Shown: piece by piece, positions 1 to 64,000 of the stretch | How the letters are laid out: every line of letters starts with the position of its first letter | How positions within the stretch are numbered: position 1 is the first letter of the stretch | Assembly: GCF_030252425.1 (NCBI RefSeq) | Contig: NZ_CP126994.1 | Span: 2,909,001 to 2,973,000 of the forward strand | DNA: 64,000 nt | Origin: Acidisoma sp. PAMC 29798 | Lineage (GTDB): Bacteria; Pseudomonadota; Alphaproteobacteria; Acetobacterales; Acetobacteraceae | Direction: 5' to 3' | Position numbers and translations under genes: made by a program | The notes under the pieces: model-generated | Databases searched by the model: none | The model's input: the letters and a program-made list of their open reading frames with translations, nothing else | What the model was told of the DNA's origin: nothing

Positions 1-237
1 GAGCAGCGCATTCGCGACATCGCTTATGGGCTTTGGGAGAAGGAAGGGCAGCCTGAGGGCCGGACGGATGAATTCTGGCATCGCGCCGTCGCCATCGCCG
101 AGCAGGAAGACGCCCCCGACCATGAGCCACCGATCACCCCGTCGGAGCCCGACAGCATTGATCAGGACATGGAGCAGAGCTTCCCCGCCAGCGACCCACC
201 GTCGTTCTCGCCGTCTACGGCGGGTGGGAAGGAGTAG
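1..237 (+). CDS. DUF2934 domain protein, 5'-truncated by the window edge
   Basis: An open frame enters from the left edge and stops with TAG at 235-237, giving 78 visible residues. The text begins EQRIRDIAYGLWEKEGQP and continues GRTDEFWHRA. This is the RIR-x-x-AY-x-LWE-x-EG-x-P-x-GR-x-x-EFW signature of DUF2934, a short alphaproteobacterial domain of unknown role. The C-terminus carries SFPASDPPS, a tail often seen in small soluble proteins of this group. The start lies outside the window, so total length is unknown. The acidic, proline-rich middle is probably disordered. No function can be assigned. Confidence 0.75.
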   Translation, partial: EQRIRDIAYGLWEKEGQPEGRTDEFWHRAVAIAEQEDAPDHEPPITPSEPDSIDQDMEQSFPASDPPSFSPSTAGGKE

Positions 238-289
238 GGTTTCCGTCACGCCGGCTGCCGTCGCGGCGGCGCGTTTCCCCCTCATCGTC

Positions 290-363
290 ATCCGCGCAGT
301 TGATGCGCGGATCCATGGGCGCCTCTGACAAGGAAGATGGATCCCCGGATCAAGTCCGGGGAT
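290..363. repeat. Paired 23-bp palindromes (intergenic repeat copy 1)
   Basis: Two 23-nt hairpins lie at 290-312 and 341-363. Each has a 9-bp stem, ATCCGCGCA or ATCCCCGGA with its complement, around a 5-nt loop. Each is framed by GTCATCC or GGATGAC. The stem sequences differ between the two hairpins but base pairing is kept. The spacer includes GGATCCATGGGCGCC, which is also found in copy 2. The element fills most of the gap between the DUF2934 gene and the SDR gene. There is no T-run, so it is not a typical terminator. Confidence 0.8.
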
Positions 364-415
364 GACGGTGTAGGTGGGATTGACGGTGACGAGGATGATG
401 GGGCGCTCGTATCCC

Positions 416-1195
416 TCACATCGTCGCGTTAAAGCCACCACCATCGAGCAGAACATTCTGGCCGACGATGTAGCCGGAGGACGCCGCGCAGAGAAAAGCG
501 CAGGCCTGGCCGAATTCTTCGGGATCGCCGAAACGACCGGCCGGGTGCTGCTTGGCGCGCACCTCCAACTCCTCCTCCACCGACCGACCGGCCTCCTTCG
601 CGGCACCCGCAGCCGTGGTCTTCAGACGATCGGTCAGGAAGGGCCCCGGCAACAGATTGTTGATCGTCACGTTATGCCGCGCCACCTGCCGCGACAGGCC
701 GCCGACAAAACCGGTCAACCCCGCCCGCGCGCCGTTGCTCATGCCGAGCGTCGGGATGGGCGATCTGACTGACGCTGAGGTGATATTGACGATGCGGCCG
801 AAGCGACGACCGATCATACCGTCCACTACCGCCTTCATCATGGCGATCGGGGCGAGCATATTGGCGTCGAGCGCGCGGATCCAATCCTCACGCTCCCAAT
901 CCCGGAAATCGCCGGGCGGCGGCCCGCCCGCGTTGTTGATGAGGATATCGGGCTCGGGACAGGCGGCGAGCGCCGCCGCACGCCCGGCCTCGGTCGCAAT
1001 ATCGCCGGGCGCCTGATGGACGGTCATCCCCGTCTCAGCCGCGATCTCCGCCGCCGTTCGCGTCAGAACGTCCTCGTTGCGGCCCGTGATGGTGACGATG
1101 ACACCCTCCCGCGCCAGCGCCATGGCACTCGCCCGCCCCAGGCCTTTGCTCGCCGCGCAAACAATGGCCCGCCGTCCCGAAATTCCGAGGTCCAT
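416..1195 (-). CDS. SDR family oxidoreductase with non-canonical active site
   Basis: A 259-residue classical-length short-chain dehydrogenase. It has an N-terminal dinucleotide-binding glycine motif (CAASKGLGRASA, residues about 13-24), NNAG near residue 88 and an N-I-T-S-A-S strand carrying the catalytic-type Ser. The usual Tyr-x-x-x-Lys is replaced by S-N-G-A-R, so both the catalytic Tyr and Lys positions are changed. SDR subfamilies with this pattern exist in proteobacteria, often annotated as 3-oxoacyl-ACP reductase homologues, but their chemistry is not settled. The start ATG at 1195 follows a good ribosome site (AGGAGAAGGA). It is divergent from the mannitol-type dehydrogenase, so a sugar or polyol substrate is possible but unproven. 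Confidence 0.85.
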   Translation of the reverse strand: MDLGISGRRAIVCAASKGLGRASAMALAREGVIVTITGRNEDVLTRTAAEIAAETGMTVHQAPGDIATEAGRAAALAACPEPDILINNAGGPPPGDFRDWEREDWIRALDANMLAPIAMMKAVVDGMIGRRFGRIVNITSASVRSPIPTLGMSNGARAGLTGFVGGLSRQVARHNVTINNLLPGPFLTDRLKTTAAGAAKEAGRSVEEELEVRAKQHPAGRFGDPEEFGQACAFLCAASSGYIVGQNVLLDGGGFNATM

Positions 1196-1310
1196 GACGC
1201 GTCCTTCTCCTATCGTCCGACAAACGGTATTGCTGAGGGAACAAGGGTAGGGATGGCGCGCCTGTCAACGGCGCCAGGTCCCGCCCAGATGACAGCAGGG
1301 GAAGCAGGCC

Positions 1311-2792
1311 ATGGTCACACTCAGCAATGCCACGCTCGGCTCACTACCGACGGCGGTCGCAAAGCCGGGCTATGATCGCACGCGCCTGACGCCGGGCATC
1401 GCCCATCTCAGCGTCGGCAACTTCCACCGCGCCCATCAGGCCGTCTACATGGATCACCTGATCGGCATGGGCGGCCATGATGATTGGGCGCTGGTTGGCA
1501 TCGGATTGATGGACGACCCGCGGGAGCGAGCGAAGGCCGAGGCGTTTCCGCAGCAGGACGGCCTCTATACACTCACCGTCTGCCCGCCATCCGCCCCGCC
1601 GGAAGTGGCGGTCATCGGCTCAATTGTCGAATATTTGTTCGCGCCCGCTGATCCGGAAGCCGTGCTCGTCCGCCTTTGCGATCCCGCCATCCGCATCGTG
1701 ACGATGACGCTGACCGAGGGTGGCTACAATATCGACGACGAAACGCATGCGTTTAAACTCGACGCGCCGGACATCGTGCATGACCTCGCGAACCCGACGA
1801 CGCCACGCACCGCCTTCGGCTATGTCGCGGAAGCACTGAGCCGCCGTCGCGCCCAGGGCGTCGCGCCCTTCACAATCCTGTCCTGCGACAACCTTCGCCA
1901 TAACGGCGACGTGGCGAAGACGGCCTATACGAGCTTCGCCCGCGCCCGCGACCCGGAACTCGCGGCCTGGATGGAAGCCGAGATCGACTTCCCCAATAGC
2001 ATGGTGGACCGGATCACCCCCGGCACGACGGACGCAGACCGTGCCCGCCTGAATGAAGCGAGCGGCATCGACGATGCAATTCCGGTGTTCTGCGAGGACT
2101 TCATCCAATGGGTGATGCAGGACAAGTTCCGCTATGGCCGCCCGGCGTTCGAGACGGTCGGGGCGCAGATGACGAATGACGTTTGGGCCTATGAGCAGAT
2201 CAAGCTGCGGATGCTCAATGCGTCCCACTCTATGCTCGGCTTTCCGGGCGTCATCGCCGGCTATCGCCTGGTGCATGAGACGGTGGCCGATCCGCTGATC
2301 CGTGAATTGCTGATGCAGTTCTGGAACAAGGACGTGATCCCGCTGCTGACCGCCCCGCCCGGCATGTCCCTGGAGGCGTATCGCGACAAGCTGCTGGAGC
2401 GGTACCTCAATCCCGCAACACGCGACCAGATGATTCGCATCGCGACCGATGGCGCGTCGCGCATCCCGATTTTCGCGGGCGACACCATCCGCACGCTGAT
2501 CCAGACGAACGGCGACGTGCGACGCGTTGCCTTCCTGCTCGCCGCCTTCGCGCGCTGCCTCGGCGGTGTGGATGACAAGGGCGAGCATTTCGTGACGCCC
2601 GAGCCACGGCTGACCGAGGCCGACCGCGCCACGGCGAAAGACCCGGATCCCGCGAAATTCCTGTCCCTGCCCGTCTTCGCCGGCCTGGGGATGGACACCG
2701 CGCCCGCCTTCCGCGAGGCCTTCCAGGCGGCCCGCCTCTCGATCGCCGAACGCGGCACGCTGGCGACGCTGAAGGATATTCTGGCGTCCTAA
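1311..2792 (+). CDS. Mannitol 2-dehydrogenase / fructuronate reductase family
   Basis: A 493-residue long-chain polyol dehydrogenase, the normal length for mannitol 2-dehydrogenase and D-arabinitol dehydrogenase. The N-terminal Rossmann region carries H-L-S-V-G-N-F-H-R-A-H. The C-terminal domain holds the family active-site pattern K-x-x-x-x-N-x-x-H (KLRMLNASH, residues about 302-310), whose Lys is the general base. It would oxidise a polyol (mannitol, arabinitol, sorbitol) to its ketose with NAD, or reduce a hexuronate. The start at 1311 has AGGGGAAG just upstream. The ketose 3-epimerase follows 67 bp downstream in the same direction. The two fit a polyol-to-ketose route that could feed the xylulokinase at 11.7 kb, although no sugar transporter is adjacent. 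Confidence 0.85.
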   Translation: MVTLSNATLGSLPTAVAKPGYDRTRLTPGIAHLSVGNFHRAHQAVYMDHLIGMGGHDDWALVGIGLMDDPRERAKAEAFPQQDGLYTLTVCPPSAPPEVAVIGSIVEYLFAPADPEAVLVRLCDPAIRIVTMTLTEGGYNIDDETHAFKLDAPDIVHDLANPTTPRTAFGYVAEALSRRRAQGVAPFTILSCDNLRHNGDVAKTAYTSFARARDPELAAWMEAEIDFPNSMVDRITPGTTDADRARLNEASGIDDAIPVFCEDFIQWVMQDKFRYGRPAFETVGAQMTNDVWAYEQIKLRMLNASHSMLGFPGVIAGYRLVHETVADPLIRELLMQFWNKDVIPLLTAPPGMSLEAYRDKLLERYLNPATRDQMIRIATDGASRIPIFAGDTIRTLIQTNGDVRRVAFLLAAFARCLGGVDDKGEHFVTPEPRLTEADRATAKDPDPAKFLSLPVFAGLGMDTAPAFREAFQAARLSIAERGTLATLKDILAS

Positions 2793-2859
2793 GGCGCTTG
2801 TATGGCGGAAAGGCGCAGCGTATTCCGCCAGCCACGTCAAAGCTAAGGGGAGTACAGTG

Positions 2860-3744
2860 ATGAACCCAATGGGCATCCACGCCTTCGTCTGGTCCGCCGG
2901 CTCAACGCCGGAGGATCTCAGCCGCGCGCTCGATCATTCATCGGCGCTTGGCTACAGCCTGATCGAATTTCCGCGCCTCGATCCGAAAAAGTTCGATGTG
3001 CCAGCCTTCGCGCAGAGCCTGAAGGCCGTGACTATGGGCATTGCCGTCACGATGGGCTTGCAGCCCTCAGCGGATATTTCGAGCGAGGATGCGGCCGTGG
3101 TCGCGACCGGCGAACAGGTATTGCGCGAAGCGGTGTCCGTCGCGCGGGATCTGGGTGCGCAAAAACTCGGCGGCATCCTGTTCTCTGCCCACGACAAATA
3201 CATGACGATGCCGACGGCGCGCGGCCGGCAGAACAGCATCGACACGCTCCGGAAAGTGGCCCGCTATGGCGCTGAGGCCGGCGTGACCATCAACCTCGAA
3301 ATCGTCAATCGCTTCGAGAGCAATCTCCTTAATACGACGGCACAGGGATTGGCGTTCATCGCCGATATCGGCGAGCCGAACGTCTATTTGCATCTCGACA
3401 CCTTCCACATGAATATCGAGGAAGCGAACCCGGCCGATGCCATTCGCGCGGCGGGCGACCGGCTGGGCTATTTCCATGTGGGTGAGAGCAACCGTGGTTT
3501 TCTCGGCGCCGGCACGATCGATTATGCGCCGATCTTCGATGCGCTGCTCGACAATGGCTATGCCGATACGATCACCTTCGAATCCTTCTCCTCCGCCGTT
3601 GTGGATAAAGACCTGTCGATCATCACCGGCATCTGGCGGAACACCTGGGACGATAATGTGGCGCTGGCGCGCCATGCGAAGGCATTCATCCAGGACCAGA
3701 TGGACAGCGCCGCCCGCCGTCGACGGATTACGCGCACGCCGTGA
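2860..3744 (+). CDS. Sugar phosphate isomerase/epimerase (D-tagatose/D-psicose 3-epimerase-like)
   Basis: A 294-residue TIM-barrel protein of the xylose-isomerase-like superfamily. Metal-site residues typical of ketose 3-epimerases are visible: Glu in LEIVNRFE, Asp and His in HLDTFHMNIEE, His and Glu in FHVGESNRG, and Glu in ITFESF. The pattern GESNRGFLGAGTIDY is characteristic of D-psicose/D-tagatose 3-epimerases. I prefer the ATG at 2860, which has AAGGGGAG at 2845-2852, over the GTG one codon earlier. It lies downstream of the polyol dehydrogenase and probably shares its mRNA. The likely role is C3 epimerisation of a ketohexose or ketopentose in the cytoplasm; the exact sugar cannot be read from sequence. 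Confidence 0.85.
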   Translation: MNPMGIHAFVWSAGSTPEDLSRALDHSSALGYSLIEFPRLDPKKFDVPAFAQSLKAVTMGIAVTMGLQPSADISSEDAAVVATGEQVLREAVSVARDLGAQKLGGILFSAHDKYMTMPTARGRQNSIDTLRKVARYGAEAGVTINLEIVNRFESNLLNTTAQGLAFIADIGEPNVYLHLDTFHMNIEEANPADAIRAAGDRLGYFHVGESNRGFLGAGTIDYAPIFDALLDNGYADTITFESFSSAVVDKDLSIITGIWRNTWDDNVALARHAKAFIQDQMDSAARRRRITRTP

Positions 3745-3775
3745 GGGTGAAGTCGGCCAAGGTTAGTACTCCGTC

Positions 3776-3837
3776 ATCCCCGGACTTGATCCGGGGATCC
3801 ATGGGCGCCCCTGGATCCACGGGTCAAGCCCGTGGAT
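3776..3837. repeat. Paired 23-bp palindromes (intergenic repeat copy 2)
   Basis: Two 23-nt hairpins at 3776-3798 and 3815-3837 again have 9-bp stems beginning ATCCCCGGA and ATCCACGGG. The loops are CTTGA or TCAAG type, and GTCATCC and GGATGAC flank the element. The spacer between them starts CCATGGGCGCC, as in copy 1. The element sits between the convergent epimerase and repeat-protein genes. Confidence 0.85.
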
Positions 3838-3891
3838 GACGAAGGCTGGGTGAGTGGCCGCCTAGTCCAATTCGGCGGGTGACGATTTTGT

Positions 3892-5640
3892 CTAAGCCGA
3901 CGTGTACGAAATCAGCGTACCTCCATGCCCGTCACTGGCCGTGGCAAATCCGTTCAGCACATAGCTGCCACCGAGCGTGACCGTCGCGCTGTCGGTCGCA
4001 TTCGCGACGGTCAGCGTGGCGGATGTATCGAACGCCGTAGTGACCAGCTTCTGGACGGTCGCATTGGCGAGATCAACGATATCGATGCTCGCGGTGCCGC
4101 CGAGTTTGGTGACCACGTCACCCGCCAGGCCCGCCGCCGTGCCTGCGACGGTGATGAATCGCGCAGACCCCAAACTGAGATTCGTCGCGGCATCCAATGT
4201 GACGGTGACATGCGCGTCTGAGGAGTCGAGCGTCGCTGTTCCGCCAGTCGTGATTTCCATTGTGACCGGGCTTGCGGTCGTGCCTTGGACCAATTGCCCG
4301 GCCTGCGCCACCGTGACCTTCACGCCCGCGCTGACGGCCGGATCCGTGATCACGGTTCCCCCTGCCGAATCCGCGGATAGCGAGAGGTTCCGCGTCACAT
4401 AGACGCCCAGTAGGGATACGCTGGTCGTCTGGCCGCCGTTCGTCAGGGTCAGTATGCCGCTTGTCTTGGTCGCCGCTTCCGTAAAGGTGCGTGTTTCGGA
4501 CACGCTGTATGCGAAGGCACCGAGGTCGATCGATGCACCACCTGCGAGGGTTACGCCACCGCTTATTACGGCACCCGAAACGGCAGACAGCACGCCACCG
4601 CTGTTCACGGCCGTGGCGATGGCTGTGCCGCCGGAGGAAACAGTCTCGGTGGCGCCACACTCAAGCGTCACGCCACTCGTGGTGCCTTGGTCCAGGATGA
4701 CGCCCCCGCTGCTGACGATGCCGCCGCTGGCGAAACCACCTGACAGAACGCTCAGCAGGCCGGCGGCGCTGACGATTGCGGAAACGGCCCTGCCGCCCGT
4801 GTAGAGATCGAGCGTGCCGCTCGCCAACACCGTCGTGCCCACGGCGGCGCCCCCTGCCATCACAACTTCCGCGGTGCCGCTCGTGACCGCCGTGCCACGC
4901 GCCGTGGCCGCCAAGATGGTCGCGCCCGCCCCCGGCTGGAGCAGCACCACCCCGGTCGAGATCCGATGTCCGCCGGCCGCGACGGTCACCGCGGAGGCAG
5001 CGGCCCCGGTGGGTGCGATGAGGGCGCCGCCGCTTTGGATGGTGACGCCACTGACGCTCGCTCCGCTGAAGACCAGCGCCGTGCCGCCGCTGGCAATCGT
5101 GGTGCCAACCGCCGTGGTGCCGCTGCTGAGCGTGACCATCGCGCCCATGCTGATGATCGTGCCGGATGCGGTGCCGCCTGCCCGCAACAGCAGGGCGCCG
5201 TCACTGACCATGGTGCCCACAGCCTTGCCGCCAAACTGAACCACCAAAGTGCCTGGTGCCGCGGCGGCGCCGCCGCCCAAGACAGTTCCACTGGCAACAC
5301 CGCCGGCATAGACGAAGCCGATACCGCCGGCGCTGATGGTGGTGCCGGTTGCCGTGGCGTGAGACTCGATGATGGCCTCGCCGCCCGCGCTCAAAACCGT
5401 GCCGACCGCCCGTCCGGCTGAATAGACGTAAAGCAGGCCGGCATCGGCCGCCGCACTCGCGACGCCGCCGCCAAAGACCTCTAAACTGCCGCCACTGAGC
5501 ACGCTGCTGACCGCTGTTCCACCGGACAGCACCTCCTGAGTGCTTCCCGAACTGATGATACTGCCGCTCACGATTTGTCCGGAACTCACGGTCGTTGTTG
5601 CGGTCACGCCCCCGCCACTGCGCACTTGAGTCACTGACAT
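3892..5640 (-). CDS. AIDA-type repeat surface protein without visible beta-barrel
   Basis: A 582-residue protein built almost wholly from degenerate repeats of about 19-20 residues, rich in Gly, Ser, Thr, Ala and Val (pattern G-G-x-A-x-G-T-x-V-x-x-G-G). These resemble the beta-helical passenger repeats of AIDA/autotransporter adhesins. No Sec signal is evident at the start (MSVTQVRSGGG), and there is no autotransporter barrel ending in an aromatic residue. The last ~100 residues hold a different module ending DGHGGTLISYTSA, a C-terminal form seen on other repeat proteins of this group and possibly an export or anchoring signal. The repeats make the gene a natural site for copy-number change. 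A role in adhesion or surface-layer formation is inference. Confidence 0.75.
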   Translation of the reverse strand: MSVTQVRSGGGVTATTTVSSGQIVSGSIISSGSTQEVLSGGTAVSSVLSGGSLEVFGGGVASAAADAGLLYVYSAGRAVGTVLSAGGEAIIESHATATGTTISAGGIGFVYAGGVASGTVLGGGAAAAPGTLVVQFGGKAVGTMVSDGALLLRAGGTASGTIISMGAMVTLSSGTTAVGTTIASGGTALVFSGASVSGVTIQSGGALIAPTGAAASAVTVAAGGHRISTGVVLLQPGAGATILAATARGTAVTSGTAEVVMAGGAAVGTTVLASGTLDLYTGGRAVSAIVSAAGLLSVLSGGFASGGIVSSGGVILDQGTTSGVTLECGATETVSSGGTAIATAVNSGGVLSAVSGAVISGGVTLAGGASIDLGAFAYSVSETRTFTEAATKTSGILTLTNGGQTTSVSLLGVYVTRNLSLSADSAGGTVITDPAVSAGVKVTVAQAGQLVQGTTASPVTMEITTGGTATLDSSDAHVTVTLDAATNLSLGSARFITVAGTAAGLAGDVVTKLGGTASIDIVDLANATVQKLVTTAFDTSATLTVANATDSATVTLGGSYVLNGFATASDGHGGTLISYTSA

Positions 5641-5716
5641 GGGGCGTTACCTTATCGACACCGCCTTTTATGCGGGCGAATTCGTTATCAAATTGATACC
5701 TTTTTTGACTGTGTCC

Positions 5717-6679
5717 TCACCCGGCCCGGGTCATCACAACGCGGGTGGCCTGCGGGTTGGCGCCGAATCGACGCCGAAAGGCGCGCGCGAAGGCAGAGGC
5801 TGAGCCGAAGCCACAGGCCGTCGCGACGACCGCAACCGTATGCGCCGTCTGTTCCAGCATGCGTTTCGACGCTGACAAACGCAGATCGAGGTAAAACGCA
5901 TGGGGCGACTGCCCCAGCTGCGTGCGGAACCGCGCTTGCAAGGTGCGCGGCAGAATGCCCGCGCGCGCCGCCAGAGCGGGCACCGTCAGCGGCTCCTCCA
6001 GATGGCTTTCCATGGCGCGAATGACGGTGGCGAGCGCCGGATCCGTCACCGCCAGTCGGCCGAGGGAGACGACGGGCTGCGGCGCCGTCGCAGGCATTTG
6101 CTGGTCATAGATGAAGACGCTGGCGACGTTGAGCGCGAGCGGCAGGCCGTGCTGGGCGCGGATCATCGCCAGCATCATGTCCAAAGCCGGCGCGGCGCCA
6201 CCCGCCGTCCATCGCGCGCGATCCATCACGAACCGATCGGCCACCACCGCGATCTTGGGAAATGTTGCGGTGAATTCCTCCAGATCCTCCCAATGCGTCG
6301 TGGCGCTGTAACCGTCCAACAGCCCGGCCCGTGCGAGAACCCAGGACCCGGCCTCAACACCCGCAAGGGAAATCCGGCGCCGCGCCACACGGCGCAGAGC
6401 CCCGGCGAGCCGCCGATCGATGCTCTGCGCATTGAAGGCCGCGACCACGAAGAGCGCATTCCGCGCCGCATCGGGATCGAACCGGCCGTTCATGGCGACG
6501 GTGATGCCCGAACTGCTCGACGGGGCCTCATCAGACCAGGAGAGCAGGCGCCAGCGATACAGCGTTTGCGCTGCCACGCGGTTGGCGGCGCGCAGCGGCT
6601 CGATCGTCGCGGCGAGGGACATCATGGAGAACTGGTCGAGCACGAGCACATCAATGACGGCCGGCGGCGTCTCGGCCAT
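5717..6679 (-). CDS. GlxA/AraC-family transcriptional regulator, CdhR-like
   Basis: A 320-residue regulator with an N-terminal DJ-1/PfpI (class I amidotransferase-like) sensor domain at about residues 8-180 and a C-terminal AraC-type double helix-turn-helix at about 215-315. The latter includes AVVATACGFGSASAFARAFRRR-type sequence. This architecture is that of CdhR and GbdR, activators of carnitine and glycine-betaine catabolism in Pseudomonas. It is divergent from the BKACE gene with 91 bp between the start codons, the usual place for an activator's target promoter. The start at 6679 has TAGGAGAAGA upstream. I infer that it activates the carnitine operon in response to carnitine or a breakdown product. 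Confidence 0.85.
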   Translation of the reverse strand: MAETPPAVIDVLVLDQFSMMSLAATIEPLRAANRVAAQTLYRWRLLSWSDEAPSSSSGITVAMNGRFDPDAARNALFVVAAFNAQSIDRRLAGALRRVARRRISLAGVEAGSWVLARAGLLDGYSATTHWEDLEEFTATFPKIAVVADRFVMDRARWTAGGAAPALDMMLAMIRAQHGLPLALNVASVFIYDQQMPATAPQPVVSLGRLAVTDPALATVIRAMESHLEEPLTVPALAARAGILPRTLQARFRTQLGQSPHAFYLDLRLSASKRMLEQTAHTVAVVATACGFGSASAFARAFRRRFGANPQATRVVMTRAG

Positions 6680-6770
6680 GTCTTCTCCTATTTAGTATTG
6701 CCCTCTTCGCAAAACGTATAGCAGCGCGCGGCGAAGCGCGCCACGCTGCGCCACCAGCGGGAGCCCGGCC

Positions 6771-7682
6771 ATGAACTTCGACGCCTTCATCACCTGCGCC
6801 GTCACCGGCGTCGGCGCCTCGACGGATAAGAATCCGCATGTGCCCGTGAAGCCGGAGCAGATTGCGGCATCGGCGATCGCGGCCGCGCAGGCCGGCGCCG
6901 CCATCGCCCATCTTCACGTCCGCGATCCTGCGACCGGCCAAGGCTCGCGCGACGTGGATCTCTATGCCGAAGTGGTGCGGCGCATCCGCGCATCCGACAC
7001 CGATATCATCATCAACCTCACCGCCGGCATGGGCGGCGACCTTGTGCTCGGCGGCGTGGAGAGCCCGCTGCCGCTGAATGCGCGCGGCACCGACATGGTC
7101 GGCGCGGAGGAGCGGCTGGCGCATGTCTCGGCCTTGCTGCCGGAAATCTGCACGCTCGATTGCGGATCGATGAACTTCGCCGAGGGCGACTACGTGATGA
7201 CGAACACGCCCGGCATGCTGCGTGCCATGGCGAAGCGCGTGCAGGCGCTGGGCGTGCGGCCTGAGATCGAGGTCTTCGACACCGGCCATCTGGTGCTGTG
7301 CAAGCAGTTGATCCGCGAAGGACTGATCGACGATCCCGTGATGATCCAGCTTTGTATGGGCATCCCTTACGGCGCGCCGGACGATCCGCAGACGCTGATG
7401 GCCATGGTCAATAACCTGCCGCCCGGGGCGGTGCATTCCGCCTTTTCCATCGGGCGGATGCAACTGCCCTTCGTCGCCATGGCACTGCTGTCGGGCGGCA
7501 ATATTCGTGTCGGCCTCGAAGACAATATCTGGCTATCGCGCGGCGTGCCGGCGACCAACGCACAATTGGTGGAACGCGCCGTGACGACTGCGACCAGCAT
7601 GGGTGCGCGCATCCTGGGCCCTGAGGAGGTGCGCGCGAAGCTGAAGCTGGAACGCCGCATCTCCGAGGGACTTCTGGCATGA
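6771..7682 (+). CDS. BKACE family beta-keto acid cleavage enzyme (dehydrocarnitine cleavage)
   Basis: A 303-residue DUF849/BKACE enzyme. These zinc enzymes condense a beta-keto acid with acetyl-CoA, releasing acetoacetate and a new CoA ester. Family marks include HLHVRDP near residue 46 with the metal-binding histidines, a conserved glycine-rich NLTAGMGG, and GLEDNIWL with the conserved Glu near the C-terminus. The start follows GGGAGCCCGGCC. Its stop overlaps the next gene's start (ATGA), so the two are translationally coupled. With a carnitine dehydrogenase as partner, the natural substrate should be 3-dehydrocarnitine, giving betainyl-CoA plus acetoacetate (the cdhC role). Substrate choice is inferred from context. 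Confidence 0.9.
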   Translation: MNFDAFITCAVTGVGASTDKNPHVPVKPEQIAASAIAAAQAGAAIAHLHVRDPATGQGSRDVDLYAEVVRRIRASDTDIIINLTAGMGGDLVLGGVESPLPLNARGTDMVGAEERLAHVSALLPEICTLDCGSMNFAEGDYVMTNTPGMLRAMAKRVQALGVRPEIEVFDTGHLVLCKQLIREGLIDDPVMIQLCMGIPYGAPDDPQTLMAMVNNLPPGAVHSAFSIGRMQLPFVAMALLSGGNIRVGLEDNIWLSRGVPATNAQLVERAVTTATSMGARILGPEEVRAKLKLERRISEGLLA

Positions 7683-9133
7683 ACGCTATTCGTCATTGCG
7701 CCATCATCGGCGGCGGCGTCATCGGCGGCGGCTGGGCTGCGCGTTTCCTGCTCAACGGCCTGGATGTCACGGTTTTCGATCCGCATCCCGAGGCTGAGCG
7801 CCGCTTGCGGGAGATGATCACCCTCGCCGGCCGCGCACAGCGCAAACTGGTGTCTGCACCCCTGCCGCCTGAGGGGCGTCTGAGTTTCGCGGCGAGTTTG
7901 GAAGAAGCAGTGCAGGACGCCGATCTGATCCAGGAGAGCGCGCCCGAAGTCGAGAGCATCAAACTCAAGATTCTGGCGGAGATCGATCGCTACGCGCCCG
8001 TCGATGCGTTGATTTGTTCCTCGACATCCGGACTACTGCCGACAGCGATTTCCGCCGATATGACGCATCCCGAGCGCTTCATGGTGGCGCATCCCTTCAA
8101 TCCCGTTTACCTCCTGCCGCTGGTCGAGCTGTGTGGCGGAACGAAGACGGCGCCTGGGTCGATCGAGCGCGCGAAGACGTTTTTCGCCGGCATCGGCATG
8201 CATCCGCTGCATGTGCGAAAGGAGATCGACGGCTTCATCGCCGATCGCCTTTTGGAAGCGCTGTGGCGTGAAGCGCTGTGGCTGGTGAATGACGGCGTTG
8301 CGACCGTCGCGGAAGTGGATGACGCCATTCGCTTCGGCGCCGGCATGCGCTGGGCTTTCATGGGCACCTTCCAGATCTATCGCCTCGCCGGTGGCGAAGC
8401 GGGCATGCGGCATTTCATGGCCCAGTTCGGCCCGACGCTGCAATTGCCGTGGACCAAGCTGATGGATGTGCCTGAGCTCACCGACACGCTGCTCGACAGG
8501 CTCGACGAACAATCCAACGCCCAGGCCGGAAACTGGGGTTTTCGCGACCTCGAAGCGAAGCGGGACGATTGCCTCATTGGCATCATGCAAGCCCTGAAGT
8601 CGCAGGGCTTCGGCGCCGGCAATACGCTCGCGGCCTATGAGACGGCGCTACGGGCAGTCGCGACGCCGGCCGAACCGCTGCGCCTGTATGAAGGCACGGT
8701 CCCGCAAGATTGGATCGACTATAACGGCCATATGAACGAGAGCCGCTACCTCGAAATCTTCGGCTATGCCACCGATGCGCTGTTGGAGCGGATTGGCATG
8801 GACAAGGCCATGCTGGCGCGCGGCTTCAGCTATTACACGGTCGAGACGCATCTGCGCCATCTCGACGAGATTACGCTCGGGGAGGCGTTTTACACGACGA
8901 CGCAGATCATCGCGCAGGACACCAAACGCATTCATATCTTCCATCGCCTGCATCAAAGCGATGGACGTTTGCTCGCGACGGGCGAGCAGATGATGCTGCA
9001 TGTCGATACGACGAAGCATCGCGCCTGCGCAGCGGATGCGGCGGTCGTGGCGGCGATCGGCGCCATCGCAGCGGCCCATCGCGCCATTCCGCATCCCCCC
9101 GAGGTTGGTCGCGGGATTGGGGTGCGCGGATAG
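7679..9133 (+). CDS. L-carnitine dehydrogenase fused to betainyl-CoA thioesterase
   Basis: A 484-residue two-domain protein. Residues 1-320 form a 3-hydroxyacyl-CoA-dehydrogenase-like NAD enzyme: IIGGGVIGGGWAARF, ESAPE, SSTSGLLPT and HPFNPVYLLPLVE. This is the L-carnitine 3-dehydrogenase type. From about residue 335 a hotdog-fold thioesterase follows, with DWIDYNGHMNESRYLEIF typical of 4HBT-like enzymes. Carnitine dehydrogenases with such a C-terminal extension are known in rhizobia and relatives, where the second domain hydrolyses betainyl-CoA to glycine betaine. With the BKACE this gives carnitine to glycine betaine plus acetoacetate in two genes. The gene overlaps the BKACE stop by 4 bp. 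The C-terminal ~20 residues (HPPEVGRGIGVRG) look like an unstructured tail. Confidence 0.9.
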   Translation: MNAIRHCAIIGGGVIGGGWAARFLLNGLDVTVFDPHPEAERRLREMITLAGRAQRKLVSAPLPPEGRLSFAASLEEAVQDADLIQESAPEVESIKLKILAEIDRYAPVDALICSSTSGLLPTAISADMTHPERFMVAHPFNPVYLLPLVELCGGTKTAPGSIERAKTFFAGIGMHPLHVRKEIDGFIADRLLEALWREALWLVNDGVATVAEVDDAIRFGAGMRWAFMGTFQIYRLAGGEAGMRHFMAQFGPTLQLPWTKLMDVPELTDTLLDRLDEQSNAQAGNWGFRDLEAKRDDCLIGIMQALKSQGFGAGNTLAAYETALRAVATPAEPLRLYEGTVPQDWIDYNGHMNESRYLEIFGYATDALLERIGMDKAMLARGFSYYTVETHLRHLDEITLGEAFYTTTQIIAQDTKRIHIFHRLHQSDGRLLATGEQMMLHVDTTKHRACAADAAVVAAIGAIAAAHRAIPHPPEVGRGIGVRG

Positions 9134-9156
9134 GGTTTTGGTGGATAAGCGTAGCG

Positions 9157-10272
9157 TCATCCACCAACCCAGGTCTCCAAAACCTCAAGCTCCGCGGACA
9201 ACAACACCAAATCTGCCCGCAAGCCAGGCGCGATGCGGCCGCGATCGTCGAGGCGCATGTACTCGGCCGGATAGGTCGCGGCCATGCGCAGCGCGCGCTC
9301 GGGCGAAACACCCAACATCGTGACGCTGTTTCGTACCGCCGCCGCCATGTCGAGATCGGCGCCGGCCAGCGTGCCGTCTGCACGTTCCAGTCGGCCATGC
9401 CGACGCAGCATCGTCTCCCCGTACAGTTCGAAACTGTCTGCATCGGTGCCGAGCACGGACATCGCATCGGTGATCAGCACCATCTTCGCCTCCGGCCGCG
9501 CCGCCAAAGCGATCCGCAGCGACGCCGCATGCACATGCACACCATCGGCGATCAAGCCGCACCAGGCCGTGCGGTCGAGCAAAGCCGCGCCCACCGGCCC
9601 TGGTTCGCGCCCGGCCAGCGGCGGCATGGCATTGTAGAGATGGGTGAAGCCGCGCAGCCCGAGCCCCAATGCCTCGGCAATACGTTCGGCACTGGCGGCG
9701 GTGTGGCCGGCGCTGAGCACCACGCCCGCCGTAGCCATGGCGACGAGGAAGGCATCCTCCACCTCCTCCGGCGCGACCGTCAGCAGCACCGGCATCATCG
9801 CACCCAGCGCGGCCAGCCAGGCTGCGTCATCGGCGTCCATCCGGCGGATGAGCGCGGGATTATGCACACCGGGGCGGTGCGGGCTGATGAACGGCCCCTC
9901 GATATGAACGCCGGCGACACCGCCATTGGGCACCGCCATGGCGAGATGCGCGGCCTCGGCGGCACGGCGCATCACCTCCGGCCGATCGGTAATGACGGTC
10001 GGCAACAGCGACGTCGTGCCGAAGGCACGATGGGCCCGCGCAATGGCGAGCGCGCCTTCCATCGTCGGCGTCTCATTGAACATCACGCCACCGCCGCCAT
10101 TCACCTGCACGTCGATGAAACCGGGGGCGAGGATGCTGCCCTCGGGTAAGCGAATCGCATCCGGCCTCGCGCCGTCTACAAGATCGACGATCGTGCTGTC
10201 CGCGATGACGACCGACAGATCGTCGCGGAACCCGTCATCGGTGAGGACACGCGCGCCACTCAGGATCGTCAT
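9157..10272 (-). CDS. nagA: N-acetylglucosamine-6-phosphate deacetylase
   Basis: A 371-residue amidohydrolase. The barrel carries the NagA marks HIEGPF, SAGHTAA, HLYNAMPPL and ITDAM, with the metal-binding Glu, His, His and catalytic Asp in order. The enzyme removes acetate from GlcNAc-6-P to give glucosamine-6-P, in amino-sugar use and cell-wall recycling. I place the start at 10272 (MTILSGARVL). That ATG overlaps the TGA of the upstream FAD oxidase by 4 bp, whereas the longer reading would add 20 residues inside that gene. No nagB, kinase or PTS gene is adjacent, and coupling to an amine oxidase is unusual for nagA. It could act on another N-acetyl or N-acyl amino sugar. Confidence 0.87.
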   Translation of the reverse strand: MTILSGARVLTDDGFRDDLSVVIADSTIVDLVDGARPDAIRLPEGSILAPGFIDVQVNGGGGVMFNETPTMEGALAIARAHRAFGTTSLLPTVITDRPEVMRRAAEAAHLAMAVPNGGVAGVHIEGPFISPHRPGVHNPALIRRMDADDAAWLAALGAMMPVLLTVAPEEVEDAFLVAMATAGVVLSAGHTAASAERIAEALGLGLRGFTHLYNAMPPLAGREPGPVGAALLDRTAWCGLIADGVHVHAASLRIALAARPEAKMVLITDAMSVLGTDADSFELYGETMLRRHGRLERADGTLAGADLDMAAAVRNSVTMLGVSPERALRMAATYPAEYMRLDDRGRIAPGLRADLVLLSAELEVLETWVGG

Positions 10273-11561
10273 CGCGCGAGCCGGTCGAGCAGCCGGCCCC
10301 ATGCAATACGACCGTTCACCGCCAGCGGCCAAAACCCGTGGAAGGGCATGGGCTTGATGTCGGTGATCGGCATGTCGAGCGTCTCCACTGGCTCCCCGCC
10401 GATGCGGCGCGCGATCAGGCCGCCCATGGCCGTCGCCATCGCCACGCCGCGCCCGTTATAGCCGAGCGCCAGCAGCACATCGGGCTCCGGCTCATGCAGA
10501 TGGGGATAATGGTCCGGCGTCATGCCGAGCTGGCCGTTCCAGCCATGAGTCCAGGCCACGCCGGCCAACGCCGGCCAGAGTTTGCAGGCATAGGACTGGA
10601 GGAAGCGAAAGCCATCCGGCCCGGTCACGGCATGCTGGGCGCTGCGGCCACCCATCAGCAGGCGCCCGGCGAGATCGACGCGGTAATAGACGGTGATGGA
10701 GCCCAGTTCGTACAACACGCCGCCACCGGGCATCACATCCCGCAGGATGGCATCGGGCAAAGGCGCTGTGGCCGTGATGCCAGACCAGAGCGGCACCACG
10801 CTGCGCTTCAGACTGGGCCAAAGATCGTCCGTATAGCCATTGGTGCCGATCACCAGCCGATCCGCCGTCACGGCGCCGCTTGGCGTTTCCACCCGCCAGC
10901 CACTGGCCTGCGGGCGCGACAGTTTCACCGCCGGGCTGCCGACATGAACGCGCGCGCCCGCCGCCATGGCCGCCTGGGCCAATCCGCGCGCATAGCCGAG
11001 CGGGTTGACCGAACCGCCACTTGGATCGCGCAGGATGCCGAGATAGCGATTGGTGCCGGTGGCGGCGACGGACGCCGATGCGTCCAGCAGCGTCGCCGTT
11101 ATGCCGCGCGCGGCATGCTGCGCGGCGAGGTTCTGCAAGCCGACCAGCGTCTTCGCCGTGGTGGCCGCGCGCAAGGTGCCGGCCTGCCGCGCCTCGCAGC
11201 GAATCTGGTGACGCTCAACGAGGCGGAACAAGGCCTCGGGCGCCGCATAGGAGAAGGGCACCATGCGACGGCCGAGTTCGCCAAAATCATGCTCAACCTC
11301 ATCCGGATCCGGTTTCAGACCCGGATTGACGTGGCCGCCATTGCGGCCTGAAGCGCCGAAACCGATTTCATTTGCTTCTAGCAAGACCACATCGATGCCG
11401 CGCTCGGCGAGATGCAGCGCCGAGGACAGGCCTGTGATGCCACCGCCGACGACCACGACCGATGTGCGCAGCTCAGTCTCCAGCGGCGGCAGGCCGATGG
11501 CGGGCACGGCGGTCTCGGCATAAAGGCCGGGTGGCAGAGTTTGAGCACGATGAGCGGACAT
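10269..11561 (-). CDS. FAD-dependent amine/amino acid oxidase (PuuB/OrdL-like)
   Basis: A 430-residue DAO-family flavoprotein. The FAD-binding beta-alpha-beta motif VVVVGGGITGLSSALHLAE is at about residues 35-53, followed by EANEIGFGASGRNGGH, typical of gamma-glutamylputrescine oxidase and related oxidases. The C-terminal G-Y-N-G-R-G-V-A-M-A-T segment closes the flavin site. It should oxidise a secondary or primary amine to an imine with O2, producing H2O2. The start ATG at 11561 has AGGAAACAG upstream. The stop overlaps nagA by 4 bp, so this is the first gene of a two-gene operon. The true substrate is unknown; an amino-sugar-linked or polyamine-type amine would fit. Confidence 0.85.
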   Translation of the reverse strand: MSAHRAQTLPPGLYAETAVPAIGLPPLETELRTSVVVVGGGITGLSSALHLAERGIDVVLLEANEIGFGASGRNGGHVNPGLKPDPDEVEHDFGELGRRMVPFSYAAPEALFRLVERHQIRCEARQAGTLRAATTAKTLVGLQNLAAQHAARGITATLLDASASVAATGTNRYLGILRDPSGGSVNPLGYARGLAQAAMAAGARVHVGSPAVKLSRPQASGWRVETPSGAVTADRLVIGTNGYTDDLWPSLKRSVVPLWSGITATAPLPDAILRDVMPGGGVLYELGSITVYYRVDLAGRLLMGGRSAQHAVTGPDGFRFLQSYACKLWPALAGVAWTHGWNGQLGMTPDHYPHLHEPEPDVLLALGYNGRGVAMATAMGGLIARRIGGEPVETLDMPITDIKPMPFHGFWPLAVNGRIAWGRLLDRLAR

Positions 11562-11696
11562 ACAGCGTCTGTTTCCTGTGAAGGCATCACCCTATCCCGA
11601 AGGGTGGTAGGGACAACAGGCTGACGGCCGTAGATGGCTCTGCTAAAGCCTCGGCCAAGCAAGCAATCGGCCATCCTTGGGCCAGGGGAAGCGCGC

Positions 11697-13163
11697 ATGT
11701 ACCTCGGCATCGATCTCGGCACCTCCGGCATCAAGGCAGTGCTGGTGGATGACAGCCAAACTGTCCTCGCCAGCCATACCGTGGCGCTGGATGTGTCCCG
11801 TCCGCATCCGGGATGGAGCGAACAGGCGCCCGAGGATTGGTGGCAAGGCACGTTGCGCGCGCTGGATGCGCTGACAGCCAGCCACCCCAGCGAAATGGGC
11901 GCTGTGCGCGGCGTCGGCCTTTCGGGCCAGATGCATGGTGCAGTGCTGCTCGACGCCGCAGGCATGCCGCTGCGGCCCGCCATTCTGTGGAACGACACCC
12001 GCTGCGAGGAAGAGTGCCTCGCCCTTGAAGACGCTTGGCCCGATCTGCGGAGCGTGACGGGCAATGTGGCAATGCCCGGCTTCACCGCGCCGAAGCTGGT
12101 CTGGGTGCGCCGGCACGAGCCGGAGATCTTCGCCCACACCGCGCATGTGCTGCTGCCCAAAGCCTATGTCCGTTATCGGCTCACCGGCGAAATGATCGAG
12201 GAAATGTCGGACGCTGCCGGCACGCTATGGCTGGACGTGGGCGCGCGCGCCTGGTCCGAGGCCGGTCTCGCGGCCTGCGGCATGACGCTTGGCCAGATGC
12301 CGCGCCTGGTGGAAGGGAGTGCCCCCGCCGGCCGGCTGACGCCGGAATTAACGCGGCGCTGGGGCATGACGGCAGCCCCGGTTCTGGCCGGCGGCGCGGG
12401 CGACAATGCGGCCGGCGCCGTGGGCCTGGGTGCCATCAGGCCGGGCAGCGCCTTCGTCTCCCTCGGCACTTCGGGCGTGCTGTGGGCCACCACCGATCGC
12501 TTCCGCCCCAATCCCGATGCGACCGTCCATGCCTTCTGCCACGCCCTGCCGGGCCTGTGGCACCAAATGGGCGTCACCCTGTCTGCCGCCGCCTCACTCG
12601 CCTGGTGGAGCGGCATCGCGCGCGAGAAGGAAGGTGCGCTGCTGCAGGCGTTGCCGCCGATCCCCTCCGCACCCTCCGACGTGACCTTCCTGCCGTATCT
12701 GTCCGGTGAGCGGACACCGCATAATGACGGGGCGATCCGCGGCGGCTTCCTCGGCCTGTCGCATGACACCACGCGCGACTCCCTAACCCAGGCGGTGCTG
12801 GAAGGCGTCGCTTTCTCCTTCCGCGATTGCCTGGACGCGCTGCGCTCGGCCGGCACTACGATGACGGAAGCCGATGTCATCGGTGGCGGATCGCGCAGCG
12901 CCACCTGGATCGCCATCCTCGCCTCCGTGCTCGGCATTACCCTGCACCGTCTGGCGGATGGTGAGACCGGCGGCGCTTTCGGCGCGGCGCGGTTGGGGCG
13001 CTTGGCTGTCACGGGCGAAGACCCCGTGGCGGTCTGCACCCCGCCGCGCCGGATCGAGGCGATCGCCCCGGTTCCTGCCCTTCAAGCCGCCTATGAGGAG
13101 CGGCTGGTCTATTACCGCGCCCTGTATCCGGCGCTGCGGCAGGCGCGCAGGCTGGGCCACTGA
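11697..13163 (+). CDS. xylB: Xylulokinase
   Basis: A 488-residue FGGY-family carbohydrate kinase, normal for xylulokinase. It starts MYLGIDLGTSGIKAVLVDD (phosphate 1 motif). It continues with GLSGQMHG and ILWNDTRC, both typical of XylB, then GGAGDNAAGAVGLG, LPYLSGERTPHND and VIGGGSRSATW in the C-terminal half. It would phosphorylate D-xylulose with ATP for entry into the pentose phosphate pathway. The start at 11697 is chosen because AGGGGAAG lies 6 bp upstream and the family N-terminus begins there; an in-frame ATG at 11634 would add 21 atypical residues. It is divergent from the amine oxidase gene. It could serve the polyol dehydrogenase and epimerase near 1.3-3.7 kb, since D-arabinitol or xylitol oxidation gives D-xylulose. 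Confidence 0.9.
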   Translation: MYLGIDLGTSGIKAVLVDDSQTVLASHTVALDVSRPHPGWSEQAPEDWWQGTLRALDALTASHPSEMGAVRGVGLSGQMHGAVLLDAAGMPLRPAILWNDTRCEEECLALEDAWPDLRSVTGNVAMPGFTAPKLVWVRRHEPEIFAHTAHVLLPKAYVRYRLTGEMIEEMSDAAGTLWLDVGARAWSEAGLAACGMTLGQMPRLVEGSAPAGRLTPELTRRWGMTAAPVLAGGAGDNAAGAVGLGAIRPGSAFVSLGTSGVLWATTDRFRPNPDATVHAFCHALPGLWHQMGVTLSAAASLAWWSGIAREKEGALLQALPPIPSAPSDVTFLPYLSGERTPHNDGAIRGGFLGLSHDTTRDSLTQAVLEGVAFSFRDCLDALRSAGTTMTEADVIGGGSRSATWIAILASVLGITLHRLADGETGGAFGAARLGRLAVTGEDPVAVCTPPRRIEAIAPVPALQAAYEERLVYYRALYPALRQARRLGH

Positions 13164-13210
13164 ACACTCAAAAGGTGTACCTATAAAGACACACCCGATT
13201 GAGGAGGATG

Positions 13211-13295
13211 TTCAAGGCGGATGTCACGCCCTTGAATAGGATCGCGTCGATCCATTTTCGTAAGTGACAAAACCGCCGACCGAGCGTCGGGGCGG
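13211..13295. other. Two hairpins between xylB and the GlsB-like gene
   Basis: An imperfect inverted repeat at 13211-13236 (TTCAAGGCG against CGCCCTTGAA, 7-nt loop) is followed by a second GC-rich one at about 13273-13295 (CCGCCGAC against GTCGGGGCGG). Neither has a T-run, so neither is a clear intrinsic terminator. The second lies 22 bp before the GlsB-like start codon and could sit in its 5' leader. Their role is unknown. Confidence 0.35.
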
Positions 13296-13317
13296 CTTCA
13301 CTATTGGGGAATAGACC

Positions 13318-13575
13318 ATGTCAATTATCGCCTGGATCGTCCTCGGCCTCATCGCCGGGTTCATTGCGAGCAAGATCGTCAACCGTTCGGGCGAAGGTTT
13401 CCTGTTGGACATCGTGCTCGGCATCGTCGGCGCCGTTGTCGGCGGCTTTATCTTCAATGCATTCGGCGCAGTTGGCGTCACCGGCTTCAACATCTACAGC
13501 CTGATCGTTGCCGTTGTCGGCGCAATCATCCTGCTGGTTCTGTACCACGCGATCTTCGGTCGTCGTCGCATCTAA
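13318..13575 (+). CDS. GlsB/YeaQ/YmgE family stress-response membrane protein
   Basis: An 85-residue inner-membrane protein made of three hydrophobic helices at about residues 3-21, 29-49 and 55-77, ending in FGRRRI. It has the Gly-rich helix pattern of the transglycosylase-associated (GlsB/YeaQ/YmgE) family: GLIAGFIASKI, then LGIVGAVVGGF. The biochemical role is not known; members are often induced by general stress or stationary phase. It stands alone and is followed closely by a strong intrinsic terminator. A CsbD-type stress protein lies on the other side of the iron locus. Confidence 0.9.
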   Translation: MSIIAWIVLGLIAGFIASKIVNRSGEGFLLDIVLGIVGAVVGGFIFNAFGAVGVTGFNIYSLIVAVVGAIILLVLYHAIFGRRRI

Positions 13576-13601
13576 GGGTTCCCCAGGGAATTCTGAGGCA
13601 A

Positions 13602-13630
13602 GCCGCGCTGGCAACAGCGCGGCTTTTTTT
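13602..13630 (+). terminator. Intrinsic terminator after the GlsB-like gene
   Basis: A perfect 9-bp stem, GCCGCGCTG against CAGCGCGGC around a 4-nt GCAA loop, is followed by seven T. It lies 26 bp after the stop codon. The stop codon of the oppositely oriented tonB remnant overlaps the T-run. Confidence 0.9.
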
Positions 13631-14338
13631 ATGCCGGATCGTCCGCGTCATCGATGTGGAACCGCAATGGAACAACGAGCGTGACTGGCGCGGCACCGGG
13701 CGGTGGCGGCAATGGGGACGCACGGCGTATCCAGGCGAGAGCCTCGGTATCCAGCACGGGATAGCCCGAGCTTTTGACCAGGCTTGCTCTAACGACCTGG
13801 CCGTCTGCAGCGATGGTCACGCGCACGTCGGCGATGCCCTGCTGGTCCCGTGCGGCTGCCTCTGGAGGATAGCGCCGGACGGCGAGCAACCGACCGAGCA
13901 ACCGGCTCTCCCAATTCTCTTGCGCCGCCTGCGACACCGACGCCGGCGGCGGTGAGGGTTTCGCACGCGCGGGAGCCGGCGCGGCGACGGAGGGCGCTGG
14001 CGTTTGAGGCGGCCGAGGCGGACATGACGCGGTCGGCGGGGTGGCTTCCGTGGTACGGCCGGCGGCAGTGGCAATGCGTCGTCAATTGAGGAAGCAACGG
14101 GTGCCGAGATCGGCTCAGGTTGGGGTGCCATGACCGGTGCAGGTGCAGGCTTTTCCGGTGTTGGAACGGGCGCCGGCGGCGCGGGCAGCATGTCCACCGC
14201 CATGGCCTGGGACGCTGCGGGCACGACCAGGGGAGTCTCAGGCACGACGGTGGCGAGCCAATGCCACGCAGCGCCATGAATGCCCGCGACCGCGCAGAGG
14301 CTGAGGCCCCAAACCAGCGGCCGCATGGCGCGTTTCAT
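13629..14338 (-). pseudogene. tonB: tonB, frameshifted in the proline-rich linker
   Basis: The 5' part (from 14338) encodes a normal TonB N-terminus. This is one membrane helix (about residues 8-30) followed by a Pro-rich spacer, up to about SSIDDALPLPPAVPRK. The same frame then turns into Arg-rich nonsense (RHVRLGRLKRQ). The remaining Pro-rich linker (PPRPPQTPAPSVAAP) and the TonB C-terminal domain (AAQENWESRLLGRL, then YPPEA, GYPVLDTEAL, VPLRFH) are in a different frame, which stops at 13629. The span is 710 bp, not a multiple of three. One missing base (or two extra) between about 14000 and 14060 would explain it; CCACCCCGCC near 14050 is a possible slip site. It overlaps exbD by 4 bp (ATGA). 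As read, no energising TonB would be made. Confidence 0.85.
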
Positions 14339-14754
14339 GGCGTGGCCGATCCATCCAGCGCGACGAGGGAGACTTTCAAAAACCCCGCCGCGCGCAGCAG
14401 ATCCATCGCCGCCATCAGCGCTTCGTAGGAGACGCTGCGATCGGCGCGCAGAAAAATGCGTTGATCATGCTGCCCGCCGGTCGCGGCCATGAGCGCGGCG
14501 GCAAGACCCTCCGCCGGCGTCACCGTGTCATTGACTGCAATGTCATGATCGGCCCGTAAGGTCACGAAGACCGGGCGAGCGGGGGGCGGCTGTGCCTGCG
14601 CACTGGAATGCGGCAGATCGACCGGTACATTCACCGTCGCCAAGGGTGCCACCACCATGAAGATGATGAGCAGCACGAGCATGACGTCGATGAAGGGTGT
14701 CACGTTGATCTCATGGCTTTCGCCCGGAAGATCGTCCTCCTCCGACGGCATCAT
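14335..14754 (-). CDS. exbD: Biopolymer transport protein ExbD
   Basis: A 139-residue protein with a short cytoplasmic N-terminus, one membrane helix and a periplasmic domain. The family motif [18 protein letters not shown] is at about residues 17-34. The Asp in FIDVMLVLL is the proton-channel Asp of ExbD/TolR. The periplasmic part ends [18 protein letters not shown], then LDGSATP. It overlaps exbB upstream and tonB downstream by 4 bp each, so the three form one translationally coupled operon. exbD itself is intact, although both neighbours carry frameshifts. Confidence 0.9.
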
Positions 14755-15543
14755 TCGGCGGCGACCGGATCCGCGCCGCGATCAAGGTCGCGCGACACGA
14801 GGCGCGCAATCGTCGCCGACAGGTCGGCGAGCAAGCCGCGATGGGCGCCGAGCGCACGGGCGAAAAGATTGTAGATGATCACGGCCGGAATAGCCGCGAC
14901 CAGGCCGGCCGCCGTGGCCAACAGTGCCTCCGCAATGCCGGGTGCGACGACCGAGAGATTGGTCGCATGGGTATGGGCGATGCCGATGAAGCTGTTCATG
15001 ATGCCCCAGACTGTGCCGAAGAGCCCGACGAAAGGCGCGACGGCGCCGGTGGTCGCCACGATGCCCGTGCCGCGTGCCATCCGCCGCGCCCCGCCGACTT
15101 CCAGGAGATGGAGGCGGGAGTACACGCGTTCCTTGATGCCGGCCAACGGCAGGCCGCGTGACAGCGCAACCTCCCGCATCGCGGCCCGCGCCATCTGCGC
15201 GGCGGCATGGCCGTTGCGCTCCGAACTGCCGAGAAGACTCGTCAATCCCGCCTGATCCTCCGCGACATGAATGGCGCGTCGCAGGCGGCGATTGCCGAGC
15301 AGTAAGGCTGAGCCTTTCGCCAGCAGCACGGTCCAGCTCGCGAGCGAGGCCAGAATGAGCAGCAGGATGACGCCGCGCACGACGCCATCGGCCTGACGCA
15401 GCATGCCGGCGACCGACAAGGTCATCGGGCAACGCGAGCCCGCTATCGGCATGGGCAGGCGTGGCAAAGAGGATCGCCAGAACCGCCAGGCTCCCCACGA
15501 TCGGGCCTAGTCCCCTGCCCCACGTCATCTCGGTGTCGATCAT
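14751..15543 (-). pseudogene. exbB: exbB, frameshifted just after its signal peptide
   Basis: The likely native start is ATG 15543, with AAAGGAGG 8 bp upstream. It encodes a signal peptide (MIDTEMTWGRG, then [15 protein letters not shown]) and SGLALPDD. At about 15430 this frame leaves the ExbB sequence. ExbB proper ([12 protein letters not shown], then a membrane helix, then [20 protein letters not shown] and [12 protein letters not shown]) continues in another frame to 14751. The span, 793 bp, is one more than a multiple of three, and one extra C in GACCTT would explain it. A shorter product starting at ATG 15425 could still be made, since E. coli ExbB lacks a cleaved signal, but that ATG has no visible ribosome site. 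I therefore class it as probably damaged. Confidence 0.7.
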
Positions 15544-15579
15544 CCTCGCCTCCTTTATCGTGGACCTCCCTACTTGCGA

Positions 15580-15636
15580 TTGCGAATGATTTGCAATAGT
15601 CGGAGCTTCGCGATGCAATTGCGAATAATTCTCACT
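15580..15636. promoter_or_regulatory. Tandem Fur-like boxes between exbB and the receptor gene
   Basis: Two palindromic AT-rich sites lie in the divergent promoter region. TTGCGAATGATTTGCAA is at 15580-15596, and TTGCGAATAATTCTCAC is at 15619-15635. The second closely matches the TGAGAAT-N-ATTCTCA form of a Fur operator. They are 23 bp apart. The exbB start lies 37 bp to the left and the receptor start 18 bp to the right, so iron-dependent repression of both directions is expected. Confidence 0.7.
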
Positions 15637-15653
15637 ATCATGCAAGGCTCATA

Positions 15654-17810
15654 ATGAACATGATCGCCCCCACGCGCCGGCCAGGTCGCGGGCTCAAAAC
15701 GACCTTGCTCTCCTCCGCGTTGATGGCGGGCGTCGCCACCTCCGCCATCGCGCAAACCGCGACGTCGACCGATAATAGCGCGGTCCGGCTTTCGCCCGTG
15801 ACGGTGACGAGCCAAACCGACGCTGGCTCGGGCACCCGCGGATTCGTCGCCACGGAGTCGCAATCGGCGACCAAAACCAAGACCCCGCTGATCGCGACGC
15901 CGGGCGCCATTTCCGTGGTGACGGTCAAGCAGATGGACCAGCAGCAGGCGCAATCGGTCTCTCAGGCGTTGCGCTATACCTCCGGCGTCGTCTCCGAGCC
16001 CTATGGCACAGACAGCCGGCTGGACTGGATCAGGATCAGGGGCTTCGACGCGACCGAGTTCGGCGTGTTCCTGGATGGGCTGCGCTTCACGCCCGGCTAT
16101 ACCGGCGCCACCTATGAGCCTTACGACCTTGAGCGCATCGACGTGCTGAAGGGGCCGTCCTCCGTGCTGTACGGCCAAGGCACACCGGGTGGACTCGTCA
16201 ATCTGGTGAGCAAGGAGCCGACCGCGACACCCCATCGCGAATTCGAGCTGTCTGGCGGCAGTTATGGCCGTTATCAGGCGCAAGGCGATGTCAGCGGTCC
16301 GGTCGAAGGAACCGATGGCAAATGGTCCTACCGCCTTGTCGGTCTCGTGCGCAAAAGCGATACGCAGGTCGACAGCACCCCAGATGATCGCGTCTTTTTC
16401 GCGCCCAGCGTGACCTATCGTCCCAATGCGAATGACAAGATCACCGTTCTTGCCACGATCCAGCATGACAATACGGCCGGGCTGCAATTCCTGCCCGCAG
16501 ATGGCACCGTCGTCGCCAGCCCCTATGGCCGTATTTCGACGAAGCTCTTCACGGGCGAAGAGTCGGACAACTACTACAAACGCACTCAGGCCAGCATCGG
16601 TTATGAGTATGAGCATCGCTTCGACGATACCTGGAGCGTGCAGCAAAGCGTGCGCTACAATCACTTCGATCTCGACTGGGCTCAGGTCTACGGCACCGGC
16701 GTGAAGGCCGATCAACGCACGCTGACGCGCTACGGCTTTGGACAGCAGGACTCCTCGGACACCGTCAGCGTCGACAACCGGGTGATCGGTCATCTGCCCA
16801 TCGGGCCGGTCGACCAGACGGTGCTGGGCGGTCTCGACTACAGCCATGTCTCCTACCGCGAGTCAGAGACCGGCGGTACCGCAACGAGCCTCGATCTTTA
16901 CACCCCCGTCTATAGCGGCGTGCAGGCGACCCATCCGCTGATCTACGAGGCGAATCAAGAGAGCGATCAGATCGGCCTCTATGGCCAGGACCAACTCCGC
17001 TGGGGTTCTTGGGCGCTGACGGGCGGCGTGCGGCATGATTGGCTGAACGAGTCGACGAACAATATCCTGGCGAGCAGCGACTCTTCCCAAACCGATGGCG
17101 CGACGACAGGCCATGTCGGCCTCGCTTATGTCTCCTAACTCGGTCTCACGCCGTATGTGAACTACTCACGGTCCTTCGAGCCCACCTATGGCATCAACGC
17201 CGCCGGGGGCACCTTCGTGCCGACCACCGGTGTGCAGTATGAAGCCGGCGTCAAATACCAGCCACCGGCGGTGAATGCCTTCATCACCGGCTCGGTCTTC
17301 GATATTCGCGAGAACAATGTTCTCACCACCGATCCGAACAATGTTCTGTATCAAGTCCAGACCGGACAAATTCATGTGCAGGGTGCGGAGATCGAGGCCA
17401 CCGCGACCATCGCGCGCGGCTGGGACATGGTCGCGTCCTATACCTATATGCAGCCCAAGATCAGCAGCGCGAATGATGGCACCGAAGGCAACCGCCCTGC
17501 CGCCGTTCCGATGAACATGGCTTCCGTCTGGAGCGACTATACGATTCACGCAGGTGCGCTCAAAAACTTCGGCTTCGGTGGTGGTCTGCGCTATGTCGGC
17601 TCCGCACCGGGCGACAATGCGAACAGCTTCTCGGTGCCCGACCACACGCTAGTGGATGCCGCCGTGCATTACGATTTCGCGCAGTATCGCGTCGGGATCA
17701 ATGCGACCAACCTCGCCGACACCACCTATGTCGCGAGTTGCGGGTCGACGGCATCCTGCTTCTATGGGCCGCGACGCACCGTAATCGCGAGCCTGAAGGT
17801 TCGCTGGTAA
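15654..17810 (+). pseudogene. TonB-dependent siderophore receptor interrupted by an in-frame stop
   Basis: The gene encodes a FhuA/FoxA-type outer-membrane receptor. It has a signal peptide (MNMIAPTRRPGRGLKTTLL, cleaved near SAIAQ), and a plug domain with IRIRGFDATEFGVFLDGLR, PYDLERIDVLKGPSSVLYG and GTPGGLVNLVSK. A long 22-strand-type barrel ends in SLKVRW, a proper C-terminal aromatic. At 17136-17138 an in-frame TAA (codon 495 of 718 coding codons) follows GLAYVS. The same frame resumes with LGLTPYVNYSRSFEP and runs unbroken to 17810. A product ending at 17138 would lack the last third of the barrel. The GTG at 17157 could start a fragment but would lack a signal peptide. All else, including the Fur-like boxes upstream, looks like a functional gene. 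Confidence 0.88.
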
Positions 17811-17816
17811 GCGAGG

Positions 17817-18986
17817 TTGCGCTCGGCCCTTCTGCGCCTGCATCGCTGGGCAGGATTGTTGCTGGCGGGCTTCCTCATCATGGGGGGTCTCACCGGCAGC
17901 GTTATTGCCTTTAAAGAACCACTCGATGCCTGGCTGAATCCTGGCCTTTTCCACGCGCGGGCGTCCGGGCCTCGGCTGTCATTGGATGCGGTGACAGCGC
18001 GTTTCGCGAAGCAGGAGCCGAAGGTGCGGATCACCTACCTCGTCTTCGGGGTGCCGAGGGGCCAGGCGATCCGCGCCTTCGTGATGGGTCGCGGTCTAGA
18101 TTATAACGAGGTCTTTCTCGACCCCGTGAGCGGCACGATTCTCGGTCGCCGCATGTCGGGTGGCTGCTGCCTCGCCCGCGATCGCATCATTCCCTTTCTC
18201 TACGCGCTGCACTTCCAATTGATGGCGGGGCGGATCGGAGAGTGGATCATGGGCGGCGTGGCGCTGATCTGGTTCCTCGATTGTTTCGTTGCCCTGTCAC
18301 TAACTTTGCCACGCGCACGGCCTTTCCTGCGACACTTCCGCCAGGCCTGGCGCATCAAGCGCGGCGCAGGCGGCTTCCGACTGACCTTCGACCTGCATCG
18401 CGCCGGTGGGTTATGGCTTTGGGTGGTGCTGCCCGTTATCGCTTTCACCGGCTTCGCCCAGAATCTGGATGGCCCGGTCTTTCGTCCGGCGCTGAGCCTC
18501 GTGATGCCCGTGTCACCCCTGCCGCTCGCCCTCGCGGCGGCCCGGCCAAGGCCGAACCCGCTCCGTCATCGGCTCGGCGCCGACCAACTGGTCGCGATTG
18601 CCACGCAGGCGGTGCGGCGTGGCTGGCATGGCCCGGCCGGTAGCCTGTTCTGTGTCGACGCCTTCGGCGCCTGCGCGGTATATTTCTTCGAAGGTCCCGA
18701 TAACCGTGGCACCGGTTTCGGCAGCCCGATCGTTTATGTCGATGACAGCGACAGTGACAGCGGGAGTAGCGTGCTGCGCATCGACGGCCCGCGATCCGGC
18801 ACTGTGGGGGATATTATCGAGCGTTTGCAGTTCCCGCTGCATAGCGGCCAGATCGCCGGGCTTGCGGGCAAGATCGTCGTCTGCATCTCGGGTATGGCGA
18901 CAGTTGCGCTTGCGATCACGGGCCTGATGATCTGGTGGCGCAAGCGCGCAGCGCGGCGGCTGCAGAAGATGCGCACGCGGACGTGA
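17817..18986 (+). CDS. PepSY-associated membrane protein (siderophore reductase type)
   Basis: A 389-residue inner-membrane protein of the PepSY_TM family, often found after TonB-dependent siderophore receptors and linked to ferric-siderophore reduction. It has four main helices, at about residues 6-32, 135-160, 200-222 and 340-362. The first begins LHRWAGLLLAGFLIMGGLTGS with the conserved His, and LHFQLMAGRIGEW and HRAGGLWLWVVLP carry the other conserved His residues. The start is TTG at 17817, 7 bp after the receptor stop, with GCGAGG in front. The reading frame is intact, unlike the receptor and TonB-complex genes beside it. If the receptor no longer works, this gene may have lost its purpose or serve another receptor. 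Confidence 0.85.
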   Translation: MRSALLRLHRWAGLLLAGFLIMGGLTGSVIAFKEPLDAWLNPGLFHARASGPRLSLDAVTARFAKQEPKVRITYLVFGVPRGQAIRAFVMGRGLDYNEVFLDPVSGTILGRRMSGGCCLARDRIIPFLYALHFQLMAGRIGEWIMGGVALIWFLDCFVALSLTLPRARPFLRHFRQAWRIKRGAGGFRLTFDLHRAGGLWLWVVLPVIAFTGFAQNLDGPVFRPALSLVMPVSPLPLALAAARPRPNPLRHRLGADQLVAIATQAVRRGWHGPAGSLFCVDAFGACAVYFFEGPDNRGTGFGSPIVYVDDSDSDSGSSVLRIDGPRSGTVGDIIERLQFPLHSGQIAGLAGKIVVCISGMATVALAITGLMIWWRKRAARRLQKMRTRT

Positions 18987-19037
18987 TGGAGCGCATGGTT
19001 TTGCCATCTTCAAACGGCGCTGGGACCACCAAGATCT

Positions 19038-19064
19038 GGAAGAGAGGCGACGTGATACACGTTT
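19038..19064 (+). promoter_or_regulatory. Possible EcfG-type stress promoter before csbD
   Basis: GGAAG at 19038-19042 and CGTTT at 19060-19064 are separated by 17 bp. This is close to the GGAAC-N16-18-CGTT consensus of the alphaproteobacterial general stress sigma factor EcfG, with one mismatch. It lies 30 bp before the CsbD start codon. The call rests on motif and context only. Confidence 0.35.
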
Positions 19065-19094
19065 CGCCTTCAAAAAAATTAAAGGAGCAGTCTT

Positions 19095-19274
19095 ATGGAC
19101 AAGGATCGTAGCGCCGGTATCGGCCACCAGATCAAGGGCAGCGTCAAGGAAGCGGCTGGCAAGGTCAGCGGTGATGCCAAGCTTGAGGCCGAAGGCAAGA
19201 CCGAGAAGACCGCTGGCAAGGTGCAGAACGCCGTTGGCGGCGCCAAGGATGCGGTTCGCGACGCCACGAAGTAA
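19095..19274 (+). CDS. CsbD family stress protein
   Basis: A 59-residue hydrophilic protein starting MDKDRSAGIGHQIKGSVKEA. It has the CsbD repeat pattern of K-G-x-x-K-E-A-A-G-K and E-G-x-x-x-K-x-x-G-K-x-Q, and ends RDATK. CsbD-like proteins are small, probably loosely folded, and induced by general stress; their molecular role is not known. A strong ribosome site, AAAGGAG, lies at 19081-19087. The gene is single, has its own terminator, and is preceded by a possible EcfG promoter. It does not appear to be part of the neighbouring iron locus. Confidence 0.9.
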   Translation: MDKDRSAGIGHQIKGSVKEAAGKVSGDAKLEAEGKTEKTAGKVQNAVGGAKDAVRDATK

Positions 19275-19300
19275 GCGTCCCTTATTTCAATTTCCGATCA

Positions 19301-19335
19301 GCCCCGTTCGCGACCTATCGCGGGCGGGGCTTTTT
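19301..19335 (+). terminator. Intrinsic terminator after csbD
   Basis: The outer stem GCCCCG against CGGGGC is extended inward by TCGCGA against TCGCGG-type pairing. It is followed by five T and then a further T-rich stretch. It lies 26 bp after the CsbD stop. Confidence 0.85.
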
Positions 19336-19600
19336 GCTTTTACCACAGTGGCGCATCGGCAGCCGGACCAGCGGCAGCAACTGCATCTCGTAAGCCCTGT
19401 CTCATAAGCAAAGTGATCGAGGCGAGCGTCGCATCGGAAAGATCCGAGACCATCCAATGATGGGCGAGCATGCCTCGCCTCGCTGTTGGTGTCGATCAGT
19501 CGCTGTCGTTGCTCGTTGGTTAACTGACTGAAAAACAATGATTTTCCCCTCAGGATCGAAATATATTCGTAGCCATGGGCAAATCAATGAAAACGGTCTC
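19336..19600. other. Intergenic stretch with no clear gene
   Basis: This gap between the csbD terminator and the first CocE gene is less GC-rich than its surroundings. It holds short open frames on both strands; the longest on the minus strand starts MFFSQLTNEQRQRLIDTN near 19538. None has a convincing ribosome site, codon pattern or recognised domain. It could be the remnant of an insertion or a decayed small gene, but I see no terminal repeats. Confidence 0.4.
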
Positions 19601-21562
19601 TTAACGCGGGATTAGCAGATCCCACGACCGGCGATCGATCACCGTATCGCCCTCGGTTGCATCCAGGGTCGCCACCAGATGCCAAGCATCGGCAGTCGCC
19701 GTCAGGACGCAATGGGTTTCGATCTTTGCCTGCCAGTCGGGGCGATCGAACTCCGCCAGCCGCCAGGTTTCAGAGCGCGCAGCGCCCGGATCATCCGCCA
19801 CGATGCTGTAATCCTCATGACCAAGCGCGCGGAGCGTCAGCCCCGTCTCGGCAATACGCAGGGCGCCGAGATTGCGCACGACGTGCAAGTTTGTCTCGCC
19901 AGTACCGATCGCTCGTGTCCCGGTGATGCGCCCCCGCGCCGGCGGCTCGATCACCACCGCCTCCAGCGGCGGCGGTGACCAGGCGGTCCCTAAAATCTCC
20001 GGCGCCGGCCCCTCGCCCGCGCGCAGAGGTAACTCCAGCACGCCGCCATAGAGAGTCACAGTCGTAGCGCCCGGCAGGGGCGTGGCCAAGGGCCAGTACG
20101 CGGTCGAGACCGAAACGCGCAGGCGGTGCCCGACCGGCAGCGCGAAGCCCGTGGCTTTGAGATCGACGACCACGTCCGTCGCCTCTCCCAGCGTCAACGG
20201 TGTCGCGGTCTCATGTCCGTGACGATGGCGCAGGTTGAGCAGACCATAGGTGATGCGGCTGGCGGTGCCGTCCCCCGCCACGGCCGACAGGCGCACCGCA
20301 ACCATCCCCTCCGTCTGGTCGCAGGACAGCGTAAGATGAACACGCGCCCGGCCAAGGATCTCCACAGGGGCGACGAGTGGCGACGTATCAAAGGTCAGCG
20401 ACCCGGCATCGTCCTCCCGCTGATCGAGGGGCATATCCGGCCCCCAGCCATAAGGGCACCATTCGCCGGAGGCGAGGCCCGTCGTCGCCTGCGATTTCAC
20501 GCTCGCCGTGAAGGTGCTGGCAGTTCCGCTCAGCCCATCGGCGCCGAGATGGAAAAGCCGAGGCCGAAGATTGGCGCTCGGCCAGGTCGATTCCGCGACC
20601 CAATGCCCGGCGCGGACGGCGTATTGCGCGCGCGGCGGTTCGGCGTCCTGCATCCAGGCCGTGAGCCTCGGCTCATCCATCAGGCCGGTGTCGATGTCGC
20701 GCAGCCAATGGTCCCACCAGCGGATGACATAGGCCAGGAAGTCGATGCCGGGCCCTGGCGTCGCGACATGAGGGTACGCATGAGCCCAGGGGCCGATGAG
20801 ACCCTTGCGCGGTCCGGGCAAGCCTTCCAGCAGCCGCATCACGGCATTGACATAGCCATCGGCCCAGCCGCCCACCGCAAGCACGGCAGCAGATATGGCG
20901 CCGTAGTTCTCGCAGACCGAGCCGCTGCGCCAATAAGCGTCCCGCGTGCCATGGCGCATCCAGCGGGCGGCCGGCGGCTCATCGATCGCGGCCAGCCGCT
21001 CACGCCACATCTGCCGCCACCGATCGCCAACGATGGCGGGGTCGGGCGGCGTCGCCATCCAGGTGAACAGCGTGGCGCCGTATTGCAGATTATCGCTGAG
21101 CAGACAGCCGCCCATGTAATGCATGTCATCGGCATAGCGATCATCGGAGGCGCAGGTCGTGACAATGGCTTTCAGCGCCGGCGGCGCCAAGGCTGCGATC
21201 TGGAGGGCGTTGAAGCCGCTCCAACTCAGGCCGATCATGCCCACGCGACCGCAGCACCAGGGCTGCGCCGCGATCCAGGCGATCACCTCGACCGCATCGG
21301 CCCATTCGCCCGGCGTATATTCATCCCGCAGGACGCCATCGGAATCGCCGGCGCCGCGAAGATCGACGCGGATGGCGGCATAGCCGGCTTCGGCAAAGGC
21401 GGGGTGCAAGATGGCATCGTCGCCGCGATGACGATCCCGCCTGCGGTAGGGAAGATACTCGAGAATTGCCGGCGCGGCCTCTATCGCATCCGGCAGCCAG
21501 AGCTTGGCCGCCAGACGGCAACCGTCCGACAGCGTGATCCAGACGGTCTCGTCAACCCGCAT
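19601..21562 (-). CDS. CocE/NonD family hydrolase (copy A)
   Basis: A 653-residue X-Pro dipeptidyl-peptidase/cocaine-esterase-type enzyme. An alpha/beta hydrolase domain (residues ~1-300) has VDLRGAGDSDG, the nucleophile elbow GLSWSGFNAL with the catalytic Ser, GWADGYVNAV with the Asp and GPWAHAYPH with the His. A C-terminal jelly-roll domain follows. It should hydrolyse an ester or amide in the cytoplasm. I place the start at ATG 21562 (MRVDETVWIT), because the paralogue upstream starts at the same point in the fold. It overlaps the end of that gene by 11 bp. Last gene of the Rieske - dehydrogenase - CocE - CocE operon. Confidence 0.88.
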   Translation of the reverse strand: MRVDETVWITLSDGCRLAAKLWLPDAIEAAPAILEYLPYRRRDRHRGDDAILHPAFAEAGYAAIRVDLRGAGDSDGVLRDEYTPGEWADAVEVIAWIAAQPWCCGRVGMIGLSWSGFNALQIAALAPPALKAIVTTCASDDRYADDMHYMGGCLLSDNLQYGATLFTWMATPPDPAIVGDRWRQMWRERLAAIDEPPAARWMRHGTRDAYWRSGSVCENYGAISAAVLAVGGWADGYVNAVMRLLEGLPGPRKGLIGPWAHAYPHVATPGPGIDFLAYVIRWWDHWLRDIDTGLMDEPRLTAWMQDAEPPRAQYAVRAGHWVAESTWPSANLRPRLFHLGADGLSGTASTFTASVKSQATTGLASGEWCPYGWGPDMPLDQREDDAGSLTFDTSPLVAPVEILGRARVHLTLSCDQTEGMVAVRLSAVAGDGTASRITYGLLNLRHRHGHETATPLTLGEATDVVVDLKATGFALPVGHRLRVSVSTAYWPLATPLPGATTVTLYGGVLELPLRAGEGPAPEILGTAWSPPPLEAVVIEPPARGRITGTRAIGTGETNLHVVRNLGALRIAETGLTLRALGHEDYSIVADDPGAARSETWRLAEFDRPDWQAKIETHCVLTATADAWHLVATLDATEGDTVIDRRSWDLLIPR

Positions 21563-23558
21563 GAAGGATGGGCCATGCAAACCCGTCGGCGTCCTCAAAG
21601 CGATGCACCCAACGGCGCGAGAAGACGACGGCGCCATCTTCGCTGCCCGTCATTTCCGAGGTGAGGACGAAGGCATAGCCTTCCCGCCGCACTTCGGTGG
21701 ATGTTTCGATCGCGGTCGACCAGCCCGGCCGCTCGAAACTTTGGCGGCCACGGAAATGGGCGACGGCGGACGCGCCGTCTTTGGAATCTACGGTGTAGAT
21801 GTGCTCGCCATCGCCACCGATGGTCAGCTCATCGAGGGACCAGAGGGCGCGTGTTGAGCGAATGGCCTGCTCCGTGCGGCCTGTGCTCGCATCCCAAGTG
21901 ACGGTGCGCTTAATGGTGCCGGGCACCATCACCTCATGCGCGATCGGCGCCGCGGCCAGCGGCTCCGCGAAGGCCGGGAGGTCATGCACGGCCACGTGCG
22001 GCATTGGCGGCAGACAGAAGATCGCCGTCGTCGGCCAGATCGTGACCGCGCCTTTCGTCGGTTCCGGCCAGGCCATGGGCCAATAGTTGGTGGAGATGGC
22101 GAGGCGCATGCGGCAGCCCGGGGAGAACTCATAGGCCACGCCTTTGAGCGTCAGTGTGGCGCGGAAACGCTGACCGGCGAGCACGCCCTCAGGCAGCGAG
22201 ATCCGATGCAGGCCGAAGGTTACCCGGCCCGAGGTGCCGTCCGGCGCGATTTCGCACAAGCGGATCGCGAGCAACGCGGCCTTGCCGGCGAGGGCGAGAT
22301 CCAGGCTCAGCGACGGAATGCCGACCACCGCGACCGCATCGGTGAGAATCGGCGTGTCGAAACAGACCGAGAGTGCGTCGTCATAGCGATTATCGGCCTG
22401 GAATTCCGGCCCGTCCCCGCCGCCGTCGAGGGGGCACCACTCACCAGCATAAAGGCCGCAGTGTTGCGGCGTATCGATGACAAGAGGTCCGGCCGGCGAC
22501 GGCGTGCGGGCGAGCACATGATCGTCGAAATAATAGGCTTCGGGCGTGGCCTCGACCGGCCAGGAGGGCAGGCCGATCCAACGACCGTCGATCTCAGGCG
22601 AGCGCGGATCTGGCTTGAGGTCTCGCCCGACCCAGAGACGCAACATCGGCTCATCCATGATGCCGGTCTCCTCACCGCCGAGCCACTGCCGCCACCAGCG
22701 CACTGCTTCCTGCAAGAAGCCGATCTTAGGGCCGGGCTTGCCCCAGGTCGGATACATATGCGTCCAGGGGCCGATGAGGCCCTTGCGCGGCACGGTGAGG
22801 TTTTCCATCAGCCGCAGCACGGGATCGGAATAGCCATCCGTCCAGCCTGTGACGGCATAAACCGCGCATTGGATGTCGGCGTAACTTTCGCAGACCGAGG
22901 CGTGCTTCCAATAAGCATCCCGCGTGAGATGATCGAGCCATTGCGACAGAGGCGGTTCTGCGGCCTCCATGCGTTCCTGCCACATCGCCCGCCACCGATC
23001 GCCGACATGGGCGGGATCGGGCGGACGCCCGATTTGCGTGAACAATCCGGCACCCCAGGACAGCCCATCGTTCAGCAGCGCGCCGCCCATGAAATGCACA
23101 TCATCCGCATAGCGATCGTCGGTCGAGCAGCAGGTGATGATGGCCTTCAGCGCGGGCGGCCGCCGTGCCGCGACCTGAAGCGCCGCGAAGCCACCCCAGG
23201 AAATGCCGATCATACCGACATTGCCGTTGCTCCAGTCCTGCGCAGCCGCCCAGGCAATGACCTCGCACGCGTCATCCTGTTCCTGGCCCGTATATTCATC
23301 CTGCAAGGTGCCATCGGAATTGCCGCTACCGCGCAGATCGACCCGCAATGCCGCGAAGCCCTGGGCGGCGAACCACCCATGCATCATCGAATCCTCGATC
23401 GCCGTGCAATCGGATTGACGATAGGGAATCCATTCCAGAACCACCGGCACCGCGCGGTCTGTCAAGGGACGCCACAGCCGGCCGGCGAGCCTCGTCCCGT
23501 CCGACAGTGTAATCCAGACCTGCTCGAACGGATGGGGCAACAGGGTGTCGGCAGTCAT
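21552..23558 (-). CDS. CocE/NonD family hydrolase (copy B)
   Basis: A 668-residue paralogue of the next gene. It has the same order of marks: VDLRGSGNSDG, GISWGGFAAL with the catalytic Ser, GWTDGYSDPV with the Asp, GPWTHMYP with the His, and then a jelly-roll domain. The start at 23558 (MTADTLLPHP) has AGGAAAAACC upstream and lies 22 bp after the D-2-hydroxyacid dehydrogenase gene; a longer frame reaching 23705 would run inside that gene. The two copies are clearly homologous along their whole length but well diverged, so the duplication is not recent. They may act on different esters or amides of one substrate family. Confidence 0.88.
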   Translation of the reverse strand: MTADTLLPHPFEQVWITLSDGTRLAGRLWRPLTDRAVPVVLEWIPYRQSDCTAIEDSMMHGWFAAQGFAALRVDLRGSGNSDGTLQDEYTGQEQDDACEVIAWAAAQDWSNGNVGMIGISWGGFAALQVAARRPPALKAIITCCSTDDRYADDVHFMGGALLNDGLSWGAGLFTQIGRPPDPAHVGDRWRAMWQERMEAAEPPLSQWLDHLTRDAYWKHASVCESYADIQCAVYAVTGWTDGYSDPVLRLMENLTVPRKGLIGPWTHMYPTWGKPGPKIGFLQEAVRWWRQWLGGEETGIMDEPMLRLWVGRDLKPDPRSPEIDGRWIGLPSWPVEATPEAYYFDDHVLARTPSPAGPLVIDTPQHCGLYAGEWCPLDGGGDGPEFQADNRYDDALSVCFDTPILTDAVAVVGIPSLSLDLALAGKAALLAIRLCEIAPDGTSGRVTFGLHRISLPEGVLAGQRFRATLTLKGVAYEFSPGCRMRLAISTNYWPMAWPEPTKGAVTIWPTTAIFCLPPMPHVAVHDLPAFAEPLAAAPIAHEVMVPGTIKRTVTWDASTGRTEQAIRSTRALWSLDELTIGGDGEHIYTVDSKDGASAVAHFRGRQSFERPGWSTAIETSTEVRREGYAFVLTSEMTGSEDGAVVFSRRWVHRFEDADGFAWPILHAG

Positions 23559-23580
23559 CGAGGTTTTTCCTAGAACAGGA

Positions 23581-24576
23581 TCAATACGCGCGGCTGGGAA
23601 CGACGCGATTGCGGATTGTACGCCCCGCCAGGCTGCGCGCGAGATTATCGAGAAAGATGTCGAGCGTGCGGGGAATATAGGCGTCTGGATCGTCGCAGGA
23701 AACATGAGGCGTGATCACGAGGTTGGGCGTATCCCACAGCGGCGACTCAGCGGGCGGCGGTTCGGGGTCCGTCACGTCGATAATGGCGCCGCCGACATGG
23801 CGCGCCGTCAGCGCCGCGATCATCGCATCCTGATCCACCAGACCGCCGCGCCCGAAATTCGCGAAGCCCGCCCCTTTGCGCATACGTGCAAACATATCGG
23901 CGTTCATCATGTGTCGCGTCGCGGGTGTCAGCGGTGTCGCGAGCACCACGAAATCCGCCTCCCCAATCACATCCCGCGCGGCGTCAACACCAATCACGCT
24001 GTCAAAGCCCCGCACCGGCGCGGGTGTACGGCGAACGCCGGTCGTGACGATACCAAGGCGATGCGCCGCGCCAGCAATAGCCGTGCCGAGGCCACCGGTG
24101 CCGTAGATAAGGGCGCGACGGCCCGCGATTGGGGAACTGAAGGCCTTCGACCATTCATGGGCGCGTTGCGCGGTGATGAAATGCGGCATGTGCGTATGGA
24201 GCATCATGAAGACCATGCCCGCCCATTCGCGCAGCTTCGGCCCATGCACGCCACTGGCGGTGGCGAGCGCTACCTGTTTCGGCAACCAGTCGAGCGGCAG
24301 CAGATGCTCCATGCCAGCGGCACTGAGTTGGATGAGTTTCAGCGCCTGCCCGTGCGGCCGAATGCGGTCGGCCGGAAAACGGAAGCCGAGCAGCGCATAG
24401 GCACGGCCTAACGTCTCAATGAAATCTGGGCCGTCGATTGCGCAGAAATCGAATGCGAGCGCCGGCAAGGCCAACGTGCAGCGCGCCATCGCGGCATCGA
24501 TATGATGCTGTTCAATCCGAAAGATCGCGAGCTGTGCTGGATTGGTCGCGACCAGTATCCGGAGCGGAGCAGTCAT
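23581..24576 (-). CDS. D-2-hydroxyacid dehydrogenase
   Basis: A 331-residue NAD(P)-dependent enzyme. The coenzyme domain carries IYGTGGLGTAIAGAA at about residues 155-169. The catalytic set is visible: Arg in NFGRGGLVD, Glu in DVTDPEPPP and His in ITPHVS. This is the glyoxylate/hydroxypyruvate reductase branch rather than the lactate or PGDH type. It would interconvert a D-2-hydroxyacid and a 2-oxoacid. Its start overlaps the Rieske oxygenase stop by 4 bp (ATGA), so the two proteins are coupled. A possible logic is that the oxygenase releases a small 2-hydroxy- or 2-oxo-acid which this enzyme handles. Confidence 0.88.
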   Translation of the reverse strand: MTAPLRILVATNPAQLAIFRIEQHHIDAAMARCTLALPALAFDFCAIDGPDFIETLGRAYALLGFRFPADRIRPHGQALKLIQLSAAGMEHLLPLDWLPKQVALATASGVHGPKLREWAGMVFMMLHTHMPHFITAQRAHEWSKAFSSPIAGRRALIYGTGGLGTAIAGAAHRLGIVTTGVRRTPAPVRGFDSVIGVDAARDVIGEADFVVLATPLTPATRHMMNADMFARMRKGAGFANFGRGGLVDQDAMIAALTARHVGGAIIDVTDPEPPPAESPLWDTPNLVITPHVSCDDPDAYIPRTLDIFLDNLARSLAGRTIRNRVVPSRAY

Positions 24577-25733
24577 ACGCTGGGTGCCACGACACGGTCG
24601 AGCACCCAGTTGTCCAGACTATGGACCAGCGGTTCCATGATCGAGAAACGTCCGACCCGCGCGAAGGGCGAGCGTAAACCCTGCTGCTGCAATTCGGAGA
24701 TGACATTGTCTTCGGGAATCGATCGGTCCCATCGCTTGTAGTAGCGCTGCACGACTTCTTCGAAGTCGGGCCGCTCGGTGATAGCCTTTGGAAAGCAGGC
24801 GCCGGAAATGAGATGCATATGCTCCGGCCCGCGCGGATGCACTTCCAGCCACCACATGCAGTCGAAGGTCAGCGCCAGCATCGTGCCCGGATAGATCAGA
24901 ATGTAATAGGTACCTTCTGCGCTCGGCCCGGTCAGCGTCGGCAGATAGGGGAAGCCGGTATCGCCGGCTTCCAGCGCGCGGCTGCCTTCATGCTTGGTAT
25001 AGAGCCCCGACCATTGACCGGTCTCCCCATACAGCGGCGGCGAGATAGTGCGCTTTTGCCGCTGGATGGTTTTCGCGTGCACGGTGGGCACATGATAGGC
25101 CTCCATCGCATTCTCGACGTAGATCTTCCAATTACAGGCGATGTCCCAGGTCTTGCGACGCACGCAGACCATGTTCTCCAGATCATAGGCGGCGAGAAGT
25201 TCTGGAAGTTCCCCGAGAAAGCTGGCGAGATCGGGTACCGAGGGATCGAAGCAGAGGAACAGGAAGCCGCCCCAGCTTTCCAGACGAAATTCATCGAGAC
25301 CGAAATCCGCCGTCTCGAAACAGGCGGTGTCTTCCATTTCGGGCGCGCCGCGCAGGGCGCCTTTCAGATCATAGGTCCAGCTATGATAGGGGCAGCGGAT
25401 CGCCGCAATCTCCCCCTCGCCTTCCAGCAAGCGGGCACCGCGGTGGCGGCAGGTATTGGCGAAGGCTCGCAGACGACCATCCTTGCCATGCACCACCGCG
25501 ACGGGAATGCCGGCGAAATCGAGCGTGAAATACTGGCCCGGCTGGGCCACACGCGCCGCGCGGCCGATGAAGTTCCAGGTCTTGCCAAAGATCTTCTCGA
25601 CCTCGGCTGCATAGAAACCAGGCGTCGTATAAGTCCAGGGCGGCATGGTCTCCGCCTCCAGCAAAGGACGGCGCACCGCCTGGAAATGCTCGGGCGACAA
25701 GGGATTCTCGGGCGGCAGCCAGCGTGGTGTCAT
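24573..25733 (-). CDS. Rieske non-heme iron oxygenase, alpha subunit
   Basis: A 386-residue ring-hydroxylating-type oxygenase. The Rieske domain has C95-R-H97 and C114-P-Y-H117. The catalytic domain has E-N-A-M-E-A-Y-H-V-P-T-V-H at residues 207-219, giving iron ligands His214 and His219. The residue that bridges Rieske and iron sites between subunits is Glu211, where most of the family has Asp. The carnitine monooxygenase CntA also uses Glu there. That places it near quaternary-amine demethylating or cleaving oxygenases (CntA, GbcA type) rather than arene dioxygenases. No reductase gene is adjacent, so electrons must come from elsewhere. It is the first gene of a four-gene operon and is divergent from PhyH. 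The substrate is unknown. Confidence 0.85.
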   Translation of the reverse strand: MTPRWLPPENPLSPEHFQAVRRPLLEAETMPPWTYTTPGFYAAEVEKIFGKTWNFIGRAARVAQPGQYFTLDFAGIPVAVVHGKDGRLRAFANTCRHRGARLLEGEGEIAAIRCPYHSWTYDLKGALRGAPEMEDTACFETADFGLDEFRLESWGGFLFLCFDPSVPDLASFLGELPELLAAYDLENMVCVRRKTWDIACNWKIYVENAMEAYHVPTVHAKTIQRQKRTISPPLYGETGQWSGLYTKHEGSRALEAGDTGFPYLPTLTGPSAEGTYYILIYPGTMLALTFDCMWWLEVHPRGPEHMHLISGACFPKAITERPDFEEVVQRYYKRWDRSIPEDNVISELQQQGLRSPFARVGRFSIMEPLVHSLDNWVLDRVVAPSV

Positions 25734-25808
25734 GAGTATGAGCCTGATTCCTGCATGTCGTCCGCTTCTTGCATGTCAATCGTGTTGCATCGCCTGTCGC
25801 GTTGTGTA

Positions 25809-25819
25809 CAGTATGCAGA
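25809..25819. promoter_or_regulatory. Putative GntR operator, site A
   Basis: CAGTATGCAGA is a near-palindromic 11-mer in the divergent Rieske/PhyH promoter region. It is 35 bp before the PhyH start and 75 bp from the Rieske start. It matches CWGTATRCAGA, also found at sites B (32745-32755, opposite strand) and C (46350-46360). The FadR-subfamily GntR protein at 29.4-30.1 kb is the candidate binder. Confidence 0.5.
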
Positions 25820-25854
25820 CCGGATTTCAACAGGTCAAACGGAGATCGCTTCAG

Positions 25855-26754
25855 ATGTCTGCCACCGCAACCAGGCTCACGACGGACGCCGCCCCGACCA
25901 CGACACGCCCGATCACACCGCGCGAGATCGCCTTGTTCGAGCGGGATGGTTTCGTGATCCTGCCGGGCTTCTTCAGCGATGCCGAAGTGGCCCCGCTGCG
26001 GGAGACCTGCACGGCGGACCCCACCTTGGGCGGTCGTCTGCGCGCGGTCGCGGACAGCACCGGCAATGCCCAGGAAGTCATCGGCTGGACCGCCTTCACC
26101 GATGATTATCTCGGCGTGGTTCCGCGCATGGCGCGCCTTGTCGATGGCGCCGACGCCCTGCTCGGCAAGCCGTCCTATCACTGGCACTCAAAGCTTTCGA
26201 TGAAGGCGCCGCATACCGCCGGCCGCTGGGACTGGCACCAGGATTATCCGTACTGGTACGACGAAGGCTGCATGAAGCCCGATATGCTAACCTGCATGAT
26301 CGCCATCGACCGCGTGACCAAGACCAATGGCTGCGTGACGCTGGTGCCGGGATCGTATCTCTATGGCCGCGTCAATCACGTTCAGGTCGGCGAAGCGAGC
26401 GGCTGCGACCCCGTGCGCCTCGAACTCATGCTGAAGGCGCTTCCGCTGGTCCCGGTCGAGCTGGAGCCGGGCGATGCCTGCTTCTTCCATGGCAATACGC
26501 TGCATGCGTCGAGCGGCAATACCTCCGACTTCCCGCGCACCGTGCTCCATTGCTCCTACAACACGATCGAAAACTCGCCCTTCCTTGAGGAAGGCCAGGA
26601 GCATCACAAATATAAGCCCTTCAGCAAGCTGCCGGACTCCGTGCTTGTCGACCACGCGTGGAAAGACATCTACAAGAACCACGAGTTCAACAAGGCGCGC
26701 GTCGCCGATGGAAAGACCAACAGCTATGGCTATAAGGTCGTCAGCAGGATGTAA
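25855..26754 (+). CDS. Phytanoyl-CoA dioxygenase (PhyH) family protein
   Basis: A 299-residue Fe(II)/2-oxoglutarate-type dioxygenase on the double-stranded beta-helix fold. FERDGFVILPGFFSDAEV at about residues 29-46 is the usual PhyH N-terminus. The metal site is H-x-D in WDWHQDYPYW, with the distal His in FHGNTLHASS and the 2-oxoglutarate Arg in FPRTVLHCSYN. It should hydroxylate a small organic substrate and release succinate and CO2. I use the ATG at 25855, with GGAGA upstream; the open frame extends left without coding character. The stop overlaps the next start by one base (TAATG). Site A lies just upstream. It is the partner of the divergent Rieske operon. Confidence 0.87.
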   Translation: MSATATRLTTDAAPTTTRPITPREIALFERDGFVILPGFFSDAEVAPLRETCTADPTLGGRLRAVADSTGNAQEVIGWTAFTDDYLGVVPRMARLVDGADALLGKPSYHWHSKLSMKAPHTAGRWDWHQDYPYWYDEGCMKPDMLTCMIAIDRVTKTNGCVTLVPGSYLYGRVNHVQVGEASGCDPVRLELMLKALPLVPVELEPGDACFFHGNTLHASSGNTSDFPRTVLHCSYNTIENSPFLEEGQEHHKYKPFSKLPDSVLVDHAWKDIYKNHEFNKARVADGKTNSYGYKVVSRM

Positions 26755-27830
26755 TGGCTGAAATTCTCGACGGGATCCGCTTCCACGCGGCTGAGCTTGA
26801 GAGTTTCGTCGGGACTTTGTTCACGCGGATGGGGGCACCAGCGCCCACCGCGAGTGCCGTCGCCCGGGCCGTCACGGCGGCCTCGGCACGCGGCTTCGAC
26901 ACCCACGGCGTGCGCCTGGTTCCCTATTACGCGTCGCTCGTCACGGGCCGTCGTGTCAATCTCGCGGCCAATCTGGTCTTCACCCGCCGCGCCCCCGCCG
27001 TGGGTCATCTCGATGCCGATGACGGCTTTGGCCATATCGCGAGCTTTCGCGCTATCGATGAGGCCATCGCGATGGCCAAGGAGACCGGCGTCGCTGTCGT
27101 GGCTGTCGGACGCTCCTCCCATCACGGTGCAACCGGCACTTACACCCATTACGCCGCCGAGCAGGGCTTCGCCGCTATCGGCATGACCAATTCGCCGCCG
27201 ATCGTCGTGCCGCATGACGGGACAACGCCGTTCTTCGGCACCAATCCTCTGAGTTTCGCGCTGCCGGTGGAGGGTGAGACCCCGCTGCTACTCGACATGG
27301 CGACCAGCAGCATGCCGCTGAACCGTGTGGAACTTCGCCAGGCCGTTGGCAGTGTGCTGCCGCTGGGTGTCGCGATCGACAGTACGGGCGCCGAGACCAC
27401 CGACCCGGCGGCGGTCGTGGCGCTGCTGCCGCTGGGCGGCACCGTTTTCGGCCATAAGGGTGCGGGATTGGCGGCGATGGTCGATGTGCTGTGCTCGGTC
27501 TTCACCGGCATGCCGCATGGCAATCAGCTGCCGCGTAGCGCTGACGCCGGCATCCATGATTGGCCCTCCGTCGGGCATTTCTTCATCGTTATGAATCCCG
27601 CCGTGTTCCAGGCGCTGGCTGCCTTCAATGGCGGTGTGACGCGCTTCCTCGACGATCTGCGCAGCCAGCCGGCGCGCGATGGCGCCACCATCATGGCGCC
27701 GGGCGATGTGGAGAAGGGCATGGCACGGGAGCGCGCGGCGGAAGGCGTTCCGATCGATCGGCTGAGTTGGGCGAAGATTTCGGCCCTCGCTGAGGAGTTT
27801 GGGTGCGACGTGCCGGTGGCGGTTAATTAG
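26754..27830 (+). CDS. Ldh family (malate/L-lactate/ureidoglycolate-type) dehydrogenase
   Basis: A 358-residue member of the non-Rossmann Ldh2/YlbC-type NAD(P) oxidoreductases, which include L-malate, L-sulfolactate, ureidoglycolate and delta-1-piperideine-2-carboxylate reductases. Marks: DTHGVRLVPYY with the catalytic His (residues about 44-54), GRSSHHGATGTYTHYA, TNSPPIVVPHDG, FFGTNPLSFALP and GHKGAGLAAMVD. It would reduce or oxidise a 2-oxo/2-hydroxy acid or cyclic imine. It is coupled to the PhyH dioxygenase by a one-base overlap. The substrate is unknown. A dioxygenase followed by a 2-hydroxyacid dehydrogenase mirrors the Rieske plus D-2-hydroxyacid dehydrogenase pair on the other strand. 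Confidence 0.87.
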   Translation: MAEILDGIRFHAAELESFVGTLFTRMGAPAPTASAVARAVTAASARGFDTHGVRLVPYYASLVTGRRVNLAANLVFTRRAPAVGHLDADDGFGHIASFRAIDEAIAMAKETGVAVVAVGRSSHHGATGTYTHYAAEQGFAAIGMTNSPPIVVPHDGTTPFFGTNPLSFALPVEGETPLLLDMATSSMPLNRVELRQAVGSVLPLGVAIDSTGAETTDPAAVVALLPLGGTVFGHKGAGLAAMVDVLCSVFTGMPHGNQLPRSADAGIHDWPSVGHFFIVMNPAVFQALAAFNGGVTRFLDDLRSQPARDGATIMAPGDVEKGMARERAAEGVPIDRLSWAKISALAEEFGCDVPVAVN

Positions 27831-27857
27831 TCTTCGTCATCTCCATTTAATTTCGTC

Positions 27858-27950
27858 ATTCGCGGACTTGATCCGCGAACCTACCCGCTATGGCGCCCAA
27901 ACATCGTCATGGCGCCGCAACGGGTAAGTCCCCGGGTCAAGCCCGGGGAT
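27858..27950. repeat. Paired palindromes (intergenic repeat copy 3)
   Basis: A 23-nt hairpin at 27858-27880 (TTCGCGGA stem, CTTGA loop region) and another at 27928-27950 (TCCCCGGG stem, TCAAG loop region) are flanked by CGTCATT and GGATGAC. This matches copies 1 and 2. The longer spacer contains its own inverted pair, TACCCG against CGGGTA and TGGCGCC against GGCGCC, so the whole element could fold into one large cruciform. It lies between the convergent Ldh-family and aldolase genes. Confidence 0.8.
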
Positions 27951-27972
27951 GACAATTATGTTCCGAGACGCC

Positions 27973-28737
27973 TCAACCCCGCCAAGTCGGATCGACGGCA
28001 TCGAGCAGCCGTAGCATCGCCGGCCACATGCGCTGCCCCGCGAGCGGCGGATTGAAAGCGCTGGTATATTGCGGCATCGTCGCTTCCACCACCTCCGGCG
28101 ACGGATGCAGAATCGGCCGGCCGCTGGCCAGCACATCCATCTGCACCTGCGCCGCCTGCTCCAGATAATACGTGAAGTAGAACGAAGCGGGAATATTCGC
28201 GCCGACCGTCAACAAGCCATGATTGCGCAACACCAGCGCGACATTGCCGGCGATGTCGCGGTTGAGGCGCGCACCTTCTTCCATGTTGAAGGCAATGCCT
28301 TCGTACTCATGGTAGCCGATGCGCTTGTGGAACTCGATGGCGAATTGGTTGATCGGCATCAGACCGTCCTGCAAGCAGGACATCGCGACCCCTGCGCGCG
28401 TATGCGTGTGGATGACGCAGTTAATGTCGGGATTGGCGGCGAGGATGGCGCCGTGAATGACGAAGCCGGCGGCATTGGCGGGGTAGCGATCATTGCCAAC
28501 GACGCGGCCTGCGAAATCGAGTTTCACCAGCACGTCCGGCGTAATTTCCCGAAACAGCAGGCCGAAGGGATTGATCAGGAAGGCGTCCTCGCCCGGCACC
28601 CGCACCGAGGCATGGGTGAAGATCAGATCATCCATTTTAAAATAGGCGAGAAGACGGTAAACCGCTGCGAGATGAAGCCGCACCTCACCCTCCGATTGCA
28701 TCGGAATGATTTTGGATGGGGCATCCTTGATGATCAT
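27973..28737 (-). CDS. Class II aldolase/adducin family protein
   Basis: A 254-residue class II aldolase-fold protein. The first metal-site His is in IFTHASVRVPG, the His pair is in CVIHTHTRAG (residues about 109-118), and the last His is in LRNHGLLTVG. These zinc enzymes cleave or decarboxylate sugar phosphates or small hydroxy-ketoacids (fuculose aldolase and 3-oxo-tetronate-phosphate decarboxylase types). The 36-bp gap to the divergent DUF1028 gene must hold both promoters. It is in the middle of the accessory catabolic region, so a carbon-carbon cleavage step is plausible. The exact substrate is not readable. An ATG at codon 13 (MQSEGEV) is an alternative start. Confidence 0.82.
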   Translation of the reverse strand: MIIKDAPSKIIPMQSEGEVRLHLAAVYRLLAYFKMDDLIFTHASVRVPGEDAFLINPFGLLFREITPDVLVKLDFAGRVVGNDRYPANAAGFVIHGAILAANPDINCVIHTHTRAGVAMSCLQDGLMPINQFAIEFHKRIGYHEYEGIAFNMEEGARLNRDIAGNVALVLRNHGLLTVGANIPASFYFTYYLEQAAQVQMDVLASGRPILHPSPEVVEATMPQYTSAFNPPLAGQRMWPAMLRLLDAVDPTWRG

Positions 28738-28773
28738 GATTGAAAACTTCCACTCTCTATACGGAGGATCGCT

Positions 28774-29421
28774 ATGACATTCTCGATCGTGGCGCGCTGC
28801 GCCGAGACCGGTCGGCTAGGGGTCGCGGTCGCCACGGCGAGCCTCGCGGTGGGTGGGCGCTGCCCCTACGCCATGAGTGGCGTCGGCGCAGTGACGACGC
28901 AAAATCGGACCCACCCGATGATCGGCCCGCGCGTGCTGGAACTGCTGCGCGATGGCGTGGCTGCGCAGGACGCGGTGGAGGCGGCGGCAACGGCCTTCCC
29001 CTTCCCCGAATGGCGCCAGGTCGCGGTTGTGGATTTCAAAGGTGGGGTCGGCGTTTTCCACGGCGCAGACTGTTCCGGCGTGCATGCGGAGGCCCGGGGC
29101 GCGGGCGTGGTGGCGCTCGGCAATCTGCTGCAAACCGATGCCGTGCCCGGCGCGATGATTGCGGCCTTCGAGGCGACGGTGGGGATGTTGGAAGATCGGC
29201 TGCTCGCCGGCCTCGCCGGCGGTCTCGCGGCCGGTGGTGAGGTCAACCCCCTGCAATCGGCGGCGCTGCTGGTAGTGGATGGCGACCCCTTCCCCTTCAC
29301 CAATCTGCGCGTCGATTGGGATGGCGCGGCACCGCTGGAGACACTGCAAGCGCTGTGGCAAAAATGGCGCCCGGTGGCGGGGACCTACCGCACCTGGGCG
29401 GTCGATCCGTCGAGCGTTTAG
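28774..29421 (+). CDS. DUF1028 family protein
   Basis: A 215-residue DUF1028 protein starting MTFSIVARCAETGRLGVAVAT. This fold is like Ntn-hydrolases of the proteasome type, and family members are often called putative peptidases or amidases without firm evidence. Family marks include GRCPYAMSGVGAVTTQ, VVDFKGGVGVFHG and LVVDGDPFPFTNLRVDW. The start has CGGAGG 7 bp upstream. It is convergent with the GntR gene, 17 bp apart. In other genomes DUF1028 genes often sit with M20 peptidases and transporters, which fits the M20-HpaB-GntR operon beside it. The reaction is unknown. Confidence 0.82.
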   Translation: MTFSIVARCAETGRLGVAVATASLAVGGRCPYAMSGVGAVTTQNRTHPMIGPRVLELLRDGVAAQDAVEAAATAFPFPEWRQVAVVDFKGGVGVFHGADCSGVHAEARGAGVVALGNLLQTDAVPGAMIAAFEATVGMLEDRLLAGLAGGLAAGGEVNPLQSAALLVVDGDPFPFTNLRVDWDGAAPLETLQALWQKWRPVAGTYRTWAVDPSSV

Positions 29422-29438
29422 CGAAGACGGCGCCGCGA

Positions 29439-30116
29439 TCAAACCGGTTCGACCCGGAAGAGCAAATCATAGGTGCGGCGAAGGTGTTCGCGAATCGCCT
29501 TCTCCGCCGTGTCGGGGTCGCGGTCGCGAATCGCTTCGGCGATGCGGCCGTGATCGTCGATGACCGTGCGGGTTTCACTGGGCGTATAGCGCTGAAGGCT
29601 GCGCGGGCTCGCGAAGAGTTCGCGGTAGTCGCTGACGAGACGTTCAAGGCGCGGCGCGCGGGCGGCGGTGGTGATCGCCATATGGAATTCGAGATTGAGC
29701 TGCGCCCGCGTCTCGACATCCGTGGGATCGGCATCGCGGCTTGCCTGCGCAAGGTCGAGGATGCGGGCAATTTCCTCATCCGTGGCACGCAGCGCCGCGA
29801 GCCGGGCGGCACAGCCCTCGATCGCCTCGCGGATATAGTAGATGTCGGTGAGTTCCAGGCTTGGATCGACGACTTCGATGCCGGAGCCTTTGGCGGCACG
29901 CACGAGACCATCCTTGGCCAGACGCGCAAAAGCCTCGCGCACCGGGGTGCGGCTGATGCCGAACATGGCGGCGATCGCGACTTCGGTCAGCCGCTCACCA
30001 GGGCGAAACTCCCCATCGATGATGGCCCGCCTCAGCCGGTCATAGGCCTGTTCGGAATTGGTCTTCGGCGTTTCGATCCGCCACTGGCTTGATGGACTCT
30101 GGCTCGATGTGCTCAT
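29439..30116 (-). CDS. GntR family (FadR subfamily) transcriptional regulator
   Basis: A 225-residue regulator. The N-terminal winged helix (residues about 20-85) has EQAYDRLRRAIIDGEFRPGE and MFGISRTPVREAFARL. The C-terminal all-helical FCD ligand domain (about 90-215) has the metal/ligand positions Asp, His and His in EFHMAITTAA and IDDHGRI-type segments. Such proteins usually repress nearby catabolic genes until an organic acid binds. The start ATG 30116 overlaps the HpaB stop by 4 bp, so it is the third gene of the M20-HpaB-GntR operon. The motif at this operon's start codon (site B), repeated at sites A and C, is its likely operator, implying autoregulation. Confidence 0.9.
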   Translation of the reverse strand: MSTSSQSPSSQWRIETPKTNSEQAYDRLRRAIIDGEFRPGERLTEVAIAAMFGISRTPVREAFARLAKDGLVRAAKGSGIEVVDPSLELTDIYYIREAIEGCAARLAALRATDEEIARILDLAQASRDADPTDVETRAQLNLEFHMAITTAARAPRLERLVSDYRELFASPRSLQRYTPSETRTVIDDHGRIAEAIRDRDPDTAEKAIREHLRRTYDLLFRVEPV

Positions 30117-31594
30117 GCAGCCTCGTCGCACGAAGCGCGCATCTCAGGAAGATCGAAACCGGCCATCATCCGCGCCCGCGCCAGGGCGGCGTCCCGGTCA
30201 TAGGTCGCAAACAGGGCGGCTTCCTGCGCGAAGACCGGCGTTTCCGCGAAAAGTTGATAGGCCTGGGTCCGGCCGGCATAGGAGGAGGCGGTCAATTCCC
30301 GCGCCAGATGCATGACCTTCAGGCGCACCTCGGCATCATTGCCGGCAACGCGGAAGAACTTGCGGACATCGGCGCCGATCTCAGGATGATCGAGCATCGC
30401 ATGATCTGGCAACATCACCACCTGCCCGCCCGCGATTTCCCGCAGGTAATGGACCATCTCGTTATAGGTCTGCGAGCAATAGACGCGGCCGGCATTCTGG
30501 ATCGCCTGATTGGGCATGACATAGCCTGAGCGCGTGGTCTGGCAAGCGGTTTCGGACGCGATGAGGAAGGCTTCGATCGACTGCTTGAAGACCATGATCT
30601 GGCTGATCTTGGAGCGGATGACCGGAATGCCGATGGTGCCCGATTGCTCGGCGATCAGGAGGGCCGTGCCGACCAGCAGATCGGCCTTGGCAAGGCAACG
30701 CGTGAGATAGCCCTGCGCCGCCCAACGCGCGAATTCGCTGCGCATCAAGGCTGCGAGTTCGGGCTTGCGGCTGAAAATAACGTCGTCCCACGGTACGAGG
30801 ACATTGTCGAAGACGATCAAGGTGTCGATCTCATCGAACTTCGCCGTGATCGGATGATCCCGCTCGGAGGCGTGGCCCGCGCCGCCCGCCGTCAATGGCA
30901 TGCGGCAGATATGGCGCACGCCTGGTGCGTTGAGTTTGACGATGCAAGACACCGCATAGTCACGGTTATCGGGAACCCAGTTACCGACGGTCGGTTTGAT
31001 GAAAGCGACATGGGCATAGGGCGCGCCGGTTTCGAACTTGGCACCGCTGATGACGATGCCTTCATCGGTTTCCTTGACGACGCGCAGATAAAGGTCGGGG
31101 TCGTCTTGCTCGAACGGTTGCTTTGAGCGGTCACCCTTGGGGTCGGTGTTGCCGCTGGTCATGAACAGGTTTTCGCGCTGCAAACGCTCCAGCCAAGCAG
31201 CGCCATTGCGGCGATAGCGCAGGTCGAAACGGTCAAAGAGATCGCCGCGATCCTTGATCACGAACAAGGGCGATACGGTTTCATCGCCAAACCGGTCCAT
31301 CGTCGAGCAGACCTGCCGCAGAACTGTGCTGGTCATTTGCCGACGCAAGACGAGGTCTTCCCGCGTCTCCGGGATTTTATAGAAGCGCGAGCCGCGCCCG
31401 CCTTCCGGCAAGGCGAAGGTCATCACCTCCCGATATTCGGGGTCGTGATGCAGATCATAGATCTGCGACACGGCATCGACCATCGGCGCGAAGGCGGGAT
31501 GCGTCGTCACATCCGCGACCGCCTCACCGCCGATCCAGATACGGCGGCCATCTTTCAGGCTGGCACGATACTCGGCACCCGTCATCAATCCCAT
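30113..31594 (-). CDS. 4-hydroxyphenylacetate 3-monooxygenase (HpaB) family oxygenase
   Basis: A 493-residue FADH2-dependent monooxygenase of the HpaB/PvcC/4-hydroxybutyryl-CoA-dehydratase-like acyl-CoA dehydrogenase fold. It starts MGLMTGAEYRASLKDGRRIW, the family N-terminus. It continues with TGAPYAHVAFIKPTVG in the flavin-contacting sheet and LIVFDNVLVPWDDVIF, followed by a helical C-terminal domain. It would hydroxylate a phenol or similar ring using reduced flavin from a separate reductase, which is not encoded next to it. The start ATG 31594 overlaps the M20 stop by 10 bp, with GGGAGCC in front. Pairing with an amide-cleaving M20 enzyme suggests an N-acylated or amide-linked phenolic substrate; this is inference. 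Confidence 0.87.
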   Translation of the reverse strand: MGLMTGAEYRASLKDGRRIWIGGEAVADVTTHPAFAPMVDAVSQIYDLHHDPEYREVMTFALPEGGRGSRFYKIPETREDLVLRRQMTSTVLRQVCSTMDRFGDETVSPLFVIKDRGDLFDRFDLRYRRNGAAWLERLQRENLFMTSGNTDPKGDRSKQPFEQDDPDLYLRVVKETDEGIVISGAKFETGAPYAHVAFIKPTVGNWVPDNRDYAVSCIVKLNAPGVRHICRMPLTAGGAGHASERDHPITAKFDEIDTLIVFDNVLVPWDDVIFSRKPELAALMRSEFARWAAQGYLTRCLAKADLLVGTALLIAEQSGTIGIPVIRSKISQIMVFKQSIEAFLIASETACQTTRSGYVMPNQAIQNAGRVYCSQTYNEMVHYLREIAGGQVVMLPDHAMLDHPEIGADVRKFFRVAGNDAEVRLKVMHLARELTASSYAGRTQAYQLFAETPVFAQEAALFATYDRDAALARARMMAGFDLPEMRASCDEAA

Positions 31595-32751
31595 GCGCCG
31601 GCTCCCGAAAGTGTGGTTATCAGTCCGGCCAAGACGGCCGCGCGATCGAACAGACTGTCCAGCGGAATACGCTCTCGCCGGCTACAGGAGTCGAAACAGA
31701 TCGGCCCGAGGCCGTCCAGTGTCGGGCGACCGAGGGCGGCGGCGAAACTGCCATCCGACCCGCCGCCGCTTTCGACCGCCGGATAGTCGAGGCCCAGCGC
31801 CGTGGCCGTTGCCAGTGCCGCCGCATACAGGCCAGCACTGGCGGAGGTCGGGAAGGCCGGGCGGGTGATGCCGCCGGTCATGGAAATCCGTACACGCGGA
31901 TCACGCAGGGCCAGCACGAGGTCACGCACACGGCCCAGCAGCGCCTCGGCCCTCTCCGCCGTGCGCGCGCGCAAATCGATATGCATCTCACAATCCTGGG
32001 GCACGACCTGACGGGCATCGCCGCCGCGCAGAATGCCGATGCTGATGACATCGCCGGTGGCGGCATCGCTCAGCGCTTCCAAAGGCGCCACCTTGGCCGC
32101 CAGTTCCGCGAGGGCGCTGGCGCCCTCCGCCTTGTTGACGGTATGAGCAGAGCGCCCCTCGGCGCGCACGACGATGGCGCCCACCGCGCCGCGCCCCACG
32201 ACCACGGCGCCATTGGCCCGCGCCGGTTCCAGCACCAGCACCCAGTCTGCCGCACGCGCCTCCGCCTCAATCCAGGTGCGGGAGGCGGCGGAACCGACTT
32301 CCTCATCGGGCACCAAGACGTGGCGGATTTCGCCAATGCCGTCGAAGCCGCTGTCGATCAGCGCCTCGACCGCGGCATGGGCCATGACGAGGCCGCCCTT
32401 CATATCACCCACGCCCGGTCCGCTCGCCATGCCATCCGCCTCGGCATAGCGCCAATCCCGCAGGCTCTCATTCGGCCAGACGGTATCGAGATGGCCGAGG
32501 ATCATCACCCTGCCCCGTCCGCCGAACTGCCGTGTAAAGGTCCGCTGCGCCCCGAAGCCCGGCAGGGCGCGCCGCTCACTGGTAAAACCAAGCGGCTCCC
32601 ACAAACCCGCGACCGCATCGCCGACCGCATCGACGGCCGCCGCGTCATGGGAACCGGCAGCGAGGTTCACGAGGGTTTCGAGACGAGCCGCGATAACATG
32701 CGGGCGAGAGACGATCGCCGCGCGGAGGCTCGCTGGTGATGTACTCTGCAT
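31585..32751 (-). CDS. M20 family metallopeptidase (glutamate carboxypeptidase-like)
   Basis: A 388-residue M20 di-zinc amidohydrolase. The catalytic set is visible: GHLDTVWP with a zinc His and Asp (residues about 86-93), GVGDMKGG with the bridging Asp and VPDEEVGS with the general-base Glu. A dimerisation domain (about 180-290) and a C-terminal zinc His region follow. It is closest in layout to carboxypeptidase G2/ArgE-type enzymes that cut N-acyl amino acids. First gene of the M20-HpaB-GntR operon. The ATG at 32751 has no ribosome site. A possible -10 (TATAGG) lies about 9-14 bp upstream, so the mRNA may be leaderless, and the operator-like site B covers the start codon. Confidence 0.88.
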   Translation of the reverse strand: MQSTSPASLRAAIVSRPHVIAARLETLVNLAAGSHDAAAVDAVGDAVAGLWEPLGFTSERRALPGFGAQRTFTRQFGGRGRVMILGHLDTVWPNESLRDWRYAEADGMASGPGVGDMKGGLVMAHAAVEALIDSGFDGIGEIRHVLVPDEEVGSAASRTWIEAEARAADWVLVLEPARANGAVVVGRGAVGAIVVRAEGRSAHTVNKAEGASALAELAAKVAPLEALSDAATGDVISIGILRGGDARQVVPQDCEMHIDLRARTAERAEALLGRVRDLVLALRDPRVRISMTGGITRPAFPTSASAGLYAAALATATALGLDYPAVESGGGSDGSFAAALGRPTLDGLGPICFDSCSRRERIPLDSLFDRAAVLAGLITTLSGAGAWD

Positions 32752-32755
32752 ACAG
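32745..32755. promoter_or_regulatory. Putative GntR operator, site B, overlapping a start codon
   Basis: On the minus strand the sequence is CTGTATGCAGA, an exact match to CWGTATRCAGA. Its central ATG (32751-32749) is the start codon of the M20 gene. It is flanked by a further inverted GTA/TAC, giving a near-palindrome over 32741-32760. Binding here would block both transcription start and, if the mRNA is leaderless, the first codons. Confidence 0.55.
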
Positions 32756-32899
32756 AATACCTATAACCGATCTCTTACGCTGTCCAGCAGACAGACACAT
32801 CACGAGGCAGCGGTTTGCATAACAAAAATGTGTTGAAAGCGGATCAGTCCGGCTTCACAACGCTTTCGGACTTTTCTCTGGCCAGGAACGAGTTCGGGC

Positions 32900-34870
32900 A
32901 TGACCGCGACTCCTGTCACCTCAGGCGTTACCTCCACGGGGCTGACCGTCGGCCAAGGTGACCAATTGCTGGTTGCATCGGCCGGAACCACGAGCGCCAC
33001 GACGATCAGCAGCGGCGGCTACGAAGTGGTTTCCGCCGGCGGCATCGCGAGCGCCACGACAGTGAAGACGGGCGGCACGCTCGTCGTTCTGCCGGGGGCA
33101 AACGCACCGGACACAACCTCCGCCGGAGGCACCGTTCTATCCACCGGCGTGATCGCCGTGGAGCCGGACGGGACTGTCACGACCGCCGCAACCTTGATCG
33201 GTCACACCGTGACCAGCGGCGGCGCGGAATACATTCTCGCGAATAGCATCGCCAGTAACACCGTCATCAGCAGCGGTGGGACGGACATCGTCTATTCGGC
33301 GGGAACATCCTTCGGCACGACGGTCGTCAGCGGCGGGATCGAAACCGCCTATTATGGCGCTGTCCTCAGCAGCAGCGTCATCGAAGCCGGCGGCTCATCT
33401 GAGATCTTCTACGGCTCGGCCGTCAGCGCATCGGTGATGGGCATCGGCGCGACTCTCAATATCGACGGTGCCACCGCGTCCGGCACCATGGTCTTCAGCG
33501 GCGGCACCGAAGAGGTTGATGGCAGCGGCACGGCCGTCGAGACTGCCGTCAGCAGCGGCGGCACTGAGACCGTCTATTATGCGACGACGAGCGACACGAC
33601 CATCGCGACGTCCGGCCTGCTGGAGTTGCGTCCACATGGCATCGCCTCCGGTGCCATCACATTCGCAGGCACCGGTGGCATTCTGCAGATCGATGACAGC
33701 ACCGCCGTGCCGGATAGCACGACCGTCATCTCCAGCTTCACGTCCGGCAACAGCATCGATTTCGACTTCATCACCTCCGCGTCCGGCGATGGATTTTCGG
33801 TCTTGGGGGAGACCGTCACGGTTTCTGCCGGCGGCATGGAATACGATCTGACCACAGAGAATGCCGTCACGGGCGCCCTTCAGCTCAGTGCAGCGACCGA
33901 TGGCAGCCTCGACCTCATCGCCGTCTGCTACTCGCGTGGCACGCATGTGCTTACGCCGACAGGGGAAGTGCCGATCGAGACGCTGAAGATCGGCGATCCG
34001 CTGGTGACACGCTTTGGCGGCATCCAGCCTATCAGGTGGATCGGGCGGCAGAGCTACGCCGCCCGCTTCGTGCAAACCAATCGCGACCAGCACCCCGTGC
34101 GCATCGCAGCGGGTGCCTTGGGTGACCGCCTCCCCGCACGCGATCTTTTCGTATCGCCCGACCATTCCATGCTGATCGGGGAGGTGCTGATCTTGGCGAA
34201 ATGTCTGGTGAATGGCGTGACCATCACGCAGGACGCGGTGCCGGAGGAGATCCACTATTATCAGATCGAGTTCGAGAGACATGACTGCCTCATCGCCGAA
34301 GGCACATGGTCGGAAAGCTATGCCGACGTGGTGGGTCTGCGCGGGCGATTTCATAATGCGGCGGAGTTCGCCGCGCTCTATCCGACATATCAGGCGCCAA
34401 CCGCGCTGCGTCTCTGTGCGCCTCGGCCGGACTCGGGACCGATGCTCGATACGGCGCTGCGGCCCTTCGTCGCGAAGGCCATGGCGGGACGGCGGCCGGG
34501 CCGGCTGCGAGGGTCGCTCGATGCAATCCGCGATCATCGCATCATCGAAGGCTGGGCACAGGATACGCAACACCCCGAGACGCCGGTCCTGCTGGAGGTT
34601 TTGCTGGGGAATGAGGTGATCGGCACGGTTCTCGCCTGCGATTACCGCGCGGATCTGGAAGCAGCGGGCTTTAGCCGGGGTCGCTGCGCGTTCTTCTTCG
34701 CAGCACCGGTCGATATCCTCCCGACCACCGCCGATGCGATCCATTTGCGGCGCGGGGTGGACGGTGCCGCCATTGCCAAGAGTGCCGATTGCGTCGCTAG
34801 CATTGCACGCGTCCGGGGCGAGCATCCTGCCCCGGGCGCGTGGCTTCGTTTTGCGGCTAGCTCAGCTTGA
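32900..34870 (+). CDS. AIDA-type repeat protein with C-terminal Hint domain
   Basis: A 656-residue protein with three parts. Residues ~1-330 are Gly/Ser/Thr-rich repeats of about 19-20 residues (S-S-G-G-x-x-x-V, G-T-x-x-x-S-G-G), like AIDA passenger repeats. Residues ~345-490 form a Hint (Hedgehog/intein-type) domain: CYSRGTHVLTPTGEVPIETL, then IGDPLVTRFGG, SPDHSMLIGEVLILA, and HYYQIEFERHDCLIAEG with the block-G-like His. The tail (about 530-640) is a beta-rich module with GWAQDTQHPETPVLLEVL, often seen on glycosyltransferases and Hint proteins. The leading Cys of the Hint block is present, so self-cleavage is possible. No signal peptide or barrel is visible. It overlaps the convergent APC gene by 14 bp. 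Confidence 0.82.
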   Translation: MTATPVTSGVTSTGLTVGQGDQLLVASAGTTSATTISSGGYEVVSAGGIASATTVKTGGTLVVLPGANAPDTTSAGGTVLSTGVIAVEPDGTVTTAATLIGHTVTSGGAEYILANSIASNTVISSGGTDIVYSAGTSFGTTVVSGGIETAYYGAVLSSSVIEAGGSSEIFYGSAVSASVMGIGATLNIDGATASGTMVFSGGTEEVDGSGTAVETAVSSGGTETVYYATTSDTTIATSGLLELRPHGIASGAITFAGTGGILQIDDSTAVPDSTTVISSFTSGNSIDFDFITSASGDGFSVLGETVTVSAGGMEYDLTTENAVTGALQLSAATDGSLDLIAVCYSRGTHVLTPTGEVPIETLKIGDPLVTRFGGIQPIRWIGRQSYAARFVQTNRDQHPVRIAAGALGDRLPARDLFVSPDHSMLIGEVLILAKCLVNGVTITQDAVPEEIHYYQIEFERHDCLIAEGTWSESYADVVGLRGRFHNAAEFAALYPTYQAPTALRLCAPRPDSGPMLDTALRPFVAKAMAGRRPGRLRGSLDAIRDHRIIEGWAQDTQHPETPVLLEVLLGNEVIGTVLACDYRADLEAAGFSRGRCAFFFAAPVDILPTTADAIHLRRGVDGAAIAKSADCVASIARVRGEHPAPGAWLRFAASSA

Positions 34871-36581
34871 ACACCCAATTCGCGATCAGCACCACGGCAA
34901 TACCGCCCGCCAGCGTCAGATAAGGCAGAATGCCCGCGCGCTTGGTCGTGGTGTCGCCGGCGCCCCCGACATGCAGATCTTCCAGCATCTGCGTCGGGAA
35001 CTTGCCACCGTCCTGGATATAATGGCGGAAGCAGAACACCGGAATGATCAGCAGCGCCGCGATCAGCCCGGCCCACAGGGCCATCGGGTTCCAGGTCTTG
35101 GCACCCGCGCCCATAAAGCCGGCATTTACGAAGGCGAAGATGCTGCCAGCCGCCAGCAGCCAGGTCGGTGCCTTATAGGGGCGATGCGTATTTCCCGAAT
35201 CCATCCGATGGATCCAACCCGCGTTGAGGTTGAGAAAGTTGAAGATGATATATCCACAATTGGACACGGCCAGGATGAAGAAGAAACTGGTGGCGTCACT
35301 GGCGGCGATGGCCAAGACGACGAGGTTGAAGATAAGGTCGGTCCACATCGCTTTGGTCGGCGCGCCATGGGCATTGATGTGGCTCAGATAGCGCGGCAGC
35401 CACCCATCGACGGAGCCCTGATAGAGCGTGCGGGACGAGCCCGCCATCGCGGTCATGATCGACAGGATCAACGCCAGGATCATGAGCATGATCATGATCG
35501 ATCGAATGAACCCGCCGCCACCGACCATGGTCGCGAGGGCCGAAGCAACACCCGATCCATCCGCGATTGTCGGGTCCAGCATGCCCGTGAGACCCAGAGC
35601 CCCTTGGAAGGTGAACGGCACAAGAATGTACAGCAGCAGACAGAGCAGGCCTGAATAGAAGATCGCCTTGAAGGTGTCGGTGCCAGGGTTGCGGAATTCG
35701 CTCGTATAGCAAACGGCGGTTTCAAACCCATAGGTTGACCAGGCGGCGATGAACATGCCGCCGAGGACCAAGGTCCATCCGGGAATGTTCCAATGTCCCG
35801 GTGCGGGCGCACCCGCCGCCGCGAGGGGCACCAGCGGCTGGAAGTTGTTGAAATTGACATGCCCATTGAGCAGAGGAACGACGCCACAAATCAGCATCGG
35901 GATGATGACGAGCAGGCCGACGTATTTCTGCACGCTCGCGGTACCCAGAATGCCGCGATGCTGGATGGCAAACACACCGAGCATGATGATCACGCCGATG
36001 AAGAAGGTCGCATTGAACGAAAAACCAACAGGGCCGAGGCTGTGGCTGAACAAGGTCCAACCGCGAATGCCTGGCGTCAGTGCGGCGATGGCGGCATTGG
36101 TCTTATCGGTGGCCGACCCTGCGATGCCAGCGCCATGCGCCGCGAGCCATTGCAAGACATCCGGCGATCCGGCCGCCGGAATAGGCGCGAGCGCGTTCAA
36201 AACATAGGCGGCCGCGATCGAGCAGCCGAGGGACAACACGGGTGACCAGGCAAACCAATTGCACCACACAGACAGCGGCGCCACGAACTTGCTGTACCGA
36301 ATCCAGGCTGCCGCACCATATACGGAGGCGCCGCCGGACTTGTTCGGGAACAAACCCGCGATCTCAGCGTAGGTGAAGGATTGCACGAAGCCCATCAGCA
36401 TCGAGGCGGTCCAGATCAGGAAGGCGAGGTTGCCGTCCATCGCGGCGATGCCGCCGATCGAGAAGAGCACCAAGGCCGGCACGCCACTCGCGACCCAGAA
36501 GGCGCCCTTCCAATCGATCGTCCGTCGAAGGCCGCCTGATTCGGGAAATACCATCCCGATACCGGATACGTTCTCGCTCAT
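34857..36581 (-). CDS. APC family amino acid/amine permease
   Basis: A 574-residue integral membrane protein of the amino acid-polyamine-organocation superfamily with about 12 helices. It starts near residue 15 (TIDWKGAFWVASGVPALV). The APC consensus around helices 2-3 is visible in FTYAEIAGLFPNKSGGASVYG, followed by long loops with GTADK-type polar segments. The start ATG 36581 has GGGGGATAGG upstream. It is the last gene of the Tmm/Tdm operon, 80 bp after the Tmm stop. It should import or export an amine or amino acid across the inner membrane; a methylamine or an amino-acid product is a reasonable guess. Its 3' end overlaps the convergent Hint gene by 14 bp. Confidence 0.87.
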   Translation of the reverse strand: MSENVSGIGMVFPESGGLRRTIDWKGAFWVASGVPALVLFSIGGIAAMDGNLAFLIWTASMLMGFVQSFTYAEIAGLFPNKSGGASVYGAAAWIRYSKFVAPLSVWCNWFAWSPVLSLGCSIAAAYVLNALAPIPAAGSPDVLQWLAAHGAGIAGSATDKTNAAIAALTPGIRGWTLFSHSLGPVGFSFNATFFIGVIIMLGVFAIQHRGILGTASVQKYVGLLVIIPMLICGVVPLLNGHVNFNNFQPLVPLAAAGAPAPGHWNIPGWTLVLGGMFIAAWSTYGFETAVCYTSEFRNPGTDTFKAIFYSGLLCLLLYILVPFTFQGALGLTGMLDPTIADGSGVASALATMVGGGGFIRSIMIMLMILALILSIMTAMAGSSRTLYQGSVDGWLPRYLSHINAHGAPTKAMWTDLIFNLVVLAIAASDATSFFFILAVSNCGYIIFNFLNLNAGWIHRMDSGNTHRPYKAPTWLLAAGSIFAFVNAGFMGAGAKTWNPMALWAGLIAALLIIPVFCFRHYIQDGGKFPTQMLEDLHVGGAGDTTTKRAGILPYLTLAGGIAVVLIANWVFKLS

Positions 36582-36661
36582 CCTATCCCCCGATTGATCG
36601 TTGCCTTTCCTGAGACGCAATAAACGTGCCAGACAGTCCGATCATCGGGGACGTGGGCGGG

Positions 36662-38005
36662 CTATCCCTGTGCCAGGAACGTCTCCATAGAATCATCCAA
36701 CGCTTCCATCCACGGTGTGTGATGCACCGGCGCCATGGTGCCCGTCAGCACGGACGGATAGGAGCGATCGCGATACGTGAGAATCCCCTCGGCCTTGTGG
36801 TGCTCCCATTCCTTGAACAATTCCGCGATCCGATCAACATCGAGATTCGGGTAATCCGTCTCGGCGAGCAGGTCGCGCACATACTCCGTCTGGAAATCGA
36901 TCATCTGGGAGGCGTCTTCCAGCGCTTCCTCCCGCGCGGTCCAGGCAGCGATATCCGCCTCCATCGCCGCCCGATCGGGCAAGGCGATGCGCCCGAGCAT
37001 AACATCGCGCGCGTACCAGGCCTGAGCATCGAACATATTGAAGGTGTAGAACTGGTCTTGCATGCCGATATAAATCAGTTTGGGATTGTCGGTGTAGACA
37101 ATGCCCTTGTAGAGGCCGCCGGGGTAAAGCCGGTTGCGGGTCTTCAGGCGCAGATGATCCGGCAAGAACGGGAAATGATGCTGATAGCCTGTGCAGAGAA
37201 TGACCGCATCGACTTCGCGTGACGTGCCGTCCTTGAAATGCGCGACCTTGCCGACGAGTTTCGTCAGCAGCGGCCTTTCCTCGACCCCCGCCGGCCAATC
37301 GAAGCCCATCGGCCGGGTGCGATAGCTGTACGTGACCGAGGCAGCACCGTATTTATGGCACTGGATGCCGATATCCTCGGCGGAATAGCTCGCACCCACC
37401 AGCAGGATATTCTTCCCGACCCATTCATTCGCATCGCGGAAATCATGCGCATGGAGCACGCGGCCAGGAAAATTGTCGAACCCCTCAAACCACGGCACGT
37501 TCGGGGTCGAGAAATGGCCGTTGGCGCAGACGACATAGTCGAAACTCTCGGCATGCAGCGTATCATGCTCCAGGTCTTTGACGGTCACCGTGAACTTGGC
37601 CGTTGTCTCATCATAACTCACGTTGCGCACGATATGGCGCAGACGGATATAGGCGGCGACGCCGGATTTCGCGATGCGACCCTTGATATAGTCGTGCAGC
37701 ACCGCGCGCGGCGGATAGGAGGGGATCGGCCGGCCGAAATGCTCCTCGAAGGAATAGTCGGCGAATTCCAGGCATTCCTTGGGGCCGTTAGACCATAGGA
37801 AGCGATACATGCTGCCGTGCACGGCCTCACCCGTTTCATCAAGGCCTGTTCGCCAGGTGTAGTTCCACAGCCCGCCGTAATCGGCCTGCTTTTCGTAGCA
37901 GACGATGTCAGGAATTTCGGCACCGGCACGCCGCGCCGCCTCGAAGGCGCGAAGCTGGGCCAGCCCGCTGGGACCGGCGCCGATGATGGCAATACGGCTC
38001 TTCAT
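36662..38005 (-). CDS. tmm: Trimethylamine monooxygenase-like flavin monooxygenase
   Basis: A 447-residue bacterial flavin-containing monooxygenase. It has the FAD motif [43 protein letters not shown], the FMO signature [11 protein letters not shown], the NADPH motif [13 protein letters not shown] and a tail ending [17 protein letters not shown]. These segments match what I recall of Methylocella and Roseobacter Tmm closely and along the whole protein. Tmm oxidises trimethylamine to its N-oxide with NADPH and O2. The start ATG 38005 has AGGAG in front, 29 bp after the Tdm-like gene. A Tdm homologue immediately upstream strongly supports the assignment, though related amines may also be substrates. 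Confidence 0.85.
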
Positions 38006-38034
38006 GCTGATGGCTGCTCCTGCTGTGTCTGATG

Positions 38035-40164
38035 TCACGCGCGCACGCGCGTCTTTTGCGGATCGTAATGCGGAAAAGCGACCACTTCGGCGGCGATGCG
38101 TTTCTGCTGCCCGTCGAGCTTGCCGATTTCCACGGCCGTGCCGATGACACTGCAAACCACATCGACGCGGGCCAGCGCGATGCTGCGGCCGAGACTCGGT
38201 GAGCGCGTGGCGGAGGTGACAACGCCGATTTGGGCGCGACCGACATGCACGGGATCGCCATGACCTATCTCCTCGCCGCCGGCGATATCGAGGCCGACGA
38301 GCACCCGCATGGGATTCGCCCGCCGGCGTGCGAGCGCCTCGGCGCCGACGAAATCGGCGTTCTTCTTGGCCGGCACCGCAAAGCCGATGCCGGCTTCGAA
38401 GGGATCGGTCTCAGCGCTGAACTCATGCCCCGCGAAGACCAGTCCCGCTTCAATGCGCAGGATGTCCAGGGCGTCGAGACCGGCGGGGGCGAGGCCATGC
38501 GGCTTTCCCGCCGCCCAGATCGCATCCCAGACTGTGACCGCATGATCCGGGTGGCACCAGATCTCATAGCCGAGTTCGCCGGTATAGCCGGTGCGCGAGA
38601 CCATAACCGCCGGTCCCGTCGGGCCACCGACACGGCCGACGGTGAAGCGAAACCAGCCAAGTTCGGCGATGCTCGGTCGTGCCGGCGGTGTCACCACAAC
38701 CTCGGACAGGATCGCACGCGATCGTGGACCTTGCAGGGCCACGTTATGGAGTTGATCGGTCGCCGATTTCACCCAGACCTTGAGGCCACGCTCGGCGGCG
38801 AGCGCGCGAAGCCAGACACCGGCATAGTCCTCACCGCAAACAAGGCGGAAATTGTCGCGGCCGAGGCGGAAGATGGTGCCGTCATCCAGCATGCCGCCAT
38901 GGGGATAGCAGAGCGCGGTATAGACTACCTGCCCAATGGCAAGGCGGCTGATGTCGCGCGGCACCGCCAATTGCATCAGCGCCTCGGCATCCGGACCGAT
39001 GATCTCGAACTTGCGCAGCGCCGAAAGATCGATCAGGCAGGCGCGCTCGCGGCAGGCCCAGTATTCGGCAATCGGACCCTGGTTCAGGTAGCTGCTGGCG
39101 AGCCAGAAGCCACGATACTCGACGAAGTCACGGGTCAGGGCAGATGTGCGCGGATGAAATCCGCTTTCGCGGGTGAGGCGCGCCGGGGCGTCTGGTGTCA
39201 TGCGATGCGCAATCCCTGGGGAGAAGGCGTGGGCGCCGTCATAGACGCGGACATGGATATCGGTCGGCACCCAGGCATTGGCCGCATCGATATCATCGGC
39301 GCAGGATGAGGATGCGCAGACAAGGTCGGTGAGAGCCCGTAGCAAAACATAATCGCCGGGTCGCGACCAGGGCTCATCCAGGGTGATCGCGCCGCCAGCG
39401 CTGACGATCGTATTGTAGAAGAAGTTGATCGCCGGCCAACCGACGCGCGCCGCAACGCCGAACGGCGCCATGGCGCGGTTGAAATTGTCCGTGCAATTGG
39501 CGTGTCCGGGATAGCCCATGTCCTCATAATATTTGCTCGCGCAAGCCAGCATGAAGCTGTCGTGCCGGCCAACCGTATCGCGCACAACCTCGACAAGCGG
39601 CCGCATATCGGCGTCGAAGAATTTTGCATGCAGGCCAGGCGTCGGGTAGGAGGCGCCGCCAAGCGTGCGGGTGACAGTGGGATCGAGGCCGGATTCGCGC
39701 CCAGCCGCGAGCTTCCCGGCATCGAAGGCCAGGAAGTCCGAGCACTGCTGCCCTTCGACATCAATGATCTGGATATAGTCGCCCGCCTTCACCCGATACG
39801 CCTGGGCTGTCGCCGCCGCGATCGGCAGATCGAGCACAGGCTCCGCCAGCGGCTCCGGCAAGCTTGGCGCTGGCGTTCCGGCATAGGTGATGGCGACGTG
39901 CAGTTCGGTCGGCGGGGACTGGCCATCCGGCGCCTGGGCGTCGCCGGGTGCCGCGATGACGCAGGTCGCGTCTTCCAGGGCGACGGTCGTGAAGGAGCGA
40001 CCAGCGACGTCATCCTGGAAGCCCATGACGCTAAAGGCTGCTGCCGGCTCGGCCATGATCTCCGCCGGCTGTAAGCCTTCAGGGTCGGTGATGACGAGCG
40101 TATCACCGCGTTCCAGTTGGAAGGACTGGCGGCTGCCACCTGGAATCACGAACCTGGCAATCAC
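38035..40164 (-). CDS. tdm: Trimethylamine-N-oxide demethylase-like protein (DUF1989-GcvT fusion)
   Basis: A 709-residue fusion. The N-terminal half (about residues 1-320) is a DUF1989 domain with metal-type Cys positions in [23 protein letters not shown] and CASSSCADD. The C-terminal half (about 340-700) is a GcvT-like tetrahydrofolate-binding aminomethyltransferase domain with [34 protein letters not shown] and [16 protein letters not shown]. This domain order is that of Tdm, which splits TMAO to dimethylamine and formaldehyde, the latter captured by tetrahydrofolate. The start is GTG 40164, with GGAGGG upstream. It is 25 bp after the solute-binding gene and 29 bp before the Tmm gene. A dimethylglycine- or other amine-specific relative is the main alternative. 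Confidence 0.82.
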
Positions 40165-40189
40165 CCCCGTCCCTCCCTCAGACCTATGG

Positions 40190-41755
40190 TTAAGCGGCTG
40201 TCGTGTCCCGGAACATCAGCCATTGGCCGTCCGGCGTCCAGGCCGGCTTGATGCTGGATTTGCTGATCCAGGCATTCACGCCATTGTCGAGGAACAGATA
40301 GGCGCCGGATTCCTCAAGCTTATCCTGAAGCTGAACGTATTCCTTGATCCGCTTGGCCGGATCCGTCTCATAGGTCGCCACGTCGTTGAGCGTATCATAG
40401 CTCTTGTCGCAGACCCGCTGCCAGTTCCAAACACCGACCTGGCTGCAGGTGAACCAGGACGTCGTCCAGCTCGGATCAGGCGATGTCGTGAACTTCACGA
40501 TGAAAATCTGCATGTCCTTCCAGCTATTGCCTTGGGCCTGCGTGCCCTCGGCGTCGAAGGCGGCGCTATCCATGGGATGAATCGTCAAGTCGATTCCAAC
40601 CACCTTCAACTGGGCCTGCAAGGCGAGGCCCATGGTGACGAGGTCGGTATCATTGTTGAAATCCAAACGCAGCTTCAAACCGGTGACGCCAGCATCCGCG
40701 AGCAGCTTCTTCGATGCGGCAGGATCGTACGGGTAGATGTTCTTGGTGCGATGACCATCCAAGGATGGCGGCACGCTGCCGAAAGCCGGTGTCACTTCGC
40801 CGAAATACGCCGCCTGGAGCACGCCATTGACGTCGATCGCCTGCTGGATGGCGCGACGCACACGAAGATCCTTCAGCTTCGGATGCTCGATATTCATGCC
40901 GAGCCAAGTATAGGCAAGCGCGGGATCGACCGTCAGCACGGTCTTCGGATCGGCCGCAGAGCGCAGCTGCGGAATGGAACTGATGCTCACCTTCGTCACA
41001 TCCAGATCACCACTGTCATAACCGATTTCGGCGGTTTTCAGATCGGCGATGGGAATGAGTTGAATTTCATCGAAATAGGGCTGCGGACCCTTCCATAGCT
41101 CATTGCGCTCCAACGTCAACTTCTGGCGCGCGATCCATTCCTTGATCTTATAGGGGCCGGATGTCGCAAGCGGATCGGTGGTGATGGCGCCGCCATGCTT
41201 CGTCACGGCGGCTTTGCACAGGATCAAGCCCGAGCCATGCGGAAGCGTGCTGTTGAAAAGCGGTGGGAAGGCCTTCGTGAGATGGATGATGCCGGAATAC
41301 TTGTCGACGATTTCGACTTCCTTCAGCGGCGCCCAATCGAGCTGGTAGCCGGCATTGGCCTTCGGATCGGCGATGCGCTCATAGGAGAACTTCACGTCCT
41401 CCGACGTCATTTCACCGAAGCCGTTGGTCCACATGATGCCGGGCTTGAGGGTGAACTTGATCGTGGTGGGGTCAACCTGCTCCAGCGTCTGCGCGGCATC
41501 GAGCTGCCAGGCCCAGGTCTTGCCCGATTTGAACTGACACAGACCGTTGAAGATGACGAACATGACCATCTCTTCCCACCAGCCATTCCGATTGGCAGGG
41601 TCGAGCACGGCGATGTCCTGGTCGTTCTGCACTTTCAGGATCTTCCCCTCGGCAGCCCAGGCGAGCTTGCCGCTCGACATTGCAGCGACGGTGCTGGCGC
41701 CGAGCACGGAGGCGCCGATCAGGATCTGACGTCGATTCAGAGTCGTGAGAGCCAT
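40190..41755 (-). CDS. Family 5 ABC transporter solute-binding protein
   Basis: A 521-residue periplasmic binding protein of the dipeptide/oligopeptide (DppA/OppA) family. Its N-terminal export signal has a twin arginine, NRRQILIGASVLG, and ends near AWA, so export may be by Tat. The mature part has the family pattern KVQNDQDIAVLDPANRNG, FTLKPGIMWTNG, TSGPYKIKEW, and LKDLRVRRAIQQAID. The start ATG 41755 has AAAGGAAT in front; the open frame extends 84 codons further without coding character. It lies between the DUF1989 and Tdm genes and belongs to the importer encoded upstream. The ligand is unknown; methylated amines, betaines or small peptides all fit. Confidence 0.9.
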   Translation of the reverse strand: MALTTLNRRQILIGASVLGASTVAAMSSGKLAWAAEGKILKVQNDQDIAVLDPANRNGWWEEMVMFVIFNGLCQFKSGKTWAWQLDAAQTLEQVDPTTIKFTLKPGIMWTNGFGEMTSEDVKFSYERIADPKANAGYQLDWAPLKEVEIVDKYSGIIHLTKAFPPLFNSTLPHGSGLILCKAAVTKHGGAITTDPLATSGPYKIKEWIARQKLTLERNELWKGPQPYFDEIQLIPIADLKTAEIGYDSGDLDVTKVSISSIPQLRSAADPKTVLTVDPALAYTWLGMNIEHPKLKDLRVRRAIQQAIDVNGVLQAAYFGEVTPAFGSVPPSLDGHRTKNIYPYDPAASKKLLADAGVTGLKLRLDFNNDTDLVTMGLALQAQLKVVGIDLTIHPMDSAAFDAEGTQAQGNSWKDMQIFIVKFTTSPDPSWTTSWFTCSQVGVWNWQRVCDKSYDTLNDVATYETDPAKRIKEYVQLQDKLEESGAYLFLDNGVNAWISKSSIKPAWTPDGQWLMFRDTTAA

Positions 41756-41789
41756 GCACGCGATTCCTTTGATGAAAGATCGGTTGAGA

Positions 41790-42383
41790 TCATGAAATCC
41801 GCCAGCGAAGACCGCGCACGGGGCGCCCGATTCCGCTGATGGGGATTTGTTCCTGGGGGCATGGCGAACAGACAAGAATGATGTCCGCCTGTGCCTCCAG
41901 CTCGATATAATCGCCGGGCCTCGCCGAAGACGGCCGGTCGCTGAGCCGACCTTCGCCGTCCACGGGAATGTCCATGAACAGGTTCCACGGGCAGGGCACG
42001 ACCCCATCCGTCATGCCATGCGTCATCAGCAGGCTCAGAAGATTGTCCCGGCAATTGGGATGATGATCGCCCTGGCCCTGCTCCGCGTAACTGCGCGCAT
42101 CACAGGCGGAACACAGCGTGTCATGCCGCCCGGGCGAGGTATCGGCGATGATGCGTGCCAAGGGGCGTCGCAGGTTGGAGACCAGCTCGTCACCCGGCGC
42201 GAAGAAGAGCTTGTAGAGCCGGTCTCGGCAATGCTCCATCGACAGATATTCGAGGAAGTCGCCGGCCGCGAAAATCCAGGTATCCACCACCTGCTGGCCA
42301 AGATGGTTGATGATTTGCACACGCTGCCCCGTAGCGATGGGGATGGCAGTGGCGCGACCCGGCGGGATCTCTCCCTCGGTCAC
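41790..42383 (-). CDS. DUF1989 / urea carboxylase-associated family protein
   Basis: A 197-residue stand-alone DUF1989 protein, the same domain as the N-terminal half of the Tdm-like protein. It has GQRVQIINHLGQQVVDTWIF, then CSACDARSY, HPNCRDNL and CPWNLFMDIPV with clustered Cys residues that could bind a metal. Close relatives sit beside urea carboxylase and riboswitch-controlled guanidine genes, where they form carboxyguanidine deiminase subunits, but no urea carboxylase is here. The start is GTG 42383, overlapping the upstream ATPase stop (GTGA). The longer ATG frame would lie inside that gene. A role as a partner or paralogue of Tdm, or as an amine hydrolase, is inference. Confidence 0.8.
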   Translation of the reverse strand: MTEGEIPPGRATAIPIATGQRVQIINHLGQQVVDTWIFAAGDFLEYLSMEHCRDRLYKLFFAPGDELVSNLRRPLARIIADTSPGRHDTLCSACDARSYAEQGQGDHHPNCRDNLLSLLMTHGMTDGVVPCPWNLFMDIPVDGEGRLSDRPSSARPGDYIELEAQADIILVCSPCPQEQIPISGIGRPVRGLRWRIS

Positions 42384-43360
42384 GCGGCCACTGCCGTTTC
42401 GGCGAAGTGACACAGTGCCTGATGCCCCGGCGTGATCGTGACGGAAGGCGGCGGTGTATGTCGGCAAATCTCCTGCACCATCGGGCAACGCGTGTGGAAC
42501 TCGCACCCCGAGGGGCGCGACCACAGGCTGGGCACATCGCCCTCGATTGGCGGCGGGGCGCGATGCGCGGGATCGCCACTTGGCTGCGCCGCCAGCAGCG
42601 CCCGCGTATAAGGATGCGCAGGACGCCGATAGATATCGGCGGTCGGACCGAATTCGACCAGACGCCCGAGATAGATGATGCCCAGGCGATCCGTGACATG
42701 GCGCGCCACGGCAAGGTTATGGGTGATGATGAAGTAACTCAGACCGAATTCCTGCTGCAGTTCGGTCAGCAGATTGAGCAGGTCGCCCTGCACCGACACA
42801 TCGAGGCCGGCCGTCGGCTCATCCGCGACGATGAGTTTCGGCTTGAGCGCAAGGGCGCGCGCGACGGCAACGCGGCGCGCCTGCCCGCCGCTCAACTCAT
42901 GCGGATAGCGATCGAGGAAGCGGGACGGCAGCCCGACCGTATCCAACAACTCAGTGGCGCGCTTACGACGATCGAAACGCTCGACCCCCTGGATGATCAG
43001 CGGCTCGGTAATGACGGAGGCGATGGTCATGCGCGGATTGAGCGCCGCCAGGGGATCTTGAAAGACCAAGGCGACATCGCGGCGAATGCGTCGCCAGGGG
43101 CCATCGCCCCAGCCCTCGGCAGACGCACCATCGACGCGGATTTTGCCGCTCGTCAGCGGCACCAGACCGACGACGGAGCGGCCGAGCGTAGTCTTGCCGC
43201 TGCCGCTTTCACCAACGAGGCCGAGCGTCTTGCCGGCATCGAGTTCCAGACTGATGCCGTCGATGACCTTCAAGCGGCCGGGCTGGCGCGCGATCAGGTT
43301 CGACAGCCAGTTGCCGGTTTGGAAATGGATGACGGCGTCTTCGATCTCAAGCACGGTCAT
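42380..43360 (-). CDS. Dipeptide-type ABC transporter ATP-binding protein (DppF-like)
   Basis: A 326-residue ATPase. Walker A GLVGESGSGKTTLGR, signature ELSGGQARRVAVARAL, Walker B LIVADEPTAGLD and an H-loop in FIITHNLAV are complete. The C-terminal oligopeptide/dipeptide transporter extension has CEFHTRCPM and Cys residues typical of the family's iron-sulphur-like region. It overlaps the upstream ATPase by 4 bp (ATGA) and the DUF1989 gene by 4 bp (GTGA). With its partner it would drive the importer in this operon. Confidence 0.93.
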   Translation of the reverse strand: MTVLEIEDAVIHFQTGNWLSNLIARQPGRLKVIDGISLELDAGKTLGLVGESGSGKTTLGRSVVGLVPLTSGKIRVDGASAEGWGDGPWRRIRRDVALVFQDPLAALNPRMTIASVITEPLIIQGVERFDRRKRATELLDTVGLPSRFLDRYPHELSGGQARRVAVARALALKPKLIVADEPTAGLDVSVQGDLLNLLTELQQEFGLSYFIITHNLAVARHVTDRLGIIYLGRLVEFGPTADIYRRPAHPYTRALLAAQPSGDPAHRAPPPIEGDVPSLWSRPSGCEFHTRCPMVQEICRHTPPPSVTITPGHQALCHFAETAVAA

Positions 43361-44313
43361 GCCAGCGGCCGATGGCAATAGGCCCAGCCGCCATCGGGGC
43401 CCGTGACAAGCGGCGGCGGCATGGCGGTGCAAACGGCGGCGGCCTCCGCGCAGCGGGGCGCGAAGCTGCAACCGACGCGGATTTCCGACAGATTGGGAAT
43501 GCTGCCCCGGATGGTCGGCAAGGTGCGCGTGGCCGTCTGCAACAAGGCCGGATCGCAATCGAGGAGTGCGCGGGTATAGGGATGTTGCGGGTGCGCGAAT
43601 AGCGCCTCGACCGGCCCCGCCTCGACAATCTCACCGGCATACATGACGGCGGCATGGTCACAGAGTTCGGCGACGAGGCCGAGATGATGGGTCACGAAGA
43701 CGATGGCGCCATCGATGACCGATCGCGTGCGCCGCAGAAGATCGACGATCTGCGCTTCGGTGGTGGCATCCAGCGCCGTTGTGGGCTCATCGGCGATCAG
43801 CAGTAGCGGATCGGTAAGCAGAGCGGCGGCGATCGCCACGCGCTGGCGCATACCGCCGGATAGCTCAAAGGGGAATTGCCGCATGCGCTTAGGCGCATCG
43901 GAAATGCCGACCCGCGTCAGCATGGCGATGGCGCGCTCACGCCGATCGGCCCGGCTGCGGTCACGCTTATGGTGCTGCACCTCGACCAACAAGGTGCCGA
44001 TGGAGACGATCGGGTTGAGCGCCGTGAACGGGTCCTGGAAGATCGCGGCAATGCCATTGCCGCGGAGCGCGCGCCGATCGGCTTCGCTCATGGCGACCAG
44101 ATCGCGGCCCTGGAAACGCAGCGCGCCGGTGGTGCGCGCATTGGTCGGCAGCAGGGCCATCATGGAACTGACGAGGGTGGATTTGCCCGAACCGCTTTCG
44201 CCGACCAGGCCCCAGACTTGGCCGCGTTCAATGGTGAGCGTGAGGTTGCGCACAGCATGAACCGGCCCGCCCGGCGTCATGTAATCGATCGACAGGCCAT
44301 CAAGCTCGATCAT
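43357..44313 (-). CDS. Dipeptide-type ABC transporter ATP-binding protein (DppD-like)
   Basis: A 318-residue ATPase. Walker A GLVGESGSGKSTLVSS, signature ELSGGMRQRVAIAAAL, Walker B LLIADEPTTALD and the H-loop FVTHHLGLV are all present. A C-terminal Cys-containing extension (GCSFAPRCAEA) is typical of DppD/OppD. The start ATG 44313 overlaps the permease stop by 4 bp, and the stop overlaps the DppF-like start, so the ABC genes are tightly coupled. It forms the ATPase heterodimer with the next protein. Confidence 0.93.
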   Translation of the reverse strand: MIELDGLSIDYMTPGGPVHAVRNLTLTIERGQVWGLVGESGSGKSTLVSSMMALLPTNARTTGALRFQGRDLVAMSEADRRALRGNGIAAIFQDPFTALNPIVSIGTLLVEVQHHKRDRSRADRRERAIAMLTRVGISDAPKRMRQFPFELSGGMRQRVAIAAALLTDPLLLIADEPTTALDATTEAQIVDLLRRTRSVIDGAIVFVTHHLGLVAELCDHAAVMYAGEIVEAGPVEALFAHPQHPYTRALLDCDPALLQTATRTLPTIRGSIPNLSEIRVGCSFAPRCAEAAAVCTAMPPPLVTGPDGGWAYCHRPLA

Positions 44314-45209
44314 CCGCGCCCTCCCCGCAAACGCGGATCAAGAACATCGCGGATCGTCTCACCGAGGAAGTTGAAGCCGAGGGTGGCGAAGACGATGGGC
44401 AGGCCGCCGGCGACGACGAGATCGAAATCCTGGCGGATGAAGGAATAGCCGTCGTTGAGAATGCTGCCCCAACTCGGCGTCGGCGGTTGCACGCCGAGGC
44501 CGATGAAGCTCAGGCCGGATTCGATGGTGATGACCGTTGTCACATCCATGCTGATGAGCACCAGCAAAGGCCCGAGCAGATTGGGCATGATATGCAGCAC
44601 GAGGATGCGCGGCACCGACGCCGCCATCGCCCGCGCCGCGAGCACATATTCCGTGCGCTTCAACACGAGCGTTTGGCTGCGCACGACGCGTGCATAGCCG
44701 GGCGTGGTGAAGGTCACGATGATGACGATGAGCGTGGTGATGCTGGGGCCGAGGAGCGTGACGATGGCGAGAGCGAAGATGATGACCGGCAGCGACATGA
44801 CGGAGTCGAAACACAGCAGCAGAATCGCATCGAGCCAGCGCGGCCCATAACCCGCGATCAGGCCGAGAAACAGCCCCGCCGCCGCCGCCAATCCGAGCGA
44901 CGTGCCGGCCACGGTCATGGCCGTGCGCGTGCCGTAGATGATGCGTGACAGCACATCCCGGCCGATCTGGTCTGTGCCCATCAAATGCTGCCAGGTCGGG
45001 CCTTTCAACCGGGCGAAGATATCCATCGTATCGGGGTCATAGGGCGCGACCAGCGGCGCGAAGATCGCCACCAGAATGATGAGCGTGACACAGACCAAGG
45101 CGAAGCCACCCATCGGGCGTGACAGAATGGCCTTGAGGAATTCCCAGAACCGTCGCGGGCGTGCGGCGACGGGAATGGGCACGGAAACATCGACGAGCGA
45201 GCCCGTCAC
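44310..45209 (-). CDS. Dipeptide-type ABC transporter permease (DppC-like)
   Basis: A 299-residue inner-membrane permease with about six helices. The first is at residues ~35-58, and then comes the periplasmic segment HLMGTDQIGRDVLSRIIYGTR characteristic of DppC/OppC. The cytoplasmic EAA loop is AARAMAASVPRILVLHIMPN. The start is GTG 45209, overlapping the upstream permease stop as GTGA; the ATG 20 codons earlier would be inside that gene. It forms the channel with the DppB-like protein. Confidence 0.92.
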   Translation of the reverse strand: MTGSLVDVSVPIPVAARPRRFWEFLKAILSRPMGGFALVCVTLIILVAIFAPLVAPYDPDTMDIFARLKGPTWQHLMGTDQIGRDVLSRIIYGTRTAMTVAGTSLGLAAAAGLFLGLIAGYGPRWLDAILLLCFDSVMSLPVIIFALAIVTLLGPSITTLIVIIVTFTTPGYARVVRSQTLVLKRTEYVLAARAMAASVPRILVLHIMPNLLGPLLVLISMDVTTVITIESGLSFIGLGVQPPTPSWGSILNDGYSFIRQDFDLVVAGGLPIVFATLGFNFLGETIRDVLDPRLRGGRG

Positions 45210-46150
45210 AGCGACGCCCGCACGCGCGGATCGAGCCAAGCGACCAGCAGATCGGCGATGACGGTGCAAAGAACATAGAGCGCGGTGGTGACCAGCACCG
45301 TGCCCATCACCACCGGGAAATTGCGAGAAATGACTGCGTCATAGGTGAGTTTGCCGAGGCCAGGGCGATTGAAGATGATCTCCACCAAGACCGCGCCCGA
45401 GAGAAGGCTGCCGACGCCGACACCGAGCACCGTGAGCGTCGGCACGATGGCGATGGGCAGGGCGAAACGGAGCGCGATCCGCCGCTCCCCCACGCCGAAG
45501 GCGCGCAGCATGCGCACATGGTTTTCGCCCAGCACTTCGATCATCGAGGCCCGCACGAGGCGCGCCAGATAGCCGACCCAACCAAGCCCGATGGCGAAGG
45601 AGGGCATCACCAGATGCAACAGGTTTTGACCGATATCGCCTTCGGGCCCAGCACCCAGGGCGGGCAGCCAATGGAGGCGCACGGCAAAGAGCAGCAGGCC
45701 ATAGATGGCGATGACGAAGGATGGCAGGGAAATCACCACGGCGGAGCCGATGCCGACGATGCGATCTACCCAGCCGCCCCGCCGAAGGGCGGACCAGCAG
45801 CCGAGCGGAATGCCAAGCAGAATCGCCCAGCCGATACCGAAGCCGCTGAGTTCCAGGGTATAGGGCAGCGCTTCGACCACCATCGTCGATACCGGGCGGT
45901 GGCTCCAGAGATCCTCGCCGAGGTCACCTTGCAAGGCATTGCCGACGAAGCGCGCGATTTGCACGGGCACGGGCTTGTCGAGACCCATGCGGGCGCGCAA
46001 TTCCTGGCGCATCTCGGGCGTCGCGCGCGGCCCGAGGGCCACGCTCGCGGGGTCGCCCGGAATCACGTAGACAAGGCTGAACAGCATGATCAGCGTCGCC
46101 ATCATGATGACGAAGGCCCAGGAAATACGCTGGATTACGTAAGAGAGCAT
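45206..46150 (-). CDS. Dipeptide-type ABC transporter permease (DppB-like), first gene of operon
   Basis: A 314-residue permease with the DppB/OppB N-terminus MLSYVIQRISWAFVIMMATL, followed by VIPGDPASVALGPRATPE, DLGEDLWSHRPVSTMVVEALP and the EAA-type loop near NHVRMLRAFGVGERRIALRF. About six membrane helices are visible. It is the first of nine genes read leftwards: two permeases, two ATPases, DUF1989, binding protein, Tdm-like, Tmm-like, APC permease. Putative operator C lies 200 bp upstream of the start. Confidence 0.92.
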   Translation of the reverse strand: MLSYVIQRISWAFVIMMATLIMLFSLVYVIPGDPASVALGPRATPEMRQELRARMGLDKPVPVQIARFVGNALQGDLGEDLWSHRPVSTMVVEALPYTLELSGFGIGWAILLGIPLGCWSALRRGGWVDRIVGIGSAVVISLPSFVIAIYGLLLFAVRLHWLPALGAGPEGDIGQNLLHLVMPSFAIGLGWVGYLARLVRASMIEVLGENHVRMLRAFGVGERRIALRFALPIAIVPTLTVLGVGVGSLLSGAVLVEIIFNRPGLGKLTYDAVISRNFPVVMGTVLVTTALYVLCTVIADLLVAWLDPRVRASL

Positions 46151-46349
46151 GGCAAAAGAGCCTGATCTTTACGAATTGTCTGAGGATCGCGACGCATCAT
46201 ACGAAGCGGCCCGTGCAGTCGATGACTAATTATTTGGCATTCCGCTTGAGGAATGATCAAATATTGAGCCGCTATGCGTCGTGAACGGGCGATGATAGGG
46301 TGTCTCCAGCGACAACTGTCACCAAAGAGCCTAATTAATGTCGTGTATC

Positions 46350-46360
46350 CTGTATACAGA
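46350..46360. promoter_or_regulatory. Putative GntR operator, site C, in the Tmm/Tdm operon leader
   Basis: CTGTATACAGA contains the perfect palindrome CTGTATACAG (46350-46359), inside a longer near-palindrome TATCCTGTATACAGATA. It matches CWGTATRCAGA as at sites A and B. It sits in the 295-bp gap (46151-46445) between the permease start and the GT8 stop; I see no gene in that gap. Being 200 bp from the start codon, it implies either a long leader or a promoter near the site. Confidence 0.5.
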
Positions 46361-46445
46361 TATTTTTAAGGCACCTGCGCTGGTGGCGGAATACGCGTCG
46401 CTTTTCCAGCCTACAGGTCCGTGCGAGGCGTCGCAGGTGCGGCGG

Positions 46446-47444
46446 TCAGCCGAGCGCTGCAAGAAGTCGCCGCATGGCACCGCTCCCGCGCCTCTTTCGC
46501 ATTGCGTTCACGCGAAAGAAAGCCTCGAACATGAAAGAAAATCGGGTTGTTGAAAGCCCTAATATCCGGCGGATTGCATTAAGGCGCCTGATATCTCGGC
46601 TGTCGTTTCTAAAGGGCGCAATGGGAATGAACTTGCGGACACCGCAATAATGTCGAACGGCCGCGGATTGCCAATCCGCCTCGAACTTCGCTCCCGCTTG
46701 CATATTGAACGATGCGGGAAGCTGAAGCCATGATCCTTCAAACGTCTTATTGAGCGCACATTGGTCAATCGACGTGCAATTGATCTTGTAATCACAGCCT
46801 TGATCGTGTTGGTCGAGGGCCCTTGCATAGGTATCGAGACAGTCGTCCGTCCAATTCTCTGAAGCAAAGATCAGCAGACCGGCATTGAAATAGCCCAGCG
46901 TGGTCGCATCATCGTCTCGTCCGGCAACCCATTGGGACCGCCGGAGCGCGCCTGTATCACTCAAATCAAGATCGACAACGGCCGCGACAGGTGAACTGCC
47001 AAAGCTGATGTGATCGACTTTGAGATCGTCGAACACAAGCATGTCACTGTCGAGATAAACAACGCGATCGTACCGCCCAATCAGTTCCTTGGCGACGGAG
47101 AGCTTCAAGAGAGTCGGCGTCGTGACGTGGCCGCAGGTCTGGTGCCTCTCCAAATCCGGGTCACCGATCCGACTGAACCTAAGCTCCGTTCCGTATTGAT
47201 CGAAGACGGCGGCTAAAGACTCTCGCCCCGCCGGCGTAAATTGATAGCAATAAATGTAGATGTGGCAGGGCTGCGGTTGGGACAGGGCAACAGAAAGCGC
47301 CGAATGACGCGTCAATTCAAAGCCACGCTCATCGGTCACATAGGCGAAAGCGCTTGTTACATCGACCTTGGGCTGTCGAACTTGGGTCGCGTGGCGACCA
47401 AGCGCCTTGCCGCGCACGTCGGCCGTTTCACAGGACGGACACAT
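46446..47444 (-). CDS. GT8-type glycosyltransferase
   Basis: A 332-residue enzyme resembling GT8 family lipopolysaccharide galactosyl/glucosyltransferases and glycogenin-like proteins. It has SAFAYVTDERGFELTRHSALSV-type N-terminal sequence. The metal-binding DxD is in VVYLDSDMLVFDDL (residues about 128-141), and LGYFNAGLLIFASENW is the usual acceptor-side motif. It would use a UDP-sugar to extend a surface polysaccharide at the cytoplasmic face. I take ATG 47444 (MCPSCETADV), with GTAGGGGCT upstream; an upstream ATG at 47504 is possible. Base composition here is less GC-rich than in the metabolic regions. It lies with a flippase and a GT4 enzyme. Confidence 0.8.
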   Translation of the reverse strand: MCPSCETADVRGKALGRHATQVRQPKVDVTSAFAYVTDERGFELTRHSALSVALSQPQPCHIYIYCYQFTPAGRESLAAVFDQYGTELRFSRIGDPDLERHQTCGHVTTPTLLKLSVAKELIGRYDRVVYLDSDMLVFDDLKVDHISFGSSPVAAVVDLDLSDTGALRRSQWVAGRDDDATTLGYFNAGLLIFASENWTDDCLDTYARALDQHDQGCDYKINCTSIDQCALNKTFEGSWLQLPASFNMQAGAKFEADWQSAAVRHYCGVRKFIPIAPFRNDSRDIRRLNAIRRILGLSTTRFSFMFEAFFRVNAMRKRRGSGAMRRLLAALG

Positions 47445-47669
47445 GCCGTTAGCCCCTACCCGCCGGTCTGCAAACGATCTGCCCAATGAAGAAAACCTGG
47501 CCACATCTATGCAAAGTTCAGTGGCTCCAGTCTAAGTCGATAGGTTGCAGACGAATGATGCAGACTAGATAGTGCTTGCCCATACAAAAGCGAGTAGTCC
47601 CTAGGGAGTACATCCGGATTGGTTGCAGACAGCATCAAGAAGACCCGATTTTCGTGTCGTCGCCGCTGC

Positions 47670-49094
47670 TTATAGGACAGCAAATCGACGCGGGACGATC
47701 TTCAACCTCAAGATGGCGAGGAGAGCCAATCCCCAACCCGCGACGCCGGCGCTCACTCTCACAGCGAGATCGAGGATAGGCGAATGAAATGCGACTGGCA
47801 TGTAAGCCACAGCCGAAGCCCCGGCAACCGTCGCCAGAGTGACCGTAATGCCGGGAACGAGGGTGCTGAGCAGGTCCCGGAGAGTCCAATTCGCAAAACG
47901 GAGACCCACGACAATTCCGGAGATTGCGAGAAACACGACCACCACGACCTGCACGGCAGCGGCCCCCAAAGCGCCGAAGCGCGCAAAGGCCGCGAACAGA
48001 ACCAGGGATGCGACGGCCGCGACAACGTTGAATTTGAGGATTTCTGCTGTGCGACCGCGACTGCCCAGCATCGGCTCCAGAAACGTCTGGAACAGGGCGG
48101 CCATTCTACCGACGGCCAAAATAGCGACGACCGGAACGGCCGCGCCCCAACCGCCACCGACGAGAAGATGGATAATGCTCCCGCTCAGCAAGGCAAGGCC
48201 CGCGAGAGCAGGCCACACGGTCAGCGACAGCGCCATGATGAGGCTTTGCCACTCTTTCCTGAATGTGGCTTCGTCGTGGCCGGCTTTCGAGAAGTGAACC
48301 CAGGCCATCGTATTGATCGGCTGATAAACAACCTCACTCACGCCAAGCACCAACCGCGTCGCCAGTCGGTATGCACCGGCGGCGGCGGGATTAACGAGAA
48401 CACCGATCAGGAAATCTGCACTATACCCGGCGACCATACCGACCATGCGGCCGGCATAGATATTCCCGGCGAAGGACATCGCCGCTTTTGCGGTCACCGC
48501 ATGCCAACGAAGCAGCGGCACCCGCCGCAGGACGATCATATAGGCGGAGCCGGCAAAGATAATCTGCGCATAGCGATAGATCACGAGCGACCAGATTCCG
48601 ACGCCGTGCAGAAGTGCGACGAGGCCGCAGGCGCAGGCCAGGGTTTCCGTGATCAACGTCGCCCCATAGAAGGTGTTCAGGCGACCTTGCCGCAACAACA
48701 AAGCCTCCTGCCAGCTTGCAACAGCTGCCAGCAATGCAGAGGGCGCGAGTGTCAGCATTAGGCTCAACATGATCGGCGAATGCATGACACCGCTCATCAC
48801 CGGAGCCATGCCGGCGATCAAAAGACCTCCCGACGCGCTGAAGCCGAGGTTCATCCAGAAGCAGGTGTCGATATCGATGTCTTCGTTGGAATTTTTGACG
48901 ATGTAATCGTAAATCCCGCCATACATCAAAATCTGCAGGATGATGATGAAGATGCTCGCGATGGCGTAGATTCCATAGTCATGCGTACCGAGCAAACGCG
49001 CGGCCACCAGGGCAAGCACCATCGCCGTGACCTGTGACCACCCTCGCGCAAAGACACCGAGGCTTATGGTCCGACCCGTCTTCGAGAATCGCAT
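47670..49094 (-). CDS. Polysaccharide flippase (Wzx / MOP superfamily)
   Basis: A 474-residue membrane protein with about 12-14 helices. The N-terminal block GVFARGWSQVTAMVLALVAARLLGTHDYGIYAIA is the classic start of O-antigen/polysaccharide flippases. Later, GYSADFLIGVLVNPAAAGAYRLATR matches the family's second conserved block. It would flip lipid-linked sugar repeat units across the inner membrane. The 225-bp gap to the GT8 gene shows no other gene. The neighbouring GT8, GT4 and acyltransferase genes support a small exopolysaccharide or O-antigen cluster, but no polymerase or chain-length gene is in the window. Confidence 0.85.
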   Translation of the reverse strand: MRFSKTGRTISLGVFARGWSQVTAMVLALVAARLLGTHDYGIYAIASIFIIILQILMYGGIYDYIVKNSNEDIDIDTCFWMNLGFSASGGLLIAGMAPVMSGVMHSPIMLSLMLTLAPSALLAAVASWQEALLLRQGRLNTFYGATLITETLACACGLVALLHGVGIWSLVIYRYAQIIFAGSAYMIVLRRVPLLRWHAVTAKAAMSFAGNIYAGRMVGMVAGYSADFLIGVLVNPAAAGAYRLATRLVLGVSEVVYQPINTMAWVHFSKAGHDEATFRKEWQSLIMALSLTVWPALAGLALLSGSIIHLLVGGGWGAAVPVVAILAVGRMAALFQTFLEPMLGSRGRTAEILKFNVVAAVASLVLFAAFARFGALGAAAVQVVVVVFLAISGIVVGLRFANWTLRDLLSTLVPGITVTLATVAGASAVAYMPVAFHSPILDLAVRVSAGVAGWGLALLAILRLKIVPRRFAVL

Positions 49095-49106
49095 AGTTCG
49101 TCCCAG

Positions 49107-49385
49107 TTACAGCCACGCGCGCAGACCCTTAGCCGGGCGGCTGCGGAGCGCCGCGACTTTTAACAAGGATGATGCACGCAGGTAATCGCCGCTTTGGAAT
49201 GCGATACGGCTCATGCGCGCGTCATGACTTCGGAGGTTGCTTCTACCCCAAAGGACGGACTTGTTTTGCAGACCATGGCACCACCAGCGCTTGAAGAAGG
49301 TGACCTTGGGTAGCCGGCGGACGGTTCTGTCACCGACTTGCGGATCGTCTGGTGCCATACGGCGAAAGCATAAGGGGATGCTCAC
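49107..49385 (-). pseudogene. Small open frame, possible glycosyltransferase C-terminal remnant
   Basis: A 92-codon frame ends 12 bp before the flippase start. Its last ~35 residues, RMSRIAFQSGDYLRASSLLK followed by ALRSRPAKGLRAWL, look like the helical, repeat-like C-terminus of many family 2 glycosyltransferases. The N-terminal part matches nothing I recognise. It could be the tail of a gene whose body has been lost, or a chance frame. No ribosome site is seen for its ATG. Confidence 0.3.
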
Positions 49386-49420
49386 GGCAGAGTTCTATAT
49401 TGATAAAAATCTACCCCCTG

Positions 49421-50560
49421 ATGAGTGACATAGTGATGACTGCAACACGCCCGCGCATCGTGTTCTTCGCGCCGCATTTCGCTGAATATTCGGTGCGGTT
49501 GGCTCTTGCCCTCAGCAAACGCGCGCGCGTGCTGTTGATCGTCGAAGGAAAGAACCTGCGCGAAGAATGCAACGCGCGTCTTATTGCCCAAGCGCGCGAA
49601 ACTCTGGACGTTTCGACATTTGACGGTTGGAGCCGCAAGGGTCGCCTGCTGGCCACCGGTCTGATCACGGCCAGAATCATCGCCTTCCGACCCGATCTGG
49701 TTCATGTCCAAGAACAACCTGATAAGCTTCCGGCCCTCATCACATCCTGGCTACGTCGATTTTATCCGGTTTTATTGACGGTTCACGATCCACAGCCCCA
49801 TACCGGCCGTGACCTGGATTATTCCATGCGCGTCGATGCCTTTCGAAAGCGCCTCCGCGCCGCCGCCTCCGCCTTTCATGTTCATGGCGCCTATTGCCAC
49901 GCTCAGTTGGTCAATGAACTGGGCATCGCACGGCCTATCACTGTGACGCAGCACGGCGTCATTCTTGTACCCGATGCGGAGCAGCAGATGGAGCCGGTGC
50001 CAGGTCGCATCCTCATGTTCGGGCGGATGGAGGCTTATAAGGGCGTCGAGGTTCTTCTGGATGCCGCAGACCTTCTTAGCGAGCGCGGCGTTCCGCACAG
50101 AATCGTTTTGGCAGGTCGCGGGCCGGAGCTGGAGCGCCTTCGCGCGCGCAGCGCGTCGATGTCGAACGTGGATGTCATCGACAAATTTCTGACGCCGGCG
50201 GAGGCCGTTCGCGAATTCCAACAGGCTTGCGTCGTCGTGACACCCTATGTCAACGCCACGCAAAGCGGTGTCGTCGCGGCGGCTTTCGGCAATACGCGAC
50301 CGGTCGTCGCTTCGGCCGTCGGCGGCCTCGTCGATGCCGTTCGTGATGACATCAATGGGCTATTGGTCGAACCGGCGCGGCCTGACCGGCTGGCAGACGA
50401 CCTTGCGCGGGTTGTGATGGATCCGGCGCTACAACACCGACTGTCTGCCGGTGTGCGGACAGCAGCGGTCAGCGATTTCGCCTGGGGCGCGATCGCTGAG
50501 AAACTGCATGAGGCCTATCGTGGTCTGATCGCAGTGCGGAAGGCGTCGGCGCCGTCCTGA
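49421..50560 (+). CDS. Glycosyltransferase family 4 (GT-B fold)
   Basis: A 379-residue retaining-type glycosyltransferase. The N-terminal domain has PRIVFFAPHFAEYSVRLALAL and HVQEQPDKLPAL. The C-terminal nucleotide-sugar domain has GRILMFGRMEAYKGVEVLLDA (residues about 195-215), VVTPYVNATQSGVVAAAFG with the E/Q-type motif, and ASAVGGLVDAVRDDINGLLVEP. It would add a sugar to a lipid-linked glycan in the cytoplasm. ATG 49421 and ATG 49436 are both possible starts; neither has a strong ribosome site. It is divergent from the flippase and overlaps the convergent acyltransferase by 46 bp. Confidence 0.87.
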   Translation: MSDIVMTATRPRIVFFAPHFAEYSVRLALALSKRARVLLIVEGKNLREECNARLIAQARETLDVSTFDGWSRKGRLLATGLITARIIAFRPDLVHVQEQPDKLPALITSWLRRFYPVLLTVHDPQPHTGRDLDYSMRVDAFRKRLRAAASAFHVHGAYCHAQLVNELGIARPITVTQHGVILVPDAEQQMEPVPGRILMFGRMEAYKGVEVLLDAADLLSERGVPHRIVLAGRGPELERLRARSASMSNVDVIDKFLTPAEAVREFQQACVVVTPYVNATQSGVVAAAFGNTRPVVASAVGGLVDAVRDDINGLLVEPARPDRLADDLARVVMDPALQHRLSAGVRTAAVSDFAWGAIAEKLHEAYRGLIAVRKASAPS

Positions 50561-51618
50561 TCACGCAATGCAGTCGTCTTCCTGGAATGGCCGAACCTGA
50601 TGGCAGGCGATTCGATGAATTTGTAGGTCAGGATGGCCAAAGCGATCGTGATCGCGAAGGTGATCCCAATCATCGGCACGCCCCGGATCTGCGTCTGTAG
50701 CAGCACGTAGAGAAGGATCGGGTGCAGGAGGTAGACCGAATAGCTGATCCGGCCCAGGAAAGCACCGGCCGGATGCGCCCAGATCATCGATTTGCGTGTG
50801 AAAAAGGGCACGAAGAAGATGACGGCAGCCAAGGCCCAGGAGTCGATCGATGATTGAAAGGTAGAGGTCGGATGACTGCTCGGGAAAAGCTGAAGTCCGG
50901 CAAGCAAATTGATGGCGATGGTTGAGACCAAGATCGCGCAGAAGAGGGTAAAAGCTTGGACTGACAGTTCATCCTTGCTGCGGCGGTAGCAGACCAGCCC
51001 GAGAACGCAGCAGAGCAACATCGAAAGTCGACCCGTCGGAACATGGAGGCCGAAGGCGCAGCAAAGATCAGCCAATACCGAGACGAGGACGCTGAGGCAC
51101 ACCAGCATCGTGGTCTTCTTGTTCAGAGAGACAAGAAACAGGCCAGAAATCGCAAGATACCAAACAACTTCCAGTGATAACGTCCAGGAACCTCCGACGA
51201 AGTCTTCCTGTTTTACATATTCCTGCACGAAGAAAAGATGCGACGTGAAGTTCACCAAGAACGCCTTGACGGAATGAATGTCTCCGCCCGCCTGAACCGC
51301 GAATGTCGCGAAGAAAATGACGATGTAGAGCGGATAGATGCGCACCGCGCGATGAAGCCAGAAGAGCTTGAAGTTGGCGGTCTTCTCAAGGCTGAGGGGA
51401 ATGACGAAGCCGGACACCAGGAAGAACGCGACGACCCCGGTTTCGCCCAATTCGAGGAAACTCGGAATAATGCCCGCAAGCAGATCCTTGGTATTGCCGA
51501 GAAGCCCGCTCGCATAGAGGGAATGCTGGAACATGACGGAACAGGCCGCAATGCCGCGGATCGCGTCAATGAAGCCGTAACGGGAGGTCTTGCTGGGATG
51601 GGTCATCATGTCACTCAC
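50515..51618 (-). CDS. Acyltransferase family 3 membrane protein
   Basis: A 367-residue acyltransferase with about ten helices. It starts RYGFIDAIRGIAACSVMFQH, containing the family's Arg and catalytic-type His. It then has FFLVSGFVIPLSL, RAVRIYPLYIVI with the conserved Arg-x-x-Arg-x-x-Pro pattern, and GGSWTLSLEVVWYL. It moves acetyl or succinyl groups from the cytoplasm onto exported glycans. Its position beside glycosyltransferases suggests it decorates the surface polysaccharide. The 46-bp convergent overlap with the GT4 gene covers the coding ends of both. Confidence 0.88.
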   Translation of the reverse strand: MSDMMTHPSKTSRYGFIDAIRGIAACSVMFQHSLYASGLLGNTKDLLAGIIPSFLELGETGVVAFFLVSGFVIPLSLEKTANFKLFWLHRAVRIYPLYIVIFFATFAVQAGGDIHSVKAFLVNFTSHLFFVQEYVKQEDFVGGSWTLSLEVVWYLAISGLFLVSLNKKTTMLVCLSVLVSVLADLCCAFGLHVPTGRLSMLLCCVLGLVCYRRSKDELSVQAFTLFCAILVSTIAINLLAGLQLFPSSHPTSTFQSSIDSWALAAVIFFVPFFTRKSMIWAHPAGAFLGRISYSVYLLHPILLYVLLQTQIRGVPMIGITFAITIALAILTYKFIESPAIRFGHSRKTTALRDQDGADAFRTAIRPR

Positions 51619-51803
51619 TCAATGGAGCCCGATCCGAGCAAGCGACGGAGAGCCTTCGATTGTGTGGTGAAGATTACAGGGGGGCGGGGCTATCGCCACC
51701 TGCCCCTTCAGTCATTGACCATAGGGAGGATGCCGCCACGCCATTCATGACGCTGCGCCGAGCTTCATTCTCGGGCTGCGTCATGCCAGCGTGGCGGTCC
51801 CTT

Positions 51804-52295
51804 TTACTTGCCGTAGAAAACGGTGAAGGACGCCTTCTCGATAGTCGCGAAATGCAGGTAGTAGCCCACCTGCGCACTGGGGGATTCGCCGGTGAGCGGC
51901 AGGCTCGGCTCCTTCAGCGCATGGAGCGTAAAGATATAGCGATGCGGCTTGTCGCCTTCCGGCGGACAGGGGCCACCATAACCGGCGCTGCCGAAATCGG
52001 TCCGTGCCTCGACGGCACCAGTCGGCAGGCCCGATTTCGCGGGGTGGCTGGCGCCTTCGGAAAGCGAGGAGGCCGTGGCCGGAATATTGACGATGGTCCA
52101 ATGCCACCAGCCGCTGCCGGTCGGCGCATCGGGGTCATAGACGGTGAGCGCGAAGCTCTTTGTCTCAGCAGGCGCACCCGACCAATGAAGTTCCGGCGAC
52201 ACATTTCCGCCCGTGCAGCCGAAGCTGGAGAAGACATGCCGGTCGGGAACGGTCCCCCCGTCCTGCAAGCTGGTGCTCGCCAAGCTCAATGCCAT
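51804..52295 (-). CDS. YbhB/YbcL family (PEBP, Raf-kinase-inhibitor-like) protein
   Basis: A 163-residue phosphatidylethanolamine-binding-protein fold. Family marks are GGNVSPELHWSGAPAETKSFAL, the D-P-D-A-P-x-G-x-x-x-W-H-W anion-site motif and GPCPPEGDKPHRYIFTLHAL. The start has GAGGAG upstream. Bacterial members bind small anions or phospholipid head groups and their role is unclear. It lies downstream of, and in the same direction as, the MGMT gene, 50 bp away, and could be transcribed with the DNA-repair pair. The 185-bp gap to the acyltransferase on its other side shows no gene. Confidence 0.9.
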   Translation of the reverse strand: MALSLASTSLQDGGTVPDRHVFSSFGCTGGNVSPELHWSGAPAETKSFALTVYDPDAPTGSGWWHWTIVNIPATASSLSEGASHPAKSGLPTGAVEARTDFGSAGYGGPCPPEGDKPHRYIFTLHALKEPSLPLTGESPSAQVGYYLHFATIEKASFTVFYGK

Positions 52296-52345
52296 GATCG
52301 TATCTCCTCACCGTTCGCGACCGCAGCATGGTGCGCAGCGAGATG

Positions 52346-52894
52346 TCATGCCACAGCCCCGACAGCGTCAAGAGCAACCAAAAGTGGTAGAGCCGACCTT
52401 GAGCCGTTTTCATGCGCTAGCAGCCAGGCTTTGCGGGCCAGCCCGCCGCCATACCCGGTCAACGCGGCATTGGCGCCGATGACCCGATGGCAGGGCACCA
52501 CGATAGCAACGGGGTTGGCACCGTTGGCGAGGCCCACAGCCCGGCTGGCTGCGGGGCGGCCGAGTTGTGCAGCCAAACGGCCGTAGCTCACGGTCTGCCC
52601 GGCGGGAATGCGGCGCAAAGCGGCCCAAACCTCCCGCTGGAAGGCTGTGCCACCGGTTTCCACCCGAATCGCATTCAGCGCCTCCCAGTCGCCCGCGAAG
52701 AAGGCGCGAAGGGGCTGCGCGATCGCAGCCGGGGCCGGCGCCTCGGTCAGCACGACGCTGCCGTAATGCAGGCGTAGCAGGCGCTGCATCCGGGGCTCGT
52801 AATCCCAGAAATCGAGGGCACGCAGGGTATCGCCCGCGAATACCAGCAGGATCTCGCCCAGGGGCGACTCGAAGCGATCAAGCGACAGGTTCAT
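52346..52894 (-). CDS. ogt: Methylated-DNA-protein cysteine methyltransferase (Ogt type)
   Basis: A 182-residue O6-alkylguanine-DNA alkyltransferase. The acceptor-Cys motif PCHRVIGANAALTGYGGGLARK-type block (Cys in I-V-V-P-C-H-R-V) and the helix-turn-helix RIPAGQTVSYGRLAAQLGRP are complete. It transfers the alkyl group from O6-methylguanine to its own Cys. The start ATG 52894 (MNLSLDRFES) is taken because the frame before it lies inside the upstream gene. It overlaps the Ada/AlkA fusion stop by 17 bp, so the two repair proteins are co-expressed. The C-terminus runs about 20 residues beyond the usual end. Confidence 0.92.
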   Translation of the reverse strand: MNLSLDRFESPLGEILLVFAGDTLRALDFWDYEPRMQRLLRLHYGSVVLTEAPAPAAIAQPLRAFFAGDWEALNAIRVETGGTAFQREVWAALRRIPAGQTVSYGRLAAQLGRPAASRAVGLANGANPVAIVVPCHRVIGANAALTGYGGGLARKAWLLAHENGSRSALPLLVALDAVGAVA

Positions 52895-54356
52895 CAGTCT
52901 TCCTTTCGAGGGCGGGAGAGGGCGACAGCCGCAGCGCCACCATCCAGAGGTGCATCGCGGCATAGGCCCGCCAGGGGCGCCACGCCTCGGCGCGAGCCAT
53001 GAGATCGCGGTCGTTCAGACCAAGGGCGCGTTGCAGGCCGACATCCTTGGGCGGAAAGGCATCCGGCTCCCTCAAGGCAAACAGCGCGATGCAGCCTGCG
53101 GTCCAGGGACCGATGCCGCCGATGGCGCAAAGGCTGCGGATCGACAGATCCAGCCCCTCCCCGCGCTCCAGTAAGCCAGGCGAATCCGCCGCCGCCTTGG
53201 CGAGATTGACGATCGCTGCCGCGCGGGCGCGCGGCATATTGAGGTGCAGGCTGATCGTCTCCGCCTCCGCCACCAAGCGTTCGGGACTGGGAAAGAGACC
53301 GGTCAGGCCCGGAATGCCGGTCTCGACCGGCGTGCCGAATTGCGTGACGAGCTTGGCCGCGAGCGTCTTGCCAGCGACCACGCTGACTTGCTGGCCGAGG
53401 ATCACGCGCACGGCGAGTTCGAAGCCATCCCAGGCGCCGGGCACCCGCAGGCCCGGTCGCGCGGCGACCAAAGGCGCCATGGCCGGGTCTTCTGCCAGCA
53501 CGGAATCGATCGGCGCCGGGTCGGCCCCAAGGTCGAAAATGCGGCGAAGACGCGCGACGATGCGCGGCAGGAAGCGGATCGCCGGGAAATCGATTCGCGC
53601 CTGAAGGCTGGTCGGGCCGAGGGGCGAGACCGCCACGGTGCCATGATGGCCGCCCAGGGTGATGATGCGGCGATAGCAATCGGGCGTGACGCTTTCGACG
53701 CCCGGAATGGCATGGGCCGTCAGCACGGCGATCATGCCCAGCCAATCATAGGGCGGCCGGAAGGGCAGGCTGAGCGTCAGCCCCTTATCGGTCGGCCGGC
53801 GCGTGCCGCGCCGCATGGCGCTCGGCGCCTGGCCATAAAGCGAGACAAAGACATGGTTGAAGCGGCGCAGGCTACCGAAGCCGGCAGCCAGGGCAACCTC
53901 GGTCAAAGGCAGATCGGTTTCGGTCACCAATTGGCGAGCGAGCAGGTTGCGGCGGGTTTGTGCGACGGCCTTCGGGCTGGCGCCGAGATGGGTCGCGAAC
54001 AGCCGACGCAATTGCCGCTCCCCCAAACCAAGACGGGCGGCGAGGCTGTCGCCATCCTCGTTCTCGCCCTCGGCGATGATGGCCATGGCGCGGTCCATGA
54101 CGCGATTGGCCGGCGCGGTGGCGGGTGCGCGCTCCGGCCGGCAGCGCAGGCAGGAGCGAAACCCCGCCACCTCAGCGGCGGCAGCGCTGCGGTAGAAGGT
54201 GATGTTTTGGCGCTTAGGTGTGGTAGCGGGGCAAACCGGACGGCAATAAATGCCGGTGGTGCGCACGCCGGTGAAGAACTGCCCGTCGAAACGGGCATCC
54301 CGCGTCAGCAAGGCGCGGTAGCAAATCTCCGGGTCGAGGGTGTTCGTGGTGAGCAT
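52878..54356 (-). CDS. Ada N-terminal domain fused to AlkA 3-methyladenine DNA glycosylase
   Basis: A 492-residue fusion. Residues ~1-80 are the Ada zinc domain, with GIYCRPVCPA and CLRCRPE supplying four Cys; the first accepts methyl from phosphotriesters. Residues ~85-180 are an AraC-type helix-turn-helix. Residues ~195-480 are an AlkA domain with the HhH motif LCAIGGIGPWTAGCIAL and catalytic Asp in FPPKDVGLQ. It combines alkylation sensing and transcription activation with removal of alkylated bases, while the O6-methylguanine function of E. coli Ada is in the overlapping downstream gene. I place the start at ATG 54356. This layout occurs in many actinobacteria and proteobacteria. Confidence 0.92.
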   Translation of the reverse strand: MLTTNTLDPEICYRALLTRDARFDGQFFTGVRTTGIYCRPVCPATTPKRQNITFYRSAAAAEVAGFRSCLRCRPERAPATAPANRVMDRAMAIIAEGENEDGDSLAARLGLGERQLRRLFATHLGASPKAVAQTRRNLLARQLVTETDLPLTEVALAAGFGSLRRFNHVFVSLYGQAPSAMRRGTRRPTDKGLTLSLPFRPPYDWLGMIAVLTAHAIPGVESVTPDCYRRIITLGGHHGTVAVSPLGPTSLQARIDFPAIRFLPRIVARLRRIFDLGADPAPIDSVLAEDPAMAPLVAARPGLRVPGAWDGFELAVRVILGQQVSVVAGKTLAAKLVTQFGTPVETGIPGLTGLFPSPERLVAEAETISLHLNMPRARAAAIVNLAKAAADSPGLLERGEGLDLSIRSLCAIGGIGPWTAGCIALFALREPDAFPPKDVGLQRALGLNDRDLMARAEAWRPWRAYAAMHLWMVALRLSPSPALERKTDEPVA

Positions 54357-54405
54357 GGCGGGATCATAACCGCCCGCGCCGCCCTCCGCTCGCCGTTTTC
54401 GGACA

Positions 54406-55359
54406 TCAACGCCCGGCCGCGATCTCCGCCGCAGCCGCAGCCTCGGCATCCACCTTCACCTGTCGGCCACTCCACCAGCCCGCCAGAAGCGAACCGGACA
54501 AATTATGCCACACCGAGAAGATGGCGCCCGGCAAGGCCGCCATCGGAGTGAAATAAAGCTTGCCCAAGGTCGCTGCGAGGCCGGAATTTTGCATGCCCAC
54601 TTCGAGGGCGAGGGTGCGGCAAATGCGCTCATCGAAGCCCAGGAGCTTGCCACCAAAATAGCCGCCGAGAAGGCCGACTGCATTGTGCAAAATGACGGCG
54701 ACGAGCACGAGCGGTCCCACCAGGGCGATGCTTTTCGCCGTTCCTGCGACGACGGCCGCGATAATCAGCAGAATGGCGGCCATCGAGACCAAGGGCAGCA
54801 CAGGTTCGATTCGTCGCACAGGGCGGCGGGCGACGACATTGACGATGACGCCCAGCGCCACCGGGATGAGCACGATGCGGACGATGCTCAGCAGCAGCTT
54901 CAGCACAGGCACCGCGATGCCGGCATCGACGTACAGCCGCGTCAGCAGCGGCGTCGCGACCACGCCCACCAGCGTGGATACCGCGCTGATGGTCACGGAC
55001 AGCGCCACATCGCCCTTGGCGATATAGACCATGACGGTCGAGGAAGTGCCGCTGGCGACCGAGCCCACCAGCACCATGCCGACGGCGAGATCGGGCGGCA
55101 TATGCAGCAGCTTGGCGATAAGCCAAGCAGCCAAAGGCATGATGAGGTAATGCAGCCCGATGCCCGCCGCGACCGGCGCCGGCTGTTTCGCCACACGCTT
55201 GAAGTCGGCCGGCGTGAGCGTCATGCCCATGGCGAACATGATGATGCCGAGCAGCGTGGTGACCCAAGGTCCGAGCGGCTTGAAGACCGGCGGCGCCATG
55301 AAGGCGAGAATGGCGATGAGCAAAGCCCAAAGCGGAAAAAGGCGCGTGATGGTTCGCAC
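54406..55359 (-). CDS. Bile acid:sodium symporter (BASS) family transporter
   Basis: A 317-residue membrane protein with about ten helices. Family marks are [20 protein letters not shown] (residues about 39-58), [23 protein letters not shown] and [21 protein letters not shown], where the E-x-G-x-Q-N-S segment belongs to the substrate/sodium crossover region. The layout is that of bacterial YocS/PanS-type members, which move organic acids such as pantoate or keto acids. The start is GTG 55359 with AAGGAT in front. It follows nothing closely and its ligand cannot be told from context. Confidence 0.9.
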
Positions 55360-55464
55360 GGCAATATCCTTAGGCGCAATAATATTGCCGTCTAACCCAT
55401 GCGCCTGAATTGATCGAGCGGCTCGGGCCCCTTCAGCTTACCGAAATAGGCGCCCCTGCCCCGC

Positions 55465-55836
55465 TCAATGGACCGGATGGCGCGCCTGCCAGCGGCGCAT
55501 TTCGGCGATTTCCTGGTTTTGCGCGGCGATGATGTCCTTCGCCATCCGCCTCAAGATAGGGTCGCGGCCGTAGCGCAACTCGACCTCTGCCATGGACACA
55601 GCGCCCACGTGATGCGGCAGCATCATCGCGACGAAATCCTGGTCCGGGTTGCCGGTCATCGGGGCGCTGCTCATTGCATGGTTCATCTTGGCCATGCCGG
55701 CCATCATGTCGCGGTCGGCAGCGCTGGGTGCGTTCATGCCCGGCGTGGACATGCCCGGCATGGATGACATCGCGTTTTGAGCAAAGGCCGGTGAAGCGAT
55801 CAACAGGGCGGCGCAAACGAGGGGCAAAAGGCGCAT
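55465..55836 (-). CDS. DUF305 family secreted protein
   Basis: A 123-residue exported protein. A Sec signal peptide (MRLLPLVCAALLIASPAFAQ) precedes a Met-rich stretch with several M-S/P/N-M repeats and then the DUF305 helical bundle, FVAMMLPHHVGAVSMAEVEL, ending EIAEMRRWQ. The paired His and many Met residues suggest copper or silver binding in the periplasm, as proposed for related proteins near copper genes. No copper exporter is adjacent here. The start ATG 55836 has GAAGGAAACC upstream; the open frame beyond it has no coding character. Confidence 0.85.
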   Translation of the reverse strand: MRLLPLVCAALLIASPAFAQNAMSSMPGMSTPGMNAPSAADRDMMAGMAKMNHAMSSAPMTGNPDQDFVAMMLPHHVGAVSMAEVELRYGRDPILRRMAKDIIAAQNQEIAEMRRWQARHPVH

Positions 55837-55946
55837 AGTCGGTTTCCTTCTGTAAGAAGAGCCGAGCATAGGGCTTGCCACTATGGGAAGGTCCAGCGCC
55901 ACCGGCGACGCAGGAAGCTGAGGGGACGGTCAGGCGCTTGAAAGGC

Positions 55947-58055
55947 TCAGCCGGACAAAAACTGCAATGCCGCGACAGGGGCCGGCCGACTGAAGAGATA
56001 GCCCTGCCCGAGATCGCATCCCGCAGCCGTTACCATCTTGGCCTGATCCTCCGTCTCGATGCCCTCAGCGACACTCGCCATACCGAGGCTTTGGGCGAGG
56101 CTGGTCACCGCCACAATGACGGCGGATGAATGCGGATCGCTTCCGAGATCGGCGATGAACGACCGATCGATCTTGATCTTGTTGAAGGGCAAACGGCGCA
56201 GATAGCCAAGCGACGAATAGCCTGTTCCGAAATCGTCGAGCACAAGACGTACGCCCATGTCGCTGACGTGCCTGAGATCGCGAAGCATCATCGCGTCATC
56301 ACGGAGGAAGATCGATTCGGTGACTTCAAGCTCCAGTCGATGGGGCTCAAGACCCGATGCTTGCAACGCCGTCGTCACGGTCGCGGCGAGGTTGCCCCGA
56401 CCAAGCTGCGCCGCAGACACATTGACGGCCACGGTGATGTCTGACCGCCAGTTCCTCGCGTCCATACAGGCCTGCTTAATCACCCAATCACCAATCGGCA
56501 CGATCAGGCCGGATTCTTCGGCCACCGGAATGAACTGATCTGGAAAGACCAGGCCGAGCACACCGTGCCGCCACCGTAAAAGCGCCTCGACGCCGACAAC
56601 CCGCCCCGCTGCCAAAGCGGTGATGGTTTGATAATGCAACTCGAACTCGCCGCGGCCGAGCGCTTCGCGCAGTTCAGCCTCAACCTCACGGCGGCGCGTG
56701 GATTCCGCTTCCAAATCCGCATCAAAGAACCGGTAGTCGTTCTTGCCGTTGGCCTTGACCTTGTAGAGGGCGGTATCCGCATTGCGGATTAAAGTATCCG
56801 GATCCGAACCGTGGTCGGGCGCCTTCGCGATTCCGATGCTCGCACTCAGATCGATCATCATGCCATTAATGCGATACGGCTGTCGCACGACCTCAAGCAA
56901 GCGATCGGCGATCATCGTTGACACCGCATGATGTTCACGATCGGCACGAACCAGAATCGCGAACTCATCGCCGCCCAGGCGCGCGACGATGTCGACATCG
57001 CGGACAGCCGATTGAATACGGACCGCGACGGATTTCAGAATCGCGTCCCCGGTGCTGTGATTGAATGTGTCGTTGATGGCCTTAAAGCGATCGAGGTCGA
57101 GCACGAAGACCCAGAAGGGCTCACCCGACCGCGTCGACTGCTTCAGTGCATGACCCAGATGCTTCCTCATCTCACCACGATTGGGCAGGCCGGTCAGGGG
57201 GTCATGATGCGCCGCGAATGCGATACGTTCACTGACGGCACGGCGTTCGTCGATGTCGATATAGACGCCACTGACCCGCTCTGCGGTTCCGTTTTCAGAC
57301 CATTGCGTGACCCGCCCAGTTGATAAGACCCAACGCCAGCGACCGGCACCGTCCCGATGTCGCATTTCGTTGACGAGCTGGTCTTTTCGTTCGGCGAAGA
57401 AGGCCTGTCGGTTCGCCCGGACCTGCGGCAGGTCATCAGGATGTATCATCCGGTCGGCGACGTCATCACCGATCATGTCCTGCGGCCGGGCAAAGCCGAG
57501 ATAGGCCCACCATTCGTGGCTGGTCCAAAAAAGATCGTCTGTAACGTTCCAATCCCACAACCCGATATGGGCGCTCTCGACCGCGAGAGTGAGGCGCCGA
57601 TTGGTCGCCATGATCTCCTGACGTCTGGCCACGGCATCCGTGACGTCGCGAATGAAGGCGACGAGTGTCGTTCCGCCGCCATTCACGTTATTGGATAGGA
57701 CGGGCTGAAGATCGATACTCAACCACAGCGACCCCCCAGCGGCACCTGAGCCGGCCGCACCTAAGCCAGCCAACTCACAGGAATAGGGTTGCAGCGCGGC
57801 GATCGATGACGAGAGACCCGCGATCGCTTCGGTATTGTGGCGATCAACCTTAAAAAGGGAGATGAGCGGCCGCCCGATCGCGTCCGTCGCCGTCGCGCCG
57901 GCGACGCGCTCAAGACCCGCATTGCCCCAAAGCACAGCCCCCGCGCTGTCGGTGATGACAACGCCATAGGCGGTGAGGTTAGCGATAGGGGTTAGGTCGT
58001 TCGCCTCACGCGCGGAGCGCGAGCTTGGGCCAGAGCCCGCATCGGACGACGTCAT
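55947..58055 (-). CDS. PAS-GGDEF-EAL cyclic-di-GMP protein
   Basis: A 702-residue cytoplasmic signalling protein without membrane helices. Two PAS domains lie at about residues 20-140 and 150-270; the second has HIGLWDWNVTDDLFWTS and MIHPDDLPQ. The GGDEF domain (~275-440) has DPLTGLPNRGEM and an intact ARLGGDEFAIL site. The EAL domain (~450-700) has VGVEALLRWRH, ELEVTESIF and LDDFGTGYSSL, with the metal-site residues in place. Both catalytic sites look active, so the protein could make and degrade c-di-GMP, with the PAS domains choosing. It stands alone between the DUF305 gene and the sox operon. The surface repeat proteins and polysaccharide genes are reasonable downstream outputs. Confidence 0.92.
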   Translation of the reverse strand: MTSSDAGSGPSSRSAREANDLTPIANLTAYGVVITDSAGAVLWGNAGLERVAGATATDAIGRPLISLFKVDRHNTEAIAGLSSSIAALQPYSCELAGLGAAGSGAAGGSLWLSIDLQPVLSNNVNGGGTTLVAFIRDVTDAVARRQEIMATNRRLTLAVESAHIGLWDWNVTDDLFWTSHEWWAYLGFARPQDMIGDDVADRMIHPDDLPQVRANRQAFFAERKDQLVNEMRHRDGAGRWRWVLSTGRVTQWSENGTAERVSGVYIDIDERRAVSERIAFAAHHDPLTGLPNRGEMRKHLGHALKQSTRSGEPFWVFVLDLDRFKAINDTFNHSTGDAILKSVAVRIQSAVRDVDIVARLGGDEFAILVRADREHHAVSTMIADRLLEVVRQPYRINGMMIDLSASIGIAKAPDHGSDPDTLIRNADTALYKVKANGKNDYRFFDADLEAESTRRREVEAELREALGRGEFELHYQTITALAAGRVVGVEALLRWRHGVLGLVFPDQFIPVAEESGLIVPIGDWVIKQACMDARNWRSDITVAVNVSAAQLGRGNLAATVTTALQASGLEPHRLELEVTESIFLRDDAMMLRDLRHVSDMGVRLVLDDFGTGYSSLGYLRRLPFNKIKIDRSFIADLGSDPHSSAVIVAVTSLAQSLGMASVAEGIETEDQAKMVTAAGCDLGQGYLFSRPAPVAALQFLSG

Positions 58056-58148
58056 CTGAGACTTTGCAAGGAGCGCACTACCGTTCTTTTCGGTTGAATA
58101 TCTACCGAAGGATGCAAAAACGCAATCAGCGATAGATCAAGCCCCCCG

Positions 58149-58182
58149 GGGCGGGACCCCGCCCTCAGTCTCAGTGAGACTG
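58149..58182 (-). terminator. Tandem hairpins at the end of the sox operon
   Basis: A perfect 17-nt palindrome, CAGTCTCAGTGAGACTG at 58166-58182, spans the soxG stop codon. It is followed on the minus strand by a very GC-rich hairpin, GGGCGGG against CCCGCCC, at 58149-58164. There is no T-run, so this could be a transcription terminator of the GC-hairpin type or an mRNA 3'-end stabiliser. Confidence 0.45.
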
Positions 58183-58686
58183 GAGACCCATCAAGGCACG
58201 GCGGAAGCTGGCGGCCAAGCTGCGGAAGACGATGATGTCATAGGTTGGCGCGTCGTCGATCTGCCAAAGATGGACGTTGATATGCGCGGCATTCGTCAAA
58301 GCCGTATCCCCAGGCACAAAGACTCTCGGATGCAGGTCGATGCCGATCAGCGTCGCCAGCATACCGCGCGCGCCAGCGCCCGAGACGCGAAAGGTCGTAC
58401 GACCCGCCCCCTGATCCGTTATCGCTGCAAGCGCGCCGAGATGCGCGCGCAATTCGCCCGCCAAGTTCGTCGTGGAAGGGGAGGTCACCAGCCAGCGATC
58501 AGGTCCCGCCCAAATAAAGGCAAGCGCACCCGCTTCGATCCGCTTCGGTCGTGTGGGCAATTCCAGGTCCCACTTGGCCCGCACCGCATCCGACAGCGGC
58601 ACGACGCCAGCACGAGAGGCCGTGAGACTCACCATCTCGATGCCGCTCGGCTCCTCAATCGTGACATCCTGAAACGACTCAACCAC
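58171..58686 (-). CDS. soxG: Sarcosine oxidase subunit gamma
   Basis: A 171-residue subunit of heterotetrameric sarcosine oxidase. It is a small domain related to the N-terminal part of GcvT, with AFIWAGPDRWLVTSP, AITDQGAGRTTFRVSG and DLHPRVFVPGDTALTNAAHI, the last being a typical SoxG segment. It is structural, packing against SoxA. The start is GTG 58686, with AGGGAG upstream, and it overlaps the soxA stop. The ATG reading at 58815 would be inside soxA. Last gene of soxBDAG; its stop codon lies inside a perfect palindrome. Confidence 0.87.
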   Translation of the reverse strand: MVESFQDVTIEEPSGIEMVSLTASRAGVVPLSDAVRAKWDLELPTRPKRIEAGALAFIWAGPDRWLVTSPSTTNLAGELRAHLGALAAITDQGAGRTTFRVSGAGARGMLATLIGIDLHPRVFVPGDTALTNAAHINVHLWQIDDAPTYDIIVFRSLAASFRRALMGLQSH

Positions 58687-61603
58687 GGAGGCGTTCTCCC
58701 TTCGGATCGACAAAGACCGGCGAGACGACCTCCACTTCGATGACACGACCGCGCAGCGGATCATGCGCCGCCACGATCTCCCCATGGCGCGATGGCCCAT
58801 GCGCCAATAGACCAAGGCCGATCCAAGTGCCGAGGGTCGCGGACCATGCAGTCGAGGTCAGCCACCCCTGGTCATGTGCCGCGACGCCCGCCACGCCCCG
58901 TGGCAGCAGATGCGCGCCCGCAGGCAGCGACACCGCAGGATCGACAGACCGGAGACCCACAAGGGTCGGCCGCGCAGGATCGGTCAACACAGGCCGCGAC
59001 GCCATCGCACGACCGATGAAGTCCTTCTTGCTCGAAACAAGTTTCCCGAGGCCGAGATCATGTGCGGTTGTCTGACCATTCAACTCCGCGCCGGCGGCAT
59101 GCCCCTTTTCGATGCGCAGAACGCCCAGCGCCTCGGTGCCATAGGGCGTGACGCCGAAGTCCTTGCCCGAAGCCATCAGCGTGCGGACCAGCGCATCGCC
59201 ATGATCGGCCGGAACTGCGAGTTCGTAGGCAAGTTCGCCCGAAAAGGAAATCCGAAACAGCCGTGCCTCCAACCCGCCCATAATGGTGATGGCGGCGGCA
59301 CCCATATACGGCATCGCGGCATCGGAGAGATCGGTGGTTGCGTCCACAATTCGGCGCAGCAAATCCCGCGCGCGCGGTCCGGCGACCGCGATCTGCGCCC
59401 ATTGCTCGGTCACCGAGATCATCTGCACATCGAGGTCAGGCCAAAGCCATTGATGGCAATATTCGAGGTGCTGCAAGACGCCGGCCGCGTTCGCGGTCGT
59501 CGTCGTCATGACATAGTGCGTCTCGTCCAGACGCGCCGTTGTGCCGTCATCGAAGACGAAGCCATCCTCGCGGAGCATGAGCCCATAGCGCACGCGACCG
59601 ACCGCCAGGCTCTTCCAGGCATTGGTATAGACCCGCTCCAGAAACTCCGCCGCGTCGCTCCCCTGGATATCGATCTTGCCGAGGGTCGTGACATCGCAGA
59701 TGCCAACGGCGTTGCGCACCGCCAGAACCTCGCGGTTCACGGTCTCCTGCCAACCGGTTTCGCCCGCGCGGGGATACCATTGCGCACGCAACCATTGGCC
59801 GGCCTCGGTAAAGACGGCGCCCTGCTCCACCGCCCATTGATGGGTCGGCGGAAGACGTGTGGGCCTGAACTCGCGCCCCCGGTGGTGACCGGCGAAAGCA
59901 CCGATGGCAACGGGCTGCACCGGCGGGCGGATCAGCGTCGTGCCCGTGTCGGGGATGGAACGTCCGGTCAGTTCCGCCATGATCGCCAAGGCATTGACGT
60001 TGGAGGTCTTGCCCTGGTCGGTCGCCATGCCGAGGGTCGTGTAGCGCTTCATATGCTCGACAGAACGGAAACCTTCTTGCTCGGCGAGCTTGATGTCCTT
60101 GGCGGTGACATCGTTCTGAAAATCGACGAAGGCTTTGCCCGAGAGTTTCCCGCCCGAATGCCACAGCGGCGCGATGCCTGTGGTCTCGGTCGCGGCCTTC
60201 GGTAGCAGCGCCTCAGGGCTCACGAAGCCGCACTCCGTCGCGGCGGCGGCGCCGAGCCGCCCACCATCCGCAAGCGCATCGGCCGTGCTGAAATGACCAG
60301 CGGCGGCACCGGCCACGCTCATGCCCGGTGGCGACTGGCCGGGAAGGAAGGCGCAGAGCGCCGCGTCATAGACCGGTTTCGCACCGAAATGCGTGGTGAG
60401 ATGAAGGCTCGGGTTCCAGCCGCCGGACATGGCGAGCAGGTCGCAAGCCACAGTCTCGCGCCGCCCGGTCGCGTGGGTGATCTCGACCGCGCGGAGGCCA
60501 CGCCCGCCGGAAGCGCGCGTCACGAGGCTGCCCGATCGCGAGTCGACTACGGCCGCCACGGTCACCCCCGCAGCGGTGAGATCCGCTGCCGTCCGGCCGG
60601 CGTCATCATTATTCGCGAAAACCACGGCCGTGCGGCTGGGCAGGACCGCGTAGCGATTGAGGTATCCGCGCACCGCGCCGGCCAACATGACGCCGGGCGT
60701 GTCATTGCCCTCGAACACCACCGGCCGCTCGATCGCGCCTGCCGCCAAAACGCATCGCTTGGCGACGATCCGCCACAGGCGCTGGCGCGGCTGATGCGGC
60801 GGCGGCACCGGCAGATGATCGGCCACCCGCTCCAACGCGCCATAAGTGCCACCATCATAAACGCCGAAGACGGATGTGCGGCGCATCACCACCACCTCGT
60901 ACAACGCGGCCAGTTCAGCCTCCGCCTGCGCGACCCAGTCGAGCGCGGGCGCATCATCGAGGGTCAGACGCTCACTCAACAGCCGACCGCCGAGGCGGAA
61001 ATCCTCCTCGCACAGGATCACGCGCGCGCCGCTGCGGCCTGCGGTCAGCGCCGCCATCAAGCCGGCTGGCCCGCTGCCAATCACGAGCACATCACAGAAG
61101 GCGGTTGCCTTCTCGTAATGGTCCGGGTCCGCTTCATCGGCGGCGCGGCCGAGGCCGGCGGCGCGGCGGATCAGCGGTTCATAGAGTTTTTCCCAGAAAG
61201 ACGCTGGCCACATGAAGGTCTTGTAGTAGAAGCCGGCGCCGAGGATTGGCGCCACCACGGCATTGATCGACAGCAGATCGAGGCCGAGCGAGGGCCAGCG
61301 GTTCTGGCTGCGGGCGACAAGACCGTCATAAAGCTCAGCGATCGTCGCCCGGGTATTGGCCTCGCGCCGCGCACCGTCGCGCAACTCCACGATGGCATTC
61401 GGCTCCTCGGGTCCGGCGGAGAGGATGCCGCGCGGGCGATGGTATTTGAACGACCGCCCGACGAGGCGAACACCATTGGCGAGAAGAGCGGAGGCGAGCG
61501 TGTCGCCGGGATGACCGGCCAAGGCCCGGCCGTCGAAGTGGAAAGTCTCGACTTTGGTGCGGTCAATGAGGCCGCCTTCGGCGCGCCGAAAAGGCTGAGT
61601 CAT
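58679..61603 (-). CDS. soxA: Sarcosine oxidase subunit alpha
   Basis: A 974-residue subunit, the usual length. An N-terminal ferredoxin-like domain (about residues 10-100, GHPGDTLASALLANGVRLVG, SFKYHRPRG) is followed by a pyridine-nucleotide/flavin-fold domain with VLVIGSGPAGLMAALTAGR. The C-terminal half (~580-970) is a GcvT-like tetrahydrofolate domain with YTNAWKSLAVGRVRYGLML and FSGELAYELAVPADHG. The complex oxidises sarcosine to glycine, passing the methyl group as 5,10-methylene-tetrahydrofolate or formaldehyde and making H2O2. The start ATG 61603 overlaps the soxD stop by 4 bp. The long upstream extension of the frame overlaps soxD and is not used. Confidence 0.95.
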   Translation of the reverse strand: MTQPFRRAEGGLIDRTKVETFHFDGRALAGHPGDTLASALLANGVRLVGRSFKYHRPRGILSAGPEEPNAIVELRDGARREANTRATIAELYDGLVARSQNRWPSLGLDLLSINAVVAPILGAGFYYKTFMWPASFWEKLYEPLIRRAAGLGRAADEADPDHYEKATAFCDVLVIGSGPAGLMAALTAGRSGARVILCEEDFRLGGRLLSERLTLDDAPALDWVAQAEAELAALYEVVVMRRTSVFGVYDGGTYGALERVADHLPVPPPHQPRQRLWRIVAKRCVLAAGAIERPVVFEGNDTPGVMLAGAVRGYLNRYAVLPSRTAVVFANNDDAGRTAADLTAAGVTVAAVVDSRSGSLVTRASGGRGLRAVEITHATGRRETVACDLLAMSGGWNPSLHLTTHFGAKPVYDAALCAFLPGQSPPGMSVAGAAAGHFSTADALADGGRLGAAAATECGFVSPEALLPKAATETTGIAPLWHSGGKLSGKAFVDFQNDVTAKDIKLAEQEGFRSVEHMKRYTTLGMATDQGKTSNVNALAIMAELTGRSIPDTGTTLIRPPVQPVAIGAFAGHHRGREFRPTRLPPTHQWAVEQGAVFTEAGQWLRAQWYPRAGETGWQETVNREVLAVRNAVGICDVTTLGKIDIQGSDAAEFLERVYTNAWKSLAVGRVRYGLMLREDGFVFDDGTTARLDETHYVMTTTTANAAGVLQHLEYCHQWLWPDLDVQMISVTEQWAQIAVAGPRARDLLRRIVDATTDLSDAAMPYMGAAAITIMGGLEARLFRISFSGELAYELAVPADHGDALVRTLMASGKDFGVTPYGTEALGVLRIEKGHAAGAELNGQTTAHDLGLGKLVSSKKDFIGRAMASRPVLTDPARPTLVGLRSVDPAVSLPAGAHLLPRGVAGVAAHDQGWLTSTAWSATLGTWIGLGLLAHGPSRHGEIVAAHDPLRGRVIEVEVVSPVFVDPKGERLRG

Positions 61604-61881
61604 GAAGCGTCCCTCGCAAGCGCGACATCGCGGGCCAAGGCCACGCCGAGGATGGCGTGAGTGCGGGTATCGCGCGTCACCACCAGCCAGGACCGGCAGC
61701 CGCTGCCGTGGTACCAGAGTTCCTTGTGGGGGCCGGCCGGATTGTCCCGCAGATAGACATAGTCCGACCACGCGGCGGTGGGCACGGCGCCGCCATCCGT
61801 CGGGCGATGGCGCGTCGCGTCACCGAGATAGGAGAATTCATCGACGCCGCGGTCGCCGCAGCAGACACAGGGGATGCGCAT
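61600..61881 (-). CDS. soxD: Sarcosine oxidase subunit delta
   Basis: A 93-residue zinc-binding subunit. It begins MRIPCVCCGDRGVDEFSYLG, with the Cys cluster, and has YHGSGCRSWLVVTRDTRTH, with the His and Cys that complete the zinc site in known SoxD. It stabilises the soxBDAG complex and has no active site. The start ATG 61881 lies 10 bp after the soxB stop, and the stop overlaps soxA by 4 bp. The usual first motif is C-P-x-C-G; here it reads C-V-C-C-G. Confidence 0.93.
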   Translation of the reverse strand: MRIPCVCCGDRGVDEFSYLGDATRHRPTDGGAVPTAAWSDYVYLRDNPAGPHKELWYHGSGCRSWLVVTRDTRTHAILGVALARDVALARDAS

Positions 61882-61891
61882 GGCGGCCTCG

Positions 61892-63151
61892 TCAGTGCAG
61901 GTTCGGTTGGGCGCCGACGCCCTTTTCGTCGACCACCGCGCCACGCGCGAAGCGATCGAGGCGCAGCAGTGTTCCGACCGGATGCGGCTCATCCCGCGCC
62001 AGAAGATGCGCGAAGCAGAGGCCAGAGGCGGGCGTCGCCTTGAACCCGCCATAGCACCAGCCGGCATTGAGATAGAGGCCATCGATCGGCGTACGATCGA
62101 TGATCGGGCTGCCGTCCATGGACATATCCATCACCCCGCCCCAGTGGCGCAGCATACGCACGCGGCCGATGCGCGGCATCAGGGCCATGCCGCTTTCGCA
62201 GACATCCTCGATCACCGGCATATTCCCGCGACTGGCATAGGAATTGTAGCCGTCGATATCGCCGCCGAAGACAAGGCCGCCCTTATCGGACTGGCTGATG
62301 TAGAAATGCCCGGCCCCGAAGGTGATGACGCCATCGATGAAGGGTTTCAGCCCCTCCGACACAAACGCCTGCAAGACATGGCTTTCGATCGGCAGCCGCA
62401 GCCCGGCGAGGGCCGCGACGCGGGAAGAATTGCCCGCGCAGGCGAGGCCGATCTTGCCGGCCCTGATCGCGCCCCGCGTGGTGTCGATACCAACGGCGCG
62501 GCCCTGCTCGATGGTTATTCCGGTGACCTCGCAATTCTGGATGATGTCCACGCCCAGCCTGTCGGCGGCGCGGGCATAGCCCCAGGCGACCGCATCATGC
62601 CGCGCCGTGCCGCCACGTTTCTGGAGCAAGCCGCCCAGGATGGGAAAGCGCGCATTCGCATAGTCGAGGAAGGGCAGCATCGCGCGCACCGCTGTCTGGT
62701 CGAGCAGCTCGGCATCGATTCCTTGCAGACGCATGGAATTGCCGCGCCGGACATAGGCATTGCGCTGCGCATCGGAGTGAAACAGGTTGAGCACGCCACG
62801 CTGGCTGACCATGGCGTTGTAATTGATGTCCTGTTCCAGCCCTTCCCAAAGCTGCATCGACTGTTCGTAGAAGGGCACGTTGCCCGGCAGCAGGTAGTTG
62901 GAGCGGATGATGGTGGTGTTGCGCCCGACATTGCCGCCGCCGATCCAGCCGCGCTCGACGACGGCGACCTTCTTGGCGCCATAGCGGCTGGCCAAGTAGA
63001 AGGCCGTCGCCAGGCCGTGGCCCCCGCCACCGACGATGATGATATCGTAAGCGCTCTGCGGCGCGGCATCCCGCCAGGCCGGTTTCCAGCCTGTCTGGCC
63101 ACGCAGCGCTTCGCGCAGGAGGGAAAAGACGGAATAGCGGTCGGCGCTCAT
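61892..63151 (-). CDS. soxB: Sarcosine oxidase subunit beta
   Basis: A 419-residue flavin subunit that carries the sarcosine-oxidising site. The FAD-binding motif IIIVGGGGHGLATAFYLASRYG-type block is at about residues 38-58. It is followed by ERGWIGGGNVGRNTTIIRSNYL, the region of the flavin and covalent FMN site, and near the C-terminus NAGWCYGGFKATPASG. The start ATG 63151 (MSADRYSVFSLL) has AAAGG upstream. First gene of soxBDAG, 85 bp after the ABC permease gene, which runs in the same direction, so the transporter and oxidase may share a transcript. Confidence 0.95.
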   Translation of the reverse strand: MSADRYSVFSLLREALRGQTGWKPAWRDAAPQSAYDIIIVGGGGHGLATAFYLASRYGAKKVAVVERGWIGGGNVGRNTTIIRSNYLLPGNVPFYEQSMQLWEGLEQDINYNAMVSQRGVLNLFHSDAQRNAYVRRGNSMRLQGIDAELLDQTAVRAMLPFLDYANARFPILGGLLQKRGGTARHDAVAWGYARAADRLGVDIIQNCEVTGITIEQGRAVGIDTTRGAIRAGKIGLACAGNSSRVAALAGLRLPIESHVLQAFVSEGLKPFIDGVITFGAGHFYISQSDKGGLVFGGDIDGYNSYASRGNMPVIEDVCESGMALMPRIGRVRMLRHWGGVMDMSMDGSPIIDRTPIDGLYLNAGWCYGGFKATPASGLCFAHLLARDEPHPVGTLLRLDRFARGAVVDEKGVGAQPNLH

Positions 63152-63236
63152 GCGAAGCCTTGCCTTTGGTGGATATAACGAAAGTTTATGATGTGAGGCA
63201 ATGGCATGGTCGAGCGTATCGCTATCCGCCAAGCCA

Positions 63237-63932
63237 CTACCGCATGCGCTTGAGACGCAGTTCGATCGCCAGAGTCATGAGGCTGATCGCACCCACCAAG
63301 ACGACATAGACAATCGCAGCGCCGAGCAAAGGCTCCAACACGCGCAAGGTCGAAAACCGGATGAGATTGGCCGCTCCAAGGACATCGAAGATCGTAATGG
63401 TCGAAACAAGAACGGTAGATTTGAGCAGGAGCACGAGCTCGTTGCCAAAGGTCGGCAAGGTGATCATGAGGGCGCGCGGCAAGACCACGCGTAGAAAGGC
63501 GGTGCGTCGCGACAGACCGAGTGCCGCCGCAGCCTCCCGCTCGCCCGGCGGCACGCCGTCGAGGCCGCTTCGTAGAATGACAGCGACATAGGCTGTCTCA
63601 TTGAGGATGAGAGCGACCGCGCCATACCAGAAAGCATTGCGCAGCAGCGGCGAGGCCCAGCTATGGCGCATCCAATGACCGGGAACCAGGGAGCCGAAGC
63701 CGTAATAGATGATGTAGATCTGCACCAGCAGCGGCGTGCCGCGCATGACCAGGGCATAGGCCGAGGCCGGCCACCGCGTCAGCCGCCGTCGCGCGCCGAG
63801 GGCAAGCGCCAGGGGCACGCCAAGAATGGCACTGCCAATGGCGGCGATGGCCGTCAGTTCCAAGGTAATCGGAATGGCCGCGATCAATTGCGGCATCACC
63901 TGCGCGAGCAGGAAGGCGAGCGAAAAGGTCAT
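63237..63932 (-). CDS. Polar amino acid ABC transporter permease (HisM/ArtM-like)
   Basis: A 231-residue permease of the 3-TMS/HisMQ family with about five helices. Helix 1 carries ITLELTAIAAIGSAILGVPLAL, then ALVMRGTPLLVQIYIIYYG, the family's conserved RGTP-L-L-x-Q block. The EAA loop EREAAAALGLSRRTAFLRVVLP is complete. It overlaps the stop of a second permease upstream by 4 bp (ATGA). Such importers take up basic amino acids, opines or betaine-like amines; standing before soxBDAG, it may import sarcosine or a precursor. The remaining importer genes lie beyond the window. Confidence 0.92.
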   Translation of the reverse strand: MTFSLAFLLAQVMPQLIAAIPITLELTAIAAIGSAILGVPLALALGARRRLTRWPASAYALVMRGTPLLVQIYIIYYGFGSLVPGHWMRHSWASPLLRNAFWYGAVALILNETAYVAVILRSGLDGVPPGEREAAAALGLSRRTAFLRVVLPRALMITLPTFGNELVLLLKSTVLVSTITIFDVLGAANLIRFSTLRVLEPLLGAAIVYVVLVGAISLMTLAIELRLKRMR

Positions 63933-64000
63933 GCCGTGTGCAGACCACGACGGCTGCGACGATGCAGCATGCCGAGCAGCGCCATCGATATCAGGCTGAT
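63929..64000 (-). CDS. Second ABC permease, only the C-terminus in the window
   Basis: Twenty-three codons enter from the right edge and end with TGA at 63931-63929. They read as a membrane-helix end (ISLISMALLGML) and a basic tail (HRRSRRGLHTA). The shape fits the C-terminus of a HisQ/ArtQ-type permease, and the ATGA overlap with the next permease supports it. The fragment is too short for more. Confidence 0.6.
   Translation of the reverse strand: MSLISMALLGMLHRRSRRGLHTA

Follow-up and report, generated by a model that had tools for sequence, protein, structure and literature searches.

A candidate regulon for uptake and catabolism of a quaternary-ammonium compound in Acidisoma sp. PAMC 29798

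Described systems and gene content of the locus

The Rieske oxygenases that act on quaternary-ammonium compounds (CntA/GbcA/Stc2 type) carry a CxH...CxxH motif, a 2-His site and a glutamate in the bridging position. In the HpaB family of flavin monooxygenases, Y104, H142 and R100 of the T. thermophilus enzyme are residues that bind 4-hydroxyphenylacetate. The aerobic oxidation of trimethylamine (TMA) proceeds through Tmm and Tdm, then Dmm and GmaS/Mgs/Mgd, according to PMC13390433. In the literature searched, neither a description of the gene set and pathway considered here nor a publication on DUF1028, also in combination with catabolism, was found.

The window is the whole stretch of 64,000 nucleotides that was analysed. 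The ten enzymes named in the sequence-only reading were all found by Pfam, far over the cut-offs. The minus strand encodes CocE1 (19601..21637), an S15/CocE-type alpha/beta hydrolase with a likely start near 21562, judging from where the domain begins, CocE2 (21552..23705), an S15/CocE-type hydrolase likely to start near 23558, a D-2-hydroxyacid dehydrogenase (D2HDH, 23581..24576) and a Rieske oxygenase alpha subunit of the quaternary-amine oxygenase type (NWKIYVENAMEAYHVPTVH; 24573..25733). They are followed on the plus strand by a PhyH-type 2-oxoglutarate oxygenase with an HQD motif (25855..26754; the ORF as called spans 25645-26754, and the ATG at 25855 is the likelier start) and by the malate/lactate-type dehydrogenase Ldh_2 (26754..27830). 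A class II aldolase of the PRK07044 subfamily (27973..28737, minus; 293 bits against a cut-off of 207) precedes the DUF1028 gene (28774..29421, plus). The GntR/FCD regulator (29439..30131), the HpaB-family flavin monooxygenase (30113..31594) and the M20 amidohydrolase (31585..32751), whose nearest solved relative is carboxypeptidase G2, are again on the minus strand. The tight operon coupling previously noticed is confirmed, with adjacent same-strand genes overlapping by 1 to 19 bases (Rieske/D2HDH 24573/24576; PhyH/Ldh_2 26754; M20/HpaB 31585/31594; HpaB/GntR 30113/30131).

The limits first given to the region, 19601..32751, are too narrow: an operator-like site also precedes an operon at 34857-46150, and the unit extends to 46150. 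This operon lies on the minus strand and encodes an OppBCDF-type ABC importer (42380..46150; B 45206-46150, C 44310-45269, D 43357-44313, F 42380-43558), a stand-alone DUF1989 protein (41790..42524) and, as the importer's periplasmic binding protein, an SBP_bac_5 protein (40190..42007, true start probably later). Behind the Opp genes, co-oriented and nearly gapless, are the genes of the TMAO demethylase Tdm (38035..40164; NF053776, 1214 bits, cut-off 1100), the trimethylamine monooxygenase Tmm (36662..38155; NF058570, 831 bits, cut-off 675) and a TMAO permease (34857..36620; NF053774, 874 bits, cut-off 690). The mgsABC-gmaS genes are located ~6 kb left of the window and ~26 kb from CocE1. A split TonB receptor and a PepSY gene (15654-18986) were excluded from the unit, because they have no match in the related cluster stretches compared. 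Rfam at gathering thresholds gave no match in the window.

Operator-like sites, enzyme assignments and proposed route

The motif CTGYATACWG, which was picked after inspection and for which 0.07 matches are expected, is present in three promoter regions of the window: as CTGCATACTG between the Rieske and PhyH genes (25809..25818, minus), as CTGCATACAG where the M20-HpaB-GntR operon begins (32746..32755, plus) and as the perfect palindrome CTGTATACAG upstream of OppB (46350..46359, no strand assigned). The 4.99 Mb genome holds the motif at 9 distinct places, 3 of them here within 20.5 kb; the backward control of the motif gave 3 matches in the genome. A matrix built solely from the window's three sites was scored against 200 random sequences. 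Its strongest scores lie at promoters in the La6 plasmid module (Paracoccaceae; three sites, each 0/200 random) and at the promoters matching those of the window in Zavarzinia (two sites, each 0/200), and one site was found in the MAG of gammaproteobacterium bog_1204 (2/200). In the MAG of Acetobacteraceae bog_908 the promoter site is not significant (29/200) and a higher-scoring site is inside an unrelated ORF; nothing over chance was detected in L010 (Novosphingobium), L066, L068, L009 (Gluconacetobacter), L102 and L104. The possible common operator is supported by the three promoter sites as well as by those at matching promoters in the La6 plasmid and Zavarzinia. The GntR/FCD protein is probably the ligand-responsive regulator of the regulon and would bind the three promoter regions.

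The Rieske motifs CRHRGARLLEGEGEIAAIRCPYH and ENAMEAYHVPTVH align with DNYMECYH of CntA and ENNRECYH of 3vca, with glutamate in the bridging position. The nearest PDB entries are 3vca/5hl4 and 4qup, of the stachydrine-demethylase type, and the carnitine monooxygenase 6y9c. The score against the GbcA equivalog (151.5 bits) is far under the cut-off of 670 and therefore the protein is not GbcA itself. The enzyme is of the quaternary-amine type, with predicted activity on an N-methyl compound.

The HpaB protein scores under both HpaB equivalog cut-offs (256.4 of 480.2 bits and 195.6 of 885.2 bits) and its nearest PDB entry is 3hwc, a chlorophenol 4-monooxygenase. It belongs to a distinct subclade, in which the R100 equivalent (R101) is kept and the equivalents of Y104 and H142 are E105 and S147, invariant in the 8 aligned sequences. 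The flavin reductase of La6 has no match in the window. The DUF1028 model has an Ntn-hydrolase fold with the nucleophile, the conserved Thr2, at the mature N-terminus, which places the protein among the Ntn hydrolases; a function as Thr-nucleophile amide hydrolase in the pathway is proposed. DUF1028 occurs within the stretches around 10 of 16 HpaB relatives of ~40% in the window's order, and in the four plasmid records opened relatives of ~40% are always accompanied by RidA and DUF1028, and variously by flavin reductase and M20.

We favour the explanation that the operons form an inducible regulon by which a quaternary-ammonium (trimethylammonium) natural compound is taken up and catabolised, and we give the full scheme an even chance of being correct. 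The compound probably resembles an amino-acid betaine and contains both a (hetero)aromatic part and a bond of the ester or amide type. It would enter through the Opp-type importer, and PhyH and the Rieske enzyme would oxidise side-chain carbons or carbons adjoining the nitrogen, releasing TMA. The TMA would then be processed by the Tmm-Tdm-permease genes, and methylamine by the GmaS/Mgs route. D2HDH (and Ldh_2) may interconvert the resulting 2-hydroxy and 2-oxo acids; CocE, M20 and DUF1028 would cut the ester and amide bonds, HpaB would hydroxylate the ring and the aldolase would break a C-C bond. The candidate substrates considered were homarine, trigonelline, pyrrole-2-carboxylate, betaine lipids and also ergothioneine. 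Riboflavin catabolism was dropped, since other enzymes are named in the excerpt of PMC12746152.

The sequence-only reading had suggested an amide- or ester-linked natural product that is N-methylated or aromatic. The N-methyl part is strengthened by the Tmm, Tdm and TMAO permease genes in the Opp operon, by mgs/gmaS genes near related clusters and by the Rieske active site, and amide or ester cleavage also fits. The aromatic part has only indirect support: the HpaB is without two of the three substrate residues, and a ring-cleaving dioxygenase was not seen in the part of the window genes scanned.

Recurrence in other genomes and alternative explanations

Most of the set is found on one contig in the gammaproteobacterial MAG and in the Acetobacteraceae MAG (CocE2 absent from the stretches seen), and over two contigs in Zavarzinia, both of which end in the cluster and where the Rieske gene was not seen. 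The Rieske protein has a 73% match in the gammaproteobacterial MAG, PhyH 58-65% matches in 5 genomes, D2HDH 53-65% matches in 3 related genomes, and CocE2 57-61% matches in Zavarzinia, the gammaproteobacterial MAG and Novosphingobium. Ldh_2 and CocE1 fall outside the conserved set, because the related clusters contain neither a match to Ldh_2 nor a separate copy of CocE1. The two modules stand together in three further genomes. PhyH is present in 2 of 395 genomes of the window's order; in its census of 49 loci, 8 were studied and the other 41 have 30% identity or less, and the plasmid search returned 6 records (best 38%).

In Zavarzinia the distance of the mgsABC-gmaS genes from the M20 gene is 1.3 kb; in the Acetobacteraceae MAG they are 4.3 kb away from D2HDH, and in Gluconacetobacter 2.9 kb away from PhyH. 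Gluconacetobacter (L009) also has an ergothionase-like lyase within its PhyH/Opp cluster. The genome of the window encodes this lyase outside the cluster, at a distance of ~2.9 Mb, and the gammaproteobacterial and Acetobacteraceae MAGs likewise have it at another place. Of 390 genomes searched in the window's order, 3 carry it, and these include both PhyH genomes. The best PDB match of the Gluconacetobacter protein is ergothionase (6s7j/6s7q, 7e-42). This lyase and its orthologues are aromatic-lyase family members without the Ala-Ser-Gly MIO motif, with GEGD, as in ergothionase, in L009, L128, L129 and L132, and GESD in L130; they are putative ergothionase-type TMA lyases. To our knowledge, HpaB, PhyH, CocE and aldolase are no part of the Ert route.

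Several observations weigh against the quaternary-ammonium explanation. The window alone has Tmm and Tdm inside its Opp operon. A search of 8 genomes gave a Tmm over the cut-off in 3, Zavarzinia and the gammaproteobacterial MAG not being among them, and the 57 kb cluster contig of the latter has no match to Mgs, GmaS or Tmm. The lyase is missing from Zavarzinia (31% match only), has no match in Novosphingobium and is distant from the cluster in the genome of the window. The scan of window genes showed no Rieske reductase, and the La6 flavin reductase is likewise without a match in the window. The motif was chosen afterwards, with the control matches and the Acetobacteraceae MAG score given above.

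The stretches seen of the La6 plasmid, G282 and G105 contain HpaB, aldolase, DUF1028 and GntR without the PhyH/Rieske/Opp part, accompanied by an NtaA-type monooxygenase and a Pot-like importer. M20 is present in the La6 module and undetected in the other two; Tmm has no match in the La6 stretch and none over the cut-off in G282 or G105. The genes found with the ~40% HpaB relatives on the plasmids (RidA, DUF1028 and variously flavin reductase and M20) could serve to hydroxylate a nitrogen ring and open it by hydrolysis. On this view the core (HpaB, M20, aldolase, DUF1028, GntR) might degrade an N-heteroaromatic ring and no quaternary amine, the TMA operon being an unrelated neighbour behind Opp. 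We judge it unlikely, as in the window the TMA genes come after Opp on the same strand, nearly without gaps, behind the site common to the catabolic operons, and methylamine genes are near related clusters in other genomes.

TonB-dependent receptors are encoded in the related clusters of the Acetobacteraceae MAG, the gammaproteobacterial MAG, Novosphingobium and Gluconacetobacter; the first weakly resembles siderophore receptors (125.5 bits, under the cut-off of 223.5), and the window's binding protein is weakly similar to models that include nickel-binding NikA. That the region takes up and degrades a siderophore- or metallophore-like molecule is nevertheless very improbable: the genome of the window has no match to the Acetobacteraceae MAG receptor at E 1e-60, nor was one found in the window itself, and the scanned window genes gave no recognisable gene for siderophore biosynthesis or an iron regulator. 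TonB receptors carry non-iron substrates too.

The modules do occur apart: besides the La6, G282 and G105 records, Novosphingobium has PhyH, Opp and CocE2 without HpaB. The independence of the sub-operons, which would speak against one pathway, was thus seen in part, whereas no unrelated known function was found in the neighbourhoods compared. A chance neighbourhood of sub-operons, each with a function of its own, is still less probable than the siderophore reading, given their co-occurrence in the window and three other genomes (two on one contig) and the operator-like sites common to separate operons. Least credible of all is a phenolic (4-hydroxyphenyl) catabolism with HpaB making catechol, to which family membership and 3hwc point, against the E105/S147 replacements, the missed equivalog cut-offs and the lack of a ring-cleaving dioxygenase among the scanned window genes.

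Significance and comparison with known systems

The quaternary-ammonium explanation can be extended to a new pathway, which we offer tentatively and consider somewhat unlikely in its entirety. A heteroaromatic natural product bearing a trimethylammonium group, either an amino-acid betaine or an ester or amide conjugate of one, would be imported. TMA would be released by the Rieske enzyme, which would replace an ergothionase-type lyase or act alongside it, and the ring would be opened by the new HpaB subclade and the DUF1028 Thr-nucleophile amidase, under one GntR regulon spread horizontally between Alpha- and Gammaproteobacteria. If true, soils and bogs would have a new source of both trimethylamine and methylamine; DUF1028, a family of unknown function often near HpaB-type enzymes, would gain a first function; a new HpaB subclade would be separated from the phenol hydroxylases; and the regulator-operator pair would be a handle for finding the inducer.

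CntA, GbcA and stachydrine demethylase are the best solved relatives of the window's Rieske enzyme, which shares their Rieske and mononuclear iron motifs and the bridging glutamate; it differs in its association with D2HDH and CocE, with no reductase partner among the scanned genes, and in its score under the GbcA cut-off. A related MIO-less lyase links ergothionase and ergothioneine catabolism (PMC13405746) to the Gluconacetobacter PhyH/Opp cluster and three other cluster-bearing genomes, whereas the window has no lyase among the scanned genes. The window's HpaB is akin to the HpaB/TftD two-component phenol monooxygenases in sequence family and in the kept R100 equivalent, and differs in the Y104 and H142 equivalents and in its partners M20, aldolase and DUF1028. 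For the DUF1028 family (PDB 2imh), the pathway role as Thr-nucleophile amide hydrolase is newly proposed. The window shares Tmm, Tdm and a TMAO permease, with mgsABC-gmaS nearby, with the aerobic TMA pathway (PMC13390433), and differs in that its TMA genes stand behind an Opp-type importer, DUF1989 and a common operator-like site.

Gene content and extent of the region

The ten enzymes that a sequence-only reading had named between 19601 and 32751 are all present and score well over their Pfam cut-offs. The reverse strand carries CocE1 (19601-21637), CocE2 (21552-23705), a D-2-hydroxyacid dehydrogenase (D2HDH, 23581-24576), the Rieske oxygenase (24573-25733), a class II aldolase (27973-28737), a GntR/FCD regulator (29439-30131), HpaB (30113-31594) and M20 (31585-32751), and the forward strand PhyH (25645-26754), Ldh_2 (26754-27830) and DUF1028 (28774-29421). 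The open frame of PhyH runs into the Rieske gene; the ATG at 25855, with GGAG in front of it, is the likelier PhyH start. Among the NCBIfam matches listed, none of these genes, GntR included, is over the cut-off of an equivalog model; the only passes are subfamily models, namely the aldolase PRK07044 (293 bits, cut-off 207) and two CocE/NonD assignments. Therefore, no named pathway is recognised by curated models inside 19601-32751.

These limits contain the genes but are too narrow, as the unit extends rightward through an importer and trimethylamine genes, all on the reverse strand: OppB, OppC, OppD and OppF (46150-42380), a stand-alone DUF1989 protein (41790-42524), an SBP_bac_5 binding protein (40190-42007) and, in that order, Tdm, Tmm and the TMAO permease (40164-34857). 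The last three are assigned by curated models with 1213.6, 831.1 and 873.6 bits, against cut-offs of 1100, 675 and 690, respectively. Their genes follow the binding-protein gene almost without gaps, an arrangement suggesting that importer and trimethylamine genes form one operon. A forward-strand Hint-domain gene (32900-34870), placed between the M20 operon and the trimethylamine genes, is probably unrelated to the unit.

On the left, a TonB-dependent receptor is broken by one in-frame stop (15654-17138 and 17157-17810, same frame), with a PepSY_TM gene behind it; in L082, a single frame of a relative matches both pieces. Genes of the sarcosine-oxidase family for alpha, beta and gamma subunits (58171-63232; alpha 1360 bits against 1164, beta 688 against 529, gamma under its cut-off) lie approximately 12 kb past the Opp operon on its right side and possibly encode an N-methylglutamate dehydrogenase.

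Recurrence and modularity in other genomes

A genome scan with PhyH returned 49 loci, eight of which were examined; five of these, at 58-65% identity, belong to Zavarzinia sp., gammaproteobacterium bog_1204, Gluconacetobacter tumulisoli, Novosphingobium album and Acetobacteraceae bog_908. A genome sampled from the window's family (G160) shares its match positions with the Gluconacetobacter tumulisoli genome (locus L009), which most likely places the window in the Acetobacteraceae. HpaB orthologues (74-77%) occur in three of the eight genomes searched: Zavarzinia, the gammaproteobacterial MAG and the Acetobacteraceae MAG. The gammaproteobacterial MAG carries, on one 57 kb contig, CocE2 (61%), PhyH (58%), SBP_bac_5 and OppBCDF (48-55%), a DUF1989 match, a TonB receptor, D2HDH (65%), Rieske (73%), aldolase (74%), DUF1028 (65%), GntR (63%), HpaB (77%), M20 (62%) and a LysR gene. 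One contig of the Acetobacteraceae MAG holds OppF (truncated at the contig end), SBP_bac_5, PhyH, a TonB receptor, LysR, aldolase, DUF1028, GntR, HpaB, M20, Rieske and D2HDH; CocE2 was not seen on it. This contig (L013) also places SBP_bac_5 and PhyH in a single 812-aa open frame (1006-3444), either a fusion or an assembly effect. In Zavarzinia the set is spread over two contigs, one with SBP_bac_5, Opp, D2HDH and PhyH, the other with M20, CocE2, aldolase, DUF1028, GntR and HpaB; no Rieske gene was seen on either. In the related clusters, Ldh_2 has no match and CocE1 no separate copy. Horizontal transfer is likely, because the set lies in both Alpha- and Gammaproteobacterial bins, the latter being a MAG in which mis-binning is possible.

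Independent occurrence of the sub-operons, with unrelated known functions, had been named as the case against a common unit. The modules do occur apart, but most of the set is also found together in the two MAG and Zavarzinia. HpaB (65-67%), aldolase, DUF1028 and GntR accompany an NtaA-type monooxygenase and a Pot-like importer on the La6 plasmid (Paracoccaceae) and in two other records (G282 and G105). Two further members on La6 are M20 and a flavin reductase; the stretches retrieved from G282 and G105 showed no M20. Novosphingobium has PhyH, Opp and CocE2 without HpaB. HpaB is found at E <= 1e-200 in 3 of 395 genomes of the order, the window's own counted, and at E <= 1e-130 in 1 of 385 genomes of the class, which is the window's own.

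HpaB relatives of about 40% identity are accompanied by RidA and DUF1028, and variously by flavin reductase, M20 or LysR, on Paracoccus, Aminobacter, Rhizobium and Bacillus plasmids (four records opened of nine found below 60%). In the window's order, 10 of the 16 stretches that surround such relatives contain DUF1028. This wider module (L091-L094, L070-L085) is apparently undescribed. A second Rut-like set (L090, 25259-32627) adjoins the La6 module; its members are annotated as RutA, RutD, RutC and endoribonuclease L-PSP, and it comes with a purine/nucleoside-type ABC importer.

Operator-like sites and the GntR regulator

The common operator suggested earlier gains support as a putative element. 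The intergenic regions contain CTGCATACTG at 25809 between Rieske and PhyH, CTGCATACAG at 32746 where the M20 operon starts, and CTGTATACAG, a perfect palindrome, at 46350 upstream of OppB. The pattern CTGYATACWG gives four strand matches at three places in the window against 0.07 expected, a test biased by the post hoc choice of pattern. Across the 4.99 Mb genome it occurs at nine distinct places, of which the window holds three, and the backward-read control gives three matches.

As an independent check, a matrix built from the three window sites only was compared with 200 first-order random sequences per locus. Its top three places on the La6 plasmid coincide with promoter regions, those of the GntR/NtaA-type operon, flavin reductase/HpaB and PotD, and the top two on the first Zavarzinia contig (L007) are D2HDH/PhyH and the region upstream of OppB; each exceeds all 200 random sequences. 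A weaker site lies at or beside the M20/CocE2 start of the second Zavarzinia contig (L103; 5/200 random), and the top place in the gammaproteobacterial MAG is M20/LysR (2/200). The M20/Rieske place of the Acetobacteraceae MAG is not significant alone (29/200), and a higher-scoring place there (13/200) falls within an unrelated ORF. No site above chance was found in the Novosphingobium (L010) and Gluconacetobacter (L009) loci or in L066, L068, L102 and L104. HpaB/GntR and the sites mostly co-occur (exceptions L066 and L068), which makes the GntR protein the obvious candidate for binding them.

Substrate and proposed catabolic route

The substrate is probably N-methylated and quaternary, a reading based on the Rieske type, the Tmm, Tdm and permease genes of the Opp operon, nearby mgs/gmaS genes and the co-occurrence of a lyase. 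The nearest solved relatives of the Rieske protein are 3vca/5hl4 and 4qup, of the stachydrine-demethylase type, and the carnitine monooxygenase 6y9c. The bridging Glu of these enzymes is kept in its catalytic motif, as well as in the orthologues of both MAG. GbcA itself is ruled out (151.5 bits against a cut-off of 670).

An mgsABC-gmaS-like operon lies 1.3 kb from M20 in Zavarzinia, 4.3 kb from D2HDH in the Acetobacteraceae MAG (unrelated genes intervening), 2.9 kb from PhyH in Gluconacetobacter and, in the window's own genome, about 6 kb left of the window and 26 kb from CocE1. PMC13390433 presents mgsABC-gmaS as the methylamine route. The gmaS model is over cut-off in five of eight genomes, with the gammaproteobacterial copy on a contig other than the cluster's, and in none of G282, G105 and Novosphingobium. 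On the other hand, Tmm is over cut-off in only three of eight genomes, which counts against the N-methyl reading.

In Gluconacetobacter, the PhyH/Opp cluster encodes a lyase without the MIO motif that matches ergothionase best among PDB entries (7e-42); ergothionase itself is without MIO according to PMC13405746. Orthologues (47-59%) are present in the genomes of the window and both MAG, and genome searches gave none in Zavarzinia and Novosphingobium. Within the window's order, the lyase occurs in 3 of 390 genomes and PhyH in 2 of 395, both among the lyase three. In the window's genome the lyase lies about 2.9 Mb off, amid other genes, and its link to the cluster is therefore co-occurrence only. 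The N-terminal stretch of the Gluconacetobacter protein (L009, 2461-4368) resembles, by eye, a signal peptide, which suggests a periplasmic TMA lyase adjoining the importer.

The gene families, their arrangement and their recurrence are shown; from these we infer each step of a route in which Opp would import the substrate and the Rieske enzyme would remove the quaternary nitrogen oxidatively. PhyH may target the side chain, an N-alkyl or an O-alkyl group. Trimethylamine would pass through Tmm-Tdm to the methylamine route, CocE and M20 would cleave esters or amides, HpaB may oxidise a ring, DUF1028 may hydrolyse an amide and the aldolase may cleave a C-C bond. D2HDH and, in the window's genome, Ldh_2 would interconvert 2-hydroxy and 2-oxo acids. 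The scanned genes of the window showed no Rieske reductase, and nothing in the window matches the flavin reductase of La6; both partners may come from elsewhere.

The region is thus confirmed and exceeds its first description: an import-and-catabolism island with a methylamine connection, probably co-regulated. Its component parts are of known kinds; the literature searched gave no description of their combination or of the substrate.
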